Assembly: GCF_000525775.1 (NCBI RefSeq)
Contig: NZ_JALU01000004.1
Location: 124,001-188,000 of the forward strand
Length of the DNA stretch: 64,000 nt
Direction: 5' to 3'
Source: Mogibacterium timidum ATCC 33093
GTDB taxonomy: Bacteria; Bacillota; Clostridia; Peptostreptococcales; Anaerovoracaceae
The notes under the pieces were generated by a model, which saw only the letters and a list, made by a program, of their open reading frames with translations, made no database searches and was not told the origin of the DNA. The translations under genes and the position numbers were made by a program. This document shows positions 1-64,000 of the stretch, one piece after another; positions within the stretch are counted from its first letter, which is position 1, and each line of letters begins with the position of its first letter.

Positions 1-722
1 CGTTTGTCGGCATAGACCATGTTGATGTAGAGGCTTGTAAGGAGAAAGGCGTGCTCATCTCTAACACAGGTGGGTATTGCGACGATGCGGTTGCAGAGCT
101 TGCAATAGGTCTGACTCTGGACTGCCTCAGAAATATCACAGAGTGCGATGCCGCAGTACAGGCAGGCCATGGCAAGGGAAGCCTCGCAGGTCACGAATTA
201 GCCGGTAAGACAGTCGGAATCGTGGGCACAGGTGCAATCGGCCTGCGGGCGGCTTCAATTTTCAAGGCATTTGGATGCAAGCTCATCGGATATAACAGAA
301 GTGAGAAGACAGCAGCCAAGGCTCTGGGACTCGAATACATGTCACTTCTCGACGTTATGGCAAATGCGGATATCATCTCTGTTCATACTCCGCTCACCGC
401 CGAGACTAAAGGGCTGATCGGAGAGAAGGAAATTGCCGCAATGAAGCATGGTGCTATCATCATCAATACAGCCAGAGGGCCGGTTATAGAGACCGAGGTG
501 CTTGCAAGGGCTCTCAGAGAGGGCAAAATAAAAGCCGGACTTGACGTATTTGAAAATGATCCGCCACTGCCGGCAAATCACCCGCTAATCGACGCACCTA
601 ATCTCGTATGCACTCCACACGTAGGATTCGATACCATAGAGTCAATTGATAGGCGTGCTGAGATGGTGTTTGAGAATGTAACAGCCTGGATGGGTGGTAA
701 TCAGATTAGAAAGATGCTCTAA
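1..722 (+). CDS. D-2-hydroxyacid dehydrogenase, 3' part (5' end outside window)
   Basis: The reading frame is open to the left edge (first full codon at base 3), so this is the C-terminal ~240 residues of a ~310-330 residue NAD-dependent D-2-hydroxyacid dehydrogenase. Visible signs are the Rossmann loop GTGAIG, the catalytic Arg in NTARGP, the Glu in DVFENDPP and the His in TPHVGF, in the usual order. The family reduces 2-oxoacids such as hydroxypyruvate, glyoxylate or 2-ketoisocaproate; substrate cannot be read from the sequence. Its position near the allantoin island makes a glyoxylate-type substrate tempting but unproven. An internal GTG at 51 is not the real start because the family fold begins upstream of it. 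Confidence 0.85.
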   Translation, partial: FVGIDHVDVEACKEKGVLISNTGGYCDDAVAELAIGLTLDCLRNITECDAAVQAGHGKGSLAGHELAGKTVGIVGTGAIGLRAASIFKAFGCKLIGYNRSEKTAAKALGLEYMSLLDVMANADIISVHTPLTAETKGLIGEKEIAAMKHGAIIINTARGPVIETEVLARALREGKIKAGLDVFENDPPLPANHPLIDAPNLVCTPHVGFDTIESIDRRAEMVFENVTAWMGGNQIRKML

Positions 723-776
723 GCGAGGCGTAGTCGCTTAAATTCGTCGGAACCTGGCGTTCCGCAGGAGGTGCTC

Positions 777-1568
777 ATGTCGGTCATAAGTAGACGCTCA
801 ATCAAGGTGCCGTTTGTGGCATTGCTGATAGTGGTATTTGGATTTGCCCTGGCAGGTTGCTCATCCGATCTGCGCGAATCTGATATAAATGATTTGTATG
901 CCCACCCGGAGGATTACAAGGGTAGAAGGATTGCGAATCTCACGATGCAGGTTGTCGGAGTGGACAAGAAGGACGGGGAGGTGCAGCTTCGGGCCTTTGA
1001 GAATATTCGCAAGACTGAGCATCCGACGCTTGTAATTGTTAAAGATGCAGATGTGGATTATCAAGAGTATGAATTTATCAAGGTCAAGGGTAAGGTTGCG
1101 GGCAAGGTGAAGGTAAAGGACGAAAGCGGCAGTAACGTGACTGCCGTGCAAATTCAAGCTGAAAAGATTTCCAAGATCAAGTCAACCGATGCTTTCCCGG
1201 CTGAAGACACCGTGAGAGTCGATTCGATGATCAAGAAGAATGGTGTAACTGCAACCATAAAGAAAATAGATTTTACAAAGGAGTCCACGAGGGTATATCT
1301 GTCAATCAAGAACAGAACTGACAAGCGGGTTGAGGTATATCCCGATCAGAGTCTGATAGAACAGGATAGCAAAGACTACGAGGCAGATATGGGCAACTAC
1401 TTCTATGAGGATGTCCAGCTTAGCAACACCGTAAAAGCCGGAGAGACGATCACCGGAGTGGTGGTATTTGAGAGAATTGATCCTAACCTGCCATTTACCT
1501 TTGCGTTTGAAGGTGCCGATCACAAACATAGCGAGTTTGAGATATCATTTAACTTTGCAAAACAGTAA
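777..1568 (+). CDS. Predicted lipoprotein with DUF4352-like C-terminal domain
   Basis: A 263-residue exported lipoprotein of unknown role. It has a basic N-terminus, a hydrophobic stretch and the lipobox LAGC at about residue 27, so it should be lipid-anchored on the outer face of the membrane. The middle part resembles an OB-type/tRNA_anti-like strand-rich segment; the last ~110 residues (from about TVRVDSMIKKNG, with YLSIKNRTDKRVEV) resemble the immunoglobulin-like DUF4352 fold. I chose ATG 777 rather than GTG 771 because AGGAGG at 765-770 abuts 771 but sits 6 bases from 777. It follows the dehydrogenase by 54 bases and ends before a bidirectional terminator. Confidence 0.75.
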   Translation: MSVISRRSIKVPFVALLIVVFGFALAGCSSDLRESDINDLYAHPEDYKGRRIANLTMQVVGVDKKDGEVQLRAFENIRKTEHPTLVIVKDADVDYQEYEFIKVKGKVAGKVKVKDESGSNVTAVQIQAEKISKIKSTDAFPAEDTVRVDSMIKKNGVTATIKKIDFTKESTRVYLSIKNRTDKRVEVYPDQSLIEQDSKDYEADMGNYFYEDVQLSNTVKAGETITGVVVFERIDPNLPFTFAFEGADHKHSEFEISFNFAKQ

Positions 1569-1685
1569 GCTGTCGTCACGGCGATATCAGCAGGGTAGAG
1601 GCAGTATGCTTAACTCAGAGTACATAGCCGTTTGAGAAGCCCCCTCATGCGAACTATCAACAAACAACAAATTAGCAACTATAGC

Positions 1686-1728
1686 AAAAGCATCCGCACT
1701 CAGTGAACAGCTGAATGCGGATACTTTT
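1686..1728. terminator. Bidirectional intrinsic terminator
   Basis: A long stem (left arm GCATCCGCACTCAG, right arm CTGAATGCGGATAC, 7-base loop TGAACAG) is flanked by AAAAG on the left and CTTTT on the right. It can therefore end both the rightward lipoprotein transcript and the leftward nitroreductase transcript. Confidence 0.8.
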
Positions 1729-1763
1729 GTGTTATTAGCTGTGGCGTTGTGTCATATTGGTAT

Positions 1764-2291
1764 CTACCACTGTTCGCTGTGAACCTTGTCACAAGGGAAG
1801 CTTGGCAGCTTCTGCGCCTCCGGCTGCTCGTCGATGTGTCCGAGGACCAGCAGCGCTTCGAGCTTCATATTTGCAGGAGCCTTAAGTCTGGCGTTGACAA
1901 ATTCTTCAGAGCTTACACCGTCCTGGTTGGATGGACGAAGTCGTAGCTGCAGCCAAACGCTGCCTAGACCCTGTTCAGCGGCAGCGAGCAGCATATAGCT
2001 CATTGCGATGGAACTATCCTCAATATATGTATCTGTCTTGTCAGAATCCGAATAAACCGCAACAGCGACATTCGCAGTCTCAAGCATCTTAGCTCCACCC
2101 TTTCGGCTGTTAACGAGCTCCTTGAGTGTGTCCTTGTTCTTAATGACTACAAACTCCCATGGTCGTAATCCCTTGCCGTTAGGGGCAAGGAGCGCGGCTG
2201 ACAGAACTTCGTTCAGCTCCTCGTCTGTAACAGGCTGTGTGTTGTACTTACGAACGCTGCGGCGATTCTGCATAGTGTTTAATAAACCCAT
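1764..2291 (-). CDS. Nitroreductase family protein
   Basis: A 175-residue FMN-dependent nitroreductase-fold protein. The N-terminus MGLLNTMQNRRSVRKY with NRRSVRKY is the FMN phosphate-binding signature, followed by APNGKGLRPWEF, the AAAEQGLGSVWLQ helix and the C-terminal KVHSEQW typical of small clostridial members. It probably reduces quinones or nitro compounds with NAD(P)H in the cytoplasm; the natural substrate is unknown. ATG 2291 was chosen because the GTG 18 bases upstream lies inside the AAGGAAG ribosome site. It is monocistronic and converges on the lipoprotein gene. Confidence 0.85.
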   Translation of the reverse strand: MGLLNTMQNRRSVRKYNTQPVTDEELNEVLSAALLAPNGKGLRPWEFVVIKNKDTLKELVNSRKGGAKMLETANVAVAVYSDSDKTDTYIEDSSIAMSYMLLAAAEQGLGSVWLQLRLRPSNQDGVSSEEFVNARLKAPANMKLEALLVLGHIDEQPEAQKLPSFPCDKVHSEQW

Positions 2292-2401
2292 CTCAATACT
2301 TCCTTTCACATTAATTGACTACATTGTAACATGAATGTTAAAAAATGATTGAATAATTGCAAAATAAATTCAAAAACAGCATAAATTTTATGATTTGTAA
2401 T

Positions 2402-3289
2402 TTAATCTGCTTTTCGAGTCAAGTATTCCAGACTCCACCATATCCCGGTCAACGTATCGATACCCGATGAATGGCCGATAGCCAAGAAATCCTTCGTCAG
2501 CTTATCGACAGCTTCTGCACCTGTGCACAATTCATCATACAGCGTAATTACCGGTACACTGAACTGGCTAGCGAGTGCACATTTTATAAAGGCTCTGCTT
2601 ATTTCGTTTGTGTTATCGAGATTATCGGTTATTGCAGCCCTCACCGACTCCATCAGCTTATGATTGAAGCGAGCTGGGAGCGCGGCAAATGTTGACAGCA
2701 TTCCGGTGAGGAAATCATCTCCGCCGGGTGTCAGGCCGGAACCGAGACCTATCAGCGATGTCAGTGCATTTCCCGAAGAAGCGGTGTCACCGGATTTTAG
2801 AGATGAAACCGCATCCGTGAGCTTGTCCTTTGCATATGACAGAACAAAATCGTCCGGAGCACCAGCCGGATCAGTCAAGAAAGAGAACCCGCCGCGATTT
2901 GTGTTCTCGATCATGTGTTTAACAGTGGATTTTAGATCCTCTTTGTGATTGTGCTTAATTAAATACCCGTCATAAATGCAGGTCGGAGCATCAAAAGAGA
3001 TAGTAGCTTTTCCGACAGTCAGATTGTTGGATCGGAGCGTGACAGCATCTCCGTCGTGAACTCCGATGGCGTGTATTTCGGCTTCGTTAATCGGAAGTAT
3101 GACGCTTATCGGCGATACAGGAGAATCCTGTATTTGCAAAGCCAATAGCTGATTATCGAGCATTAGATTAATTGTTCTCTCATAGACTGAGTGCACGTAT
3201 AGATCGAGTTCACTCGGATCACCCCGAGATGCCAGCGACTCCAGCTTATTCAATACATATAGCGAAGTTTGTTTTACTTTTATCATCAT
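2402..3289 (-). CDS. allH: AllH-type subunit of oxamate carbamoyltransferase (DUF2877)
   Basis: A 295-residue protein of the DUF2877 / YlbF family. In E. coli, YlbF (AllH) is one of three proteins, with FdrA (AllF) and YlbE (AllG), needed to split oxalurate into oxamate and carbamoyl phosphate. Family marks are ERTINLML near residue 35, LGSGLTPGGDDFLTGM around residue 190, and AIGHSSGIDTLTGIWW near the C-terminus, matching the E. coli pattern GxGLTPxxDD and LGHTSGADTLLG. It is transcribed divergently from allB1, ~10 kb from its AllFG partner but in the same island. Two adjacent ATGs (3289, 3286) could both serve; AGAGG lies 4-7 bases upstream. The function is inferred from family and context. 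Confidence 0.8.
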   Translation of the reverse strand: MMIKVKQTSLYVLNKLESLASRGDPSELDLYVHSVYERTINLMLDNQLLALQIQDSPVSPISVILPINEAEIHAIGVHDGDAVTLRSNNLTVGKATISFDAPTCIYDGYLIKHNHKEDLKSTVKHMIENTNRGGFSFLTDPAGAPDDFVLSYAKDKLTDAVSSLKSGDTASSGNALTSLIGLGSGLTPGGDDFLTGMLSTFAALPARFNHKLMESVRAAITDNLDNTNEISRAFIKCALASQFSVPVITLYDELCTGAEAVDKLTKDFLAIGHSSGIDTLTGIWWSLEYLTRKAD

Positions 3290-3469
3290 TCATCCTCTTC
3301 GTGGCTATGTTATCATCATGTATAACAAAAATCAAAATGCGTTTTTAGATAATTCGACAACAATAAAATTTTTTAATCAATAAAAAGGTTTCAATCTATT
3401 TTTTACAGGGCTTAGAAATATTGAAGAATACCATTCAGTAATGTACTATAAGATTTATGAAAGGAGTTG

Positions 3470-3505
3470 AAATTGGTTGACCGATTTTATTAAGAAATTT
3501 ATTAA
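3470..3505 (+). promoter_or_regulatory. Operator and promoter of the allB1 operon
   Basis: The imperfect palindrome AAATTGGTTGACCGATTT spans 3470-3487 with core GGTTGACC, matching its own reverse complement at 14 of 18 bases. Inside it TTGACC (3477-3482) can act as -35, with TATTAA at 3500-3505 as -10 and a 17-base spacer. A binding protein here would cover the -35 box. The word AATTGGTTGA recurs before allE and nfnA. The pairing of -35 and -10 is read from sequence; regulator binding is inference. Confidence 0.6.
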
Positions 3506-3579
3506 CCATGAAACTGTTTCATAAAGATTCTTAAGCTTCTACACATTTGATCGTAAAGGGTCATAGGAAGGGAGATTAT

Positions 3580-4953
3580 ATGTATGATTTACTGATTAAG
3601 AATGGACAGGTTGTTACACCCGAGCTCATTCAGGAGGCAAACATTGCTGTCAAGGATGGCAAGATTGCAGCAATTCTATCCAAGGATGACGAGCCGAAGG
3701 CTGCGAAGGTTATCGATGCAGCCGATAAGCAGGTCTTCCCCGGAGCAATTGATACCCACGCACATCTTAACGATCCGGGATATGAGTGGAGAGAGGACTA
3801 CGAGCACGGAACTGCAGCTGCTGTAGTTGGCGGATATACAACTGTTATCGACATGCCTCTTCAGAACGAGCCGGCTCTGACAACACCGGAGATTTTCGAC
3901 GCCAAGCTGGCTAAGGTTCAGCCAAATGCATATTCCGATTTCGCATTCTGGGGAGGACTTGTTCCGGGCAACCTCGATCAGCTCCGGGGGCTCGACGAGA
4001 GAGGCGTTATAGCTTTCAAGTCATTCCTCGGACCTGTATCGCCTGACTACTCACCGCTGACATATGGACAGGCATATCAGGCAATGAAGATTATCAGGGA
4101 ATTTGGCGGAATGGCCGGATTCCATTGTGAGGATTTTGCGATGATTAAGGAAGGTGAGAAGGCTCAGAAGGAAGCCGGCAACCTCAGCTGGAGAGGCTTC
4201 CTCGATTCCAGAACACCTGCTTCTGAAATCGTAGCAACAGAGACTGTTGTGGAGATTGCTAAAGAGCTGGAGTGCCGTGCACACGTCTGCCACGTCAGCC
4301 ACCCGGGTGCGGCTGAAAAGGTATATGAGGCACAGTGCGAAGGATATGAGGTGTCAGCTGAGACTTGCGGACATTACCTCGCTTTTACGGAGGACGATGT
4401 GCTGGAGCATGGGGCGCTGTTTAAGTGCGCGCCACCTCTCAGAACTAAGGATGATGTAGAGGCAATGTGGGAGTATGTCGAAGAAGGAGTATTTTCCGGA
4501 CTAGCATCAGACCACTCGCCCTGCACATACGATGAGAAGAACAATGAAATTCTCGGACAGAAGATTGAGAATGTGTTTGACGTATGGGGCGGAATCAGCG
4601 GTATCCAGAGCTGCGTTCAGGCAATCTACTCGGAGGGAGTGGTAAAGCGCGGTGTAGATCCTCGTGTTCTTGCCAACGCCTGGGCTAAGCTGCCGGCTGA
4701 GACATTCCATATCTACGGTAGGAAGGGCGACATCAAGGTAGGCTTTGACGCTGATATCGTCATAATTGATCCGGAGAGAGAATGGGAGATCACCGCGGAT
4801 TCTCTATACTATGTAAACAAGATTTCCGCATTTGTCGGAATGAAGGGCAAAGGCTTCCCTGTAGTTACCCTCGTTCGAGGTGAGCTGATGGCGGAAGACG
4901 GCAAGCTTGTAGGCCTGAAGGGCAAAGGCGAGCTGATTAAGAGACTATTCTAA
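3580..4953 (+). CDS. allB: Allantoinase, copy 1
   Basis: A 457-residue cyclic amidohydrolase that opens the hydantoin ring of allantoin to give allantoate, the first step of this island. It carries the binuclear metal set in order: HAH near residue 58, FKSF with the carbamylated Lys, FHCE, CHVSH and SDHSP. WGGISGIQSC near the C-terminal third and KCAPPLRTKDDVEAMW are typical of AllB rather than of dihydropyrimidinase or dihydroorotase. ATG 3580 is preceded by GGAAGGGAG; the upstream TTG at 3547 overlaps that site and adds 11 non-family residues. It is first of four genes, allB1-permease1-allB2-permease2, and sits downstream of a probable operator. Confidence 0.85.
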   Translation: MYDLLIKNGQVVTPELIQEANIAVKDGKIAAILSKDDEPKAAKVIDAADKQVFPGAIDTHAHLNDPGYEWREDYEHGTAAAVVGGYTTVIDMPLQNEPALTTPEIFDAKLAKVQPNAYSDFAFWGGLVPGNLDQLRGLDERGVIAFKSFLGPVSPDYSPLTYGQAYQAMKIIREFGGMAGFHCEDFAMIKEGEKAQKEAGNLSWRGFLDSRTPASEIVATETVVEIAKELECRAHVCHVSHPGAAEKVYEAQCEGYEVSAETCGHYLAFTEDDVLEHGALFKCAPPLRTKDDVEAMWEYVEEGVFSGLASDHSPCTYDEKNNEILGQKIENVFDVWGGISGIQSCVQAIYSEGVVKRGVDPRVLANAWAKLPAETFHIYGRKGDIKVGFDADIVIIDPEREWEITADSLYYVNKISAFVGMKGKGFPVVTLVRGELMAEDGKLVGLKGKGELIKRLF

Positions 4954-4983
4954 ACGAAATTATTTTAAAGGAGAAAAATTTTA

Positions 4984-6345
4984 ATGAGCATTGTAGATAA
5001 CAAGGTGCTCGATCCTAAGCTTGCGGCTGATGTCAATGAAGACCTACAGCCTACCAAGACACGTATCATGGGATCGCTATCTTACACAGCATCGTTCCTT
5101 GGCGGCTGTGTATCCATCGGAACATTCTCGATGGGTTCTGCACTGATTGGAGTGCTGACAATCACTCAGGCTATCCTGGCTATGGCTATCGGATGCCTCG
5201 TAATCGCTATCGCATTAGTCCTGATCGGTAACGCAGGCCACAAGTATGGTATGCCGTACGTAGTTCAGCTGAGATCCAGCTTCGGTACTGCCGGTGTCAA
5301 GATCCCCGGTGTACTGAGAGGTCTGCCGGCTATCGTATGGTTCGGATTCCAGTCATGGGTCGGAGCGGGCGCTATCAACAGCTGCTTCAAGATTCTGTGG
5401 GGAATTAACAACCTGCCGGTGGTTTTCGGTCTTTTCACACTTCTCCAGGTTGCCCTTGCGATCAAGGGCTTCCACGGAATCAAGTGGCTCGAGAACTTCT
5501 CTTGCGTATTCATCGTGGTAATTCTTGCTTATATGCTATACGTAGTTAAGACTAAGTTCGCAGTAGATATCAGCGCTTCATTTGCCGGGGTAAAGGGAAC
5601 ATGGGGAATGCCTTTCTGGGCTGCTACAACATCCTTCCTCGGAATCTATTCCACGATGATTATCAACGCTTCCGACTACTCGAGAAATCTCAAGGAGAAC
5701 ATCAAGCCGGTTAAGACCGGTTCGATTTACACGATTGCTATCCTGCCCGTAACGCTGTTCATGGGACTTATCGGACTTCTCGTTACAGCAGCAACAGGAA
5801 ATTCGGATCCTGTAGTTGTGTTCTCGACTACAATGGGCAGCAAGTTCCTTACAGTCGTAACTCTAGTATTCATCGCATTTGCTCAGGTTACAACCAACGT
5901 ACTCAACAATATCGTTCCACCGGCTTACGTGTTGATGGAGTCCTTCAAAATGAAGTGGTCGCATGCGACAGTGCTCGTAGGCATCCTCTCGGTATGCGTA
6001 ATGCCGTGGAAGCTTGTAACAGCGGATTCCGCTGCAGGACTTTCGCTGTTCACAAAGGTGTACTCGGCATTCCTGGGGCCTATCTTCGCAGTAATGGTTG
6101 TTGACTACTATCTGCTGCGCAAGAGTACACTGGATGTAAACGCGCTATATGACAAGCTGGGACCTTTCAGGGGTGTCAACTGGGCGGCAATCATCTCAAT
6201 CGCAGCAGGAGCCCTGGTATCGGTATTTGTAGTAGATCTGTCATGGTACGTCAGCCTCATTCCAACGGGTGTTGTATACTACCTGCTCATGAAGTACCTG
6301 CCGGCGTCCGGGAACTTCAGAATTGGAACTATATTTGAAGACTAA
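4984..6345 (+). CDS. NCS1-family allantoin/purine permease, copy 1
   Basis: A 453-residue integral membrane protein with about 12 hydrophobic segments. It belongs to the nucleobase:cation symporter-1 family (cytosine, purine, allantoin and hydantoin importers). Family signs are LGGCVSIGTFSMG in the first helix, GLPAIVWFGFQSWVGAGAIN and MIINASDYSRN in the central helices. It should import the substrate of the adjacent allantoinase across the cell membrane, driven by Na+ or H+. It starts 30 bases after allB1 with AAGGAG upstream. Allantoin is the likeliest substrate by context; another purine-derived hydantoin cannot be excluded. Confidence 0.8.
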   Translation: MSIVDNKVLDPKLAADVNEDLQPTKTRIMGSLSYTASFLGGCVSIGTFSMGSALIGVLTITQAILAMAIGCLVIAIALVLIGNAGHKYGMPYVVQLRSSFGTAGVKIPGVLRGLPAIVWFGFQSWVGAGAINSCFKILWGINNLPVVFGLFTLLQVALAIKGFHGIKWLENFSCVFIVVILAYMLYVVKTKFAVDISASFAGVKGTWGMPFWAATTSFLGIYSTMIINASDYSRNLKENIKPVKTGSIYTIAILPVTLFMGLIGLLVTAATGNSDPVVVFSTTMGSKFLTVVTLVFIAFAQVTTNVLNNIVPPAYVLMESFKMKWSHATVLVGILSVCVMPWKLVTADSAAGLSLFTKVYSAFLGPIFAVMVVDYYLLRKSTLDVNALYDKLGPFRGVNWAAIISIAAGALVSVFVVDLSWYVSLIPTGVVYYLLMKYLPASGNFRIGTIFED

Positions 6346-6429
6346 TCAAAAAATTAATCTATACATTATCAGGCAGAGAGCTGCGACTTGCACTCCCTGC
6401 TCTGTGTAAATAATAAGGAGGAATTAGAC

Positions 6430-7833
6430 ATGTATGATCTAATTATCAAGAACGGTAAGCTGGTTACCCCTGATCGTATTTATGAAGCGGACATAGCTGT
6501 ACAGGATGGCAAATATGCTGCATTCCTGGCTCCCGGATCAGATGCGGAAGCAGAGAAAGTCATCGATGCAAAGGGTAATCTGGTATACCCGGGAATTATC
6601 GACTGCCACGCTCACCTCAATGAGCCGGGATTCGACTACCGGGAGGATTTTGAGACAGGGTCAAGAGCTGCTGCAGTTGCAGGCTGCACAACACTGATCG
6701 ATATGCCTCTTAACAATGATCCTTCGCTCATGAACAAGGAAATCTTTGACCTCAAGATGAGCAGGATCAGCAAACACTCGTACATCGACTTCGGTCTATG
6801 GGGTGGAATTGTAGGAGATTTCGATGACAATCCTGATTCGGTACATAACAACCTCGCTGATCTCGAGGACCTCGAGCAGGCAGGTGTTGCTGCATTTAAA
6901 GGCTTCACTTGCCCTAACGGACCGCTGTTCCCTACAGTTAACATGGGTAACGTTCGTGAGGCTCTCGAAATCCTGAGGCCGTACAACGCGCTCTGCGGAT
7001 TTCACTGCGAGGAGTATGGTCAGGTTCTGGAGAGAGAGAAGAAGGCTAAGGCTATGTCCGGTCGGTCAGGACGGGAAAAGATCAGAGCGTTCCTGGATTC
7101 CCACGATGTATGGACAGAGTACGTAGCAACTAAGAATGTAATCGACATGGCTAGAGCTACGGGCGGAAGAGTTCACATCTGCCACGTAAGCCATCCAATG
7201 GTTGCACAGGTTGTAAAGGAAGCTCAGCACGAGGGACTTCCTATCACAGCCGAGACTTGCCCACACTACCTCGGATTCTCTGAGGACTTCGTATTTGAGA
7301 AAGGTGGTCCGGCTAAGTGTACACCTCCTCTAAGAACCAAGGAAGACGTAGAGAAGCTGTGGGATTACGTCCTTGACGGAACTCTATCATGCGTTGGTAG
7401 TGACCACTCACCTGCTGCAGACGAGGAGAAGGACAACGAAACAAGAGACATTTGGCAGGCCTGGGGCGGACTTAACGCCATCCAGTTCTTCCTGCCAATG
7501 ATGTTCGACATGGTTGTACATCAGAAGAAGCTGAGCCCAAGCCTGATTGCTCGGGTTATGGATTACAATCCTGCCAAGGTATTTGGATTCTACGGACAGA
7601 AGGGTGCATTTGAAATCGGCTTTGATGCCGATGCTGTAATCGTCGATCCGGAGAAGGCGTGGAAGGTTGATCAGACTAAGCTGTTCACCAAGGGACACGT
7701 AACGTGCTTCGACGGTCTGGAAGGAAAGGGCTCTCCAACATGCACTGTTATCCGCGGGCACGTTGTAGCTAAGGACGGTATGTACCTCGAAGAGGCTAAG
7801 GGCTATGGAGAGTATGTAACGCCTGTTAAGTAA
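6430..7833 (+). CDS. Allantoinase / hydantoinase paralogue, copy 2
   Basis: A 467-residue amidohydrolase clearly paralogous to the copy at 3580-4953 (both start MYDL-IKNG and share HAHLN-PG, CHVSHP, AETC-HYLGF and SDHSP blocks). All metal ligands including the Lys in AAFKGF are kept, so it should be active. It differs by an extra loop around IVGDFDDNPDSVHNNLADLE, so its ring substrate could differ (allantoin enantiomer, another hydantoin or dihydropyrimidine). ATG 6430 has AAGGAGG 8 bases upstream; an earlier frame-compatible ATG at 6388 lacks a ribosome site. It is followed after 32 bases by its own permease paralogue. Confidence 0.8.
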   Translation: MYDLIIKNGKLVTPDRIYEADIAVQDGKYAAFLAPGSDAEAEKVIDAKGNLVYPGIIDCHAHLNEPGFDYREDFETGSRAAAVAGCTTLIDMPLNNDPSLMNKEIFDLKMSRISKHSYIDFGLWGGIVGDFDDNPDSVHNNLADLEDLEQAGVAAFKGFTCPNGPLFPTVNMGNVREALEILRPYNALCGFHCEEYGQVLEREKKAKAMSGRSGREKIRAFLDSHDVWTEYVATKNVIDMARATGGRVHICHVSHPMVAQVVKEAQHEGLPITAETCPHYLGFSEDFVFEKGGPAKCTPPLRTKEDVEKLWDYVLDGTLSCVGSDHSPAADEEKDNETRDIWQAWGGLNAIQFFLPMMFDMVVHQKKLSPSLIARVMDYNPAKVFGFYGQKGAFEIGFDADAVIVDPEKAWKVDQTKLFTKGHVTCFDGLEGKGSPTCTVIRGHVVAKDGMYLEEAKGYGEYVTPVK

Positions 7834-7865
7834 TAGTTGCTGAATATTAAAGGGAGAACAAAGTA

Positions 7866-9239
7866 ATGAGTACAGAAAATAAAAACGTAAATGCCCCGGA
7901 GACCGAGGGTGAAAGCATTAAGCCGATTCCTTGGGAAAAACGTACCATGAGCTGGGGGTCTAACACGATGCTGTGGCTCGGCGGTTGTATTTCAATCGGA
8001 ACTCTCGCTCAGGGATCTGCGCAGATTGAGACAGGACTTAACCTTCTGCAGCTCTTCCTGGCAGTGCTGCTTGGATCTACTATTCTGGTAGTTGGCATCG
8101 CCATGAATGACCAGTTCGGATACAAGACCGGTGCTCCGTATTCGATTCACCTCAAGAGTGCATATGGTACAAAGGGTAACATCCTGCCATCGATGATCAG
8201 AGGACTGCCTGCCATCGTATGGTACGGATATCAGACATGGCTCGGTGGTGCAGCTATCAACAACATCGCGAAGCTGCTCTTTCACTATGACAACATCTGG
8301 CTGTTCTTCATCCTTTTCCAGGTCGTTCAGATCCTTCTATCTATTAAGGGCTTCAAGGGTGCAAAGTGGGTTGGAAACATCGGTGGTACAGTGATTGTCA
8401 TCGCCATGTTCTACCTCCTTCACATCTGCGTAACAACTCAGTGGGATGTAATTTCTACTAACCTGATGCACAAGAGCGGCACATGGGGCATGCCGTTTGT
8501 TGCTGCTATCATCGCATTCTTCGGTAACTCAACAACGGTAATGCTCAACGCTTCTGACTATTCGCGTGAAATGAAGCAGGGCTACAGTGCTCCGGTGCGC
8601 GGCATCTCATACTTTGTGGCTATGGTTCCGGCAACGGTAATGCTCGGCGTTATCGGGGCAATGGCATCCACAGCAACAGGAATTGCTAACCCAATCAATG
8701 CGTTTGCTGCTATGGTTGACAACAAGGTCGTTCTTATTGTCACACTTGCGTTTATCATCTTTGCTCAGCTATCGACGAACCTTGCAAGCAACGTAATTCC
8801 ACCGGCATATGTATTCATGGATACTTTTAAGATGAAGCATAGGACTGCAGTGATCCTCATCGGAATCATCGCAGTTGCAACTTGCCCGTGGATTCTGACT
8901 AACGACAGCTCCGCAGCAGGACTTGCACTCTTTGTTAAGGTATACTCGGCGTTCTTTGCGCCTATCTTCGCTATCCTTATCGTAGACTATTTCATACTGC
9001 ACAAGAGGAACTTCACCAAGGAACAGCTCGATGATCTGTATGATCCTGAGGGTTCAAAAAAAGGTATCAACATGGCAGCTATCATTGCCACAATCGTTGG
9101 CTGTGTAATCGGGCTGCTCGACGTAAACCTCTCATTCTTTACGGCTACTATTCCAACAGGAATCGTATACTATCTGTTAATGAGAAACATGAAGTCTTGC
9201 GATAACTTCAGAAAGGGAACAACCCTTGAGAAGAAGTAG
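7866..9239 (+). CDS. NCS1-family permease, copy 2
   Basis: A 457-residue, ~12-helix NCS1 symporter paralogous to the protein at 4984-6345. Shared blocks include LGGCISIGTLAQGSA, GLPAIVWYGYQTWLGGAAIN, MLNASDYSR and the C-terminal IPTGIVYYLLM. The amphipathic N-terminus is longer and acidic. It ends the first operon, 20 bases before a terminator. The two permeases differ most in the substrate-side helices, which fits distinct specificity or affinity, but this cannot be settled by reading alone. Confidence 0.8.
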   Translation: MSTENKNVNAPETEGESIKPIPWEKRTMSWGSNTMLWLGGCISIGTLAQGSAQIETGLNLLQLFLAVLLGSTILVVGIAMNDQFGYKTGAPYSIHLKSAYGTKGNILPSMIRGLPAIVWYGYQTWLGGAAINNIAKLLFHYDNIWLFFILFQVVQILLSIKGFKGAKWVGNIGGTVIVIAMFYLLHICVTTQWDVISTNLMHKSGTWGMPFVAAIIAFFGNSTTVMLNASDYSREMKQGYSAPVRGISYFVAMVPATVMLGVIGAMASTATGIANPINAFAAMVDNKVVLIVTLAFIIFAQLSTNLASNVIPPAYVFMDTFKMKHRTAVILIGIIAVATCPWILTNDSSAAGLALFVKVYSAFFAPIFAILIVDYFILHKRNFTKEQLDDLYDPEGSKKGINMAAIIATIVGCVIGLLDVNLSFFTATIPTGIVYYLLMRNMKSCDNFRKGTTLEKK

Positions 9240-9259
9240 CTCATAGCAATAGCACAATC

Positions 9260-9296
9260 AATCACCTACCCGTATTCTGCGGATAGGTGATTTTGT
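9260..9296 (+). terminator. Intrinsic terminator after the permease 2 gene
   Basis: Stem AATCACCTA / TAGGTGATT encloses a smaller CCG...GG pair and is followed by TTTTGTT. It closes the allB1-permease1-allB2-permease2 operon. Confidence 0.75.
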
Positions 9297-9407
9297 TATA
9301 CGTGCGTTTTCATATATCATATAGTCATGCAGGGCATTAAGATATATAGTATTCATAAGATGTCACTATGGCATGTAAATTTGGTTAAAGGAAGCAGGGT
9401 GGAACAT

Positions 9408-10220
9408 ATGAAGAGGAGACTAGCAAATCTGACTGAGATAGAACAGCTTGATTACTTGGTAGATGTATTCAAGTCGGAATCTGCACAATACAGTGGGCTT
9501 GAAACACCTGATGATGTAATCGGCAAAAGGCGCCTGCTGCGTTCGCTCATGAACGTGCGCATGCCGCGTCACCTGGACGATATGGCTCTGCAGATACAAA
9601 ATGAATATCTGCAGTCGAGAGCGAAGAAGCACGGCGTGGTGGAGCTGCACGATATTCCTATTAGAGAAGGTGTGATTTCAATATGGCAAGGGGATATAAC
9701 GCGACTTGCGGCAGATGCGATTGTAAACGCTGCAAATTCACAGATGCTCGGCTGTTTTATTCCTATGCACACGTGTATTGACAACTGCATACATACCTTT
9801 GCAGGGGTGCAGCTTAGAGAAGAGTGCAACAGACAGATGAATCGACTGAGGGTGATGTATGGGAGCGATTATGAACAGCCGACAGCGGTTCCGATGCTGA
9901 CCGGCGGTTACAATTTGCCGGCGAAGAAGGTTATTCATGTGGTCGGACCCATTGTGCAATTCGGACTGACATCAGAGCTGGAGCAAGCGCTTGCCGACTG
10001 CTACGCTAACGTATTAAATATGTGTCTGGAAAATGACATAAAAAGCGTTGCCTTCTGCTGCATCTCAACAGGAGTATTTCATTTTCCGAACAGGAGGGCG
10101 GCAGAAATTGCGGTTGCCACTGTTAAAGAGTGGTTGTCGGAGCACCCGGGGGCGATGGAACGGGTGATTTTTAACGTATTTAAGGACGAGGACAGAGAGT
10201 ATTATGAACAATGCATTTGA
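9408..10220 (+). CDS. Zinc-type macrodomain protein (probable ADP-ribosyl hydrolase)
   Basis: A 270-residue protein with a ~75-residue helical N-terminal extension followed by a macro domain (from WQGDITRLAADAIVNAANS). The segment LGCFIPMHTCIDNCIH is the signature of the zinc-containing macrodomain class, whose studied members remove ADP-ribose from proteins; in some Firmicutes and fungi these genes pair with a sirtuin and lipoylation genes. No such partner is visible here. ATG 9408 was preferred because GGGTGG lies 5 bases upstream; an in-frame ATG at 9327 adds 27 atypical residues. It is a single-gene unit lodged between two allantoin operons. Confidence 0.8.
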   Translation: MKRRLANLTEIEQLDYLVDVFKSESAQYSGLETPDDVIGKRRLLRSLMNVRMPRHLDDMALQIQNEYLQSRAKKHGVVELHDIPIREGVISIWQGDITRLAADAIVNAANSQMLGCFIPMHTCIDNCIHTFAGVQLREECNRQMNRLRVMYGSDYEQPTAVPMLTGGYNLPAKKVIHVVGPIVQFGLTSELEQALADCYANVLNMCLENDIKSVAFCCISTGVFHFPNRRAAEIAVATVKEWLSEHPGAMERVIFNVFKDEDREYYEQCI

Positions 10221-10272
10221 TATGGCACGTTCGCCGCGTCTCGCGGGGGGTGTAGTGCCTTGCCCGTTCATT

Positions 10273-10306
10273 AACCATCCACGCGTTTGATGCGTGGATG
10301 GTTTTA
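10273..10306 (+). terminator. Intrinsic terminator after the macrodomain gene
   Basis: A perfect 12-bp stem, AACCATCCACGC / GCGTGGATGGTT, with a 7-base loop and a short T run. It could act in both directions, ending the leftward hydrolase transcript as well. Confidence 0.75.
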
Positions 10307-10350
10307 TGGATTTAAATGAGTATTATCCAGTTCTGATGAATATATAATCC

Positions 10351-10395
10351 GTTATAGGTTATAGGTTATAGGTTATAGGTTATAGGTTATAGGTT
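10351..10395. repeat. Heptamer tandem repeat (GTTATAG)6
   Basis: Six exact copies of GTTATAG plus a partial seventh. The right end runs into the 3' end of the leftward hydrolase gene: that gene's TAA stop (10387-10389 on the minus strand) lies in the sixth unit. Copy number is likely to vary by slippage. Confidence 0.95.
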
Positions 10396-11250
10396 GTTTT
10401 CTATGAAATCAGATGTCTTACTTAACAGATCCTTTGTCGCAGGGTCGTCGGTATTTCTGTCAAAATCGTGTGCATGGATCGAAACGATGAACTTCTCGGG
10501 CTTGTACTTATTGCACAATGAGATGAACTCGCTATACGGTACATCGGTGTCGCCTGTGCTGTGTGCTGCAAATACAGGTGCAGGCAGAGAATCGACCGTT
10601 CTGAGCGTGTAATACAGGAAGAAAAATTTATCGCGCCCCTCGTAGATCAAGTCCTTCCATCTTCCGGTCTGCCTGGCATATACGTAAGTGCTGTAGTACT
10701 CGTCGAGTGCGCCGCTATATATAGCTTCCTGCCTATCAGTCTTAGCCATCTCTGCGGGAACAGCCGGGAGCTGACTATAAAATGCACTTGGTGCATCGTA
10801 CCATCCATCGTTCAAAAATCCGTATCCATAGTACGAAATTATTCCGTTCAGTTTAACCGTAAGCTTGTCATTTACAGAAGAGAGCAGGGCGAGATAAGCG
10901 CCTGCCGAGCGGCCCCATACGAAGAGAGGCAGGCTGTCAGCCAGATCTGCAGCTTTGAAGCTCTTGTTGATAGAATCAACTATATCTTCCAGTATCGCAT
11001 CAATTTTCGCCTGTGGTGCGAGCGGGTAGTCGATCGCTAATATGGCATATCCCGTACTTGTAAATTTCTCTACATGCATCTTCGGCAGATCCTCCGGTGT
11101 TCCGTAGAGTAGACCTCCCCCGTGTATGTATACGAGCAGAGCCTTCGGATCAATTTCATCTGAATAATACAAAATAAAATTTCTGCCATCAGAACCTTTG
11201 CCGGTTTTTAACCTGTTCTTAGCTGTTGAAATCTTCCTGATAGTTACCAT
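10387..11250 (-). CDS. Alpha/beta hydrolase (esterase/lipase-like)
   Basis: A 287-residue cytoplasmic alpha/beta hydrolase with no signal peptide. The oxyanion motif YIHGGG is near residue 40, the nucleophile elbow GRSAG near 115, the acid in STGDTDVPY near 235 and the catalytic His in SIHAHDFDR near 260. HGGG and GxSxG place it in the hormone-sensitive-lipase/acetyl esterase group. The substrate is unknown. It is oriented against the allantoin operons and has its own transcript. Its stop codon lies in the heptamer repeat, so slippage there could change the extreme C-terminus (FIENNL). Confidence 0.75.
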   Translation of the reverse strand: MVTIRKISTAKNRLKTGKGSDGRNFILYYSDEIDPKALLVYIHGGGLLYGTPEDLPKMHVEKFTSTGYAILAIDYPLAPQAKIDAILEDIVDSINKSFKAADLADSLPLFVWGRSAGAYLALLSSVNDKLTVKLNGIISYYGYGFLNDGWYDAPSAFYSQLPAVPAEMAKTDRQEAIYSGALDEYYSTYVYARQTGRWKDLIYEGRDKFFFLYYTLRTVDSLPAPVFAAHSTGDTDVPYSEFISLCNKYKPEKFIVSIHAHDFDRNTDDPATKDLLSKTSDFIENNL

Positions 11251-11563
11251 TGCTGCCTCACAATCTCATGTGTTAAAATTTTAATGCGAATTTTACTTCA
11301 GAATAAAAATTATCTGAAGAGCTTGCCAATATATATCTGTTCATATTCCGATATACATCGCAAATGCAGAATTGAGTAAAATATGGACAAGCACGGGCAA
11401 TATGTTAAAAATCCTTGAAAAAACCTATTAGTTCCCGAGTTTTCTACGAAATTATATAATACTGTTAAATGAATTTCAAAGATGACTATGGCTTAATATT
11501 AGTACAATATAAATTTGCATATATCCTTGAAAAAAAGGTTGAAAGATGATTAAATATCTTAAG
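11251..11563. other. AT-rich intergenic region, no gene seen
   Basis: An AT-rich stretch between the divergent hydrolase and allE genes. It contains a second, weaker GGTTGAAAGATGATT-like word near 11538, resembling half of the operator at 11564. I see no open frame with a ribosome site and no clear riboswitch fold. It presumably holds the two divergent promoters. Confidence 0.5.
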
Positions 11564-11581
11564 AAATTGGTTGACAACTGA
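11564..11581 (+). promoter_or_regulatory. Operator-like site before allE
   Basis: AAATTGGTTGACAACTGA shares AATTGGTTGAC with the allB1 site and includes a perfect TTGACA (11571-11576). A further ACCAA at 11584-11588 makes a looser inverted pair TTGGT-N12-ACCAA. A convincing -10 at standard spacing is not visible; TATTAT at 11600 is 23 bases away. The site is read from sequence; its regulator is inferred to be the XRE/GntR protein at 20823. Confidence 0.55.
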
Positions 11582-11636
11582 AGACCAACTTGAAAAGTTT
11601 ATTATTATTAAAGCATGAGGAAGAGAGGTAAACTTC

Positions 11637-12422
11637 ATGAGTTATTTAAACAATAATACCGGTTACAGAGAGTCGCTTTTAGACACCAGATCCGTTTTTA
11701 AGAAAGAGAATTATGTAATTCTAGAACCGGACGGTCTTGTTAAGAATGCAATTCCCGGATATGAGAACTGCGATACAACTATTCTCGGTTCGCCTGCAAT
11801 GGGAGCATCTTTTGCAGATTATATCTCGACAGTTCACCCGGGTGGCAAGAACGAGAGGATCGGTGGAGAAGGAATCGAGGCTTTCATGTATGTTATCAGC
11901 GGAGAGCTCACAGTTAAGAACGCTGATGAAGAAGCAACTCTTACAAAGGGTGGATATATCTTCTCACCGGCTGATAAGCCGTTCCGCTTCGAGAACAAGA
12001 GCGGCGAGGACGCTTTTGTTTACATTTACAGGAGAAGATACGTTGCTGTTGAAGGTATGTCGGCTCATACAGTTGTTGCAAATATTAACGACGTTGACTG
12101 GATGGACTACGAGGGCATGACAAACTGCCAGAGCAAGGACTTTCTCCCTGCAGCTAAAGACTTTGGCTTTGATATGAATATGCATATCCTAAAATTTGCT
12201 CCGGGAGCATGCCACGGATATATTGAAACTCACATCCAGGAGCACGGAATGTACTTCCTACAGGGTAAGGGAATGTACAGACTGGACAATGAGTGGATTC
12301 CGCTACAGAAGGGTGACTACGTATTCATGGATTCTTACGTACCTCAAGCTTGCTACGGTGTAGGTACCGAGGACTTCATCTACATTTACTCAAAGGACTG
12401 CAACAGAGACGTTGAGCTGTAA
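11637..12422 (+). CDS. allE: (S)-ureidoglycine aminohydrolase
   Basis: A 261-residue bicupin, the same length as E. coli AllE, that removes ammonia from (S)-ureidoglycine to give (S)-ureidoglycolate. The N-terminus SYLNNNTGYRESLL and C-terminus YIYSKDCNRDVEL match the family almost end to end. The metal-binding cupin (residues ~170-250) shows ETHIQEH with Glu/His/His ligands, preceded by FDMNMHIL and SPADKPFRFE in the first cupin. It is first gene of the second allantoin operon, with GGAAGAGAGG before ATG 11637 and an operator-like site 56 bases upstream. Confidence 0.93.
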   Translation: MSYLNNNTGYRESLLDTRSVFKKENYVILEPDGLVKNAIPGYENCDTTILGSPAMGASFADYISTVHPGGKNERIGGEGIEAFMYVISGELTVKNADEEATLTKGGYIFSPADKPFRFENKSGEDAFVYIYRRRYVAVEGMSAHTVVANINDVDWMDYEGMTNCQSKDFLPAAKDFGFDMNMHILKFAPGACHGYIETHIQEHGMYFLQGKGMYRLDNEWIPLQKGDYVFMDSYVPQACYGVGTEDFIYIYSKDCNRDVEL

Positions 12423-12453
12423 GTTTAAACAATAATGAACATTGTTGATAACG

Positions 12454-12484
12454 GGTTCGTGTCACAGATACGAACCTGCTTTTG
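12454..12484 (+). terminator. Intra-operon hairpin between allE and allD
   Basis: Stem GGTTCGT / ACGAACC with a 9-base loop, followed by TGCTTTTGTG. The T tract is interrupted, so it may be a partial terminator or an RNA-stability element that sets allE above allD expression. A second small pair, AACAAT / ATTGTT, lies just upstream (12428-12446). Confidence 0.5.
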
Positions 12485-12526
12485 TGAAATAGAATTCGTT
12501 ACTGACTAATTCGTGGAGGTAAATAA

Positions 12527-13579
12527 GTGAAACTATCAAGAGAAGAGCTTAAGGGCTTGATGAAGGACAAGCTCATGCAGGCAGGTCTGCATGAGGATGA
12601 TGCAGAGACAACGTCGGAGGTTCTTACATGGGCACACGAGAGAGGTTACTATTCCCATGGTGCTGTAAGAGTAGAGTACTACAGTGAGAGAATCGCAAAG
12701 GGCGGTATTACTGCAGAGCCTAATATGACTTGGAAGGAAACAGGCCCTTGCTCCGGAATCCTCGACGGTGACAATGGAATTGGGTTCACTGTTGCTAAGA
12801 AGGGCATGGAGAAGGCTATCGAAATGGCTAAGAAGAACGGAATCGCAGTTGTCGGAATGTCCAACCTTTCACACTCCGGTTCTATCGGCTACTATACAGA
12901 GATGGCAGCTGATGAGGATCTATTGGCAATTTCATTCTGCCAGTCGGATCCAATGGCAGTTCCTTATGGTGGCGCTGAGCCTTATTACGGCACAAACCCA
13001 ATGTCATTTGCAGCTCCGACAGCTGACGACAGGAAGGTAGTATTCGATATGGCTACTACAGTTCAGGCTTGGGGAAAGATCCTCGACAAGCGATCCAAGC
13101 ATCAGGAAATTCCGGCGGACTGGGCGGTAGATGAGGACGGCGCTCCTGTAACTGATCCGCACAAGGTCAACGCTCTTAATCCAATCGCCGGAGCTAAGGG
13201 CTATGGACTGATGATGCTGGTTGACGTATTCTCCGGGATCCTTCTGGGAGTTCCTTTCGGCGGACATGTAAGCTCTATGTATCACGACCTTTCTGAGGGC
13301 AGAAGACTGGGGCAGATGCATATTGTAATGGATCCGGAGAGATTTGTAGGCGCAGACGCCTTTAAGAAGGCTATGGCACAGTGCCTGGACGAGCTTGATG
13401 CTATTAAGCCTGCTCCGGGATTCGACAAGGTTAATTACCCCGGGGAGAGAGCTAAGGCCAGAATGGATAAGGCTTATGCAACAGGCGGTCTGGACGTCGC
13501 TGACGAGCTGGTAGAGTACTTGAAGGGGGAGCCCGTTCACTTCAATAGATACGATCACAAGAATAGATTTGCTGACTAA
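12527..13579 (+). CDS. allD: (S)-ureidoglycolate dehydrogenase
   Basis: A 350-residue NAD(P)-dependent oxidoreductase of the malate/L-sulfolactate (LDH2) family that oxidises ureidoglycolate to oxalurate. Diagnostic parts are the SHG motif near residue 44, MSNLSHSGSIGYY with the second catalytic His near 120, YYGTNPMSFAAPT, and the glycine-rich KGYGLMMLVD. E. coli AllD is 349 residues. The start is GTG 12527 with GGAGG 7 bases before it. It supplies the reduced cofactor that the nearby NfnAB pair could reprocess. It is followed after 21 bases by the AllFG fusion. Confidence 0.92.
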   Translation: MKLSREELKGLMKDKLMQAGLHEDDAETTSEVLTWAHERGYYSHGAVRVEYYSERIAKGGITAEPNMTWKETGPCSGILDGDNGIGFTVAKKGMEKAIEMAKKNGIAVVGMSNLSHSGSIGYYTEMAADEDLLAISFCQSDPMAVPYGGAEPYYGTNPMSFAAPTADDRKVVFDMATTVQAWGKILDKRSKHQEIPADWAVDEDGAPVTDPHKVNALNPIAGAKGYGLMMLVDVFSGILLGVPFGGHVSSMYHDLSEGRRLGQMHIVMDPERFVGADAFKKAMAQCLDELDAIKPAPGFDKVNYPGERAKARMDKAYATGGLDVADELVEYLKGEPVHFNRYDHKNRFAD

Positions 13580-13600
13580 TTAAAAAGGGAGAATTTATAA

Positions 13601-16600
13601 ATGCTGAAGACAATTGTGAAAGCAGGAAGCTACCATGATTCTGTTACACTGATGCTTCTCACCAATGCTGTTTCAACAGTTGATGGCGTCAATAAGGTTT
13701 CCATCATGATGGCAACTCCGGCTAACAAGGATATTTTTAAGCAGAGTGGACTTGAGACTGAGGAGTTGATGAATGCAACGGCTAACGACATGGTTGTAGT
13801 TGCCGACGTAGACGACGAGAGCGTGCTGGATCCCCTTATGGATAAGGTTGACGAGTACTTTGCCAAGGAAGCTAACGCCAATAAGAAGGGCGAAGAAAAC
13901 AAGTCAGCTAAGAGCTGGGAGCAGGCTCTCAGCCGGATGCCGGATGCTAACCTGGCCGTAATCTCCATCCCGGGAGCTTATGCTGCACTCGAAGCCGAGA
14001 GAGCGCTGGATGAGGGGATGAACGTATTCATGTTCTCCGATAACGTAACAATTGAGGATGAGAAGAAGATTAAGGATAAGGCACACGAGAAGGGGCTCGT
14101 TGTAATGGGCCCTGACTGTGGCACCGGGATCATCCGGAGTGTGCCGATCGCATTCACTAACACTGTAAATCCCGGTTCAATCGGTATCATCGGTGCATCA
14201 GGTACCGGTATCCAGGAGCTGACGACTATCATAGATAGGCTTGGTGAGGGTGTTACAAATGCTATCGGTACCGGCGGTCGTGACCTCTCCGAGGAAGTCG
14301 GCGGAACTACTATGATGGACGTCATCGATGCTATGGAGAAGGATCAGACAGTTAAAGTGCTTGTGGTTATCTCTAAGCCGCCGGCTAAGGCTGTCAGAGA
14401 CAGAATCGCCGCCAGACTCAGCGTTTACAGCAAGCCTGTTGTATGCCTGTTTCTCGGCGAGAAGCCGGAGTACTACGAGGAAGGCCTATATCAGACCTAT
14501 ACGCTCGATGAGTGCGCGCGTCTCGCTGTTAGCCTGGTGAGAGGGCGGAAGGTTGCTGAAGGAGCTGTAGAGTGCGATAAGTCCAAGTTCTTTAAGGCTG
14601 AGGACAAGAAGACCATCAAGGCTTACTACTCCGGCGGTACTCTTGCAGGCGAAGCTGCAATGATGATCAAGGATGCTCTGGCGTTCACTGATAATACTCA
14701 CAAGGATGGATTTAAACTCAACCACAAGGGGCACGTCGTTATCGACCTCGGTGATGACATGTACACTCAAGGCAAGCCACATCCAATGATCGACCCAACC
14801 AAGAGAGTTGAGTGCATGGCAGAGGCTATGGATGATCCGAGCACAGGCGTTATCCTGTTCGACGTAGTTCTCGGATACGGTTCACATGACGATATGGCCG
14901 GGGCTCTGATTCCGGCTGTTGAGACTCTCAAGAAGAAGGCTGCAGAGCAGAACAGAGAGATATTCTTTGTTGCAGAGGTTTGTGGAACCAGAAATGACTA
15001 TCAGGGATACGATGAGTCCGTTAAGAAGCTTCAGGCTGCAGGGGTAATCGTGGCAGAGACCAATAAGCTTGCTGTTGAGACTGCAATCGAAGCAATCGGA
15101 TACAGGTTTACGGAGGAGCACAAGGAGACTCGGCCTAAGGAAGTTAAGGACTTCACTCCGGCTGAACCATCAGAGAAGCTGCTCTTTATGCTCGCTAATA
15201 AGCCAAAGGTTATCAACATTGGCCTTAGGAGCTTCGCAGAAGTAACTGCCAAATTCGGATGCGATGTTGTTCAATATGACTGGATGCCACCGGCAGGCGG
15301 AAACCTCGAGTTAATCAAGGCTCTCAACTTCCTCAGAAATTATGAAGATATTGACATTGACGAGGCTAACCGCGAGGTTATAGCTAAGGTCGTTGCTGCG
15401 CAGCCGGTGCTCAAGGATAATGTTCCGGCTATGGCAGTAATTCCTCAGCTTAATGAGAATAACGGAAAGGTTATTCTTCACGCCGGTCCGCCAATCGAGT
15501 ACAAGGATATGCCCGCAACAGTTCAAGGCTCTTGTGTAGGTGCTGTGCTCTTTGAGGAGTGGGCAGATAACGAAGCTGACGCCCGTAAGCTTCTCGAGTC
15601 CGGCGAGATTAAGTTCATCCCATGCCATCACTGCAATGCAGTAGGGCCTATGGGAGGAATCACAACTCAGCACATGCCTGTATTCGTAGTACAGAACGAG
15701 ACTGACGGTAATTATGCTTACTGCCAGATGAACGAGGGTATCGGAAAGGTACTGAGATTCGGAGCTTATTCGGAAGAGGTTGTTAACAGACTGAGGTGGA
15801 TGAGAGATGTACTCGGTCCTACACTGGGAAGAGCACTCAGAAGTCTTGAAGGCGGACTCAGAGTGAACCCGCTGATTGCTAAGGCAATTGCAATGGGAGA
15901 CGAGTTCCACCAGAGAAACATCGCTGCTTCTCTCTGCTTCCTCAAGGAGATGGCTCCAATCGTAACAGACATGGATATGCCGGAGGAAGAGAAGTCACAG
16001 GTCATCAAGTTCCTCGCTGATACAGATCAGTTCTTCCTCAATGTAATGATGGCTACAGGCAAGTCCATCATGGATGGAGCCGGAACACTTACAGAGGGAA
16101 CTGTTGTTACTGCAATGTGCAGAAACGGAGTGAACTTCGGCATCCGCATCGCAGGTATGGGAGACGAGTGGTTCACCGGACCGGTTAACACCCCGCAGGG
16201 TCTATACTTTACCGGATATGACGGTGAGGATGCTTGCCCGGATATCGGTGACAGCGCTATCACTGAGACAGTAGGTGTAGGTGGGATGGCCATGATTGCT
16301 GCTCCGGCCGTAACAAGATTTGTCGGAGCCGGCGGATACGAGGATGCTCTCAGCACATCAAACGAGATGACAGAGATCACAATAGATAGAAATCCTAACT
16401 ACATTATTCCTAATTGGAACTTCACAGGTACATGCCTTGGAATCGATGCAAGACTCGTGGTTGAGAAAGGAATCACGCCTGTAATCAATACAGGGATTGC
16501 GCACAAGATTGCCGGATTCGGACAGATTGGTGCCGGAACAGTACATCCGCCAATTGAAGCATTTGAAAGAGCTGTACTTGCTTACGCCAAAAAGCTTGGT

Positions 16601-16612
16601 TACGAAGGTTAA
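13601..16612 (+). CDS. Fused AllF-AllG (FdrA + YlbE/DUF1116), oxamate carbamoyltransferase
   Basis: A 1003-residue protein joining two families that are separate genes in E. coli. Residues 1 to ~580 are FdrA/AllF, a succinyl-CoA-synthetase-like fold (VVMGPDCGTGI, IGIIGASGTGIQELT, GTGGRDLSEEVGG) ending in the FdrA C-terminal block VINIGLRSFAEV...PPAGGN. Residues ~581-1003 are YlbE/AllG, DUF1116 (ILHAGPPIEYKDM, FIPCHHCNAVGPMGGIT, NEGIGKVLRFGAY, MGDEFHQRNIA, GIAHKIAGFGQIGAGTV). There is no stop, frameshift or ribosome site at the join (about base 15340). With AllH it should convert oxalurate + phosphate to oxamate + carbamoyl phosphate. It starts 21 bases after allD; carbamate kinase follows. 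Confidence 0.9.
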   Translation: MLKTIVKAGSYHDSVTLMLLTNAVSTVDGVNKVSIMMATPANKDIFKQSGLETEELMNATANDMVVVADVDDESVLDPLMDKVDEYFAKEANANKKGEENKSAKSWEQALSRMPDANLAVISIPGAYAALEAERALDEGMNVFMFSDNVTIEDEKKIKDKAHEKGLVVMGPDCGTGIIRSVPIAFTNTVNPGSIGIIGASGTGIQELTTIIDRLGEGVTNAIGTGGRDLSEEVGGTTMMDVIDAMEKDQTVKVLVVISKPPAKAVRDRIAARLSVYSKPVVCLFLGEKPEYYEEGLYQTYTLDECARLAVSLVRGRKVAEGAVECDKSKFFKAEDKKTIKAYYSGGTLAGEAAMMIKDALAFTDNTHKDGFKLNHKGHVVIDLGDDMYTQGKPHPMIDPTKRVECMAEAMDDPSTGVILFDVVLGYGSHDDMAGALIPAVETLKKKAAEQNREIFFVAEVCGTRNDYQGYDESVKKLQAAGVIVAETNKLAVETAIEAIGYRFTEEHKETRPKEVKDFTPAEPSEKLLFMLANKPKVINIGLRSFAEVTAKFGCDVVQYDWMPPAGGNLELIKALNFLRNYEDIDIDEANREVIAKVVAAQPVLKDNVPAMAVIPQLNENNGKVILHAGPPIEYKDMPATVQGSCVGAVLFEEWADNEADARKLLESGEIKFIPCHHCNAVGPMGGITTQHMPVFVVQNETDGNYAYCQMNEGIGKVLRFGAYSEEVVNRLRWMRDVLGPTLGRALRSLEGGLRVNPLIAKAIAMGDEFHQRNIAASLCFLKEMAPIVTDMDMPEEEKSQVIKFLADTDQFFLNVMMATGKSIMDGAGTLTEGTVVTAMCRNGVNFGIRIAGMGDEWFTGPVNTPQGLYFTGYDGEDACPDIGDSAITETVGVGGMAMIAAPAVTRFVGAGGYEDALSTSNEMTEITIDRNPNYIIPNWNFTGTCLGIDARLVVEKGITPVINTGIAHKIAGFGQIGAGTVHPPIEAFERAVLAYAKKLGYEG

Positions 16613-16701
16613 TCCAAGTGGAGAGCACAATAACAAGTAATGTGACGGCCTGAGCAATCAGGTCGTTACTATTATCAGAGAATATCAAGGGGGATATACA
16701 C

Positions 16702-17634
16702 ATGGCAAAGAAGATTGTCATCGCGCTGGGTGGAAATGCACTTGGCAACACAGTTGATGAGCAGCGTGAAGCAGTTGCTCATACTGCGGAGGTTATCGTA
16801 GACCTCATCGCAGAGGGGCACGATTTAATCGTTACACACGGAAACGGTCCACAGGTCGGAATGATTCAGAATGCTATGGATGCTCTTGCAGCAGCTAATG
16901 GCGGATATGGAGCAGTACCACTGCCTACAAGCGTTGCTATGTCACAGGGATACATTGCAATCGACCTTCAGAACGCTATCAAATACGAGCTCAAGAAGAG
17001 AGGAATGGATAAGAAGGTATCTTCCATTATCTCACAGACACTCGTTGACCCGGCCGATGAAGCATTCAAGAACCCTACCAAGCCAATCGGCAGATTCCTC
17101 ACTAAGGAAGAGGCTGATAAGCTGGCTGCTGAAGGAATTTCAATAGCCGAGGATGCCGGCAGGGGCTACCGCAAGGTTGTTGCTTCCCCAATGCCGCTCA
17201 AGATCTGTGAGCTGGGAACGATTAAGACGCTTGCTGATGCGGGTCATGTTGTGATCACTTGCGGCGGTGGCGGAATCCCGGTATTTGATGAGGGCGGAAA
17301 ACTCGTAGGCGCTGAGGCTGTGATCGATAAGGATAATGCATCAAGTCTTCTTGCCAGAGAACTTGGAGCTGATTACTTAGTAATTCTGACTGCTGTGGAA
17401 AAGGTTGCTATCAACTTCGGTAAGACAAACCAGGAATGGCTGTCTGATCTGTCAATCGAGCAGGCTAACAGGTATATCGCTGAAGAGCAGTTCGCCAAGG
17501 GTTCAATGCTTCCCAAGGTTGAGGCAGCTATTCGTTTCGCTGAGTCGGGCGAAGGCAGAAATGCTCTCATCACACTCCTTGAAAAGGCTAAGGAAGGAAT
17601 TAACGGAGAGACAGGAACAGTTATTCACAAGTAA
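16702..17634 (+). CDS. allK: Carbamate kinase
   Basis: A 310-residue carbamate kinase that transfers phosphate from carbamoyl phosphate to ADP, yielding ATP, CO2 and ammonia. This is the energy-conserving step of the island. Family signs are VIALGGNAL at the N-terminus, THGNGPQVG near residue 50, GYRKVVASP near 155, CGGGGIPV near 210 and the acidic-lysine KDNASSLLARELGAD near 235. Amino-acid sequence alone does not separate AllK from arginine-deiminase ArcC; the position between the oxamate carbamoyltransferase gene and allC supports AllK. No arginine deiminase or ornithine carbamoyltransferase is nearby. Confidence 0.92.
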   Translation: MAKKIVIALGGNALGNTVDEQREAVAHTAEVIVDLIAEGHDLIVTHGNGPQVGMIQNAMDALAAANGGYGAVPLPTSVAMSQGYIAIDLQNAIKYELKKRGMDKKVSSIISQTLVDPADEAFKNPTKPIGRFLTKEEADKLAAEGISIAEDAGRGYRKVVASPMPLKICELGTIKTLADAGHVVITCGGGGIPVFDEGGKLVGAEAVIDKDNASSLLARELGADYLVILTAVEKVAINFGKTNQEWLSDLSIEQANRYIAEEQFAKGSMLPKVEAAIRFAESGEGRNALITLLEKAKEGINGETGTVIHK

Positions 17635-17685
17635 TTTCTGTCATGTAAGTTAATCATCTGTATAATTCATAGGAGTTATTAAGAA

Positions 17686-19299
17686 ATGAACATACCTGTT
17701 AATTTCGCGATGTGGGGCATGGCGATGCTCCCGATTATTATATTAATAGTTTTAATGATTAAATTCCACTGGGGTGCTACTGAAGCCGCCCCGGTCGGTT
17801 TGCTTGTAACAATTCTTTCTGCACTAACCTTTTATAAGGCTCCGGCTCATCTGGTCGCTGTGGAGAGTGCCAAAGGTGTATGGAGCTCTCTGGTGATCCT
17901 GTTGATTATCTGGACAGCGATCCTCCTGTATCAGGCCGGACAAGAGGCAAACGCCTTTCTTGTCATCAAGAATGAACTCAGTAAGCTTATTCCTAATGAG
18001 CTGCTGCTGATACTTGCACTTGGATGGGTATTTGTCAGCTTTCTACAGGGAATTACCGGCTTTGGAGTTCCGGTAGCGGTGGTCGCTCCGCTGCTTATAG
18101 GCATCGGTGTCAGGCCAATCTATGCAGTTGCAATTCCTCTGCTGGGACAGGCTTGGGGAAATACCTTCGGTACACTCGGTGCCGCGTGGGATGCACTCGC
18201 AGATGCGTCCGGATTAAAGGCCGGGAGTGCGGAATATTTCAAGGCTGCGTTCTGGGCTGCGGTATTCCTGCTGGCATGGGATTTTATTACAGGCCTGATT
18301 ATCTGCTGGTTCTACGGCAAGGGCAAGGCGGTGCGCAAGGGCTTACCTGCAGTGCTGGCTCTGACTGCAGCAGGTGGAGCTGGCGAGCTCGTTCTCAGCC
18401 AGATTAATACCACTTTAAGCAACTTTATCCCTGCAGTAATCGCACTGGTGCTGGTTATGCTGCTCGGCAGAATGAAGCTGTACAACACAGATTGGAAGCT
18501 TGAAGAGTCTCCAATTATGGAACGGGTAGAGCCTGCAGCTGCAGCCGACAGCTATATTCCTAAGGATATGTCGCTGATCCAGGCCTTCATGCCATACCTG
18601 CTGTTATCCGTTATGACGTTCGTTGTTCTGGCCGTTAAGCCAATCAACGAGATGCTGGGTCGGTTTAAGATAGGAATTGTCGTACCTGAGACGCGTACCG
18701 GCTATGGTATTGTAAATGCGGCAAGCGACAGCTATTCGCCTGTTGCTATATTTACGCAGGCCGGCATGTTTCTGTTTCTTGCTGCGATTATTGCGCTTGC
18801 GTACTACAAGAGTAAGGGCTGGATCAAGACAGGTGGAATCAGGAACGCATTTGCGAACTCGATTTCAATGACGATGCCATCAGGTATGGCCGTAATCGGA
18901 CTGGTAATCATGTCCAAAATTATGGGTGGAACGGGACAGACGATCGTTCTGTCGCAGGGAATTGCAAATGTGCTCGGCAGCAAGTATCTACTGTTGGCAC
19001 CGTTCGTCGGACTGCTCGGAACATTTATGACTGCAAGCAACATGAGCTCAAACATTCTGTTCGGCGGATTCCAGGTTACAACGGCGCAGTTGCTCCACGT
19101 TTCAGCAGCAGGTGTATTGGGTGCACAGACTGCCGGCGGAGCCATAGGAGCTGCAGTGAGCCCAAGCAAAATCATCCTCGGAACTACTACGGCAAATATT
19201 CTCGGGAAAGAGGGCGAAGTGCTTAGGCTATTGCTGACTATAACCATTCCGGCAACGATTTTGATAGGAGCTTTCCTGTTCATAGTATTTGGACTATAG
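17686..19299 (+). CDS. L-lactate permease (LctP) family transporter
   Basis: A 537-residue membrane protein with about 13 hydrophobic segments and the LctP signature region FLQGITGFGVPVAVVAPLLIGIG near residue 125 and LGQAWGNTFGTLGAAWDA. The family moves small hydroxy- and oxo-monocarboxylates (lactate, glycolate) with protons. It lies inside the allantoin operon, 51 bases after carbamate kinase. Oxamate, the expected end product, is a structural analogue of pyruvate and lactate, so an oxamate exporter is the attractive reading; import of glycolate, glyoxylate or lactate is the alternative. Family assignment is firm, the substrate is inference. Confidence 0.85.
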   Translation: MNIPVNFAMWGMAMLPIIILIVLMIKFHWGATEAAPVGLLVTILSALTFYKAPAHLVAVESAKGVWSSLVILLIIWTAILLYQAGQEANAFLVIKNELSKLIPNELLLILALGWVFVSFLQGITGFGVPVAVVAPLLIGIGVRPIYAVAIPLLGQAWGNTFGTLGAAWDALADASGLKAGSAEYFKAAFWAAVFLLAWDFITGLIICWFYGKGKAVRKGLPAVLALTAAGGAGELVLSQINTTLSNFIPAVIALVLVMLLGRMKLYNTDWKLEESPIMERVEPAAAADSYIPKDMSLIQAFMPYLLLSVMTFVVLAVKPINEMLGRFKIGIVVPETRTGYGIVNAASDSYSPVAIFTQAGMFLFLAAIIALAYYKSKGWIKTGGIRNAFANSISMTMPSGMAVIGLVIMSKIMGGTGQTIVLSQGIANVLGSKYLLLAPFVGLLGTFMTASNMSSNILFGGFQVTTAQLLHVSAAGVLGAQTAGGAIGAAVSPSKIILGTTTANILGKEGEVLRLLLTITIPATILIGAFLFIVFGL

Positions 19300-19331
19300 C
19301 AAGCTTGTAAGCAGTTAAGGAGAGGTGTGAG

Positions 19332-19532
19332 ATGGAAAAGACGAGCTTCTGGAGGACAAAGGCCGGCGCGCTGACAATAGGTTTTGTGGTAGCCATGGTC
19401 AGTTTTATGGTAATATTGATGGGAATTAAGATGAAATCGGAAATGCTGGAGAACTGTGGGCTGGTTCTCGTAATAGTTGCAGTCTTAATTTCACCTATAA
19501 AGGTATTTATACTCGATAGAAAGGGTAAATAG
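19332..19532 (+). CDS. Small two-helix membrane protein, unknown
   Basis: A 66-residue protein with two predicted membrane helices (about residues 13-32 and 41-59), a charged N-terminus (MEKTSFWRTK) and a basic tail (LDRKGK). AGGAGAGG precedes ATG 19332. I do not recognise a family. It lies between the LctP-type carrier (32 bases upstream) and allC (12 bases downstream, whose ribosome site overlaps this stop). It could be a small accessory subunit of the carrier; nothing in the sequence proves that. Confidence 0.65.
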   Translation: MEKTSFWRTKAGALTIGFVVAMVSFMVILMGIKMKSEMLENCGLVLVIVAVLISPIKVFILDRKGK

Positions 19533-19543
19533 GAGGACTAAAG

Positions 19544-20785
19544 ATGGAAATTGAAATGGTAACAGGAAGAATCGCTCAGAATCTTGAGCATCTTAAGAGA
19601 TTTACTGCAACACCTGATGCCGGATGCACAAGACTTCCTTTCACGAAGGAGGCTCGTAAGGCTGTAGATTATCTCAAGCAGGAGATGGAGTCTATCGGTT
19701 TGGAGGTTAAGGAAGATGCAGCCGGAAACGTATTTGGTATACTGAAAGGAACTGATGCTTCACTTCCTTGCGTTATGACCGGTTCGCACTTCGATTCGGT
19801 GCTCCACGGCGGTAACTACGATGGGATCGGCGGAGTAATTTGCTCCATGGAGGTTGCCAGACAGATTGTAGACATGGGACTCGAGCACAAGAGAGATCTA
19901 GTTGTAGTCGGATTCATGGATGAAGAGGGAATGAGATTTGGAACAGGTTACTTCGGCTCCGGTGCTATACTCGGTCACAGAGATGCGTCATATACAAGGC
20001 AATTTGCTGATATTAACGGTGTAACGATCGCAGAGGCCATGAAGGAGTACGGTCTGGATCCGGATAAGCTTGAGGACGCTAAGTGGCCGGATGGATCGAT
20101 CGGCAGCTTCGTAGAGGCTCACATCGAACAGGGTCCGGTATTAGACCAGAAGCAGATTGAGCTCGGTCTTGTTACAGGTATCGTAGGTATCCAGAGATAT
20201 ATGGTGACAATCCACGGAAGAGCCGACCACGCAGGTACAACCCCAATGGATATGAGACTCGATGCAGCAGATGCAGCAGCTAAGGTTATCTCCAAGATCG
20301 CTGATTGGGCTAGAGAGAAGGCTGACGGTACAGTTGCTACGGTTGGTCTGATTAAGGTTCCAAACGGCGGGATGAACATTGTTGCTGAGCAGGTTGAATT
20401 CACAGTTGACATTCGTTCGATGAACAATGACAATATTAATGATATCGCAAATAGAATTAAGGCGGCTCTTACTCGTGAGTGCAAGATTATGGGCGGAACC
20501 TACGAGATCGATACTAAGCTTGTCATCACACCGGTAGAGCTCAACAGCTCAATGCTTGATATACTGGAGGATTCCTGCAAGAAGAGAGGGTATTCTTACA
20601 TGAGACTGCCAAGCGGTGCAGGCCACGACTCTCTTGAGATAGGGCAGCAGCTTCCTACAGTGATGGTGTTTGTACCGAGCAAGGATGGAAGAAGTCATAC
20701 GCCGGTTGAGTTCAGCAAGTACAGCGACCTGGCTAAGGCGTCGGTACTGATGACAGATCTAATTGCGGAGCTGCTCAACAAATAG
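19544..20785 (+). CDS. allC: Allantoate amidohydrolase
   Basis: A 413-residue M20-family metal-dependent amidase of the AllC / hydantoinase-carbamoylase group. It hydrolyses allantoate to (S)-ureidoglycine, CO2 and ammonia. The binuclear metal ligands appear in order: the His in GSHFDSV and Asp in NYDGIGG (~residue 95), DEEGMRFG (~128), HIEQGPVLD (~193) and AGHDSLE near the C-terminus (~365). HAGTTPM and FTVDIRS mark the dimerisation/lid domain. It is placed late in the operon although it acts second in the pathway. AGGAGG overlaps the stop of the preceding small gene. Confidence 0.9.
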   Translation: MEIEMVTGRIAQNLEHLKRFTATPDAGCTRLPFTKEARKAVDYLKQEMESIGLEVKEDAAGNVFGILKGTDASLPCVMTGSHFDSVLHGGNYDGIGGVICSMEVARQIVDMGLEHKRDLVVVGFMDEEGMRFGTGYFGSGAILGHRDASYTRQFADINGVTIAEAMKEYGLDPDKLEDAKWPDGSIGSFVEAHIEQGPVLDQKQIELGLVTGIVGIQRYMVTIHGRADHAGTTPMDMRLDAADAAAKVISKIADWAREKADGTVATVGLIKVPNGGMNIVAEQVEFTVDIRSMNNDNINDIANRIKAALTRECKIMGGTYEIDTKLVITPVELNSSMLDILEDSCKKRGYSYMRLPSGAGHDSLEIGQQLPTVMVFVPSKDGRSHTPVEFSKYSDLAKASVLMTDLIAELLNK

Positions 20786-20822
20786 AAACTTTGCATAAGA
20801 TGGATATGGATGGTGAAAAAAT

Positions 20823-21848
20823 ATGGTAGATGGTAGATATAATTCTGCCTTCAAGAGAAACAACATCAGGACATTGAGGCGCGCTCTCAAGATGACACAA
20901 AAGGAGTTCATAGACTACTTCCTGTGCAAGCGAGACGATAAGCCGTTGATGAGCATTGCCACACTCTCCAACCTTGAATCAAAGGGCGGAGAGCGTGTCA
21001 ACGAGGTTGTCAGTTCAGTTTGTGCTAAGCTCCAGATAGACACGATGCTATTCTCCCTCAATCCGGATGAGTTTATGAAGGAGATCGAGAAATATCTGGC
21101 AGAACACAAAGAGAACGAAGAACTATTACGAGGCATTGAGAAGAAGGGCAGTATCAGCAAGCTTGTAAATCGTCTTACGATGTATTTTGCAGACGAGATG
21201 CTCGAAGGTAGATTGAAGCGTGGCGATCAGATAGAATCCGACCGTGAGCTGGCTCGAAAGCTGGGCGTAGGCAGATCTGCAGTCAGAGAATCGCTCAAGG
21301 TACTGGACGTACTGGGCATGATCGATATTCGACTTGGTCAGGGTACGTATATCTCGAGCCGTGAGACTAATTTCTTCTCTATCCCCTTATCGTGGTCGCT
21401 TTTCCTGGATGGTGATCAGGTCGACAGCATCCTGACTGTCAGATCGATTCTTGAGGTTAAATCAGCAGAGCTGGCAGCACAGTGCGAGGATCAGGTTAAG
21501 CTTGACAGACTGGCTGAAATCTATAGTCGCATGGAACACACCTTCGCTAACTGCGATATCAATAAAAACGCGCAGGCGGCGCTCAAGGAAACGCTGGATG
21601 AAGATATTGATTTCCACACATGTATCGCGGAATGTTCAGGTAATCAGATAATCCTATCCATGCTAAGAACTATCAGGAACTTCTTGCAGAGAGTCAGCGG
21701 CACAGGCATGGTAGAGCCCAATCAGATTTCTGCAGTTCTGGTTGAGCATAAGAAGCTGTTTGATGCAATAATGTCGAAGGATTCAGAGGCGGCAGCTAAG
21801 GCAATGCAGAATCACCTAAATGAATCGAGCTTGCGTTATGATCTGTGA
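20823..21848 (+). CDS. XRE-like + GntR/FadR (FCD) fusion regulator
   Basis: A 341-residue transcription factor with two DNA-binding segments. Residues ~10-70 (RTLRRALKMTQKEFIDYFL, SIATLSNLESKG) look like an XRE-type helix-turn-helix. Residues ~110-180 are a GntR winged helix (GDQIESDRELARKLGVGRS, RESLKVLDVLGMIDIRLGQGTYI). The rest is an all-helical FCD ligand domain with Asp/His residues (DIDFHTCIAECSGN) typical of metal/carboxylate-binding FadR-group proteins. As last gene of the allE operon it is the obvious regulator of the island and of the GGTTGACC-type sites. An N-terminal XRE domain on a GntR protein is unusual. The inducer is unknown; allantoate, ureidoglycolate or oxalurate would fit. 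Confidence 0.8.
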   Translation: MVDGRYNSAFKRNNIRTLRRALKMTQKEFIDYFLCKRDDKPLMSIATLSNLESKGGERVNEVVSSVCAKLQIDTMLFSLNPDEFMKEIEKYLAEHKENEELLRGIEKKGSISKLVNRLTMYFADEMLEGRLKRGDQIESDRELARKLGVGRSAVRESLKVLDVLGMIDIRLGQGTYISSRETNFFSIPLSWSLFLDGDQVDSILTVRSILEVKSAELAAQCEDQVKLDRLAEIYSRMEHTFANCDINKNAQAALKETLDEDIDFHTCIAECSGNQIILSMLRTIRNFLQRVSGTGMVEPNQISAVLVEHKKLFDAIMSKDSEAAAKAMQNHLNESSLRYDL

Positions 21849-21910
21849 TAGTGACTTTGGCTGATTTAGATTATACAGGATGCAGGACGCAGGCAGTGCT
21901 TTGAGAATAA

Positions 21911-21957
21911 GCAGCGCACTTCGAGCCTGTTAAAAAGGGGAGTGCTGCTGCATTTTT
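21911..21957 (+). terminator. Probable terminator of the allE operon
   Basis: GCAGCGCACT and AGTGCTGCTGC can pair with one bulge around a 20-base loop, followed by ATTTTTAAT. The loop is large for an intrinsic terminator, so confidence is moderate. Confidence 0.5.
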
Positions 21958-22083
21958 AATGAGCTTTTCGGATTACATCAAGTTCAAGATGCTATAGCTA
22001 TATGGAAGAACAACGGCTGAATTACGGCCTGTATGCATAAGTAAATATTGGCTGTTGTATTATAGAGTGCAATAAATGTTGTT

Positions 22084-22140
22084 AAAAATTGGTTGAAGAG
22101 TAATGAAACCGCTTTGGTGAAATTAGGTCAACCAATTTTT
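22084..22140 (+). promoter_or_regulatory. Paired operator upstream of nfnA
   Basis: A perfect 13-bp inverted repeat: AAAAATTGGTTGA (22084-22096) and TCAACCAATTTTT (22128-22140), centres 44 bp apart, about four helical turns. The right arm contains GGTCAACC (22126-22133). Each arm carries the word found before allB1 and allE. It lies upstream of the -35 box at 22150, the position expected for an activator or a looping regulator. Confidence 0.65.
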
Positions 22141-22149
22141 AATTTCGTA

Positions 22150-22178
22150 TTGACATAAGCGTTAATGAGTAGTATAAA
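22150..22178 (+). promoter_or_regulatory. Sigma-A promoter of nfnAB
   Basis: TTGACA (22150-22155), 17-base spacer, TATAAA (22173-22178). The predicted transcript starts near 22185, leaving a ~120-base leader before nfnA in which I see no clear riboswitch or terminator. Confidence 0.75.
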
Positions 22179-22304
22179 TATTATGAGGCTTGAGATACAA
22201 GCTGTTTGTGAATTAACAATGTTAAGTCTTGCGAATAATACACGTTGTATAAAAAGTGCTTTGTGTGATTTAAATTGCATTAATGATTTTAATATGGAGG
22301 CCAC

Positions 22305-23141
22305 ATGTATAAGATAGTTAGCAAAAAAATTTTGAATTCTGCCCTCGAGCTGATGGAGATTCATGCACCGTTCGTCGCTAGAAAATGTGAAGCGGGACAG
22401 TTTATCATCATCAGAGTGGATGAGGATGGAGAGAGAATTCCGCTTACAATTGCAGACTTCGACAGAGAAAATGAGACAGTTACAATCATCTATCAGAAGG
22501 TTGGTTATTCTTCAAATCTGCTATCGGAGAAGCAGGAGGGAGATTACGTAGAGGATTTCGTCGGTCCTCTCGGTGTCCCTTCGCCCCTCAAGTATACCGA
22601 CAAGAAGGTTATCGGAGTTGCCGGAGGACTGGGGGCAGCGCCTATTTACCCACAGCTCAAGAAGCTTCATGAGATGGGAGTAAAGGTTGATGTGATTATC
22701 GGTGGAAGATCCAAGGACTTTATCATCCTCGAAGAACAGTTCAGAGAATTCTGTGACAATGTATATATCTGTACAGATGACGGTTCTTATGGAGCTAAGG
22801 GATTCGTAACGGTGGTTTTACAGAAGCTGCTGGACCGGGGTGAGGAATATGAAGAATGCATTGCCATCGGATCCCTCGGCATGATGAAGGGTGTAGTAGA
22901 TGTTACTAAGCCGGTCGGGCTTCACACTATGGTATCGCTTAACCCTCTGATGATTGACGGAACGGGTATGTGCGGAGGATGTCGTGTAACAATAGACGGT
23001 GAGATGAAGTTTGCGTGCGTCGACGGACCGGATTTTGACGGATTTAAGGTTGATTTTAAGGAATGTATGGAGCGTCAGAGCTTCTTCAAGGATAAGGAGC
23101 AGGAAATGAACGACCACGCATGTAAGATAGGAAGGGGTTAA
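22305..23141 (+). CDS. nfnA: NfnA-like ferredoxin:NADP oxidoreductase, small flavin subunit
   Basis: A 278-residue protein of the dihydroorotate-dehydrogenase electron-transfer / sulfide-dehydrogenase-beta group. Residues 1-95 form the FAD-binding barrel (GQFIIIRVDEDGERIPLTIAD), ~100-215 the NAD domain (GVAGGLGAAPIYPQL, IGGRSKDFIILEEQF), and the end carries the [2Fe-2S] cysteines CGGCRV and FACVDGPDFDG. With the next gene, two bases downstream, it makes the NfnAB complex, which reversibly bifurcates electrons between NADPH and NAD+ plus ferredoxin. Alternatives are a glutamate synthase or SudAB assignment; pairing and cofactor motifs favour Nfn. Its promoter has the island's operator word. 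Confidence 0.8.
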   Translation: MYKIVSKKILNSALELMEIHAPFVARKCEAGQFIIIRVDEDGERIPLTIADFDRENETVTIIYQKVGYSSNLLSEKQEGDYVEDFVGPLGVPSPLKYTDKKVIGVAGGLGAAPIYPQLKKLHEMGVKVDVIIGGRSKDFIILEEQFREFCDNVYICTDDGSYGAKGFVTVVLQKLLDRGEEYEECIAIGSLGMMKGVVDVTKPVGLHTMVSLNPLMIDGTGMCGGCRVTIDGEMKFACVDGPDFDGFKVDFKECMERQSFFKDKEQEMNDHACKIGRG

Positions 23142-23143
23142 TA

Positions 23144-24544
23144 ATGGCTAATAGAAACATGAGCCTTGAGAAGGTCAAGATGCCTGAACAGGATCCTAAC
23201 GTAAGAAACAAGAATTTCGATGAGGTTGCGCTCGGATATACTCCGGAGATGGCAATGGAAGAGGCTCGGAGATGTCTGCACTGCAAGCACAGGCCTTGTG
23301 TGGGAGGATGTCCTGTAAATGTTCCGATTCCCGAGTTCATAGAGAAGGTTGCCGAAGGCGATTTCGACGCAGCATATGAAGTAATTACTCGTGAAAATGC
23401 ACTGCCTGCCATTTGCGGGCGTGTATGTCCTCAGGAGGATCAGTGTGAGGGAAGGTGCGTTCGAGGTCTTAAGGGTGAGCCTGTAGGAATCGGACGTATG
23501 GAGCGGTTTGTTGCAGATTATCACATGTCGAAGGGGTGTATAACTACCCCGGAAATAGAGAAGAATGGAATTAAGGTAGCAGTTATCGGATGTGGACCTT
23601 CGGGAATTACCTGTGCAGGAGAGCTGGCAAGGAGAGGCTACGATGTAACAGTATTTGAAGCTCTTCATAAACCGGGTGGTGTGCTGAGCTACGGAATCCC
23701 TGAATTCAGACTTCCCAAGGCGCTCGTTGCAAAGGAAATTGAGAATGTAGAGCGGCTGGGAGTTAAGATTGAGATTAACGTTATCGTCGGTAAGTCAATC
23801 ACAGTTGATGAGCTGATGTCGGATGGATATAGGGCTGTATTTATCGGTAGCGGTGCGGGACTGCCCAAGTTCCTCAATATTCCCGGTGAAAGCTTGCTTG
23901 GCGTATATTCGGCTAATGAATTTTTAACGAGAGTTAATCTCATGAAAGCGTTTAAATTCCCCGAGGTACCGACACCGGTTAAGGTCGGTAAGAGGGTTGC
24001 CGTAGTGGGGGCCGGAAATGTTGCCATGGACGCAGCTAGAACTGCAAAGCGTCTCGGTGCGGATGAAGTCTACATCGTATACAGAAGAAGTGAAGCTGAG
24101 TGTCCTGCCAGACTTGAGGAGGTTCACCATGCTAAGGAAGAGGGCATTATTTTCAAATTCCTTAACAATCCGGCAGCGATCCTCGGTGACGAAAACGGTT
24201 ATGTGACAGGAATGGAAATTATTGAGCAGGAGCTTGGGGAGCCGGATGCATCCGGCAGACGCAGACCCGTACCAATAGAAGGGTCCAACTATGTGATTGA
24301 TGTTGATTCGGTTATCGTAGCCGTCGGAACAAGTCCAAACCCGCTGCTCAGAACTACGACTCCGGGGCTTGACACGCAGAGCTGGGGTGGAATCATTGTT
24401 GATGAAGCAACAATGGAGTCAAGTAAAGAATATGTCTATGCAGGCGGAGATGCAGTGACAGGTGCAGCAACAGTGATACTGGCTATGGGAGCCGGCAAGA
24501 CTGCTGCAGCGGCAATTGATGAGAAACTTAAAGCACAGCGTTAA
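23144..24544 (+). CDS. nfnB: NfnB-like / GltD-like flavin, Fe-S subunit
   Basis: A 466-residue protein with an N-terminal double [4Fe-4S] module (CLHCKHRPCVGGCP and CGRVCPQEDQCEGRC), an FAD Rossmann loop (VIGCGPSGITCAGELA, ~residue 145), an NADPH loop (VVGAGNVAMDAARTAKRLG, ~285) with RRSEAECPA, and the C-terminal FAD motif YAGGDAVTGAATVILAMGAG. This is the architecture of NfnB and of the small subunit of NADPH glutamate synthase. No glutamate synthase large subunit is nearby and the NfnA-like gene directly precedes, so NfnB is preferred. The expected role is exchanging electrons among NADH, NADPH and ferredoxin during allantoin growth. Confidence 0.82.
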   Translation: MANRNMSLEKVKMPEQDPNVRNKNFDEVALGYTPEMAMEEARRCLHCKHRPCVGGCPVNVPIPEFIEKVAEGDFDAAYEVITRENALPAICGRVCPQEDQCEGRCVRGLKGEPVGIGRMERFVADYHMSKGCITTPEIEKNGIKVAVIGCGPSGITCAGELARRGYDVTVFEALHKPGGVLSYGIPEFRLPKALVAKEIENVERLGVKIEINVIVGKSITVDELMSDGYRAVFIGSGAGLPKFLNIPGESLLGVYSANEFLTRVNLMKAFKFPEVPTPVKVGKRVAVVGAGNVAMDAARTAKRLGADEVYIVYRRSEAECPARLEEVHHAKEEGIIFKFLNNPAAILGDENGYVTGMEIIEQELGEPDASGRRRPVPIEGSNYVIDVDSVIVAVGTSPNPLLRTTTPGLDTQSWGGIIVDEATMESSKEYVYAGGDAVTGAATVILAMGAGKTAAAAIDEKLKAQR

Positions 24545-24651
24545 TTGCTATGTCCAGGCTCAACCGAGCCTTCATATAGATACATTACCTCATACCTATG
24601 GATGATTTGATGCAGATAACTACAGAAGATTGTTCATAACTATACCCGTTA

Positions 24652-24680
24652 GCTGCCTTACCTGCCGACGGGTATTTTTA
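24652..24680 (+). terminator. Intrinsic terminator after nfnAB
   Basis: Stem ATACCCGT / ACGGGTAT with a 17-base loop, followed by a TTTTTAT tract. The remaining ~220 bases up to 24899 are AT-rich, with TATAAT at 24834 as a likely -10 for the next gene; no other feature is seen. Confidence 0.75.
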
Positions 24681-24899
24681 TATGCTTCTTAACCTACAAG
24701 GCTCTACTCATATAGCTGATATAGCTGACGTAAAATTATAGATACAATAAAAAGGACATAAATCACCAATTAACAAATAAATAATCTCTAATTGTATTAT
24801 GTGTATTGAAATTTCAGATTTTAACAGATAAGCTATAATCAAGAAGGGCGCTAGGGGTGTGCAGATAAGTTATTTTCCAATATTGATGGAGACGAAACA

Positions 24900-26087
24900 A
24901 TGGAAAGAAAAGTTGGTACTATATCGAGAGGCATCAGATGCCCCATTATCCGTGAAGGCGATGATATAGCTGAGATTGTTGTAAGATCAGTGCTCGAAGC
25001 GGCAGAGGCTGAAGGCTACGAGGTGAGAGACAGAGACATAATAGCTGTCACCGAGTCTGTAGTGGCTAGAAGCCAAGGCAATTACGCAAGTGTGGAGGCT
25101 ATCGCCAGGGATGTGCAGGATAAGCTGGGAGGAGATACCATCGGCGTCATCTTCCCGATACTGTCGAGAAACAGATTTGCGACGTGCCTGCGCGGCATAG
25201 CTATGGGTGCCAAGAAGGTAGTCCTTATGCTGTCGTTTCCGTGCGATGAGGTCGGCAATCAGCTGCTAACCGAGGATCAGCTCGACGAGGCCGGAATAGA
25301 TCCATACACTAAGGTGATGACTCTGGCGGAATATCGTGGGCTGTTCGGGGCGAACAAGCACCCTTTTACAGGAGTTGATTATCTGGCGTACTACAGTGAG
25401 GTTATAGAAGACGCCGGAGCGGAGGTGCAGGTAGTGCTTGCGAATCATGCTGCGGAAATTCTGCAGTACACCGATAAGGTGATAAACTGCGATATTCATA
25501 CCAGGAAGCGCACTCGCCGTATACTCAGGGATGCAGGGGCAACTGTGATTGGATTGGATGAGATTCTCACAGAACCGGTCGATGGCAGCGGATGTAACCG
25601 CAAGTATGGACTGCTCGGTTCCAATAAGAGCACAGAGGATAGTGTCAAGCTATTCCCTGATGAGTGCGAGCCAATTGTACTGGATATCCAGAAGGCTATT
25701 CTGGACAAGACCGGCAAGTGCGTGGAAGTGATGATCTATGGAGATGGGGCTTTTAAGGATCCTGTCGGACAGATCTGGGAGCTCGCCGATCCGGTGGTAT
25801 CGCCGGCATATACGCCGGGGCTTGAAGGCACGCCTAATGAGCTTAAGCTCAAGTATCTGGCTGATAATGATTTCAAGGAGCTCAGCGGCGAAGCATTGCG
25901 AGATGCTATCTCGGCAAGAATCAAGGAGAAGGACGATAACCTGGTGGGTCGGATGGAGACAGAAGGAACCACGCCGCGCAGGCTCACTGATCTGATAGGC
26001 TCGCTCTGCGATCTGACGAGCGGCTCGGGAGATAAGGGTACGCCGGTCGTGTATATTCAGGGGTACTTTGATAACTACACAAATTAA
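24900..26087 (+). CDS. CofE-like protein (coenzyme F420-0:L-glutamate ligase family)
   Basis: A 395-residue member of the family named for CofE, which adds glutamate to F420-0 in F420 makers. Recognisable parts are ITRGI-like TISRGIRCPIIREGD at the start, ITESVVARSQGN near residue 58, IFPILSRNRFATCLRGIA near 105 and YGDGAFKDPVGQIWELADPV near 280. It is longer than archaeal CofE (~250) and matches the long form common in Clostridia that have no other F420 genes; what that form ligates is not known to me. A monocistronic gene between two unrelated units. A TATAAT at 24834-24839 may be its -10. Confidence 0.75.
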   Translation: MERKVGTISRGIRCPIIREGDDIAEIVVRSVLEAAEAEGYEVRDRDIIAVTESVVARSQGNYASVEAIARDVQDKLGGDTIGVIFPILSRNRFATCLRGIAMGAKKVVLMLSFPCDEVGNQLLTEDQLDEAGIDPYTKVMTLAEYRGLFGANKHPFTGVDYLAYYSEVIEDAGAEVQVVLANHAAEILQYTDKVINCDIHTRKRTRRILRDAGATVIGLDEILTEPVDGSGCNRKYGLLGSNKSTEDSVKLFPDECEPIVLDIQKAILDKTGKCVEVMIYGDGAFKDPVGQIWELADPVVSPAYTPGLEGTPNELKLKYLADNDFKELSGEALRDAISARIKEKDDNLVGRMETEGTTPRRLTDLIGSLCDLTSGSGDKGTPVVYIQGYFDNYTN

Positions 26088-26202
26088 AACGGCGATTAAA
26101 GAACGAGTGCAATAATCAAGGTTATAAATCGGAGCTATAGATCATCGTTGATATCATATAGACAATCAAGGGATCAGAAGCTGCATACAATTAAGATCTT
26201 GT

Positions 26203-26250
26203 ACAGATTGACGCGACTGTAAGGCTATAAATGAGATCGCGTCAATCTGT
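26203..26250. repeat. Perfect 14-bp inverted repeat before proC
   Basis: ACAGATTGACGCGA (26203-26216) and TCGCGTCAATCTGT (26237-26250) with a 20-base spacer, ending 26 bases before the proC start. There is no T tract after it. It may be an RNA hairpin in the proC leader or a double operator. Confidence 0.85.
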
Positions 26251-26275
26251 ATGTCGGTATAAGCGAGGAGGAAAG

Positions 26276-27079
26276 ATGAAAATAGGGTTTATCGGATCAG
26301 GAGTTATGGCTAATGCAATGATAGGTGGTATCATCAAGTCCGGTTTATGTCAGGCGGATGATATTATCGGTGCAGCTCCTACTGAATGCGGAAGAAACAG
26401 AACTAAAGAGCAGAATGGTATAGAGGTTACAGCCGATAACCTGGAGGTAATAGACAAGTGCGACGTGGTCTTCCTTTCGGTCAAGCCACAGCACTACGCC
26501 CCTGTAATTGCTGAGATCAAGGAGCATGTCAAGGCTGATCAGCTATTCATCTCGATAGGCGCAGGCATAACCTTGGATTATCTCAAGAAGGCTTTTGATG
26601 ACAAGGCTGTCAAGATTGTGCGCGTTATGCCGAATACTCCGTCTCAGGTAGGTGCGGGTATGTCCGCTGCGTGCCCTAATGAATACGTAACTGAAGATGA
26701 AGCGAAGCTGGCAGTTAGCATACTTTCTGCGTTCGGCAAGACTGAGGTAGTGCAGGAGAGTCTGTTTGATGTAGTGACGGGTATCAGCGGCAGCGGTCCG
26801 GCATATGTGTTCCTGTTCATAGAGGCGCTAGCTGACGCAGCAGTTGTTGGTGGAATGCCTAGAAGACAGGCGTATGAATTTGCAGCTCAGACAGTATATG
26901 GATCAGCCAAGATGGTCATGGAAACCGGCAAGCACCCGGGAGAGCTCAAGGATATGGTGTGCTCGCCTTCAGGAACTACTATCGCAGCAGTACGTGCTCT
27001 AGAGGCTAATAACTTCAGAAGCGCAGTGCTGGAGGGAGCAAATGCGGCAACGGAGAGATCTGCGGAGATGAGGGGATAA
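26276..27079 (+). CDS. proC: Pyrroline-5-carboxylate reductase
   Basis: A 267-residue NAD(P)H-dependent reductase making proline from pyrroline-5-carboxylate. It has the N-terminal Rossmann motif KIGFIGSGVMANAMIGG, VFLSVKPQ near residue 68, VRVMPNTPSQVGAGMS near 115 and the family signature GISGSGPAYVFLFIEALADAAV with PGELKDMVCSPSGTTI. Length is normal. ATG 26276 follows GAGGAGG; an in-frame ATG at 26231 falls inside the inverted repeat region and has no ribosome site. In proline-fermenting or amino-acid-fermenting Clostridia it can also help redox balance. Confidence 0.93.
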   Translation: MKIGFIGSGVMANAMIGGIIKSGLCQADDIIGAAPTECGRNRTKEQNGIEVTADNLEVIDKCDVVFLSVKPQHYAPVIAEIKEHVKADQLFISIGAGITLDYLKKAFDDKAVKIVRVMPNTPSQVGAGMSAACPNEYVTEDEAKLAVSILSAFGKTEVVQESLFDVVTGISGSGPAYVFLFIEALADAAVVGGMPRRQAYEFAAQTVYGSAKMVMETGKHPGELKDMVCSPSGTTIAAVRALEANNFRSAVLEGANAATERSAEMRG

Positions 27080-27177
27080 ATTATTAAACTTAATATTGTG
27101 TCATGTATTGAGGCATATAAATGAAAAAAATTATCTTAAAGAATTTTTTATAAACTGTAATAATTAGCCCTCAAACC

Positions 27178-27235
27178 CCTTGAAATACAAGGATATTTGC
27201 AAGAGAACGGATTGAATTTACTACCAATTTACTAC
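27178..27235. other. Attachment-like sequence at the edge of an integrative element
   Basis: CCTTG-AAATA-CAAGG (27178-27192) is an inverted pair with a 5-base centre, the form of an integrase core site. It is followed by two 10-bp direct repeats AATTTACTAC (27215-27224, 27226-27235) spaced one helical turn, like arm sites. TGAAATACAAGG and GAGAACG recur at 27431-27455. No integrase gene is in the window. Read from sequence; the att role is inference. Confidence 0.4.
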
Positions 27236-27343
27236 TTTTGAGGAAAAAGCCTTGATGTACTGTAAAAACTCTTGCGAACAAAGGTGTTTTACCACAGATG
27301 CCATAAGGCATGTTGCAAGGATCAAAATTAAATAGGAAATCGT

Positions 27344-27396
27344 AAAAGCGGTGATCTTTCGCTTCTATAAAGGAAGCATAAGAACACCGCTTTTTT
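27344..27396 (+). terminator. Strong intrinsic terminator at the element border
   Basis: Outer stem AAAAGCGGTG / CACCGCTTTT with an inner GCTTC / GAAGC hairpin and a TTTTTTC tail. It insulates the element from readthrough out of proC. Confidence 0.8.
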
Positions 27397-27430
27397 CATG
27401 CCCATGTTACGAAGTAGAAGCAAATCAGGG

Positions 27431-27498
27431 TGAAATACAAGGCTTTCAGAGAACGATTTTGACAAAGTAAAGGGAATATACCTTTTTCCTCAAAATCG
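27431..27498. repeat. Second att-like word and long hairpin before the RepA-like gene
   Basis: TGAAATACAAGG (27431-27442) and GAGAACG repeat the words at 27181. Immediately after, CGATTTTG (27454-27461) pairs with CAAAATCG (27491-27498) around an inner AAAGG / CCTTT pair. The role is unknown: integrase site, origin or leader hairpin. Confidence 0.4.
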
Positions 27499-27542
27499 CC
27501 TTTTAACTGCGTAACAAATAAAAAATGAAAGGAGTTAAGATC

Positions 27543-28394
27543 ATGGCAGTTTTCAGAGTAGAGAAAAACAAGGGATACACCGTCATGAGCAATCACCACC
27601 TGCGAAATAAGGAACTGACCCTAAAGGCGAAAGGCTTACTTTCTCAAATGCTGTCGCTTCCGGAAAACTGGGACTATACCCTTGCGGGACTGTCTCATAT
27701 CAAACGGGAGAAGATCGACGCGATACGCGAAGTGGTAAAAGAGCTGGAACAGGTAGGATATATTGTCCGTTCCCAGACAAGGGACGAAAAAGGCCGGCTG
27801 CGAGGCGCAGACTACGTGATCTATGAGCAGCCACCTGCATCGGATCTACCTACATTGGAAAATCCAACGCAATTAAATAAAGATATACAAAAAACTGATC
27901 TATCAAAAAAAGAAGAAATAAATAAAGATATATTAAATACCGATTCCATTCCCATCCTTTCACCTGACCCCTCTCCTTTGAGTGAGTGGGATCCATTACC
28001 CGAAAAGAACGGAACGGAACAGAAAGACGCATACAAAATCTATGAGGAAATTATCAAGGACAATATCGAGTATGAACACCTCATAAGCACAAAACGCCTT
28101 GACCGTGATCGCATCGATGCAATCCTTGACCTTATTCTTGAAACTGTATGCAGCAAAAGAAAGAAAATCCTGATTGCAGGTGATGAATACTCTGCGGAGC
28201 ATGTAAAGGCAAAATTCATGAAGCTTGACAGCAGCCATATTGAATTTGTCCTTGACTGTATGCAGGAAAACACCACAAAGGTAAGAAACATCAAGCAGTA
28301 TCTAAAGGCGGTGCTTTTTAACGCTCCGTACACAATCGGAAACTATTACACCGCTCTTGTTAATCACGATATGTACGGAAGAAATGACTTCTAA
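27543..28394 (+). CDS. RepA-N/DUF6017-type replication initiator-like protein of a mobile element
   Basis: A 283-residue protein of the helix-turn-helix plus DUF6017 type found near the ends of conjugative and mobilisable elements in Firmicutes, usually annotated as replication initiator protein A. The N-terminal ~100 residues (FRVEKNKGYTVMSNHHLRN, LTLKAKGLLSQMLSLPENWDYT) form the winged helix; a low-complexity Ser/Pro linker follows (~105-165); the C-terminal ~110 residues (KQYLKAVLFNAPYTIGNYY) are the conserved tail. ATG 27543 follows AAAGGAG; an upstream ATG at 27525 contains that site. The encoded element is largely missing here. Confidence 0.75.
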   Translation: MAVFRVEKNKGYTVMSNHHLRNKELTLKAKGLLSQMLSLPENWDYTLAGLSHIKREKIDAIREVVKELEQVGYIVRSQTRDEKGRLRGADYVIYEQPPASDLPTLENPTQLNKDIQKTDLSKKEEINKDILNTDSIPILSPDPSPLSEWDPLPEKNGTEQKDAYKIYEEIIKDNIEYEHLISTKRLDRDRIDAILDLILETVCSKRKKILIAGDEYSAEHVKAKFMKLDSSHIEFVLDCMQENTTKVRNIKQYLKAVLFNAPYTIGNYYTALVNHDMYGRNDF

Positions 28395-28406
28395 AGGAGA
28401 AAACTT

Positions 28407-28670
28407 ATGAAACAGGGAACCCTTATCTTTGATGAATATCGCGACCGCTATGACATCCGTTTTGACATCGCCGATTATTACGGTGGGTTCCCCTGCGGGG
28501 ACTGTCTGGCGGTATTTACCCGTGGCAAATGGAAGCCCACACGAATGGAATACAGCGATAACTGGCACCTTACAGGCATCCGTACCGATGACTTAAACGG
28601 GCTTTTGGTACGGATTTATATTGATATAGCCGCAAGAAGCGAAGAAAGGAGGACGAGATTTGCAGGATGA
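28407..28670 (+). CDS. DUF5348-family small protein of a mobile element
   Basis: An 87-residue protein of a family that in Firmicutes conjugative elements sits between the RepA/DUF6017 gene and a large serine recombinase. The pattern DEYRDRYDIRFDIADYYGGF, CGDCLAVF and WKPTRMEYS is typical. No function is known. It starts 12 bases after the RepA-like gene with AAAGGAG upstream, and its stop overlaps the TTG start of the next, broken frame. Confidence 0.65.
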   Translation: MKQGTLIFDEYRDRYDIRFDIADYYGGFPCGDCLAVFTRGKWKPTRMEYSDNWHLTGIRTDDLNGLLVRIYIDIAARSEERRTRFAG

Positions 28671-29488
28671 AACAAACGAAAAAGTAATCGCCTTGTATAT
28701 CAAGGGCGGAGACCTTCCTGTTATACAAAAGGCGTTTTTTAGAAACTTAATTGCTTTTTTCGTTGCCTGTGGGATTTTAATGAAAAATCGTGAAAAAATT
28801 GTTTTTCCAAAGGGCAGAGGTTGGATTGACCTTATGGCAAGGCCTTTTTTTGGACGGCAGGTATATTTGCAAACTTTTATGCCGTTGACAACCTTGTGGT
28901 AAGTGATGCGTCAATATTAAATAAACTTTCGCCATTTTTTGTGATACTGTTTTCCTATATTCTGCTCAAGGAGAAGATGAAGCCTTTTCAGGTCTTTTGC
29001 GTGTTCATGGCTTTTGTGGGAACCCTTTTCGTAATAAAACCCGGTGCCTCCGGCATGCCTCTGATTCCTTCTCTTGTGGGACTTTTCGCGGACTGTGTGC
29101 GGGGATTGCATATACATGCGTTAGAAAACTGGGACTGTAGGGCATCAGCGGATCGTTTATAGTTCTTTTCTTTTCAGGTTTTTCATGCTTGATATCTCTG
29201 CCCTTTATTGTGATGAACTTTGCACCGATGACAATCATGCAGACGGTTATTTTGATTATGGCAGGTGTGGCAGCTGAAGGGGGACAGTTTTTCATTACCA
29301 TGGCTTACTCCCATGCCCCGGCAAAGGAGATTTCAATATACGATTATTCACAGATAATTTTTGCAACGGTGCTGTCGTTCTTCGTACGGGGACAGATTCC
29401 TGATCATTTGAGCTTCATCGGATATGGAATAATTATAGGTGCATCCGGCATCATGTTTATATATAACAATAAGAGGGTCAGTAATTAG
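28660..29488 (+). pseudogene. EamA/DMT permease pseudogene fused to a recombinase N-terminus
   Basis: AAGGAGG (28647-28653) and TTG 28660 open a frame reading LQDETNEKVIALYI, which resembles the first residues of element-encoded serine recombinases. It then runs into GDLPVIQKAFFRNL, the inside of an EamA drug/metabolite transporter lacking its first helix. EamA continuity requires a one-base shift near 28853-28856, a second shift near 29090-29093, and crosses an in-frame TAG at 29138-29140 before ending at YNNKRVSN. Three lesions make it non-functional. The join marks a deletion or recombination scar about base 28700. Confidence 0.8.
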
Positions 29489-29720
29489 CTTTTTTGAAGT
29501 AATTTAGCAATGTGAATTATGAAATGGTGAATTGCAAAATAAATTATTGCAAACAAGACGGAAGTCTGAATTATAAAAAAATAAATAAATGTGGACTTAT
29601 GTTCTTTTAGTGTGGTATATTGATGTGAATAGAGGAGTAAGATAATCTTATATTACTTAATATGTGTCGGCAAAGTTTCAGTTTAGTTGACATGAAATTT
29701 TAGGAAAGGAAAAGAAGGAA
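29489..29720. other. AT-rich leader/promoter region of the adhesin
   Basis: Very AT-rich, with no gene. TATATT at 29616-29621 could be a -10, but I cannot place a convincing -35. The ribosome site is GAAGGAA just before ATG 29721. Confidence 0.35.
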
Positions 29721-32588
29721 ATGAGAATAAGAGCAAAGAAGGTAAGTACCCTGTTTCTGTCGCTAATGCTTCTAATTAGCGGTTTTTCAGGATTTTTTAC
29801 CGGAAACGAAGTGTTTGGGGGAACCGGAGTTGACCGTGTAAAAACAAAGATTACCAGGTTTGAAATCAAAGACCATAATGGTGGCACTATACCTCCGGGA
29901 CAGCCACTTGGATACTGGAATAAGTTCCGTTTGGACATGGATTGGGATGCCAGCATGTACGGAGCTGAATTAAAGGAAAACGACTATTTTACTATTACGT
30001 TGCCTAAGCAATTTATATTTCCGAAAGATGGTCCATATGTGAATTTTCCACTCTATGTACCGGGTACAAATACCGTAATAGCCAATGCGCATGTGGACTC
30101 TAAAGGCGAAGCAGGCGGCGGTACGGTAAAGGTCACCTTTACGAAGTATGTAGAGGGGAAGGATAATATAAGAGGGAACTTATTTTTAGAAGCGACCTTT
30201 GCACATCATAATATTAATGCCGGCGGACAAAACACCATAGTTGTAAGCATCGGAGGAGTTTCTACACAAGTTGATATTAACATAGGACCAAAACCGACGC
30301 TTAACGATGAAGTATTCACTAAGTGGGGAGAAAAAGTAAACGGTAACGAAAATCAGGCACAGTGGGTACTTCGTATCAACCACAAAAAAGGAGATTTCTC
30401 CAATGTGGTAATAAGAGACGAACTCTTTGTCAGTTCCGGAAATCTTCCACCGGGAATCCATTATCTTCCTGAAAGTTTTGAGTTGAAGGAAGTGGAGATG
30501 GATGCCTATGGTTGTGTAACAAAGGTTGTTAAGACATATACCTATAACGATTTAAAGAAATATTTAACGTTTTCTAACGGTAAGACAAAATTTGAATTTG
30601 AATTCAGCAAACTGCTTGGCAATACAAAAGGCAAGCAGTTTAGAATGGGATATAAATCCACATATATTCCTCAGCTTATGTTAAAAAACAAATCTTATTT
30701 TCAAAGTAAGGGGAATAACTACGAATCGGACAGTTATTGGGTGAACTCCCAAGCAGGCGGTAGTGGACAGGGCGACCTAATTCAGAAGATCAAAATCATT
30801 AAGATTGACGAAGAAAATAATGAAATAAGACTGCCTAACGCTGAATTCAAGATTACTAATGTTGCAGATGGTTCACACTTTACTCTGACAACAAATGCTC
30901 AGGGAGAGGCTGTCTCAAATAAATTAAAACCCGGAAAGTATAAAATCAAAGAAACAAAGGCCCCTGTTGGATATGTCCTCGACCCTACAGAGCATGAAGT
31001 GACTGTAGTGGCGGGAGAAGCACTGTTCTGGACAGGAAAAAATAAGAGAAGCAAGGTAAATATTCCTGTAACCAAGATATGGAAAGATGGAGATAACCAG
31101 GACGGAAAACGCCCGGATAGTATAAAAATTCAGCTTCTGGCAGACGGACAGGAAGTAGCAGGGAAGACGCTAACTTTGACAAAAGATAATAACTGGACAG
31201 ATAGCTTCAAGAACCTTGACGAATATAAAGGTGACAAGAAGATAAATTACACGATAAAGGAAGTTAAAGTTGAAAACGGTTACACCAGCGTTACCACAGG
31301 TTCGGCAGAAAACGGATTCAAGGTAACAAATACAAGAGAACCTGAAAAGACTAAAGTAGAAGGTGAGAAAACCTGGGATGACGCAAATGATCAGGACGGA
31401 AAGAGACCAAATGAAATAACGGTAAATCTTCTTGCAAACGGAAAGAAAGTAAAGGAAGCTAAGGTTACTAAAGATACTAACTGGAAATACAGCTTTACCG
31501 ACCTTGACAAGTACAAGGACGGTCAGGAGATAACGTACACCGTAACAGAGAATGAGGTAAAAGACTATACCACTAAAATCGAAGGTTATAAGATCACCAA
31601 TAGCTACACGCCCGGAAAAACAAGTGTAACCGTAACTAAGAGCTGGGAAGATGCAGATAACCAGGACGGAAAGCGTCCAAGCAGCATCAAGGTGCAGCTG
31701 TATGGAAATGATAAAAAAGTAGGAGAAGAAGTAACGCTCAACGAAGGAAATAGTTGGACTCATACATGGGCAAAGCTTCCAAAGAACGCAGCAGGAATAC
31801 CTATAAAGTATACGGTAAAAGAAGTAGGGGAAGTAGATAATTACACCACATCGTATGGTGAAGACAGCCAGGGCAATATAATCATCACTAACAAGCATGT
31901 ACCTGAGAAGACCAAAGTGGAAGGACAGAAGACATGGAGTGATAATGATAATCAAGATGGAAAACGTCCGGAGTCAATTACGGTAAATCTTCTGGCTGAC
32001 GGCAGGAAGGTGAAGGAGGTTAAGGCTACAGCAGCTACCGACTGGAAATACAGCTTTACCGATCTTCCGAAGTATGAAAACGGAAGGGTGATTAAGTACA
32101 CTGTAACGGAAAATACCGTAGATGACTACAATACCGAGATAGAAGGCTATGATATCAAAAATAGCTATACTCCTGAGGAAACCTCTGTAACAGTAACCAA
32201 GAGATGGAACGACAGCAACGATAAGGATAGAATAAGACCTGAACGTATCAAAGTACAGCTCTATGCGAACGGAGAGAAGAAGGGAGAAGCTGTTGAGCTT
32301 AAGGCAGGAAGCAATTGGAGCTATACATGGAACAGGCTTCCTAAGAAGGCTAAGGGAAAGGATATAAAGTATACCGTTAAGGAGGAAGGAAGTCCTTCGG
32401 GTTATACGGTGAGCGTGGATGATAAGGATCATGGTAACATCATCATCACCAACAGCCATACACCTAAGGAGATTACGAGACCTAAGACAGGAGATGCGAA
32501 CAGATTCATCGCTTATCTGGCAGTGATGCTTATCTCTGCAGCGGCGGTTATAGGACTGCTAGTTTCAAGGAGACGCATAAGGAATTAG
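29721..32588 (+). CDS. Cell-wall anchored Cna-B adhesin
   Basis: A 955-residue surface protein. Residues 1-~33 are a signal peptide (RAKKVSTLFLSLMLLISGFSG). Residues ~35-350 resemble the two-domain collagen/fibrinogen-binding head of MSCRAMM adhesins (FTITLPKQFIF, NHKKGDFSNVVIRDEL). A SpaA-type domain follows (IKIIKIDEENNEIRLPNAEF, KIKETKAPVGYVLD, ~355-440), then five Cna-B repeats (~445-915) each with VTKxW, YTVxE and ITN, the Lys/Glu/Asn set for internal isopeptide bonds. The end has the sortase signal RPKTGD, a hydrophobic helix and RRRIRN. The motif is RPKTG instead of LPXTG. More AT-rich than the flanks, so probably acquired. No sortase is in the window. Confidence 0.88.
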   Translation: MRIRAKKVSTLFLSLMLLISGFSGFFTGNEVFGGTGVDRVKTKITRFEIKDHNGGTIPPGQPLGYWNKFRLDMDWDASMYGAELKENDYFTITLPKQFIFPKDGPYVNFPLYVPGTNTVIANAHVDSKGEAGGGTVKVTFTKYVEGKDNIRGNLFLEATFAHHNINAGGQNTIVVSIGGVSTQVDINIGPKPTLNDEVFTKWGEKVNGNENQAQWVLRINHKKGDFSNVVIRDELFVSSGNLPPGIHYLPESFELKEVEMDAYGCVTKVVKTYTYNDLKKYLTFSNGKTKFEFEFSKLLGNTKGKQFRMGYKSTYIPQLMLKNKSYFQSKGNNYESDSYWVNSQAGGSGQGDLIQKIKIIKIDEENNEIRLPNAEFKITNVADGSHFTLTTNAQGEAVSNKLKPGKYKIKETKAPVGYVLDPTEHEVTVVAGEALFWTGKNKRSKVNIPVTKIWKDGDNQDGKRPDSIKIQLLADGQEVAGKTLTLTKDNNWTDSFKNLDEYKGDKKINYTIKEVKVENGYTSVTTGSAENGFKVTNTREPEKTKVEGEKTWDDANDQDGKRPNEITVNLLANGKKVKEAKVTKDTNWKYSFTDLDKYKDGQEITYTVTENEVKDYTTKIEGYKITNSYTPGKTSVTVTKSWEDADNQDGKRPSSIKVQLYGNDKKVGEEVTLNEGNSWTHTWAKLPKNAAGIPIKYTVKEVGEVDNYTTSYGEDSQGNIIITNKHVPEKTKVEGQKTWSDNDNQDGKRPESITVNLLADGRKVKEVKATAATDWKYSFTDLPKYENGRVIKYTVTENTVDDYNTEIEGYDIKNSYTPEETSVTVTKRWNDSNDKDRIRPERIKVQLYANGEKKGEAVELKAGSNWSYTWNRLPKKAKGKDIKYTVKEEGSPSGYTVSVDDKDHGNIIITNSHTPKEITRPKTGDANRFIAYLAVMLISAAAVIGLLVSRRRIRN
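31348..32461 (+). repeat. Duplicated two-domain Cna-B unit in the adhesin
   Basis: The last four Cna-B domains form two ~555-bp units (about 31348-31908 and 31909-32461). Each is a TKVEGxKTW-type domain followed by a TSVTVTKxW-type domain. Domains 2 and 4 match each other better than their neighbours, as do 3 and 5, showing duplication of a pair rather than of single domains. Confidence 0.75.
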
Positions 32589-32679
32589 CCGCAGGCGGTG
32601 ACAGATTAAAGACCTGAAATATCAGAGCGGAATCTGACATCCTGAACCGACCAAACAAGAACGGCACAAGAACAGCAGA

Positions 32680-32716
32680 CGAAAAGGCGATCGAAGTAGA
32701 TTTGATCGCCTTTTCG
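32680..32716 (+). terminator. Intrinsic terminator after the adhesin gene
   Basis: A perfect 13-bp stem CGAAAAGGCGATC / GATCGCCTTTTCG with an 11-base loop. The arms include A and T runs, so it works on either strand. Confidence 0.8.
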
Positions 32717-33147
32717 GGTGCATAATTTTCTTCGGGTCCATAACGTTTTTTGAGGTGTGGTCTTAAAAGCTGTTCCATAGATTGGAGTCTAAATGAAACC
32801 GGAGAGTAATGATTTCTCGTAGCTGAGAAGACATTAACCTCCAATTTTACATGGAATCAAGAATTATTTCATTAGTTTAACTTAATTATTTTTTTAACCA
32901 TTTAAATTTCATTTAAGAACCTTTATTAAGAGTATAGAGGCATCTTGTTTGGTACTACCTTACTGTGAACACCCTGCATTCTCCAAGCCTATAAGAAAAT
33001 GTTCAAGAACAATTCACGCCGGATTCTTGAAAAACCGCGGATATTAGCATATAACATATTCTATATTGTTGTGTAGATTAGTCCGATGGTGTGATGGAGA
33101 GCGCATGAAAGGTTATCTCTCCATACTGGAAACTTCCTACAAATAGG
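32717..33147. other. Non-coding AT-rich region, no gene seen
   Basis: There is no supported coding frame. It contains a small inverted pair TTCAAGAA / TTCTTGAA (33002-33009, 33024-33031). The kinase-like frame downstream becomes recognisable only from about 33148, so a deletion end point probably lies near there. Confidence 0.4.
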
Positions 33148-34359
33148 GTATATCAGAGCGCCGCATCAATCAGTCCGCTGCACAGGCTGTTTTGGACAAG
33201 CATCGGCGAGCCGTATTCCCATGGTCCCGGATACTTTGTCGTGATGGCGTGGATTGCGCTGCTGACGCTTATGGCAATGTTCACCGTCTCGTCTCGTGCA
33301 AAGGTCCCGAAAAAGCCGCAGGTTTCGCTTCTGCCGCTTCTTATGCTGCTTGTCATTGCCATATACATTGTCTTAATCTTTTTCTTTCCGAAAACGTGGA
33401 AGCTTGTCTCCAGCGACTACACAAGCTTTTTCTGCATGGCTTCTGTAGGGTTGATGCAGGCGTGTATCGCATCGGGGATGATACCCACCAACACGGGGTA
33501 CGCAAAAATATTTGAAGCTACCGACAAGGAAATATTCATTATGGATGACGACTGGAACATCCGCTATTCTTCGGGCGGCGCGATGCCGCCGGGCACCGAG
33601 CTTCTCAAAAAGACGGAAGATGGCGTTCTCCAAACAGACGGGCATACGCTCTTGAAGGGATGCCGTCTCCATCCCGGTCATGTGGTCTGGATGGAGGATA
33701 TTTCTGCCCTTGCATCGGTTCTTGCTGAGCTTGAACAAAACAGAGATGAGCTGTCCTACAAAAACGAACCGGAGATGGAAACCCGCAAAACGGAGCTTGC
33801 CATGTCCAAGGCGCAGGAGAAAAACCGCCTTTACGATGCGTCTTGGCAGGCTACGGCAAAGCAGAATAAGCTACTGCATGAAACGCTTGACGCATATTTT
33901 AGTGAGTCGGAGAAGAGCAGAAAGAAGGAGCTGCTTGCCACAGCTGCCGTGCTGTGCGCGTATATCAAGAGAAAAGGAAATCTTATCTTCGTAGGAGACG
34001 GCGACAGAGTGACGGCGCAGGAGCTTAAGCTTTGTTTTAATGAATCTCTCGGAAACGCGGAGCTTTTAAAAGCCGACTGCTGCATGGATTATGCGCTTTC
34101 GGACGAAACGGCGCTGCCCACCCAATCCGCTATGTGCCTTTATGACAGCTATGAATCCGCCATAGAAGCCGCCCTGCCGGATATTAGCTTTGTATTTTTG
34201 CGCATCAGAGAGGACGGCGAAAATATCCGCGCGATTTACAGCATCGTTTCATCGCGGGACCTGTCAGCCGCCGTTTTCCCGAAAGAGGTAAACGTTGCAA
34301 GGGACGACGATACATGGATCGTTTCCCTGTCTGTCCCGAAGGGAGGCGGAAGGCTATGA
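33148..34359 (+). pseudogene. 5'-truncated membrane sensor (histidine-kinase-like)
   Basis: Reading in frame from 33148 gives YQSAASISPLHRLFWTSIGE and then PYSHGPGYFVVMAWIALL, the middle of a multi-helix sensor N-terminus similar to the 7TM histidine-kinase input domain. An upstream TGA at 33106 and absence of any start codon before GTG 33241 show that the first helices are lost. Remaining are about three helices, a PAS-like segment (EIFIMDDDWNIRYSS), a coiled coil (~170-240) and a C-terminal part without recognisable H, N or G boxes. GTG 33241 has no ribosome site. It overlaps the next gene by 4 bases (ATGA), so the pair was once co-translated. Confidence 0.65.
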
Positions 34360-35288
34360 CGCTGTTTTACGAATGCGATTATCCGATGCGCTTTTCTTAT
34401 ATGCTATTTCTAATGGTTACGATACTGATGTTGGTAGTTCTGATGTGGAAGCTTATTCTCGGAAAACACAGCAAAAGTGGCGTCATCGCCTGCGCTGCCG
34501 GTTTGATGCTTACGCTTGGCGTATATTCGGTGCTTTTGGACGACCATATCGTTCCGCAGGATGCCATAAACTGGCAGGGCCACAAGGCTCCGCTGCCGAT
34601 CGCTGGGCTCTGGCTCATCACCGCCGTCATCTTTCTCGGGGGTGCATACGCTATTCTGCTTTGCCACACGAGGGATAAAAGGAAGGTGACGGAAAGCAGT
34701 ATCAAGGAAGCGATTGATGAGATTCCGATGGGGTTGGGCTACTTCCGGCAAAATGGCGTATCTATGCTGATCAATCGCCGGATGGCGGAGATCTCCGAGA
34801 TCGTGTGCGGCAAGGTGCTGATGACCTTTGAAGAGCTTTCGGACATGCTCGAGGGGAGATCGGATTGGAAGGAAACGGAGGATGTTTACCGCTTGCCGGA
34901 CGGATCTGCCTGCCGCTATGTCGAGGATGAACTCGTTACAGCAGCAGGCGAGCGGTTTCGGGTTGCGTACTTCTACGATGTCACCAAACTTGTTCGCCGA
35001 AAGAAGGAACTGGATGCTCAAAATGAAGAGCTGAGGATAATGTCTGTCCAAAACAGGCGTCTCAGAGAGAATGTCGGTCAGCTTGCCAAAGAGGAAGAGC
35101 TCCTCTTCTTCAAAACAAAATGGCATGACACGATGGGTGAGGGCTTAACGGCAATACGCAGAACGCTGCTGGCCTCTCTGCCTGAGAATGAAACGGACGA
35201 TTCACTCAGAAGCTTAAGCGATGCCATTACCGTAATACAGAGGGACAACGACGATTCGGATCAGCGGCGCGTGGCAATCTCTTTTTGA
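34356..35288 (+). pseudogene. 3'-truncated sensor histidine kinase
   Basis: Starts at ATG 34356, overlapping the upstream TGA, with GGGAGGCGGAAGG before it. It has three membrane helices (~12-35, 45-65, 82-102), a PAS-like domain (~115-205, ending VAYFYDVTKLVRRKKELD), a coiled coil and an H-box-like WHDTMGEGLTAIRRTLL near residue 262. The frame stops about 40 residues later (QRRVAISF) without any ATP-binding N, G1 or G2 box, so the catalytic domain is missing. No response regulator follows. Together with the preceding gene this is an internal fragment of a larger signalling locus. Confidence 0.65.
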
Positions 35289-35590
35289 TCAAAAAAGAAG
35301 CAGACACGGAAACGAAATAACGGGAATCCATCATACACAGCCCTTCGGAAAATGGAGAGCAGTGTTTGCTAGTGCCGTATTTACTAATTTATGACATGCA
35401 GAATTAGCAATAAAAACAGACGGGATGATAGGAACGATTAATCAAACATTCTTATCCAATGGTCTTGACTTGCCCTCATATAGTTTGCGTATTAAGGGAT
35501 ATTGGATGATTGATTCATTGTTTCATTTAAGGATATTGAGTGCCAACAAGTGATATGGCACGACATGACAACAATGAATGGAATTGAATA
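35289..35590. other. Non-coding remnant region
   Basis: No coding frame, RNA gene or clear terminator is visible. The first ~60 bases may still derive from the lost kinase domain. The 3' end of the leftward SPFH gene borders it at 35591. Confidence 0.4.
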
Positions 35591-36625
35591 TTATATTATA
35601 TCCTTTCTTCTGTTTTCAAGATCTACCTCAATATTGGCATTAGTACCGGATACTTCCTTGGTAACCTTCGAAGAGGTTGGTCGTATGGAATGATCTTCGT
35701 AGCTGCCTTTTCCGGGTTTCTCGGATTTGTCGATCTCAATATGATCACCTATACCCAGTGATTCGGCCGCTACACCAAGTGACGATACGATTCCGGCTAA
35801 ATCGGTAGGCATAAATATCTTAGTTGAACGTCCGTCTGCTATATCCCTCAGCGCTTCAAGTCCTTTCAGCTTCAATACACTTTCATTGACATTTGCTTCC
35901 TTGAGTTTCTCGAGACCTTGCGCCTGAGCTTCATATACCAGTCTTATGGATTCGGATTCTCCCAGTGCCAGCGCAATACGAGCTTCTTTTTCAGCCTCTG
36001 CGGCAAGAACCTTAGCCTCTTTATCGCCTTCAGCACGTGATACTACAGATTCCTTGTGCGCCTGAGCTTCAAGCACTGTTTGACGTCGTTCTCGTTCAGC
36101 TCTCATCTGCTTAGTCATAACCTCTTCAATTTCCTCCGGAGGGATAATATTCTTCAGCTCGACTCTATTGACTTTAAGTCCCCACGCATCTGTTGCTTTA
36201 TCGAGGATTACTTCCATATCTTCATTGATCTGTTCCCTGGATGAGAGAGTGGTATCAAGCTCCATACCTCCGATGATGCTTCTTAACGAAGTCGCAGATA
36301 AGTTCTGCAAACCTGCGATAGGATCTTCTACTCCGTAAGTATACAGCTTGGGATCAAATACTTTTGCAAATACTACCGAATCAACTCGAACAGACACATT
36401 GTCCTTCGTTATTACAGGCTGTGGAGGGAAATCAAGCACCTGCTCCTTTAGAGAGATCCTGTTGATAATATGATCGATAACAGGCATTTTGAGGTGGAGA
36501 CCGGCATGCCATGTGCATAGATATTTACCTAGTCGTTCGACGACATATGCGTGTTCCTGAGGAACTATTCTGATGCATGAGATCAGAATAAGGATTAGCA
36601 GTGCAAGAATAATTAGTAAAGCCAT
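35591..36625 (-). CDS. SPFH/Band 7 membrane protein (stomatin/QmcA-like)
   Basis: A 344-residue protein with one N-terminal membrane helix (ALLIILALLILILIS), then the SPFH domain (IVPQEHAYVVERLGKY, GLHLKMPVID, ~residues 20-180), a long Glu/Ala/Lys-rich coiled coil (~180-260; RAERERRQTVLEAQAHKES) and a charged disordered tail. The family forms large ring-like assemblies on the inner membrane and often shields proteases. The NfeD partner common beside such genes is not visible. ATG 36625 was chosen over 36631 because AAAGGAG is 8 bases from it but almost touches the earlier ATG. Confidence 0.85.
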   Translation of the reverse strand: MALLIILALLILILISCIRIVPQEHAYVVERLGKYLCTWHAGLHLKMPVIDHIINRISLKEQVLDFPPQPVITKDNVSVRVDSVVFAKVFDPKLYTYGVEDPIAGLQNLSATSLRSIIGGMELDTTLSSREQINEDMEVILDKATDAWGLKVNRVELKNIIPPEEIEEVMTKQMRAERERRQTVLEAQAHKESVVSRAEGDKEAKVLAAEAEKEARIALALGESESIRLVYEAQAQGLEKLKEANVNESVLKLKGLEALRDIADGRSTKIFMPTDLAGIVSSLGVAAESLGIGDHIEIDKSEKPGKGSYEDHSIRPTSSKVTKEVSGTNANIEVDLENRRKDII

Positions 36626-36631
36626 ATTCAT

Positions 36632-36866
36632 TCTCCTTTGTTCGATGAAAGTGTAAAAGATAATTCTCTTGTATCATAGTAATATAGCTTTTAAATGTCA
36701 ATAAGTCAGAGAGTTATGAATGATTGATACGGTCGATCGGATTTAACTTTTTCGAAGAGGTATCATTTGCAGCAGAACAGCTGCTATAAATTACCAAAGC
36801 TATCCGATGAATTCCCTGTGGTCAGGATAATGAAACTTCTATAAATAAATCTCTGCTGTTCGGCTT
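36632..36866. other. Intergenic region between SPFH and surface protein genes
   Basis: AT-rich, divergent promoter region with no gene. It contains a short GCAGC...GCTGC pair near 36771-36786. The SARP-box-like repeats begin at its right end. Confidence 0.35.
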
Positions 36867-36917
36867 CATGTGACCGTCATGTGACCTCGATGTGTTAAGT
36901 TTATCCGACAATAGACA
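36867..36917 (+). promoter_or_regulatory. Three 11-bp direct repeats (SARP-box-like) with promoter
   Basis: CATGTGACCGT (36867), CATGTGACCTC (36878) and GATGTGTTAAG (36889) repeat exactly every 11 bp. TAGACA at 36912-36917 can be the -10, and the third repeat then occupies the -35 position. SARP activators bind direct repeats spaced 11 bp that replace the -35; a SARP/BTAD-type protein is encoded 1.6 kb downstream. Repeats are seen directly; the binding is inference. Confidence 0.55.
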
Positions 36918-36952
36918 TAAACACACTTTATTAACACAAATAGGAGGTTTAT

Positions 36953-38188
36953 ATGACTCGATCCAAGTTTGGTGCAGACACAAAGAACGGGAAGCATTTT
37001 CTTGTCGTTCTTGCGATTATGGCATTGCTTCTGACAGTTTCTGCGGCTATGATGCCGGGGCATGTCAATGCGGATGCTAATGATATTGTTTCCAAGAACA
37101 TCGGAAGCTATAGTGGATACCGTGCAAGTATATTCATCTATAAAGGTCAATATAAGTGCTTCTGCTTAGAAGCCCATAACGGTGATCCGTCCGGTACCGA
37201 TCCGTTAGGTGAGGAAATCTACAACAACTCAAATATTGCAAAAGCTCTTTATTATGGACAATATGGCGCAGAGCCGTGGGATGGCTTTGGCGGTGATGAA
37301 GCTAAGGGTGTAGTTATTACCTCTCTTACACTGAGTGACCTTTATGGCAATGCCAAGAATTATGATACGGTTCCCGGAGTCAAGGAGTTCAAGGCATTCC
37401 TTGAAAGCAAGCCGATGCCGCCAAGCGAGATTACCCGGTTTACAAAGAAATCCCTTAAAACAACATGGGATGCAAAGAGAAAGGTGCAGGTAACCGAGGA
37501 TAATGAAATCAAGGGATCTGAAGGTCAAAAGCTTTCCTTTAATTTGCCGAAGGGTGTCAAAGCTGTTAAGAAAGATGGAAACGTTCTTACAGGCAAGGTG
37601 ACGCTGTCTGCAGGTGAGATCTTCCATCTTGAGGCAGAACCTGGTGTAACCGGAATATATAACACCGGAGAAATTGGCAAAAACTTTAAATATCAACCAA
37701 TTGTAGTAAAGACAGTCAGAAATAAGCAGGATATAGGAACCCTGAAGATAGTAGAGGACAAGACAGCTGTAACGCAGTTTCAGGCGACCTGGCTCAGATT
37801 TAACGGGGTGAGGATAAGCAAGCAGGATATAACTAATAAAAAGGAGCTTCCGGGAGCGAAGATGAGAGTTATTGATGCTGAGAGCGGAATCCTTGTGGAT
37901 GAATGGACATCTACAGATACTCCTCATATTATCAGCAATCTGGTAAACGGAAGAAAGTATATCCTCAGCGAGCTTGTAGCGCCTAAGGGCTTCCGAATCA
38001 GTCGTGAACAAATAGAGTTTGTTGCAGGACAGAAGGATCACGTGGTGATGTTCAACACTCCCGAGAAAAAGCCTAAGTCGCCAAAGACCGGGGATGATAA
38101 TTCATTGTCCGTACCTATCACGGTTCTGACCGCATCAGTTGCTTCGGTGCTTGCTGCAGTATATATGCGCAGACGAGTGCAGAAATAA
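36953..38188 (+). CDS. Cell-wall anchored surface protein with thioester-type and SpaA domains
   Basis: A 411-residue exported protein: signal peptide to about residue 40 (ALLLTVSAAMMPGHVNA), an N-terminal domain resembling the TQXA/thioester fold (IYKGQYKCFCLEAHNG, NIAKALYYGQYG, VITSLTLSDLYG, ~45-140), a central linker domain, and a SpaA/Cna-B-like domain (VRISKQDITNKKELPGAKM, YILSELVAPKGF, ~290-370). The end has SPKTGD, a helix and RRRVQK, a sortase signal lacking the canonical Leu. The Gln normally following Thr in the thioester motif appears to be Ser, so a thioester may not form. AGGAGG precedes ATG 36953. Likely a host- or surface-binding protein. Confidence 0.75.
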   Translation: MTRSKFGADTKNGKHFLVVLAIMALLLTVSAAMMPGHVNADANDIVSKNIGSYSGYRASIFIYKGQYKCFCLEAHNGDPSGTDPLGEEIYNNSNIAKALYYGQYGAEPWDGFGGDEAKGVVITSLTLSDLYGNAKNYDTVPGVKEFKAFLESKPMPPSEITRFTKKSLKTTWDAKRKVQVTEDNEIKGSEGQKLSFNLPKGVKAVKKDGNVLTGKVTLSAGEIFHLEAEPGVTGIYNTGEIGKNFKYQPIVVKTVRNKQDIGTLKIVEDKTAVTQFQATWLRFNGVRISKQDITNKKELPGAKMRVIDAESGILVDEWTSTDTPHIISNLVNGRKYILSELVAPKGFRISREQIEFVAGQKDHVVMFNTPEKKPKSPKTGDDNSLSVPITVLTASVASVLAAVYMRRRVQK

Positions 38189-38269
38189 GAATATTACATA
38201 ACGTGTGTTTCGGTAGACTATACACGCGGTAACAACAGGTGCATAAGTAAGAATATTACATAGCGTGTG
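38177..38269 (+). repeat. 31-bp direct repeat spanning the surface-protein stop codon
   Basis: Copies at 38177-38207 and 38239-38269 agree at 28 of 31 bases; the shared core TAAGAATATTACATARCGTG begins at the gene's stop codon. It looks like a local duplication of the 3' end. Confidence 0.85.
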
Positions 38270-38317
38270 CAATGTCTGTGTTGATGACTTTTCACCGCTC
38301 GTATATGGTATACTGTC

Positions 38318-38354
38318 AAAGGGGGTAGAGGTTGAAGCTCTGATCCCCTTTTTT
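38318..38354 (+). terminator. Intrinsic terminator after the surface protein gene
   Basis: GGGG-gt-AGAG...CTCT-gat-CCCC stem followed by TTTTTT. Downstream, 38382-38460 holds a degenerate repeat (CACGACAT...GATATTT twice), and 38461-38485 an imperfect palindrome centred on AACATT / AATGTT, possibly regulatory for the next gene. Confidence 0.75.
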
Positions 38355-38564
38355 GAGTATGTCGGATAAAGTTGTTATCTGCACGACATGACAGTTGATA
38401 TTTAGGATACAGCTGTTGCCTGAGCAACACGACATTCGATATTTGAGATCCAAGAGCTGCATTGAACATTTGAACAATGTTTAATCATTTGCAAGCGTAG
38501 GCACGTACGCAACGTTTGTAGAATGCTGATATTACAAAGATAGAATAAGCAAACAAGGCGATGT

Positions 38565-39716
38565 ATGATGACAGATCGAATAGAAGACGGAATAATGAAG
38601 GTGCTAATGCTGGGTTCCTTTCAAATTGATTATAAGGGAATAACGATTACATCAAGCGATATTTCATCACCCATGCTGCTTAAGCTGATGTCATATGTTC
38701 TGTACCACCATAATCGGAAAACAACATCATGGGAAATAATCCAGAATATCTGGGGGATGGAAGAACTTGAGAATCACAAGGGGAGCTTAAAGAGCCTCGT
38801 ATATCGTTTGCGTGTGTTGCTGCGAAAGTACTGGCCTCATGATGAATTCCTTATCACCGATTTTGAAGGCTATCACTGGAATCCTGATATAGATGTATTA
38901 CTGGATACCGACATACTGGAAAAGGGTAACGCCGGAACGGATATACAGCTCGATTCAGGTAGGCTTGAGTGTCTGCTGGATGCGTATAAAGGTAAATTCA
39001 TGACAGAGTGTGACGACTTCTATTGGGTTATGTACATGAGGGTGTACTATCATAACAAATTTGTCCGCTTTGTGACTTCGTATTGCAACATTCTTAAACA
39101 GCGGAATGATTATACAGAAATTGTAGATATCACTCGGAATTTTCTCAAAATCGATACGATGGAGGAAGAGTTCCACTATTGGCTAATATACGCTCTGATA
39201 AAACAGAAAAAATTCACACATGCTTCTCAGATGTACGAAGAAGCACTTCGTTATCTGTACAATGATGAAGAGACAGAAATTTCCGGTCAAATGAGGTATT
39301 TGAAAAGCCTGATTGAATCAAGCGGTAGAACTGTGGAAACAGAGTACGACAATCTTGTGTATGAAATACTGAATTTATCTAAGGACGCGTATATCCTTGA
39401 GAAGAAAAAAGAAAAATTGGCGGCGGTTATCAGTATAAATTTGTGTAACAAAACTTGTTTGGCTTCCATGCCTGCCTGCGGAATGAACCGTTGTGCGGAA
39501 ACCTTTGAAAAGCTTCTGCTAAATAACGTCAGAATGAATGATGTAGTAATAAAAAATACGAATTACGAATATATCATAGTGCTCAAGCATTGTGACGAAA
39601 ACGGAGCTGAGAGTCTGCTTAGCATATTGAAGCTTGAACTTGACAGGGAATTGACCTTGGAGCATAAGCAGATGATTGAATTCACTTCAAAGGTAATTGA
39701 AATTCATATAAGTTGA
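38565..39716 (+). CDS. SARP/BTAD-family transcriptional activator
   Basis: A 383-residue regulator. Residues ~11-110 form an OmpR-like winged helix of the AfsR/SARP type (MKVLMLGSFQIDYKG, LKLMSYVLYHH, GSLKSLVYRLRVLLRKYW, FEGYHWNP). Residues ~115-255 are the helical BTAD (KGKFMTECDDFYWVMYMRVYY, FHYWLIYALIKQKKFTHASQMYEEALRYL). The last ~120 residues are an unassigned extension with cysteines (NLCNKTCLASMPACGMNRC). Neither a phosphoacceptor nor an NTPase domain is present. ATG 38565, 38568 or 38595 are possible starts; none has a strong ribosome site. It lies just downstream of the surface protein whose promoter carries SARP-like repeats, so it is the candidate activator. Confidence 0.75.
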   Translation: MMTDRIEDGIMKVLMLGSFQIDYKGITITSSDISSPMLLKLMSYVLYHHNRKTTSWEIIQNIWGMEELENHKGSLKSLVYRLRVLLRKYWPHDEFLITDFEGYHWNPDIDVLLDTDILEKGNAGTDIQLDSGRLECLLDAYKGKFMTECDDFYWVMYMRVYYHNKFVRFVTSYCNILKQRNDYTEIVDITRNFLKIDTMEEEFHYWLIYALIKQKKFTHASQMYEEALRYLYNDEETEISGQMRYLKSLIESSGRTVETEYDNLVYEILNLSKDAYILEKKKEKLAAVISINLCNKTCLASMPACGMNRCAETFEKLLLNNVRMNDVVIKNTNYEYIIVLKHCDENGAESLLSILKLELDRELTLEHKQMIEFTSKVIEIHIS

Positions 39717-39854
39717 GGGAGGCAAAAGGCTGATTAATAGGTACCTCAGTACGCCAAGCAAGCTGCAGGATAACCTAGGCCGCTGATTATTAACTAATTA
39801 TATAAATATCATTGACATCCGGAATTGAACATGCTAACCTTAATAATTTATCTG

Positions 39855-39883
39855 TTGCTTAAAAAATGCAATTATATTATAAT
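39855..39883 (+). promoter_or_regulatory. Sigma-A promoter of carD
   Basis: TTGCTT (39855-39860), 17-base spacer, perfect TATAAT (39878-39883). It places the transcript start near 39890, downstream of in-frame ATGs at 39825 and 39831, which supports the GTG 39918 start. A second, weaker pair TTGACA (39812) / TAACCT (39835) lies upstream. Confidence 0.75.
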
Positions 39884-39917
39884 CTTAGTATGTAATAGTG
39901 AAGGAAGGAGGCTAATC

Positions 39918-40391
39918 GTGTTCAATATCGGGGACAGCATCGCTTATCCAATGCACGGAGCAGGTGTTATTACAGAGATTGAGGAAAAAGAAGTTCTCGG
40001 TGAGTGCTGCAGCTATTATCATGTAAGCCTTCCATACAGCAAGATGCATGTGATGGTACCCGTCGAGAATTCGGATAAGGTCGGGGTGCGCGCTATTATT
40101 TGCGAGGACGACATCGATGAGGTGCTCAATGTTCTGGGCGGCGAGTCGGATAAGATGTCGAACAACTGGAACAGAAGGTTCAGAGAGAACACTGAGAGAC
40201 TCAGAACCGGCGATATATACGAAGTAGCTGGAGTTGTTAGAAATCTCGTTCGCAGCGACAGGGTCAAAAAACTGTCGACGGGAGAGAAGAAGCTTCTCGG
40301 CAATGCAAAGCAGATTCTCGAAAGCGAACTGGTACTTGCCGGAGGACTGACGCTGGATGAGGCCGATAAGCTGGTAGAAGCTAACATTTAG
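39918..40391 (+). CDS. CarD-family RNA polymerase-binding regulator
   Basis: A 157-residue protein with the CarD/CdnL RNA-polymerase-interaction domain (FNIGDSIAYPMHGAGVITEIEEKE, residues 1-60, Tudor-like) and a C-terminal helical DNA-contacting domain (YEVAGVVRNLVRSDRVKKLSTGEKKLLGNAKQIL). Such proteins bind the polymerase beta subunit and stabilise open complexes at many promoters, including those for rRNA. GTG 39918 has AAGGAGG 7 bases upstream. It is followed by a terminator-like hairpin and then the PIN/TRAM gene, as in many Clostridia. Confidence 0.85.
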   Translation: MFNIGDSIAYPMHGAGVITEIEEKEVLGECCSYYHVSLPYSKMHVMVPVENSDKVGVRAIICEDDIDEVLNVLGGESDKMSNNWNRRFRENTERLRTGDIYEVAGVVRNLVRSDRVKKLSTGEKKLLGNAKQILESELVLAGGLTLDEADKLVEANI

Positions 40392-40397
40392 CCGATT

Positions 40398-40448
40398 AGG
40401 GTGCTTGTGTGTCTAGCCGTGTGACCGCGAGTACCCTTTATTATTATT
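40398..40448 (+). terminator. Probable terminator after carD
   Basis: AGGGTGCTTG pairs fully with CGAGTACCCT (two G-U pairs) around a 20-base loop, followed by TTATTATTATT. The broken T tract suggests partial termination, allowing some readthrough. Confidence 0.5.
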
Positions 40449-40485
40449 CCACATTGTTTATTTTTTGGCAGAAAGGAGGGTTGGA

Positions 40486-41586
40486 TTGTTTAAAAAGATT
40501 TATGCAGTTCTGCTATTCGTAGTAGGCGGAATTATAGGCGGATTGTTCTACTGCGTGGTGCAGATGCGGCTTGAAGACATATCATTCAATGAGGTCAGGG
40601 TGTCAAATACTGCTGATTGTAGTATCTTCGTACTTTTTGTAATTATATTTGGACTTATTTTCAGAATTTTTACACCGGCACTTATGAAACGATTGAAGAA
40701 GACATCATCCAATATTGAACGTGATCTCAAGGATGTATCGATCGAGAGTATTCTCGTCGGAGCGTTAGGCGTGATAATCGGACTCGTCATAGCGCTGATA
40801 ATATCCATGAGCTACAGGTCGCTATTGCCGCCGCTGTGGTATTCAGTGGTAACAGTTATACTATACTTTATACTCGGATATTTAGGGTATGCAGTTGCTG
40901 CTGCCAAGGTTAAGGGAAACCACAAGCTCTTTGAGAATCTCACTTGGCGCGGGCATGACAGGACGCATGTCGGTACCCCTAAGGTCATCGATACCAGCGT
41001 CATCATCGATGGCAGGATTCTCGATATAATGAGAGCCGGATTTATCGAGGGTAAAATTATAATTCCCAACTTTGTACTGGATGAACTCAGACATATCGCC
41101 GATTCAGGCGATGCGCTTAAGCGAGTGCGTGGCAGACGCGGACTCGACATTCTCAATCAGATTCGAGACGAGTTCAATGTAGAGGTATATAACAACTCGC
41201 CAAAGCTCAGATATCTTGAAGACATTCCGGAGGTGGATGTTAAGCTGATCAAGCTGGCCGGGGAGCTGGGAGCGAATCTCATTACGACTGACTTCAACCT
41301 CAACAAGGTTGCAACCATCAACGACATTAAGGTGCTCAATATTAATGAGCTTGCAAATGCTATTAAGCCTATCGTCATACCCGGTGAAAAGATGCTTGTC
41401 GACGTAGTTAAGCGAGGCAAGGATCGCGAGCAAGGTATTGGCTATCTGGATGACGGAACTATGATTGTCGTAGAGGACGGGGCCGACCATATTGCGCAAA
41501 ACGTGGCAGCGACGGTTACAAGCGTGATACAGACAGCGGCAGGTAAAATGATATTTGCACGCATCAACTCGGAATGCGATAATTAG
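40486..41586 (+). CDS. PIN/TRAM-domain membrane protein (YacL-like)
   Basis: A 366-residue membrane-bound putative ribonuclease. The first ~140 residues hold four membrane helices, then a PIN nuclease domain (PKVIDTSVIIDGRILDIM, IIPNFVLDELRHIADS, GANLITTDFNLNKVA, acidic active-site residues present) and a C-terminal TRAM RNA-binding domain (VDVVKRGKDREQGIGYLDDGTMIVV). B. subtilis yacL sits at the same place, before ispD. TTG 40486 was chosen because GAAAGGAGGG ends 5 bases before it. It is probably cotranscribed with ispDF. Confidence 0.88.
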   Translation: MFKKIYAVLLFVVGGIIGGLFYCVVQMRLEDISFNEVRVSNTADCSIFVLFVIIFGLIFRIFTPALMKRLKKTSSNIERDLKDVSIESILVGALGVIIGLVIALIISMSYRSLLPPLWYSVVTVILYFILGYLGYAVAAAKVKGNHKLFENLTWRGHDRTHVGTPKVIDTSVIIDGRILDIMRAGFIEGKIIIPNFVLDELRHIADSGDALKRVRGRRGLDILNQIRDEFNVEVYNNSPKLRYLEDIPEVDVKLIKLAGELGANLITTDFNLNKVATINDIKVLNINELANAIKPIVIPGEKMLVDVVKRGKDREQGIGYLDDGTMIVVEDGADHIAQNVAATVTSVIQTAAGKMIFARINSECDN

Positions 41587-41651
41587 AGATAAATGTAGTC
41601 AACCGGGTAAAGAGGAGCCTTATGTCGCTTCGATAATAAATAACTATACGT

Positions 41652-42917
41652 ATGAAAGAAATGCATTCACGGATTAACACCTATAACGGCAGCGCAGATA
41701 CAGGGGATAGAGAGCTGCATATAGCGCTTATTGCCGCTGCCGGTAAGGGCACCAGGATGAGCAGCAGGCTTCCCAAGCAGTTGCTCAGTTACGGGGGTAC
41801 AACAGTTCTGGAGCGCACCGCCTCTGTATTTGCAGAGCATGAGGGAATAGACGCTGTTTTTATCCTCATACCACAGGATAGAGAATACGATACGATATTC
41901 CTTAAGATAGCGTACAGGCTGGAGCACGCGTATGGCACACCTGTTCGCTGCTCGTATGGCGGAAATTCCAGAGGAGAGTCGGTGTATAACGGCTTGAAGA
42001 ACATCTCGAGATATGTGCACGAGAGCGGGCAGGACGCCATAGTGCTCATCCACGATGCGGCGCGCGCGGATATCACCGGAGAGGTTATCGATCGTAATAT
42101 TGCGGCTATGCTGAGCAATGATGCTGTATGCACTGTTGTACCTGCAATAGACTCACTCAGGATGACGGAAAAGCCTGCAAGTGAATTTTTTGACGGCTTG
42201 TCATCAATAACCGATTATCCTATAATTAACAGTAAATCTATTGAAAGAGATAGAGTGGTCATGGTTCAGACGCCGCAGACATTCCGTTTAGGCAGTTTGA
42301 TTGCTGCTTATGATAAGGCAAGGGGTGACGGCTACGTCGGAACTGATGATGCCTCTATTGCGGAGTATTTTGGCATGAGCATAGCGCTTGTTGAAGGTGA
42401 TTATGCCAATGCCAAGATTACTACCGGAAAGGACATCCCTATGGGAATACGAGTGGGCACTGGATATGATGTGCATAGACTCGCTGAAGGGCATAGACTT
42501 ATACTATGCGGGGTCCCTCTCCCGAGCAATAAGGGGCTCGTCGGCCATTCTGATGCAGATGTGGCAACACATGCACTGATGGACGCGATATTAGGAGCGG
42601 CAGGCCTAGGCGATATAGGACAGCATTTTCCGGATACAGACGACAGATATAAGGGGGCAGACAGCATTGGATTGCTGCGTGAGGTTAAAAGCAAGGTCGG
42701 GGATATCAGCATTGGTAATGTCGATATCACGATTATTGCTGAGAGACCTAAGCTGGCACCATATATTGACAAGATGCGGGAGACTATAGCCGAGGCACTC
42801 GAGATGCCGCCGAGCGCCGTAAACGTAAAAGCTACAACTACAGAGAAGCTTGGATTTACAGGAAGAGAAGAAGGCATTGCAGCGCAGGCTGTTTGCACAA
42901 TAGAAGGGAGATTTTAA
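41652..42917 (+). CDS. ispDF: Bifunctional IspDF (MEP cytidylyltransferase + MECDP synthase)
   Basis: A 421-residue fusion of two steps of the MEP isoprenoid pathway. Residues ~22-255 are IspD (IALIAAAGKGTRMSSRLPKQ, VLIHDAARADITG, QTPQTFRLG, YVGTDDASIAEY), which joins MEP and CTP. Residues ~263-421 are IspF (RVGTGYDVHRL with metal Asp and His, GHSDADVATHALMDAILGAA, TTTEKLGFTGREEGIAAQA), which forms the cyclodiphosphate. IspE, acting between them, is elsewhere. In most Firmicutes ispD and ispF are separate adjacent genes. ATG 41652 lacks a strong ribosome site; ATG 41661 is an alternative. Confidence 0.93.
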   Translation: MKEMHSRINTYNGSADTGDRELHIALIAAAGKGTRMSSRLPKQLLSYGGTTVLERTASVFAEHEGIDAVFILIPQDREYDTIFLKIAYRLEHAYGTPVRCSYGGNSRGESVYNGLKNISRYVHESGQDAIVLIHDAARADITGEVIDRNIAAMLSNDAVCTVVPAIDSLRMTEKPASEFFDGLSSITDYPIINSKSIERDRVVMVQTPQTFRLGSLIAAYDKARGDGYVGTDDASIAEYFGMSIALVEGDYANAKITTGKDIPMGIRVGTGYDVHRLAEGHRLILCGVPLPSNKGLVGHSDADVATHALMDAILGAAGLGDIGQHFPDTDDRYKGADSIGLLREVKSKVGDISIGNVDITIIAERPKLAPYIDKMRETIAEALEMPPSAVNVKATTTEKLGFTGREEGIAAQAVCTIEGRF

Positions 42918-42919
42918 CA

Positions 42920-44656
42920 ATGAAATTATCGAGACTACACCTCAAGACACTCCGCGAAGCACCAAACGAAGCAGAGTTAGTCAGTCACAAGCTGATGATC
43001 AGGGCTAATCTCATCAAGAAGGAAGCTGCCGGCATATACACCTTCATGCCATTTGGATGGAGAACAATCAGAAAAATCGAGGAGATCGTCAGGCAGGAGC
43101 AGGACAGGATCGGCTGTCAGGAACTCCATATGCCTCACGTAAATCCTTCCGAGCTCTGGAAGGAGTCCGGCAGGTGGTACGCATACGGACCGGAGCTGTG
43201 GAGAATCAAAGATAGGAATGGTAGAGATTTCTGTCTCGTTCCTACATGTGAGGAATTGTGTACAAATATAGTTAGGCAGGAGATCTCCTCGTATAGAGAG
43301 CTGCCCCTTCAGCTGTACCATATCCAATTCAAGTATCGTGATGAAGCCCGTCCTAGATATGGGTTGATGAGATCGCGTGAGTTCATCATGAAGGATGCTT
43401 ACTCGTTTGACAGGACACCCGAAGACCTTGAAGCTGCATACAGGCTTCAGTACGATGCTTACGTAAGGACCTTTACCAGATGCGGTCTGGATTTCAGAAC
43501 AGTTGAGGCTGATAACGGCCCTATCGGCGGCAGCAACTCCCACGAATTTTCAGCTCTGTCTAATGTCGGTGAGAGTGAGATTGCATATTGCGAGAAATGT
43601 GATATGGCAGCTACAATAGAAAGGGCGGAGTGTGTGGATGACAAGCCGGTTGACGAACCGGAGCAGCCGCTCAAGGATGTTTACACACCCGGAACCAAGA
43701 CCATTAAAGATGTATGCGATTATCTCGGGGTAGACGAAAAGAAGACTATCAAGGCTCTGATGTTCACTACCTTCGATAAGGATCTCAATCCGGCGGATTA
43801 TGTTTGCGTGTTTATCCGAGGCGATAGAGACGTCAATATGATTAAGCTGGTCAATGCCCTCGGAATTCCCGAGCACTATATCGAGTTTGCAGACGAGGAT
43901 GATATGGGGCCGATTACAGGTATCGTAGGTGGATTTACAGGACCTGTTGGAATTCACAACTGCAAGATTGTCGTTGACAGCGAGCTGGTCGGTACCAAGA
44001 ATATGGTTGCAGGAGCCAACAAGGAAGACCACCACATGACGGGCGTATGTTACGGTAGAGATTTCACCGGTGACATCGTTACAGATATCAAGACTCTCAA
44101 GGAAGGGGACCCATGCCCTCACTGCGGAGCTCCAATCAAGCACACGAGAGGCATTGAGGTTGGTCAGATATTCAAGCTCGGAACCAAGTATTCCGAGTCT
44201 ATGAACGCAACATACAAGGACGAGAACGGAGAGGATCAGATCTACTGGATGGGATGCTACGGAGTCGGCGTCACGAGGACCATGCAGGCTGTCGTAGAGC
44301 AGAGTCACGATGATAAGGGTATCATCTGGCCTGTATCCGTAGCTCCATACCACGTCATTGTTACTGTAATCAATCCTAAGGATGAGACTCAGATGGAGAT
44401 TGCAAATAAGATTGAAGCTGAACTCGAGACTAAACGCGTTGAAGTAATCGTCGATGATAGGGACGAGAGAGTCGGCGTTAAGTTTAACGACGCTGACTTG
44501 CTTGGTATTCCAATCAGAATTACAGTCGGAAAGCTCGCCAAGGACGGAAAAGTTGAGTATAAGCTGAGACGTGAAGAGGACAACGAGGTTATGTCTGCAG
44601 CTGATGCAATTGCAGCAGCTGCTAAGCTCGTGGATGATGAAATCTTCGGAATGTAA
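42920..44656 (+). CDS. proS: Prolyl-tRNA synthetase
   Basis: A 578-residue class II synthetase charging tRNA-Pro, bacterial type, with the YbaK-like editing insertion (residues ~235-400; KTIKALMFTTFDK, GPVGIHNCKIVVD) between motifs 2 and 3. Motif 2 is QLYHIQFKYRDEARPRYGLMRSREFIMKDAYSF in the region of residues 130-160; motif 3 GCYGVGVTRTM near 450; the anticodon-binding domain (VAPYHVIVTVINPKD, VIVDDRDERVGVKFNDADLLG) follows. ATG 42920 has GAAGGGAG upstream; it begins two bases after the ispDF stop. In the B. subtilis order gltX and cysE lie here instead. Confidence 0.94.
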   Translation: MKLSRLHLKTLREAPNEAELVSHKLMIRANLIKKEAAGIYTFMPFGWRTIRKIEEIVRQEQDRIGCQELHMPHVNPSELWKESGRWYAYGPELWRIKDRNGRDFCLVPTCEELCTNIVRQEISSYRELPLQLYHIQFKYRDEARPRYGLMRSREFIMKDAYSFDRTPEDLEAAYRLQYDAYVRTFTRCGLDFRTVEADNGPIGGSNSHEFSALSNVGESEIAYCEKCDMAATIERAECVDDKPVDEPEQPLKDVYTPGTKTIKDVCDYLGVDEKKTIKALMFTTFDKDLNPADYVCVFIRGDRDVNMIKLVNALGIPEHYIEFADEDDMGPITGIVGGFTGPVGIHNCKIVVDSELVGTKNMVAGANKEDHHMTGVCYGRDFTGDIVTDIKTLKEGDPCPHCGAPIKHTRGIEVGQIFKLGTKYSESMNATYKDENGEDQIYWMGCYGVGVTRTMQAVVEQSHDDKGIIWPVSVAPYHVIVTVINPKDETQMEIANKIEAELETKRVEVIVDDRDERVGVKFNDADLLGIPIRITVGKLAKDGKVEYKLRREEDNEVMSAADAIAAAAKLVDDEIFGM

Positions 44657-44715
44657 TCAAGTCAGGGGATCACGAGTGCATTTTGAGAAATAAACACAAG
44701 TATTGGGGAAGAAAA

Positions 44716-45282
44716 ATGCTGGAACTGTTCGTTACATTTTTCAAACTGGGTTTATTCACGATAGGGGGTGGGGTCGCTATGATTCCCATCCTCTCTGATA
44801 TTATGGTCAAGGACAAGAAGTGGTTTACTGAAGATGAGATGATTGATATCATCGCCATATGTCAGGGCTTACCCGGTGTCATTGCCATCAATATGGCAAC
44901 TTATGTGGGATTCAAGAAGCGCAAGCTGCTTGGATCCTTTGTTGCTACATTAGGTGTGATTTTGCCTTCGTTTGTAATAATCGTTATTATCGCCAAGGTG
45001 ATGAATTTTATCGATGGCAATTCATATGTGCAGGGTGCACTCGGAGGGTTGAGAGCAGCAGCTCTCGGATTGATCCTGATAGCCGTCTATCAGGTGGCTA
45101 AAGGTGTTGTTAAGGATTGGTTCAGCGCAGTCGGTGCTGTAAGCAGCTTTGTGCTCATAGCCGTGTTTAAGATAAATGTAGTCTACATTATCGTATTGTT
45201 CCTGGTTCTCGGAGTAATCCGTGTGTACACATCTAATCCGGGAAGCTTGGATAATTCAGATCACAGAGGAGGTGATAGATAA
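44716..45282 (+). CDS. Chromate transporter (CHR) family, first half
   Basis: A 188-residue, ~6-helix membrane protein, half of a two-gene CHR permease (short-chain type). MLELFVTFFKLGLFTIGGGVAMIP and GLPGVIAINMATYVGFKKR are the family blocks. The partner overlaps by one base. Such pairs export chromate in some bacteria; in anaerobic Firmicutes the real substrate is unknown. ATG 44716 follows GGGGAAG; an upstream in-frame codon at 44683 lacks a ribosome site. Confidence 0.85.
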   Translation: MLELFVTFFKLGLFTIGGGVAMIPILSDIMVKDKKWFTEDEMIDIIAICQGLPGVIAINMATYVGFKKRKLLGSFVATLGVILPSFVIIVIIAKVMNFIDGNSYVQGALGGLRAAALGLILIAVYQVAKGVVKDWFSAVGAVSSFVLIAVFKINVVYIIVLFLVLGVIRVYTSNPGSLDNSDHRGGDR

Positions 45283-45872
45283 TGCTGCTTGTTAAGCTTT
45301 ACTATGCCTTCTTCAAGATAGGGCTATTCGGATTTGGTGGCGGGCTGGCAATCATACGGCTCATATACGATAGCATCAGAGAGTTTGCAAATATGTCGCA
45401 GGAACAGTTTGCGAACATCGTGGCCATCGCTCAGGTTACACCGGGACCAATTGCAGTCAATTCAGCGACATATGTAGGATATGAGGTCGGCGGATATTTT
45501 GGTGCTGTCCTCGCTACTCTGGGAGTGGCAACTCCGGCATTTATCATAATCGCAATCGTAGCCGGCGCTGTCAATCGCTATAAGGAAAGCCTGGCAGTCA
45601 AAGGTGCACTGGAGGGTATCAGACCGGCAACTGTAGGACTGATAGCCGGCTCAGTCTTTACGATAGGCGAAGCGGCAGTGATGCCAACACATTCGCTTGG
45701 CGGTAATTTCGCGGTATTGAGTGACCTAAGCATCACAGTTTGCGGAATCCGTATTGACACGATAGCTGTAATCCTTGTCGGACTGACAATTCTGCTGATT
45801 CAGAAATTCAAGGTAAACCCGATGCTTGTGCTGGTTATTATCGGGTGCATAGGCGCTGTCATTGGTGTATAA
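45282..45872 (+). CDS. Chromate transporter (CHR) family, second half
   Basis: A 196-residue, ~6-helix CHR protein (YYAFFKIGLFGFGGGLAII, QVTPGPIAVNSATYVGYEVGG), homologous to the preceding gene and expected to form a heterodimer with opposite membrane topology. Its ATG overlaps the upstream stop (TAATG), and AGAGGAGGTGAT precedes it, so the two are translationally coupled. It is placed between two tRNA synthetase genes, which is not functionally informative. Confidence 0.85.
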   Translation: MLLVKLYYAFFKIGLFGFGGGLAIIRLIYDSIREFANMSQEQFANIVAIAQVTPGPIAVNSATYVGYEVGGYFGAVLATLGVATPAFIIIAIVAGAVNRYKESLAVKGALEGIRPATVGLIAGSVFTIGEAAVMPTHSLGGNFAVLSDLSITVCGIRIDTIAVILVGLTILLIQKFKVNPMLVLVIIGCIGAVIGV

Positions 45873-45939
45873 TTTAAACGATTATACCCAAATGGGAAAT
45901 GATGAATTAAGTCGAGACATGATTCATTGGAGGAAAGAA

Positions 45940-47343
45940 ATGAAGATTTATAACTCTATGACCAGGCGCAAGGAGGAGTTCATGCCTGTCCATGAGGGCA
46001 AGGTTAATATCTACGTTTGCGGTCCTACGGTTTACAACTATTTTCATATAGGTAATGCCAGACCGTTCGTAGTGTTCGATACGCTGCGCAGGTTTTTTAA
46101 ATACATCGGTTACGAGGTGAAGTTCGTGCAGAACTTTACGGATGTAGATGACAAGATTATCAACAAGGCGAAGGAGGAGCAGCTGCCGGCGCTTGAGGTA
46201 TCGGAAAAGTACATCAAAGAATATTTCAACGATGCGCAGGCTCTCAATGTAATAAAGGCTGACGTGCACCCTAAGGTTTCCGAGCATATCGAGGATATCA
46301 TCGAGTTCATCGGCACGCTGATTGACAAGGGCTACGCTTATGAGGCGGATGGCGACGTGTATTACAGTACTCGCAAATTCCCTGAGTACGGCAAGCTCTC
46401 GGGTCAGAATATCGATGACCTCGAGTCCGGAGCTAGAATTGCAATAGGCGAGGTCAAGAAGGATCCATTGGATTTTGCCCTCTGGAAAGCGCAGAAGGCT
46501 GACGGCGAGATTGCCTGGGAGTCTCCTTGGGGCAAGGGAAGACCGGGGTGGCATATCGAGTGTTCTACAATGTCCAAAAAGCACCTCGGTACGACAATCG
46601 ATATTCACGGAGGCGGTCAGGATCTCAAGTTCCCGCATCACGAGAATGAGATAGCTCAGTCCGAGGCTTGCAACTGCGCACCATTCGCAAAATACTGGAT
46701 GCACAACGGCTACATCATGGTAGACGGAGAGAAGATGTCCAAGTCACTCAACAACTTCTTTACTGTTAGAGATATCCGCAAGGAGTACGACGGAGACTTT
46801 ATCAGATTCTTCCTGCTCAGCGTTCAGTACAGAGGCCCGATTAACTTCAGCGATGAGGGGATGAAGCAGGTCAAGCAGGGATACGACAGGCTGGTCAATG
46901 CCGAGGAGACCCTCGAGTTTCTCGTGAGCAACGGTTACGACGGCATGACGAAGAAGGAGGAGCAGACAGCAAAGTCATTTGAAGACTACAAGGATAAATT
47001 CATTGAGTGCATGAGCGATGACCTCAACACGGCAGGCGCAATCGGAGCTATCTTTGAACTGGTTTCGGCTATCAACGTCGAGATTGATGGTGGAGCATCC
47101 AAAGAGTTTGCGGATAAGGCTTTGTCCATGATTCAAGAACTGGCAGATGTGCTCGGCGTGCTGCAGAGAAGCCAAGATGATACCATCGGAGATGACATCC
47201 GGAGACTTGTTGATGAGAGACAGCAGGCTCGCAAGGAGAAAGATTGGGCAAGAGCTGATGAAATCAGGGATCAGCTTTCCTCTATGGGATATATTCTTAA
47301 GGACACACCTCAGGGGGTTCAGATAATAAAAGCAGATGCATAA
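45940..47343 (+). CDS. cysS: Cysteinyl-tRNA synthetase
   Basis: A 467-residue class I synthetase charging tRNA-Cys. It shows CGPTVYNYFHIGNARPF with the first zinc Cys and the HIGH-equivalent HIGN, WHIECSTMSKKHLG and FPHHENEIAQSEA with further zinc ligands, and KMSKSLNNFFT as KMSKS. The helical C-terminal end (ARADEIRDQLSSMGYILKDTPQG) is typical. ATG 45940 has GGAGG 7-11 bases upstream; an in-frame ATG at 45862 begins inside the preceding gene. It overlaps mrnC by 8 bases. Confidence 0.95.
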   Translation: MKIYNSMTRRKEEFMPVHEGKVNIYVCGPTVYNYFHIGNARPFVVFDTLRRFFKYIGYEVKFVQNFTDVDDKIINKAKEEQLPALEVSEKYIKEYFNDAQALNVIKADVHPKVSEHIEDIIEFIGTLIDKGYAYEADGDVYYSTRKFPEYGKLSGQNIDDLESGARIAIGEVKKDPLDFALWKAQKADGEIAWESPWGKGRPGWHIECSTMSKKHLGTTIDIHGGGQDLKFPHHENEIAQSEACNCAPFAKYWMHNGYIMVDGEKMSKSLNNFFTVRDIRKEYDGDFIRFFLLSVQYRGPINFSDEGMKQVKQGYDRLVNAEETLEFLVSNGYDGMTKKEEQTAKSFEDYKDKFIECMSDDLNTAGAIGAIFELVSAINVEIDGGASKEFADKALSMIQELADVLGVLQRSQDDTIGDDIRRLVDERQQARKEKDWARADEIRDQLSSMGYILKDTPQGVQIIKADA

Positions 47344-47725
47344 CGATATAAAGAGTATGAATACGACGACGCTCGCCTATATGGGTGACGCAGTTTATGA
47401 GCTACAGATAAGAGAGCTGTTAATCGGGCGCAATAAGGGTGATGTTGGCAAGGTTCACAAGCGGGCAATTGCCTACGTGTCGTCAGACGGGCAGTCGAAG
47501 GCCCTCAAGTCGATGATGAAGGATTTTTTGACTGAAGAAGAGCGCAAGCTGGTTAAGAGAGCCAGAAACAAGAGGGCGACTTCGAGACCCAGGAATGCGG
47601 ATCCTAGAAGATACAAGCTGGCCACAGGATTCGAAGCACTCATTGGGGCGCTGTATCTGGTTGGAGATAAGGATAGACTCGAAAAGGTTATACATGAGGC
47701 TGTCCGAATTATTGAGGAGGATTAG
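47336..47725 (+). CDS. mrnC: Mini-ribonuclease III
   Basis: A 129-residue RNase III-like catalytic domain without a double-strand RNA-binding domain. MrnC trims 23S rRNA precursors in Firmicutes. The signature TLAYMGDAVYELQIRELL carries the acidic site and TGFEALIGALYLVGDKDRL the second acidic helix. Its ATG lies inside the last codons of cysS, the same arrangement as in B. subtilis. Confidence 0.92.
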   Translation: MHNDIKSMNTTTLAYMGDAVYELQIRELLIGRNKGDVGKVHKRAIAYVSSDGQSKALKSMMKDFLTEEERKLVKRARNKRATSRPRNADPRRYKLATGFEALIGALYLVGDKDRLEKVIHEAVRIIEED

Positions 47726-47726
47726 A

Positions 47727-48557
47727 GTGAGTAAGGCGGATAAGCTGTTTGTTAAGATGTGCGAGGATATAATTGCACATGGTTTCAGCACAGAAGGTCA
47801 GAAGGTTAGGCCTCACTGGCCGGACGGAACACCTGCGCACACAATCAAGAATTTTGGCGTGGTGAATAGGTATAATTTGCAGGATGAATTTCCGGCGCTT
47901 ACCGTGAGACCTACGGCAATTAAGCTCGCTTTTGACGAGCTGCTCTGGATATGGCAGAAGAAGTCGAACAGGATTTCGGATCTCGGCAGCCGCATCTGGG
48001 ATGAGTGGGCAGGCGAGGACGGAACTATAGGCAAGGCATACGGCTATCAGCTTGGGGTAAAGTACAAATTCAAGCAAGGCGAGATGGATCAGGTTGACAA
48101 TATACTCTGGCTGCTGAAAAACGACCGCTATTCTAGAAGGATCATGGCCAACATGTATAATTTTGCGGATCTCTCGGAGATGAACCTCGAGCCTTGCGCA
48201 TACAGCATGACCTTTAACGTAAAGGGCGATACGCTGAACGCCATTCTGAACCAGCGCTCGCAGGATATTTTGACTGCAAATAACTGGAATGTAGTCCAGT
48301 ACTCTCTGCTTCTGATGATGTTCGCTAATGTCAGCGAACTCAAGGCCGGAGAGCTGGTGCACGTGATTTCAGATGCGCACATCTATGATAGACATGTCGA
48401 TATCATAAAAGATCTGATTACTCGTCCGCAGTATCCGGCGCCTAAGGTGACGCTAAATCCTGATGTGAAGAACTTCTATGATTTCACAGTAGATGACCTG
48501 ATCATCGAGGATTACCGGAAAAATCCACAGGTGAAGAATATTCCTGTGGCAATTTAA
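47727..48557 (+). CDS. thyA: Thymidylate synthase ThyA
   Basis: A 276-residue folate-dependent thymidylate synthase making dTMP from dUMP. The nucleophile is in EPCAYSMTFNV (about residue 158), followed by NQRSQDILTANNWNVVQYSLLLMMFANVSE at residues ~180-205, equivalent to the QRSxD phosphate/nucleotide-binding block, and HVISDAHIYDRHVDII with the dUMP-contacting His/Tyr. The start is GTG 47727 with GAGGAGG overlapping the end of mrnC, so it is probably coupled. The gene is paired with folA, the usual partner that regenerates tetrahydrofolate. Its insertion between mrnC and rlmB departs from the B. subtilis order. Confidence 0.9.
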   Translation: MSKADKLFVKMCEDIIAHGFSTEGQKVRPHWPDGTPAHTIKNFGVVNRYNLQDEFPALTVRPTAIKLAFDELLWIWQKKSNRISDLGSRIWDEWAGEDGTIGKAYGYQLGVKYKFKQGEMDQVDNILWLLKNDRYSRRIMANMYNFADLSEMNLEPCAYSMTFNVKGDTLNAILNQRSQDILTANNWNVVQYSLLLMMFANVSELKAGELVHVISDAHIYDRHVDIIKDLITRPQYPAPKVTLNPDVKNFYDFTVDDLIIEDYRKNPQVKNIPVAI

Positions 48558-48642
48558 GCGTGTAAATCTATTCGGAAGCCGATTAAACGGCGATAAACAA
48601 ATTAACCACATAACTTGAGGCATCGGCAATGCCCGAATTGAG

Positions 48643-48665
48643 CGGTGATAAGGAGCGCCGTTTTT
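48643..48665 (+). terminator. Short terminator-like hairpin after thyA
   Basis: CGGTG / CGCCG (one G-T pair) around an 8-base loop, followed by TTTTT. The stem is short; moderate support. Confidence 0.45.
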
Positions 48666-48725
48666 CGACTTGTTCGACTTGAGATAATAGTGATGGTCAA
48701 ACTAAACGATAATAAACTGAAATGA

Positions 48726-49217
48726 ATGATGAATCTAATAGTAGCTGTTGATGAAAAATGGGGTATCGGTTGCAACAACGGCTTGCTCGCATCTATTCCG
48801 GGCGACATGCAGTATTTTAAGGAAAAGACGACTGACGGAGTCGTGGTGATGGGTCGTAGGACGCTCGAGAGTCTTCCTAAGCAGAGAGGGCTGGCGAAAC
48901 GTGTCAACTATGTGCTTACTTCCAATAGAGAATTTTCGGCTGAGAGATGCATTGCGGTGCACAGCGAGGAGGAGCTGTTTAAGGAGCTTGAGCGATACGA
49001 CCGGGAGCATATATTCATCATCGGTGGTGAGAGCATCTACAAGAAGCTTTATAGGTATTGCGATAAATGTTTTGTAACCAAGATGCATGCGGATTTGCAT
49101 GCCGACAAATTCATGGTTAACCTCGATGAGGACAGTGATTTCAAAGAGACGTGGAAGAGTGAGATGCATAGAGAGAACGGCATAGACTATGAGTTCACTT
49201 TGTATGAGAGAGTCTAA
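48726..49217 (+). CDS. folA: Dihydrofolate reductase
   Basis: A 163-residue NADPH-dependent dihydrofolate reductase. It shows LIVAVDEKWGIGCNNGLLASIPGDMQYFKE (residues 3-34 region; the Asp in PGDMQYF is the catalytic acid), VVMGRRTLESLP near residue 42, YVLTSNRE near 63 and IIGGESIYKKL near 98. It serves the thyA product cycle. The two adjacent ATGs (48726, 48729) have no recognisable ribosome site, unusual for this genome, so translation may be weak or leader-dependent. Confidence 0.9.
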   Translation: MMNLIVAVDEKWGIGCNNGLLASIPGDMQYFKEKTTDGVVVMGRRTLESLPKQRGLAKRVNYVLTSNREFSAERCIAVHSEEELFKELERYDREHIFIIGGESIYKKLYRYCDKCFVTKMHADLHADKFMVNLDEDSDFKETWKSEMHRENGIDYEFTLYERV

Positions 49218-49401
49218 AGCCGGATTATTTCAAACATGCAGGTTATCCGCAAGGCTCTTAGAGTTTATCTGAATCCGTATCCGATGACCAATTACTCGGA
49301 TTACCCGAAGCCCCCCCATGTGGTGAAACCGTCTATCTGTATGGAGATATCGGTACAATTCTAATTAGGCGAACAATTATTTAGAAGGACGTGAATCAAT
49401 A

Positions 49402-50490
49402 ATGGCAAGATCAGATAAAAAGAAAACCGGTGCTCATGGTAAGAATAGGCGCGATGCCCACGGGGTATACCGGAGGCGTGCAGAGCGTGGTAAGGCTGCA
49501 TTTAGATCATATGATGGAAAGGCGGGAGATGAATTTCGAGGAGACTCGCGCAGCTGTTCTTCAAGAGCGAAGCGTAGTGACGGTAATGCAAATAGCTATG
49601 GCAGTTCGCAGCGTAGAGGTAATATGAGCAGTTATGATAGCTCGCAGCGCAGCAGAAATTCAAGCAGCCGCCTGCGCGATACATATAGAAACATATCTAA
49701 TGTCAACGAATGGGAGAGCCGTGGCGACAGCTTTGCTGAGGAGCAGAGGACTCCGGCCGCTAATCTTATAGCCGGCCGCAATCCCGTTATGGAAGCAATC
49801 AAGAGCGGCAGAGAGATTGAGAGAATCTATATGGCTGCCGGAGCCGAAGGTTCAGTCGTGAAGATTAGAGCCATGGCAAAGGATGCAGGCATAGTAGTGG
49901 ATACAGTCCCAAGAATCGTACTGGATCGTATGGCGCACGGTGAAAAGCACCAAGGTTTAGCTGCAGAGATTTCCGCGTATTCATACTCGACAGTCGAGAA
50001 AATCCTGAAGCGCGCAGATGAAAGCGAGGAACCACCGTTCATACTTGTGCTGGACGAAATATCCGATCCGCACAACCTGGGCGCGATTATCAGAACTGCC
50101 GAGTGTGCCGATGCTCATGGAGTTATAATCCCCAAGCGCAATGCCTGTGGTCTTACAAGTACTGTTGCGAAGACGTCGGCCGGGGCACTGGAGCGCATGC
50201 CGGTTGCCAGAGCAACCAACATAGGCCGGACTATCGAGGACCTGCAGCGACAAGGTGTTTGGGTAGCAGCTGTAGATATGAACGGAAAAGCTTATTATGA
50301 GACTGAAGGTGTGATGAAGGGTGCGATAGCGCTAGTGATCGGAAATGAAGGGAAGGGTATCAGCAGACTCGTCAGAGAGAAGTGCGACCTGTCAATTTCG
50401 ATTCCGATGAAGGGGAGCATCAATTCGCTCAACGCATCTAATGCGGCAGCTATTATTATGTATGCTGTCAGACGCAGCAGGGATTGTTAG
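49402..50490 (+). CDS. rlmB: 23S rRNA 2'-O-ribose methyltransferase, TrmH/RlmB family
   Basis: A 362-residue SpoU-class methyltransferase. The first ~115 residues are a basic, Ser/Arg/Gly-rich, probably disordered extension (SRAKRSDGNANSYGSSQRR). Then comes the L30e-like substrate-binding domain (LIAGRNPVMEAIKSGREIERI) and the SPOUT knot (VLDEISDPHNLGAIIRTAECA, LVIGNEGKGISRLVREKCD, IPMKGSINSLNASNAAAI). It uses S-adenosylmethionine to modify large-subunit rRNA. The position between mrnC and rpmG-secE matches other Firmicutes. AGAAGGACGTGA lies before ATG 49402. Confidence 0.9.
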   Translation: MARSDKKKTGAHGKNRRDAHGVYRRRAERGKAAFRSYDGKAGDEFRGDSRSCSSRAKRSDGNANSYGSSQRRGNMSSYDSSQRSRNSSSRLRDTYRNISNVNEWESRGDSFAEEQRTPAANLIAGRNPVMEAIKSGREIERIYMAAGAEGSVVKIRAMAKDAGIVVDTVPRIVLDRMAHGEKHQGLAAEISAYSYSTVEKILKRADESEEPPFILVLDEISDPHNLGAIIRTAECADAHGVIIPKRNACGLTSTVAKTSAGALERMPVARATNIGRTIEDLQRQGVWVAAVDMNGKAYYETEGVMKGAIALVIGNEGKGISRLVREKCDLSISIPMKGSINSLNASNAAAIIMYAVRRSRDC

Positions 50491-50522
50491 CTGATTATAG
50501 ACGGGAGTTGTACAGCATGAAA

Positions 50523-50579
50523 TATCAAGTAGAATACTTTAAATGCTGTCAATGCTGTCAATATCAAGTAAAATACTTG
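50523..50579 (+). repeat. Short direct repeats around the rpmG promoter
   Basis: ATATCAAGTAGAATACTT (50523-50540) and ATATCAAGTAAAATACTT (50562-50579) differ at one base and lie 39 bp apart. Between them GCTGTCAAT occurs twice in tandem (50546-50563), and its inverse ATTGACAG overlaps the spacer of the promoter. Confidence 0.85.
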
Positions 50580-50606
50580 ACATTGACAGTTGCTCAGCGT
50601 ATTATT
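50578..50606 (+). promoter_or_regulatory. Sigma-A promoter of rpmG-secE-nusG
   Basis: Consensus TTGACA (50578-50583), 17-base spacer, TATTAT (50601-50606). The transcript should begin near 50613, about 100 bases before rpmG. Confidence 0.85.
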
Positions 50607-50713
50607 ATAAGGCTACTTTATGAATTCACGACAGAGCTTGCATGGCGGGCTCTGACTTTTGAGTTGAGAGAAGCAATTAGCTTACATATATATTTGCAAA
50701 GGAGGTCATCACC

Positions 50714-50863
50714 TTGAGAAATAAGATTACATTGGCGTGCACAGAGTGCAAGCAGAGGAACTACAACACAACTAAGAACAAGAAGAACAATCCTGACAGA
50801 ATTGAGCTTATGAAGTATTGTAAGTTCTGTGGCAAGGAAACTCTTCACAAGGAGACTAAGTAG
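50714..50863 (+). CDS. rpmG: 50S ribosomal protein L33
   Basis: A 49-residue zinc-ribbon L33. TTG 50714 follows AGGAGG with an 8-base gap. The product reads [20 protein letters not shown] and ends [14 protein letters not shown], with two CxxC pairs for zinc, the zinc-binding (C+) form. It is the normal first gene before secE. Confidence 0.93.
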
Positions 50864-50876
50864 TCGAGGGAACATC

Positions 50877-51161
50877 ATGGCAAACAACAATGAAAAAGTA
50901 TCCAGAGGTGGTAACGAAACTCAGTCGGAGAAGAATACTAATAGACCTGAACAGCGCAAGTCGCGTGGAGGTATCATTGGATATTTCACTGGTGTTAAAC
51001 AGGAGATGGCCAAGGTAGTGTGGCCGACGAGGCAAGAACTGGTTAAGGACACAGTAGTTGTGTTCGGTGTGTGCATTTTCTTCTCCCTTCTTTTCTGGGG
51101 GATGGACACAGGCTTTCTGGCTGTCCTCAAGAAGCTTCTCGGAATCACACTCTCGAAATAG
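50877..51161 (+). CDS. secE: Preprotein translocase subunit SecE
   Basis: A 94-residue small subunit of the Sec translocon. The N-terminal ~30 residues are charged and disordered, then comes the amphipathic SecE helix (YFTGVKQEMAKVVWPTRQEL) and a single membrane helix (TVVVFGVCIFFSLLFW). ATG 50877 is 13 bases after rpmG. Confidence 0.93.
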   Translation: MANNNEKVSRGGNETQSEKNTNRPEQRKSRGGIIGYFTGVKQEMAKVVWPTRQELVKDTVVVFGVCIFFSLLFWGMDTGFLAVLKKLLGITLSK

Positions 51162-51178
51162 GCTAGAAGGAGACACAC

Positions 51179-51772
51179 ATGACAGAGAAGACCGACAACT
51201 TGAATACGGGCGGCACAACGCTGTCACCACTTGAAGGCGAAGGTCTGCGTGGAGATGGTACCGCTAAGTGGTACGTGATCCATACGTATTCTGGTTATGA
51301 AAACAAAGTTAAGACGAACATTGAGAAGATGGTAGAGTATAGAGGAATGCAGGACCTCATCCTTGAGGTCGCAATTCCCACAGAGGATAGAGTTGAGATA
51401 AAAAATGGCCAGCGCAAGGTCAAGACTAGAAAGCTCTACCCGGGCTACGTAGTAATTAAGATGATCGTTAATAACGAGACCTGGTACCTCGTGCGTAACA
51501 CAGAGGGGGTTACGGGATTCGTAGGTCACGGTTCGGATCCTATTCCGCTAACCAAGGAAGAAGTGGTTAGGATGGGTGTTGAGAAGATGCGTATCGACCT
51601 GGATGTCGAGATTGGCGATACAATCCGCATTATCGGCGGCCCTTTCGAGGGTCAGATGGGTATCGTAGAGGATATCAGTCCCGACAAGCAGATTGTAAGG
51701 GCTAAGGTGTCGATGTTCGGTAGAGATACACCTGTAGAGCTTGAGTTCTCGCAGGTGGGAAAACTTAACTAA
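51179..51772 (+). CDS. nusG: Transcription elongation/termination factor NusG
   Basis: A 197-residue factor with the NGN domain (AKWYVIHTYSGYENKVKTNI, KLYPGYVVIKM) that contacts RNA polymerase and a C-terminal KOW domain (GDTIRIIGGPFEGQMGIVEDI). The N-terminus has a ~25-residue extension (MTEKTDNLNTGGTT) not usually found. AGAAGGAG precedes ATG 51179, 17 bases after secE. Confidence 0.95.
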   Translation: MTEKTDNLNTGGTTLSPLEGEGLRGDGTAKWYVIHTYSGYENKVKTNIEKMVEYRGMQDLILEVAIPTEDRVEIKNGQRKVKTRKLYPGYVVIKMIVNNETWYLVRNTEGVTGFVGHGSDPIPLTKEEVVRMGVEKMRIDLDVEIGDTIRIIGGPFEGQMGIVEDISPDKQIVRAKVSMFGRDTPVELEFSQVGKLN

Positions 51773-51806
51773 CTGAGAACCACAGTCTCAGAGAAAGGAG
51801 AATAAG

Positions 51807-52232
51807 ATGGCAAAAAAGATCGACGGCTATATTAAGCTTCAGATCCCTGCGGGAGGCGCAACACCTGCACCACCGGTTGGTCCGGCCCTAGGTCAGAAGA
51901 GCGTTAACATCATGGACTTCTGTAAGCAGTTCAATGCTAAGACTCAGGATCAGCAGGGGATGATCATTCCGGTTGTGATTACGGTTTACAGCGACAGATC
52001 ATTCACATTCGTGTGCAAGACTCCGCCGGCAGCAGTGCTTATCAAGAAGGCAGCCGGTATTGATAAGGCATCGGGCGAACCTAACAAGACCAAGGTAGCT
52101 TCGATTACTTACGCACAGGCAGAGGAGATTGCGAAGACTAAGCTGCAGGATCTCAATGCAGCTACACTTGAGGCAGCTACTGACATGATCAAGGGAACAG
52201 CTCGCAGCATGGGAGTCACCGTAACAGAGTAA
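51807..52232 (+). CDS. rplK: 50S ribosomal protein L11
   Basis: A 141-residue L11 of normal length, with the proline-rich N-terminal hinge ([19 protein letters not shown]) and the 23S-binding C-terminal domain ([20 protein letters not shown]). It lies in the stalk base of the ribosome. AGAAAGGAG precedes ATG 51807. Confidence 0.96.
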
Positions 52233-52283
52233 CCGGTGGGAGACGTTTGTTGAGAAGCGTCGTTAGAACCACAAGGAGGAAAT

Positions 52284-52979
52284 ATGGCTAAGAAAAGTAA
52301 AAGATACAGCGCAATCACGGAGTCTTTCGATAAGTCGCAGGCTTATGATGTTGCAGAGGCTGTAAAGAACGTTAAAAGCTTTGCAAATGCAAAGTTTGAT
52401 GAGACTGTTGAGATGCACATTCGTCTCGGTGTAGACGGAAGACACGCAGACCAGCAGGTTAGAGGCGCAACCGTACTTCCGCACGGAACAGGTAAGAGCA
52501 AGAAAGTTCTTGTTTTTGCTAAGGGCGCTAAGGCTGAAGAAGCTCAGGCGGCCGGCGCAGATTACGTAGGCGCAGAGGATCTCGCAGAAAAGATCCAGAA
52601 GGAGAACTGGTTCGACTTTGATTCAGTAGTTGCTACACCGGACATGATGGGCGTTGTAGGACGTCTCGGTAAGGTTCTCGGTCCTAAGGGACTTATGCCA
52701 AACCCTAAGTCGGGTACTGTAACGATGGATGTACAGAAGGCGCTCGAAGAGATCAAAGCAGGTAAAGTTGAGTACCGTCTTGACAAGGCTAACATTATCC
52801 ATGTGATCATCGGCAAGTGCTCATTCACCGAGGCGCAGCTTGCAGATAACGCTAATGCTCTGATTCAGGTTGTTGCAAAGGCTAAGCCTGCAGCTGCTAA
52901 GGGTCAATATTTCAAGAGCGTTACTATTGCATCGACAATGGGTCCCGGAGTTAAGATCAGCACAGCATCCCTAAGCTAA
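52284..52979 (+). CDS. rplA: 50S ribosomal protein L1
   Basis: A 231-residue L1 stalk protein ([66 protein letters not shown]). In many bacteria L1 also represses its own mRNA. It is followed by the L10 leader, which separates it from rplJL. Confidence 0.96.
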
Positions 52980-53011
52980 TAGTCGGCCGGTGTTAATAAT
53001 CGAATATCAAC

Positions 53012-53100
53012 CGTAGACAGTGGGAGCGAAAGCTTAATTTCCCACCGAGGTACAAACATAAATTTGTTCCCCGCTGTCTCGCAGCGGGGTTATTTGTACC
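53012..53100 (+). ncRNA. Ribosomal protein L10 leader
   Basis: Stem GTGGGA (53020-53025) / TCCCAC (53040-53045) with an internal GCGAAAGC hairpin, then CGAGG, then a long stem GGTACAAA / TTTGTACC (53049-53100) enclosing CCCCGCT / AGCGGGG. Position (between rplA and rplJ) and order match the L10(L12)4-binding autoregulatory leader. The inner GC hairpin with TTATTTG may act as attenuator. Confidence 0.75.
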
Positions 53101-53176
53101 GTACTTGGTATTGACACACAAGACCGAATAGGTAAACCACAAATATGGACACAAAGTGTTCAGGAAAGGAGACCAA

Positions 53177-53695
53177 ATGTCTGTAGAAGCAAAGAACGCA
53201 AAGCAGCTGATTGTCGACGAGATTAAAGAAAAATTTGAAAAATCCATATCAGTTGTAGTTGTAGACTATCTTGGAATTACGGTAGCTGAAGCTGACGAAC
53301 TAAGAAGAACTCTTAGAGAGAACGGTGTAAGCCTAACTGTATATAAGAATACACTTGTAAAGCGTGCAATCGCCGGAACAGAGTACGAAGCTCTTGGCGA
53401 TGCACTCAAGGGATCCAGTGCATTCGCATTCTGTGAAGAGGATGCTACAGCAGCTGCCAGACTTCTCAAGAAGGCAATGAAGCAGTACAACAAGATGTCA
53501 TTTAAGGGCGGATTCGTTGATGGTTCAGTATATGACGCTAAGCAGGTTGAAACACTTGCAGATATCCCATCAAGAGAAGAGCTTATCGCACGTTTCATGG
53601 GAAGCATTCAGTCGCCTATCTCACAGCTTGTTAGAACATTCAAGGCAATTGCTGATGAGGGCGAAGCACCGGCAGGAGAGACTGCTGAGGCATAA
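53177..53695 (+). CDS. rplJ: 50S ribosomal protein L10
   Basis: A 172-residue L10, base of the L7/L12 stalk. It shows AKQLIVDEIKEKFEKSISVVVVDYLG (residues ~5-30), LRENGVSLTVYKNTLVKRA and the C-terminal L12-binding helix (QLVRTFKAIADEGE). ATG 53177 has AAGGAG upstream; an in-frame ATG at 53156 precedes that site. Its leader is described separately. Confidence 0.95.
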   Translation: MSVEAKNAKQLIVDEIKEKFEKSISVVVVDYLGITVAEADELRRTLRENGVSLTVYKNTLVKRAIAGTEYEALGDALKGSSAFAFCEEDATAAARLLKKAMKQYNKMSFKGGFVDGSVYDAKQVETLADIPSREELIARFMGSIQSPISQLVRTFKAIADEGEAPAGETAEA

Positions 53696-53788
53696 GCTGA
53701 AAATAGCAACAAACATTTAGACATTTCGTCGAAGTATCGACATATCGAGGCTGAGATATCAGCAAATTTAGACAAAAGGAGAAATAAA

Positions 53789-54154
53789 ATGGATAAGAAT
53801 CAGATCATTGAAGCCCTAAAGGGTATGACCATTCTTGAGATCAACGAGCTCGTTCAGGCTTGCGAAGAGGAGTTCGGAGTATCTGCAGCTGCAGCTGTAG
53901 TTGCAGCACCGGCTGCCGGTGGAGCAGACGCTGCTGAGGAGCAAACAGAGTTCACAGTAGTTCTTGCAGGTGTCGGTGACCAGAAGATCAAGGTTATTAA
54001 GGCTGTAAGAGAAGCTACCGGTCTTGGACTTAAGGAAGCTAAGGAGCTTGTTGACGGAGCACCTGCTAACATTAAGGAGAACATTGATGCTACTGAAGCT
54101 AACGCTCTCAAGGAAGCACTTGAGGCGGTTGGAGCTACAGTAGAGCTTAAATAA
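53789..54154 (+). CDS. rplL: 50S ribosomal protein L7/L12
   Basis: A 121-residue stalk protein with the N-terminal dimerisation helix pair, the Ala-rich hinge ([20 protein letters not shown]) and the factor-binding domain ([23 protein letters not shown]). AAAGGAG precedes ATG 53789. Confidence 0.96.
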
Positions 54155-54175
54155 TCGAATAACACAATAATAGGG

Positions 54176-54208
54176 ATTGGGCTCCTGGTTACGGGAGCCC
54201 AATTCTTG
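54176..54208 (+). terminator. Terminator/attenuator after rplL
   Basis: A perfect 10-bp stem ATTGGGCTCC / GGAGCCCAAT with a short loop, followed by TCTTGCTATTT. The weak T tract suggests partial termination, as known between rplL and rpoB in other bacteria. Confidence 0.65.
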
Positions 54209-54251
54209 CTATTTAATGAAGCTTGAAAAGTGCCTACACAAATTACAAAAT

Positions 54252-54334
54252 AAAACTACACGCCAAGAGGGCTCGGGAGTTCACAGCGTGATTGCCGGAT
54301 AAGCTATCGGCGCCTGTGTGTTTTTTGTAGTTTT
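54252..54334 (+). promoter_or_regulatory. Nested RNA structure between rplL and rpoB
   Basis: An outer perfect 9-bp stem AAAACTACA (54252-54260) / TGTAGTTTT (54326-54334) encloses CACAG / CTGTG (54282-54286, 54314-54318) and, within that, GCCG...CGGC (54294-54311). The inner hairpin is followed by TGTTTTTT, a terminator-like tail, which overlaps the right outer arm. Outer and inner folds could compete. Not a family I recognise. Confidence 0.5.
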
Positions 54335-54390
54335 CCGACTCTAAAGTATCGAAATATTACAAAAAATACATAATATGCCCGTTAGAGAGC

Positions 54391-54419
54391 TTGAATAATT
54401 TACAACCTTGCACTATAAT
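54391..54419 (+). promoter_or_regulatory. Sigma-A promoter of rpoBC
   Basis: TTGAAT (54391-54396), 17-base spacer, perfect TATAAT (54414-54419). Transcript start near 54426, giving a ~43-base leader to rpoB. Confidence 0.8.
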
Positions 54420-54468
54420 AATAAGTTGCTATGGAGACGTTTTTTCTTATATAACAAGGAGTGATAAC

Positions 54469-57400
54469 ATGCCAAAACCTGTAAAAGTTGGAAGGAAAGA
54501 ACGTATGACTTTCGCCAAAATCAACGAAGTTTGCGAGATGCCGAACCTCATTGATATTCAGACTAAGTCATACAAGTGGTTTGTCGAAGAAGGACTGGCC
54601 GAAGTTCTGGAAGATGTATCTCCGATCAGGGACACCACCAATACTTTGAGCCTGGAGTTCGCGGACTACTCCTTCTCAGATACACCTAAGTACGATCAGG
54701 AGGAATGCAAAGAGCGTGATGCCACCTACGCTACATCTCTGACGGTCAAGGTAAGATTGATAAACAGGGAAACTCTCGAAATCAAGGAACAAGATGTTTT
54801 CATGGGAGACTTCCCATTGATGACAGAAAAAGGCACATTCATATACAACGGTGCGGAGCGAGCTATCGTAACACAGCTTGTAAGATCTCCGGGACCGTAT
54901 TTTGAGTTTGATACAGATAAGTCGAACAATAAGCTCTATTCTTCGACTATTATTCCTAACAGAGGTGCTTGGCTCGAGTATGAGACAGACTCTGCAGGCG
55001 TTCTGTATGTAAGAGTTGATAGAACCAGAAAGCTTCCGCTCACGTCGTTCCTGAGAGCGATGGGGATGAGCTCAAACGACGAGATCCTCGAAACCTTTGG
55101 CGAGAATCCCGCTCTACTAAGAACCTTTGAGAAGGACAGCACCAAGAATGCAGATGACGGTGTCAAAGAGATTTACAAGAGACTTAGACCCGGAGATCCT
55201 CCAACGGTTGAGAATGCCAGATCTATGGTTAATTCGCTCCTGTTTGATTCCCGCAGATACGATCTCGCAAAGGTTGGTAGATACAAGTACAATAAGAAGC
55301 TGGGTATCCACAACAGACTGGTTGAAACGACAGCTGCTCAATCCATCATCGATCCGGCTACGGGGGAGGTTCTCGTTGAGAAGGACGAGTTCATCTCACG
55401 CAAGAGAGCCATGGAGATTGAGGATGCCGGCGTCGCTTTTGCATACGTATACAGCAAGACTGAGGATGATGAGATAGTTAAGGTTATCGGTAACAATTTC
55501 GTTGACCCGACCAAGTATATCGACCTCAATCTCGCTCCGTACAAACTCTCCGAGAAGGTTTACTACCCGGTTCTCATGGAAATAATCGAGCAGGCTGCCG
55601 GAGATGAGGATGCGCTCAAGACTGCAATCGCATCTCGCAAGAATGAACTCTCGCCAAAGCACATTATTCACGACGATATCGTTGCGTCTGTGAGCTACTT
55701 TCTCAACCTGACATATGATATCGGTGAGACGGATGACATCGACCACCTCGGCAACCGCAGACTCAGATCTGTCGGAGAACTGTTGCAGAATCAGTTCCGT
55801 ATTGGATTTGCAAGGATGGAGAGATCGGTCAGGGAGAGAATGACAACTGAGAACGCAACCCCTCAGCAGCTCATCAATATCAGACCTGTAACTGCAGCAG
55901 TCAAGGAATTCTTTGGCAGCTCTCAGCTGTCACAGTTTATGGATCAGAACAACCCTCTTGCAGAGCTGACTCACAAGAGAAGGCTTTCCGCACTTGGACC
56001 CGGCGGCCTATCCAGAGAGAGAGCCGGATTCGAGGTGCGCGATGTTCACTATACACATTACGGCAGAATGTGCCCTGTTGAGACACCGGAAGGCCCTAAC
56101 ATCGGGCTTATCGGTTCTCTCACAACATACGGCATCATCAACGAGTATGGCTTCATCGAGACTCCATACCGCAGGGTTGACAAGGCTACAGGTATTGTAA
56201 CCGAGCAGGTTGATTATCTGTCCGCAGACGACGAGGAGCTCATGATAGTGGCTCAGGCCAACGAACCGCTTGATACTGAAGGCCATTTTGTAAATAACAA
56301 GGTAGCTGTAAGAGGCATCAAGGGAGAGATTACTCTTGCAAAAAGATCTGATGTCGACTACATGGACGTTTCTCCTAAGCAGGTAGTGTCCGTTGCGACA
56401 GCTATGATTCCGTTCCTTGAGAACGACGACGCTAACCGTGCTCTGATGGGCTCCAACATGCAGAGACAGGCTGTGCCGTTGCTCGTGACAGAGGCTCCGT
56501 ACGTTGGAACAGGGATCGAGTACAAGGCTGCTTGTGACTCCGGCGCGGTATTGCTGGCCAAGGCAGCCGGTACAATCGAGTTCATAGATGCACAGTACAT
56601 AAGAGTTCGCAGAGATGACAACGGCGAGCTTGATGAGTACAAGCTGCTCAAGTTCAAGAGATCCAACCAGGGAACATGCATCAACCAGAGGCCGATCGTT
56701 GCTCACGGCGAGCATGTTGAGGCAGGCGAGGTTCTGGCAGATGGACCTTCCACCAACATGGGAGAGATTTCCCTCGGTAAGAACCTGCTTATCGGATTCA
56801 TGACATGGGAAGGATACAACTACGAGGATGCTATCATTCTCAATGAGCGACTGCTCATGGACGACGTTCTAACATCGCTGCATATTGTTAAGTACGAGTG
56901 CGAGGCTCGTGACACTAAGCTTGGGCCGGAGGAAATCACCAGAGATATCCCTAACCTCAGTGAAGAGGCTCTCAAGGAACTCGATGAGGACGGAATTATC
57001 AGAATTGGTGCAGAAGTCAAGTCCTCGGATATCCTTGTTGGAAAACTGACACCTAAGAGCGAGACAGATCTGACTGCGGAGGTTAGAATGCTGCGCGCTA
57101 TCTTCGGTGAAAAGTCCAAGGAAGTAAGAGATACTTCTCTCAAGGTTCCTCACGGTGAGACGGGTATCGTCATCGACGTAAGAGAATTTACAAGAGAGAA
57201 CAGTTCAGAGCTTCCGCCGGGAGTAAACAAGATCGTAAGAGTTTACATAGTTACAAAGAGGAAGATCAACGTCGGAGATAAGATGGCGGGTCGTCACGGT
57301 AACAAGGGTGTAATTTCCAGAATCCTACCCGAGGAGGATATGCCATTCAAGGAAGATGGTGAGACTTTGCAGGTAATGCTTAACCCACTGGGAGTACCTT

Positions 57401-58296
57401 CCCGAATGAATGTCGGACAGGTGCTCGAGGTTCATCTGGGGCTCGCCGCTAAGACTAAGGGCTGGTACATCTCGACTCCCGTCTTCGATGGAGCAAGCGA
57501 GACTGACGTAATCAATCTCCTTGATGAGTGCGGATATCCCAAGACGGGCAAGCTCAACTTGAGAGACGGCAGAACCGGTGAGTATTTCGATAGCCCGGTA
57601 ACTGTCGGATACATGTACATGCTCAAGCTGCACCACCTTGTAGACGACAAGATTCACGCCAGAAGCACAGGTCCTTACTCGCTGGTAACCCAGCAACCGC
57701 TCGGTGGTAAGGCTCAGTTCGGCGGTCAGAGATTTGGAGAGATGGAGGTGTGGGCTCTCGAGGCTTATGGAGCTGCTTATACACTCCAGGAGATTCTGAC
57801 TGTTAAGTCCGACGATATCATTGGACGTGTCAAGACCTACGAAGCGATCGTAAAGGGTAAGAATATTCCTAAGCCGGGAATTCCTGAGTCCTTCAAGGTG
57901 CTCATCAAGGAGCTTCAGGCATTGGCACTTGACGTTAGAGTGATGTCCGGTGACAACAGGGAAATTAAGCTCAAGGATACATCCGAGTACGATGAGCCTG
58001 CCTCAGTAGATCGTATGCTGAAGGAAGCTGACAGGCGTACAGAGGCTATGCAGGAGCGTGAGCGCGAACAAGAAGAGGAGATGCTTGCTAAGCAGGCACA
58101 GGAAGACGTCTACGATGATGCTGATGAGGCAGATGACGCTGATGACGAGCCGGATCTGAGCATTCTGGATAAGTTAACTGCAGTACTTGATGCAGACACA
58201 GAGGATGTACCTGAGGTATCGGATGACGATGATGAGCCGGAAATGGTAAGTCTTGACGAGATAATCGGTACAAGCGACGAAGCTATTGATGAGTAA
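54469..58296 (+). CDS. rpoB: RNA polymerase beta subunit
   Basis: A 1275-residue beta subunit. The rifampicin region reads [20 protein letters not shown] and [17 protein letters not shown], the susceptible form. Other landmarks are [12 protein letters not shown] and the C-terminal [20 protein letters not shown] clamp region. Compared with B. subtilis (~1193) it has a longer, strongly acidic tail of about 70 residues ([17 protein letters not shown]). ATG 54469 follows AAGGAG; upstream in-frame ATG 54391 lies in the -35 box. Followed by rpoC after 13 bases. Confidence 0.97.
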
Positions 58297-58309
58297 ATAA
58301 GGGGGAAGC

Positions 58310-61300
58310 ATGACTAAAAACGATAACAATCAAGATCTTAGAAATTTTGAATCCCTGCAGATCAAGTTGGCTTCAACAGAGAAGATGCTTGAGTGGTCTC
58401 ACGGCGAGGTGACTAAGCCGGAGACTATCAACTACAGAACTCTCAAGCCTGAACGGGACGGACTCTTCTGCGAGAAGATCTTCGGGCCGACTAAGGACTG
58501 GGTATGCTCCTGTGGTAAATATAACAAGATTCGCTTTAAGGGCATTGTGTGCCCTTATTGCGGAGTTGAGGTAACGAAGTCCAAGGTTAGAAGAGAGAGA
58601 ATGGGACACATTCAGCTCGTTAGTCCTGTATCTCATATCTGGTACTTCAAGGGAATTCCTTCAAGAATCGGCCTCGTGCTCGATATCACTCCTAAGCAGC
58701 TCGAGAGAGTGCTGTATTTTGCAGCATATATCGTAACTGACCCGGGAGAGACTCCGTTCGAGTACAAACAGATAATCGAAGAAAACCAGTATAATGAAGC
58801 TCGCGAGATTTACGGCAAGAATTTTGAGGCAGCGATGGGAGCTGAGGCAATCAAAAAGCTTCTCGAAAATATTGATGTAGACGAGGAGACCGAAGTTCTC
58901 CGTGAGCAGCTCAAGAAGGCTACCGGACAGAAGAGAATCCGTCTGGTTAAGAGGCTTGAGGTGATCGAGGCTCTCAAGCAGTCCGGAAACAGACCCGAGT
59001 GGATGATTCTCGATGTAGTTCCGGTAATCCCGCCGGATCTGAGACCTATGGTGCAGCTTGAAGGTGGCAGATTTGCTACATCCGACCTCAACGACCTATA
59101 TAGAAGAGTTATTAACAGAAACAACAGACTCAAGAAGCTGCTCGAGCTTGGAGCTCCTGATATAATCGTCAGAAACGAGAAGAGAATGCTGCAGGAGTCG
59201 GTTGACTCTCTGATTGACAACGGCAGAAGAGGAAGGGCCGTGACAGGTGCTGCGGGCAGACAGCTCAAGTCGTTGTCCGACATGCTCAAGGGTAAGCAGG
59301 GACGTTTCCGTCAGAATCTGCTCGGTAAGCGTGTTGACTATTCGGGCCGTTCCGTAATCGTAGTAGGACCTGAGCTCAAGTTCTACCAGTGCGGTCTGCC
59401 TAAGACAATGGCTCTAGAGCTGTTCAAGCCCTTCATCATGAAGGAGCTGGTACAGCAGGAGTATGCACATAACATCAAGAGCGCCAAGACAATGGTCGAG
59501 AAGATGAAGCCCGAGGTATGGGATGTTCTCGACTATGTAATCAAGGATCATCCTGTGCTGCTCAACCGTGCTCCTACACTGCACAGACTGGGAATTCAGG
59601 CCTTCGAGCCGGTTCTGGTAGAGGGCAAGGCTATTAAGCTCCACCCGCTCGTTTGTACGGCGTTTAACGCCGATTTCGACGGAGACCAGATGGCTGTCCA
59701 CGTACCTCTATCCGTAGAGGCACAGGCAGAGGCCAGATTCCTCATGCTGTCTGTCAACAACATCCTGGCGCCTAAGGATGGATCACCGATCACAATCCCT
59801 ACTCAGGATATGATACTCGGAAGCTACTACCTCACACACGAGGGTACGGAGAATCGTAATCTGGAGAACGAGAAGGGTGATGGCAAGTGCTTTACAGACA
59901 TCGATGAGATGCTCATGGCTTACCAGAACCACACGGTTGGTATCCACGCTAAGGTCAAGGTTAGAAGACGTGCGTTCCCTGGAGACCCGGGCAAGCTGGT
60001 AGAGTCTACCGTAGGCAGATTCATCTTCAACCAGGGACTTCCTCAGGATATGGGCTTTGTAAATAGAGAAGAGGATCCATATTCGCTGGAGGTGGACTTC
60101 CTCTGCGATAAGAAGAAGCTCGGTGTTATCATCGACAAGTGCTTCAAGAAACACGGCAACACAAGGACAGTTCTGATGCTCGACTACGTTAAGGGCATTG
60201 GATACAAATATTCCACCAAGGCTGCTGTTACTATCAGCGTTTCCGATATGGAGATTCCGGAGGAGAAGGCTGAAATCGTTGCAGCTGCCGATAAGCAGGT
60301 GGATAAGTTCGAGGCGGCATACAGACGGGGTCTGATGACGGACAAGGAGCGTTACGATAGAATCATCAGGACGTGGAAGGACGCAACCGACAATGTTGCT
60401 GATGCTCTGATGGATTCCCTCGGATCCCTCAACAACCTGTTTATCATGGCTAACTCCGGAGCCAGAGGTAATAAATCTCAGATCAGCCAGGTCGGCGGCA
60501 TGAGAGGCTTGATGGCTAATGCCACAGGTCACACGGTAGAGATTCCTATCAAGGCCAACTTCCGCGAAGGACTATCGATTCTGGAGTACTTCATTTCATC
60601 CAACGGTGCGCGTAAGGGACTTGCGGACACAGCGCTGCGTACAGCGGATTCTGGATATCTGACAAGGAGGCTTGTAGATATCTCGCACAGTGTAATCGTT
60701 ACAGAGGACGACTGCGGATCGGATGAGGGTGTTAAGATACAGGCATTTACAGATGGCAAGGAAGTAATCGAGCCGTTGGCACAGAGGATTGCAGGCAGAT
60801 ACATCACTGAGGATGTTGTTCATCCTGAGACAGGTGAAAGCCTGGCGAAGGCAGGAGATTTCATTCAGGACAATGTTGCCGAGGCAATCGAAGCTGCCGG
60901 AGTTGAAGCTGTCAAGATCAGATCTGTCATGACTTGTAAGGCTGAGCGTGGAGTTTGCGCTAAGTGCTACGGCAGGAACCTCGCAACGGGAACTGCAGTG
61001 CTCCCGGGTGAGACAGTTGGCATCATTGCTGCTCAGTCGATAGGTGAGCCGGGTACTCAGCTGACAATGCGAACGTTCCACACCGGAGGTGTAGCCGGCA
61101 GCGATATCACACAGGGTCTTCCAAGAGTCGAGGAGCTGTTCGAGGCCAGAAAGCCTAAGGGACTTGCTGAGATCTGCGAGGGAGACGGAGATGTTGTATC
61201 CATCGAGCCTACAGATGACAACAGAACAAGCGTTGTTGTCAGAGAGAAGGATGGGGATCATGAGTACATCATTCCTTACGGCTCAAGACTTAACGTCAAG

Positions 61301-61939
61301 GTTGGTGATAAGGTCAAAGCCGGCGGGCAGATTACAAAGGGACCGCTTGATCCTCATGATGTAATGAGAATCCTCGGCGTACAGGGAGTATATGAGTACT
61401 TGCTGCGCGAGGTTCAGAGAGTATACAGACAGCAGGGTGTAGATATCAACGACAAGCATGTTGAAGTTATTGCATCTCAGATGCTGTCCAAGTACAAGAT
61501 TGAGAAGGCCGGGGATACCAACCTCCTGCCGGGCAGCATGTACAGCATCAACGAGATCAACAAGGCTAACGCGGCAATTGATCCGGAGAACAGCGAGCCT
61601 GCTACATATGAGCGCCAGTTACTTGGCATCACTAAGGCAGCTCTTGCTACAAGCTCGTTCCTATCTGCCGCATCCTTCCAGGAGACTACTCGTGTCCTGA
61701 CAGACGCTGCAGTTAAGGGTAAGACTGACCACCTGGACGGACTCAAGGAGAACGTCATGATTGGTAAGCTGATCCCCGCCGGAACAGGTATGAAGCGTTA
61801 CGGAGCAGTTGACGTAGATTACGGTGAAAATGAGCCTCTGATGCAGTCGAGCTTTGATGGTGAGAACATGGTTTTAAAGATGCCGTCAGCTAACCTTAAG
61901 CCTCAGTCCGGCGTGCTGTACGACGGCATTGAGGAGTAA
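58310..61939 (+). CDS. rpoC: RNA polymerase beta' subunit
   Basis: A 1209-residue beta' subunit, complete. It has the N-terminal zinc finger ([20 protein letters not shown]), clamp and lid ([19 protein letters not shown]), the catalytic [16 protein letters not shown] with three Asp binding Mg2+, the bridge/trigger region ([38 protein letters not shown]) and the second zinc site ([16 protein letters not shown]). The short length fits Gram-positive polymerases without the large proteobacterial insert. Confidence 0.97.
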
Positions 61940-61981
61940 TACGGAGCTCTAAGAGCTGTAAATCGTACAAATTCATAATGT

Positions 61982-62017
61982 ACAGCCGATGCATTGACAA
62001 TTCAGTGCATCGGCTGT
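61982..62017 (+). terminator. Hairpin after rpoC, overlapping the rpsL promoter
   Basis: A perfect 12-bp stem ACAGCCGATGCA / TGCATCGGCTGT with a 12-base loop. It lacks a good T tract (TATACTATAC follows), so termination may be partial. The -35 of the next promoter lies in its loop. Confidence 0.6.
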
Positions 62018-62023
62018 TATACT
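61994..62023 (+). promoter_or_regulatory. Sigma-A promoter of rpsL-rpsG-fusA
   Basis: TTGACA (61994-61999), 18-base spacer, TATACT (62018-62023). Transcript start near 62030, ~80 bases before rpsL. The -35 and spacer coincide with the loop and right arm of the rpoC hairpin. Confidence 0.75.
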
Positions 62024-62108
62024 ATACAGGTTCAATATACTGCGCGGGGGCTGTCCAATCAGCCACTGCGGGTTTGAATGAGTAAATTTTATAAGAAAGG
62101 AGACAATA

Positions 62109-62522
62109 ATGCCTACTATTAACCAATTAGTTCGTCAGGGCAGAAAGAGTGCAGTTAAGAAGTCAGGTTCACCGGCTCTTGGCAAGAACATGAACAACCT
62201 TAAGAAGACCCTTACTGACGTAAATTCACCTCAGAAGAGGGGAGTCTGCGTTGCAGTTAAGACTGTAACTCCTAAGAAGCCTAACTCAGCACTGAGAAAA
62301 GTTGCGAGAGTTCGTTTGACTAACGGTATCGAAGTAACAGCATATATCCCTGGAATCGGTCACAACCTACAGGAGCACAGTGTTGTACTTATCAGAGGCG
62401 GAAGAGTTAAGGACCTCCCGGGTGTAAGATATCACATCGTTAGAGGAACACTTGACGCTGCCGGCGTATCGGGTCGTGGTCAGAGACGTTCCAAGTATGG
62501 AGCAAAGAGACCTAAGAAGTAA
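62109..62522 (+). CDS. rpsL: 30S ribosomal protein S12
   Basis: A 137-residue S12 of the decoding centre. The loops tied to streptomycin response read [12 protein letters not shown] and [13 protein letters not shown], the usual susceptible sequence. AGAAAGGAG precedes ATG 62109. The L7Ae-like gene found here in some Firmicutes is absent. Confidence 0.97.
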
Positions 62523-62546
62523 TTGATTTCGGGATATTGTCCTTAA

Positions 62547-63092
<546 letters not shown>

Positions 63093-63143
63093 TCAGAGAT
63101 GACACACCTGATAGAAATGAGATAATAGCAGGAAGGAGGATTT

Positions 63144-64000
63144 ATGGCTAGACAATTTACTCTAGAAAATACCAGAAATATTGGAATCATGGCTCATATC
63201 GATGCCGGAAAGACAACAACGACTGAGAGAATCCTTTATTACACAGGAAAGACTCATAAGATCGGTGAGACTCATGATGGTGCTGCTACCATGGACTATA
63301 TGGCTCAGGAGCAGGAGCGTGGTATTACAATTACCTCTGCTGCTACTACCGCTCAATGGAAGGGCACAAGAATCAACATTATCGATACGCCGGGACACGT
63401 AGACTTTACTGTAGAGGTAGAGAGATCGCTGCGTGTACTCGATGGTGCGGTAATGGTATTGAGTGCTAAGGAGGGCGTTGAGCCTCAGTCCGAAACAGTA
63501 TGGAGACAGGCTGAGAAGTATGGCGTACCAAGGATGATCTTCGTCAATAAGATGGACATTCTCGGTGCAAATTTCTTCCACGTACTCGATACTATTCACG
63601 ATAGACTGAGAGCTAATGCGGTTCCTGTACAGATTCCTATCGGATCCGAGAACATGTTCGAAGGAATCATCGACCTCGTCACAATGAAGGCTGAGGTTTA
63701 CGACAAGAATGATGCAACAGGTAAGGAGTTCGACATAGTTGATATCCCTGACAATATGATGGGAGAGGCACAGGCTTGGCATGACAAGATGGTTGAGGCT
63801 GTCGCAGAGCTCGATGAGGAGCTGACTATGAAGTACCTCGAGGGAGAGGAGATATCCAACGAGGAGCTCAAGGCCGTCATCAGAAGAGAAACGATCGCAG
63901 GAAATATTTTCCCTGTATTCTGCGGATCTGCATACAAGAACAAGGGTGTTCAGATGATGCTGGATGGCGTTGTGGATTACATGCCGGCACCGACAGACAT
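63144..64000 (+). CDS. fusA: Elongation factor G, 5' part (continues past window)
   Basis: The frame is open from ATG 63144 (GGAAGGAGG upstream) to the right edge, giving the first ~285 of ~690 residues. It shows the GTPase P-loop [19 protein letters not shown], switch I ([12 protein letters not shown]), DTPGHVDFT and NKMD, in EF-G order. It drives ribosomal translocation. Third gene of the rpsL-rpsG-fusA unit, 51 bases after rpsG. Confidence 0.97.

Follow-up and report, generated by a model that had tools for sequence, protein, structure and literature searches.

The closest described system is the oxamate carbamoyltransferase (OXTCase, or oxamic transcarbamylase) of Escherichia coli, formerly FdrA-YlbE-YlbF, which in the accessible part of its description is formed by AllF, AllG and AllH together, all three proteins being required (Kim and Kim 2024, PMC11326118), in agreement with the statement in a sequence-only reading of the present locus that AllF and AllG are both needed together with YlbF. 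The same part of that source predicts, on the basis of a gel, that AllF and AllG are equally abundant, which was not seen on western blot, and reports that assembly of the subunits could not be modelled (PMC11326118). As the sequence-only reading also states, allF and allG are separate genes in E. coli: in K-12 they lie 9 bases apart and are followed by ylbF and ybcF. A second E. coli set, YahEFG with YahI, whose function is uncharacterised, comprises three paralogous subunits and a carbamate-kinase-like protein.

In the window, by which we mean the whole 64,000-nucleotide stretch of Mogibacterium timidum ATCC 33093 DNA analysed here, both large subunits are encoded as one chain (Table 1). Its gene is, as the sequence-only reading had described it, a single uninterrupted frame: 1003 codons at 13601-16612 (+), running from ATG to stop with zero internal stops; read in that register, the reverse strand contains several. 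That the frame joins AllF to AllG is borne out by BLASTP, with E. coli K-12 AllF matching fusion residues 1-579 at 40% identity and K-12 AllG matching residues 585-1000 at 57%. Pfam places CoA_binding at residues 191-285, Ligase_CoA at 342-496 and AllG at 670-885 (PF06545, 317 bits), the NCBIfam FdrA model NF004760 covers residues 1-578 with 700 bits against a cut-off of 433, and two PDB sequences align as well, 3dmy (E. coli FdrA) with residues 90-580 and 3clq (Enterococcus faecalis) with residues 586-994. The fusion is the sole AllG in the 1.8 Mb genome. No carbamoyl-phosphate-binding domain of the aspartate/ornithine transcarbamylase superfamily appears among the Pfam and NCBIfam matches of the 1003-residue protein (E <= 0.001; sequence profiles only), and the E. 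coli enzyme is likewise reported to be unrelated to that superfamily (PMC11326118). The locus resembles E. coli AllFGH further in that carbamate kinase follows, allD and allE lie alongside and a distant AllH is encoded in the genome; it differs in that the E. coli chains are separate and the module introduced below ends AllF, whereas the window has one chain, with AllH some 10 kb from it and on the opposite strand. Of the fixed 1:1 AllF:AllG contact anticipated from the sequence, the stoichiometry is set by the single chain. The accompanying division into two domains at about residue 580 stands for the AllF and AllG parts, but its AllF end hides a separable module of about 47 residues (534-580), and the junction near 15340 marks the end of that module, not of the AllF core.

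Table 1. Features of the fused gene and of the surrounding allantoin cluster, in window coordinates.
Feature	Coordinates	Strand	Basis
AllH (DUF2877), genome's only copy	2402-3289	-	PF11392 above cut-off; 27% to E. coli AllH
Allantoinase	3547-4953	+	TIGR03178 above cut-off
Second allantoinase	6388-7833	+	TIGR03178 above cut-off
Macro-domain protein, protein-ADP-ribose hydrolase model, inside the allantoin cluster	9327-10220	+	NF003163 above cut-off
AllE, (S)-ureidoglycine aminohydrolase	11637-12422	+	TIGR03214 above cut-off
AllD, ureidoglycolate dehydrogenase	12527-13579	+	TIGR03175 above cut-off
Fused allF-module-allG gene, 1003 aa; predicted OXTCase large subunit	13601-16612	+	Frame, Pfam, NCBIfam, BLASTP
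AllF (FdrA) core, aa 1 to ~510; CoA_binding and Ligase_CoA	13601-15130	+	Pfam, NCBIfam, fold; end of core taken from alignments
Mobile module, aa ~534-580	15200-15340	+	Junction alignments, profile, E. coli AllF end / YahG start
AllG (YlbE, DUF1116) core, aa 584-1003, with stop	15350-16612	+	Pfam, 3clq Z 52.5, BLASTP
Carbamate kinase (AllK role)	16702-17634	+	TIGR00746 above cut-off
Lactate-permease-family transporter, candidate oxamate exporter	17686-19299	+	PF02652
Allantoate amidohydrolase-like (AllC role)	19544-20785	+	NF006771 above cut-off

We consider it highly probable that this gene encodes a covalent AllF-module-AllG subunit of OXTCase working with AllH. The genome carries an AllF subunit, an AllG subunit and AllH, as well as an allantoin cluster in which AllD and carbamate kinase are encoded. 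What it lacks is a division of AllF and AllG into two chains, a trait of the founding enzyme and not of the chemistry. In the proposed scheme the fusion and the separately encoded AllH would interconvert oxalurate and phosphate with oxamate and carbamoyl phosphate, from the last of which the neighbouring carbamate kinase would go on to form ATP; AllF, to judge from its fold, would offer a phosphate site like that of the succinyl-CoA synthetases, with the module lying between the AllF and AllG cores, joining them and helping to complete a shared active site. Both the activity of the fusion and its need for AllH are what we infer from the sequence, and the AllH-dependent reading meets one counterpoint: AllH is distant (27%), about 10 kb off, and found in 19 of 40 fully flanked fused loci, a count that may be too low because the relatives' flanks span 9 kb and an AllH placed as in the window would escape them. 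The other neighbours recur in these 40 loci as carbamate kinase (36), AllD (35), AllC (35), AllE (33) and an LctP-family permease (33).

The junction holds a third module, which the sequence-only reading had missed. In alignments across it, residues ~534-580 are consistently part of neither core; they carry the motif N-x-G-x3-F ... W-x-P-x-A-x-G, whose N, G, F, W and P are conserved in 97-99% of 134 modules, the A in 91% and the last G in 94%, and in the fusion a spacer of a few residues joins them to AllG. In E. coli the same module is the C-terminus of AllF but the N-terminus of YahG, not the C-terminus of the AllF-like YahF: YahG, whose genes are separate and which falls in another clade than the window fusion, aligns with fusion residues 531-1000 at 42% identity. 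In many two-gene loci neither AllF nor AllG carries the module, and a small frame in the allF-allG gap encodes it instead. All 136 AllF cores with at least 400 aligned residues in long loci have a module in the locus (shorter AllF frames, such as that of L173, were excluded, and the duplicates L166=L048, L191=L028, L192=L073, L201=L084 and L202=L049 reduce the 136 to 131 distinct cores): in 76 it is part of one chain with AllF and AllG, in 20 it opens AllG, in 17 it closes AllF, and in the others it is a free gene, downstream of allF in 22 and upstream of it in 1 (L187). The free module follows allF even where allG precedes allF (L189, L190, L193 and L196). Across the family the module acts like an independent component, fused to AllF, to AllG, to both as in the window, or free as a protein of about 57 residues, the last in many genomes of the window's phylum.

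Among 24 free frames, 23 encode proteins of 56-63 residues, with the start chosen by the best upstream match, and the start in L187 is ambiguous; 5-6 of 6 Shine-Dalgarno bases are matched in 14 frames, 4 in nine and 3 in one, a score that is merely supportive because the starts were picked by it. Furthermore, pN is below pS in 274 of 274 pairs compared, where pS is near saturation in most pairs and the closest carry the weight (L170/L173, for example, with pS 0.67 and pN 0.11). As a control, 46,102 frames gave 203 module matches of at least 15 bits, only four of them away from a same-strand AllG, and these four, in L189, L190, L193 and L196, follow allF. Five free modules and the window's own have no Pfam match above cut-off; the five match best to positions 498-555 of the 555-position NCBIfam FdrA model, scoring below its whole-protein cut-off as expected of a tail, and their weak sub-threshold Pfam and NCBIfam matches (B12-binding, Pre-PUA_NSUN2, transaldolase and two others) were disregarded. 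In some databases, short proteins go by the name "fdrA domain protein".

The module also keeps company with AllG across genomes. In a phylum sample of 348 genomes, a profile built from 27 modules, some of them from these genomes and so matching by construction, gave 55 matches in 49 genomes, all 49 of them AllG-bearing; the profile matched in 0 of 296 AllG-less genomes, and three of 52 AllG-bearing ones (G464, G641 and G758) have no module match, the AllG and module draws being taken as the same 348 genomes. By frame, 32 of the 55 matches have AllG's own frame length, 17 are free (56-83 codons, in 15 genomes), two are fused and four lie in other long frames, three of which are AllF and the fourth in G473. 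In a sample of Gammaproteobacteria the module occurs in 3 of 229 genomes.

We lean, with some reserve, towards a model in which AllFGH and YahEFG enzymes have four components, the ~57-residue module being an obligate subunit that would complete the active site between AllF and AllG; its place between the two and its active-site role are suggested by its changing attachment and its conserved loop. Were this so, the module would be supplied free in trans, tethered to AllF or to AllG, or, as in the window, built in as a single-chain hinge. A module that changes partners points to the AllF-AllG interface, and the natural one-chain protein, present in dozens of genomes and 1:1 by construction, is a ready structural target; with the module and its free form the interest grows, as the assembly of a newly assigned enzyme becomes directly testable. 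It is also important to note that cloning "AllF" and "AllG" alone from a free-module genome omits a gene of ~57 residues beside allF and could give an inactive enzyme.

From an alignment of 49 fused sequences, AlphaFold2 models the fusion with a mean pLDDT of 87.1 and a pTM of 0.80; the module block reaches pLDDT 84-93 and is modelled as a strand (536-540), a helix (543-551), a second strand (555-559), the W-x-P-x-A-x-G loop and a final helix (569-579). The AllG part superposes on 3clq with Z 52.5 and rmsd 2.0, while residues 99-567 match 3dmy with Z 32.7 but an rmsd of 19 A, so that the parts are placed differently and the domain arrangement is unsure. Residues 12-318 share the fold of succinyl-CoA synthetase alpha and NDP-forming acyl-CoA synthetases (Z about 16, rmsd mostly 2.4-3.5), as does the Ligase_CoA domain (Z about 11-13). 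In contrast to these synthetases, OXTCase requires no CoA and no nucleotide for its reaction, and no counterpart of AllG, AllH or the module is known in succinyl-CoA or acyl-CoA synthetases. When fragment 320-590 is folded alone, its Ligase_CoA domain remains confident and aligns with 3dmy over that domain only (fragment residues 3-182, rmsd 2.1), whereas the module drops to pLDDT 50-74; although the input alignments of the two folds differ somewhat, the module thus seems to gain its modelled confidence from AllG or the N-terminal domain. Module-core coevolution across 123 loci (Neff about 60) gave a weak, phylogeny-prone signal in which no module pair block is clearly enriched among the top scores.

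In an alternative account, the module is the mere C-terminal end of the AllF domain, detached in some lineages by gene fission or a moved stop and with no role beyond folding on AllF. That account draws on the position of the free modules, 22 of 23 lying directly downstream of allF, the allG-first loci included, and on the E. coli AllF crystal 3dmy, which aligns up to its own residue 542, inside the module. It sits less well with the 20 of 136 AllF loci in which the module is the N-terminus of AllG, with the 32 of 55 matches of the phylum sample in which it shares AllG's open frame, with its upstream position in L187, and with the loss of modelled confidence once AllG and the N-terminal domain are removed, as read from those somewhat different alignments. 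We regard it as a serious possibility, if a somewhat doubtful one.

A second alternative concerns the substrate: the fused enzyme could have a different ureido acid as its substrate, and the same may hold for the uncharacterised YahEFG paralogues. The family is large, many relatives of AllG group with YahG or in other places in a tree of 101 rows, and in the Chloroflexota loci L068 and L071, the two with full flanks, no allantoin genes lie near the fusion, with allD, allE and carbamate kinase all absent; fused relatives of this type may have a substrate that differs from that of the window enzyme. For the window itself the idea is unlikely, given that allE, allD, the fusion and carbamate kinase follow directly on one another there and that the fusion falls in the clade of E. 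coli AllG, and we retain oxalurate as the predicted substrate.

As to how common the fusion is, a scan of species genomes gave 169 relatives; the 79 best loci, all from separate records, were kept, and as best matches to a fused query these are biased to fused forms. The junction is crossed in one open frame in 70 of the 79 (L054, cut at a contig start, among them), spanning Lachnospiraceae, Anaerovoracaceae, Pasteurellaceae and Chloroflexota, and nine have two-gene forms (Bacillus, Enterococcus and Lactobacillaceae). In samples drawn evenly and judged by frame length, the window's family has frames of ~1000 residues with AllG in 5 of 148 genomes (6 have AllG over the cut-off), the family of L012, Lachnospiraceae by record name, in 14 of 299 (18 with AllG) and the Pasteurellaceae in 9 of 140 (17 with AllG); fused-length frames make up 3 of 24 matches in a class sample of 291 genomes, and across the phylum they occur in only 2 of 348 genomes, 52 of which have AllG. 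A full AllF was confirmed by fetching for some of these frames only, for example L190-L192, L201 and L202. The fusion is widespread among the closest loci, although across the phylum it is a minority form. We hold it to be effectively excluded that errors of assembly or sequencing produced it, or that it is peculiar to one lineage: nine relatives do have two genes at the junction, and a missed stop or frameshift near 15340 had been flagged beforehand, but 70 of 79 related loci, drawn from separate records and from several phyla, read through the junction without a break, and ~1000-residue frames recur in the Lachnospiraceae and Pasteurellaceae samples. The fusion is real and natural, yet recurrent, and taken alone it is a modest variant.

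The history of the attachment was read from a tree of AllG cores (101 rows, module columns excluded), in which the fusion, with the main fused group, falls with E. coli AllG, apart from YahG (100/100). The attachments are clustered on this tree, yet several changes are needed, which number 3 for the fused state, 8 for the module at the N-terminus of AllG, 6 for the free state and 5 for the C-terminus of AllF, with a total of 11 changes once rows lacking a located module are dropped; a tree of AllF cores also gives 11, but its alignment may include module columns, and the AllG tree is hence preferred. Twelve of the 101 rows were labelled "NOLINK": for nine (L151, L187, two of L189, two of L190, L193, L196 and the second row of L203) the module was later located elsewhere in the locus, and in L177, L184 and L204 the stretch fetched holds neither module nor AllF. 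The three fused changes speak against a single origin of the fused state. L182 carries a fused AllF-AllG frame (950-4198) in a distant clade, with the contig ending inside AllG, and probably represents a second, independent fusion. Within the main clade the two-gene forms of Enterococcus, Lactobacillaceae and Bacillus nest among fused rows, which suggests that they arose by a later split of a fused gene; one clade of fused rows within this main clade is not rejected by the AU test (p-AU 0.081, 45 rows). The Pasteurellaceae loci L022, L049 and L084 lie within a fused clade of 20 rows (100/100), the rest of which are Bacillota by record name or come from the window's class, and together with L086 they hold the fused cluster in a largely Clostridia gene order; because of this placement and the largely shared order, horizontal transfer of the cluster to Pasteurellaceae is likely.

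The sequence-only reading knew of no characterised fused form, and a literature search likewise found none: among the matches listed, no paper on an AllF-AllG fusion or a free module was found, most subscription papers and bioRxiv being outside the search. Neither subject is treated in the accessible parts of PMC11326118, PMC3364942, PMC8550087, PMC4016543 and PMC12625717.

The surrounding cluster offers further observations. The LctP-family permease gene at 17686-19299 has a relative in 33 of the 40 fused loci with full flanks, versus 0 of 7 two-gene loci with full flanks; because oxamate resembles lactate and pyruvate, its product may export oxamate, a role for which the literature search found no paper. 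Two genes for allantoinases and two for NCS1 transporters are arranged in alternation at 3547-9239 (+), and like genes are found in many relatives. An antiparallel alpha/beta hydrolase gene lies at 10387-11250 (-), and 66 of the 79 allantoin-cluster loci have a relative of it, some at just 31-37% identity. Finally, the regulator encoded at 20823-21848 (+) fits GntR/FCD-type models in its C-terminal part, from residue ~112, and its first ~110 residues look like another helix-turn-helix domain.
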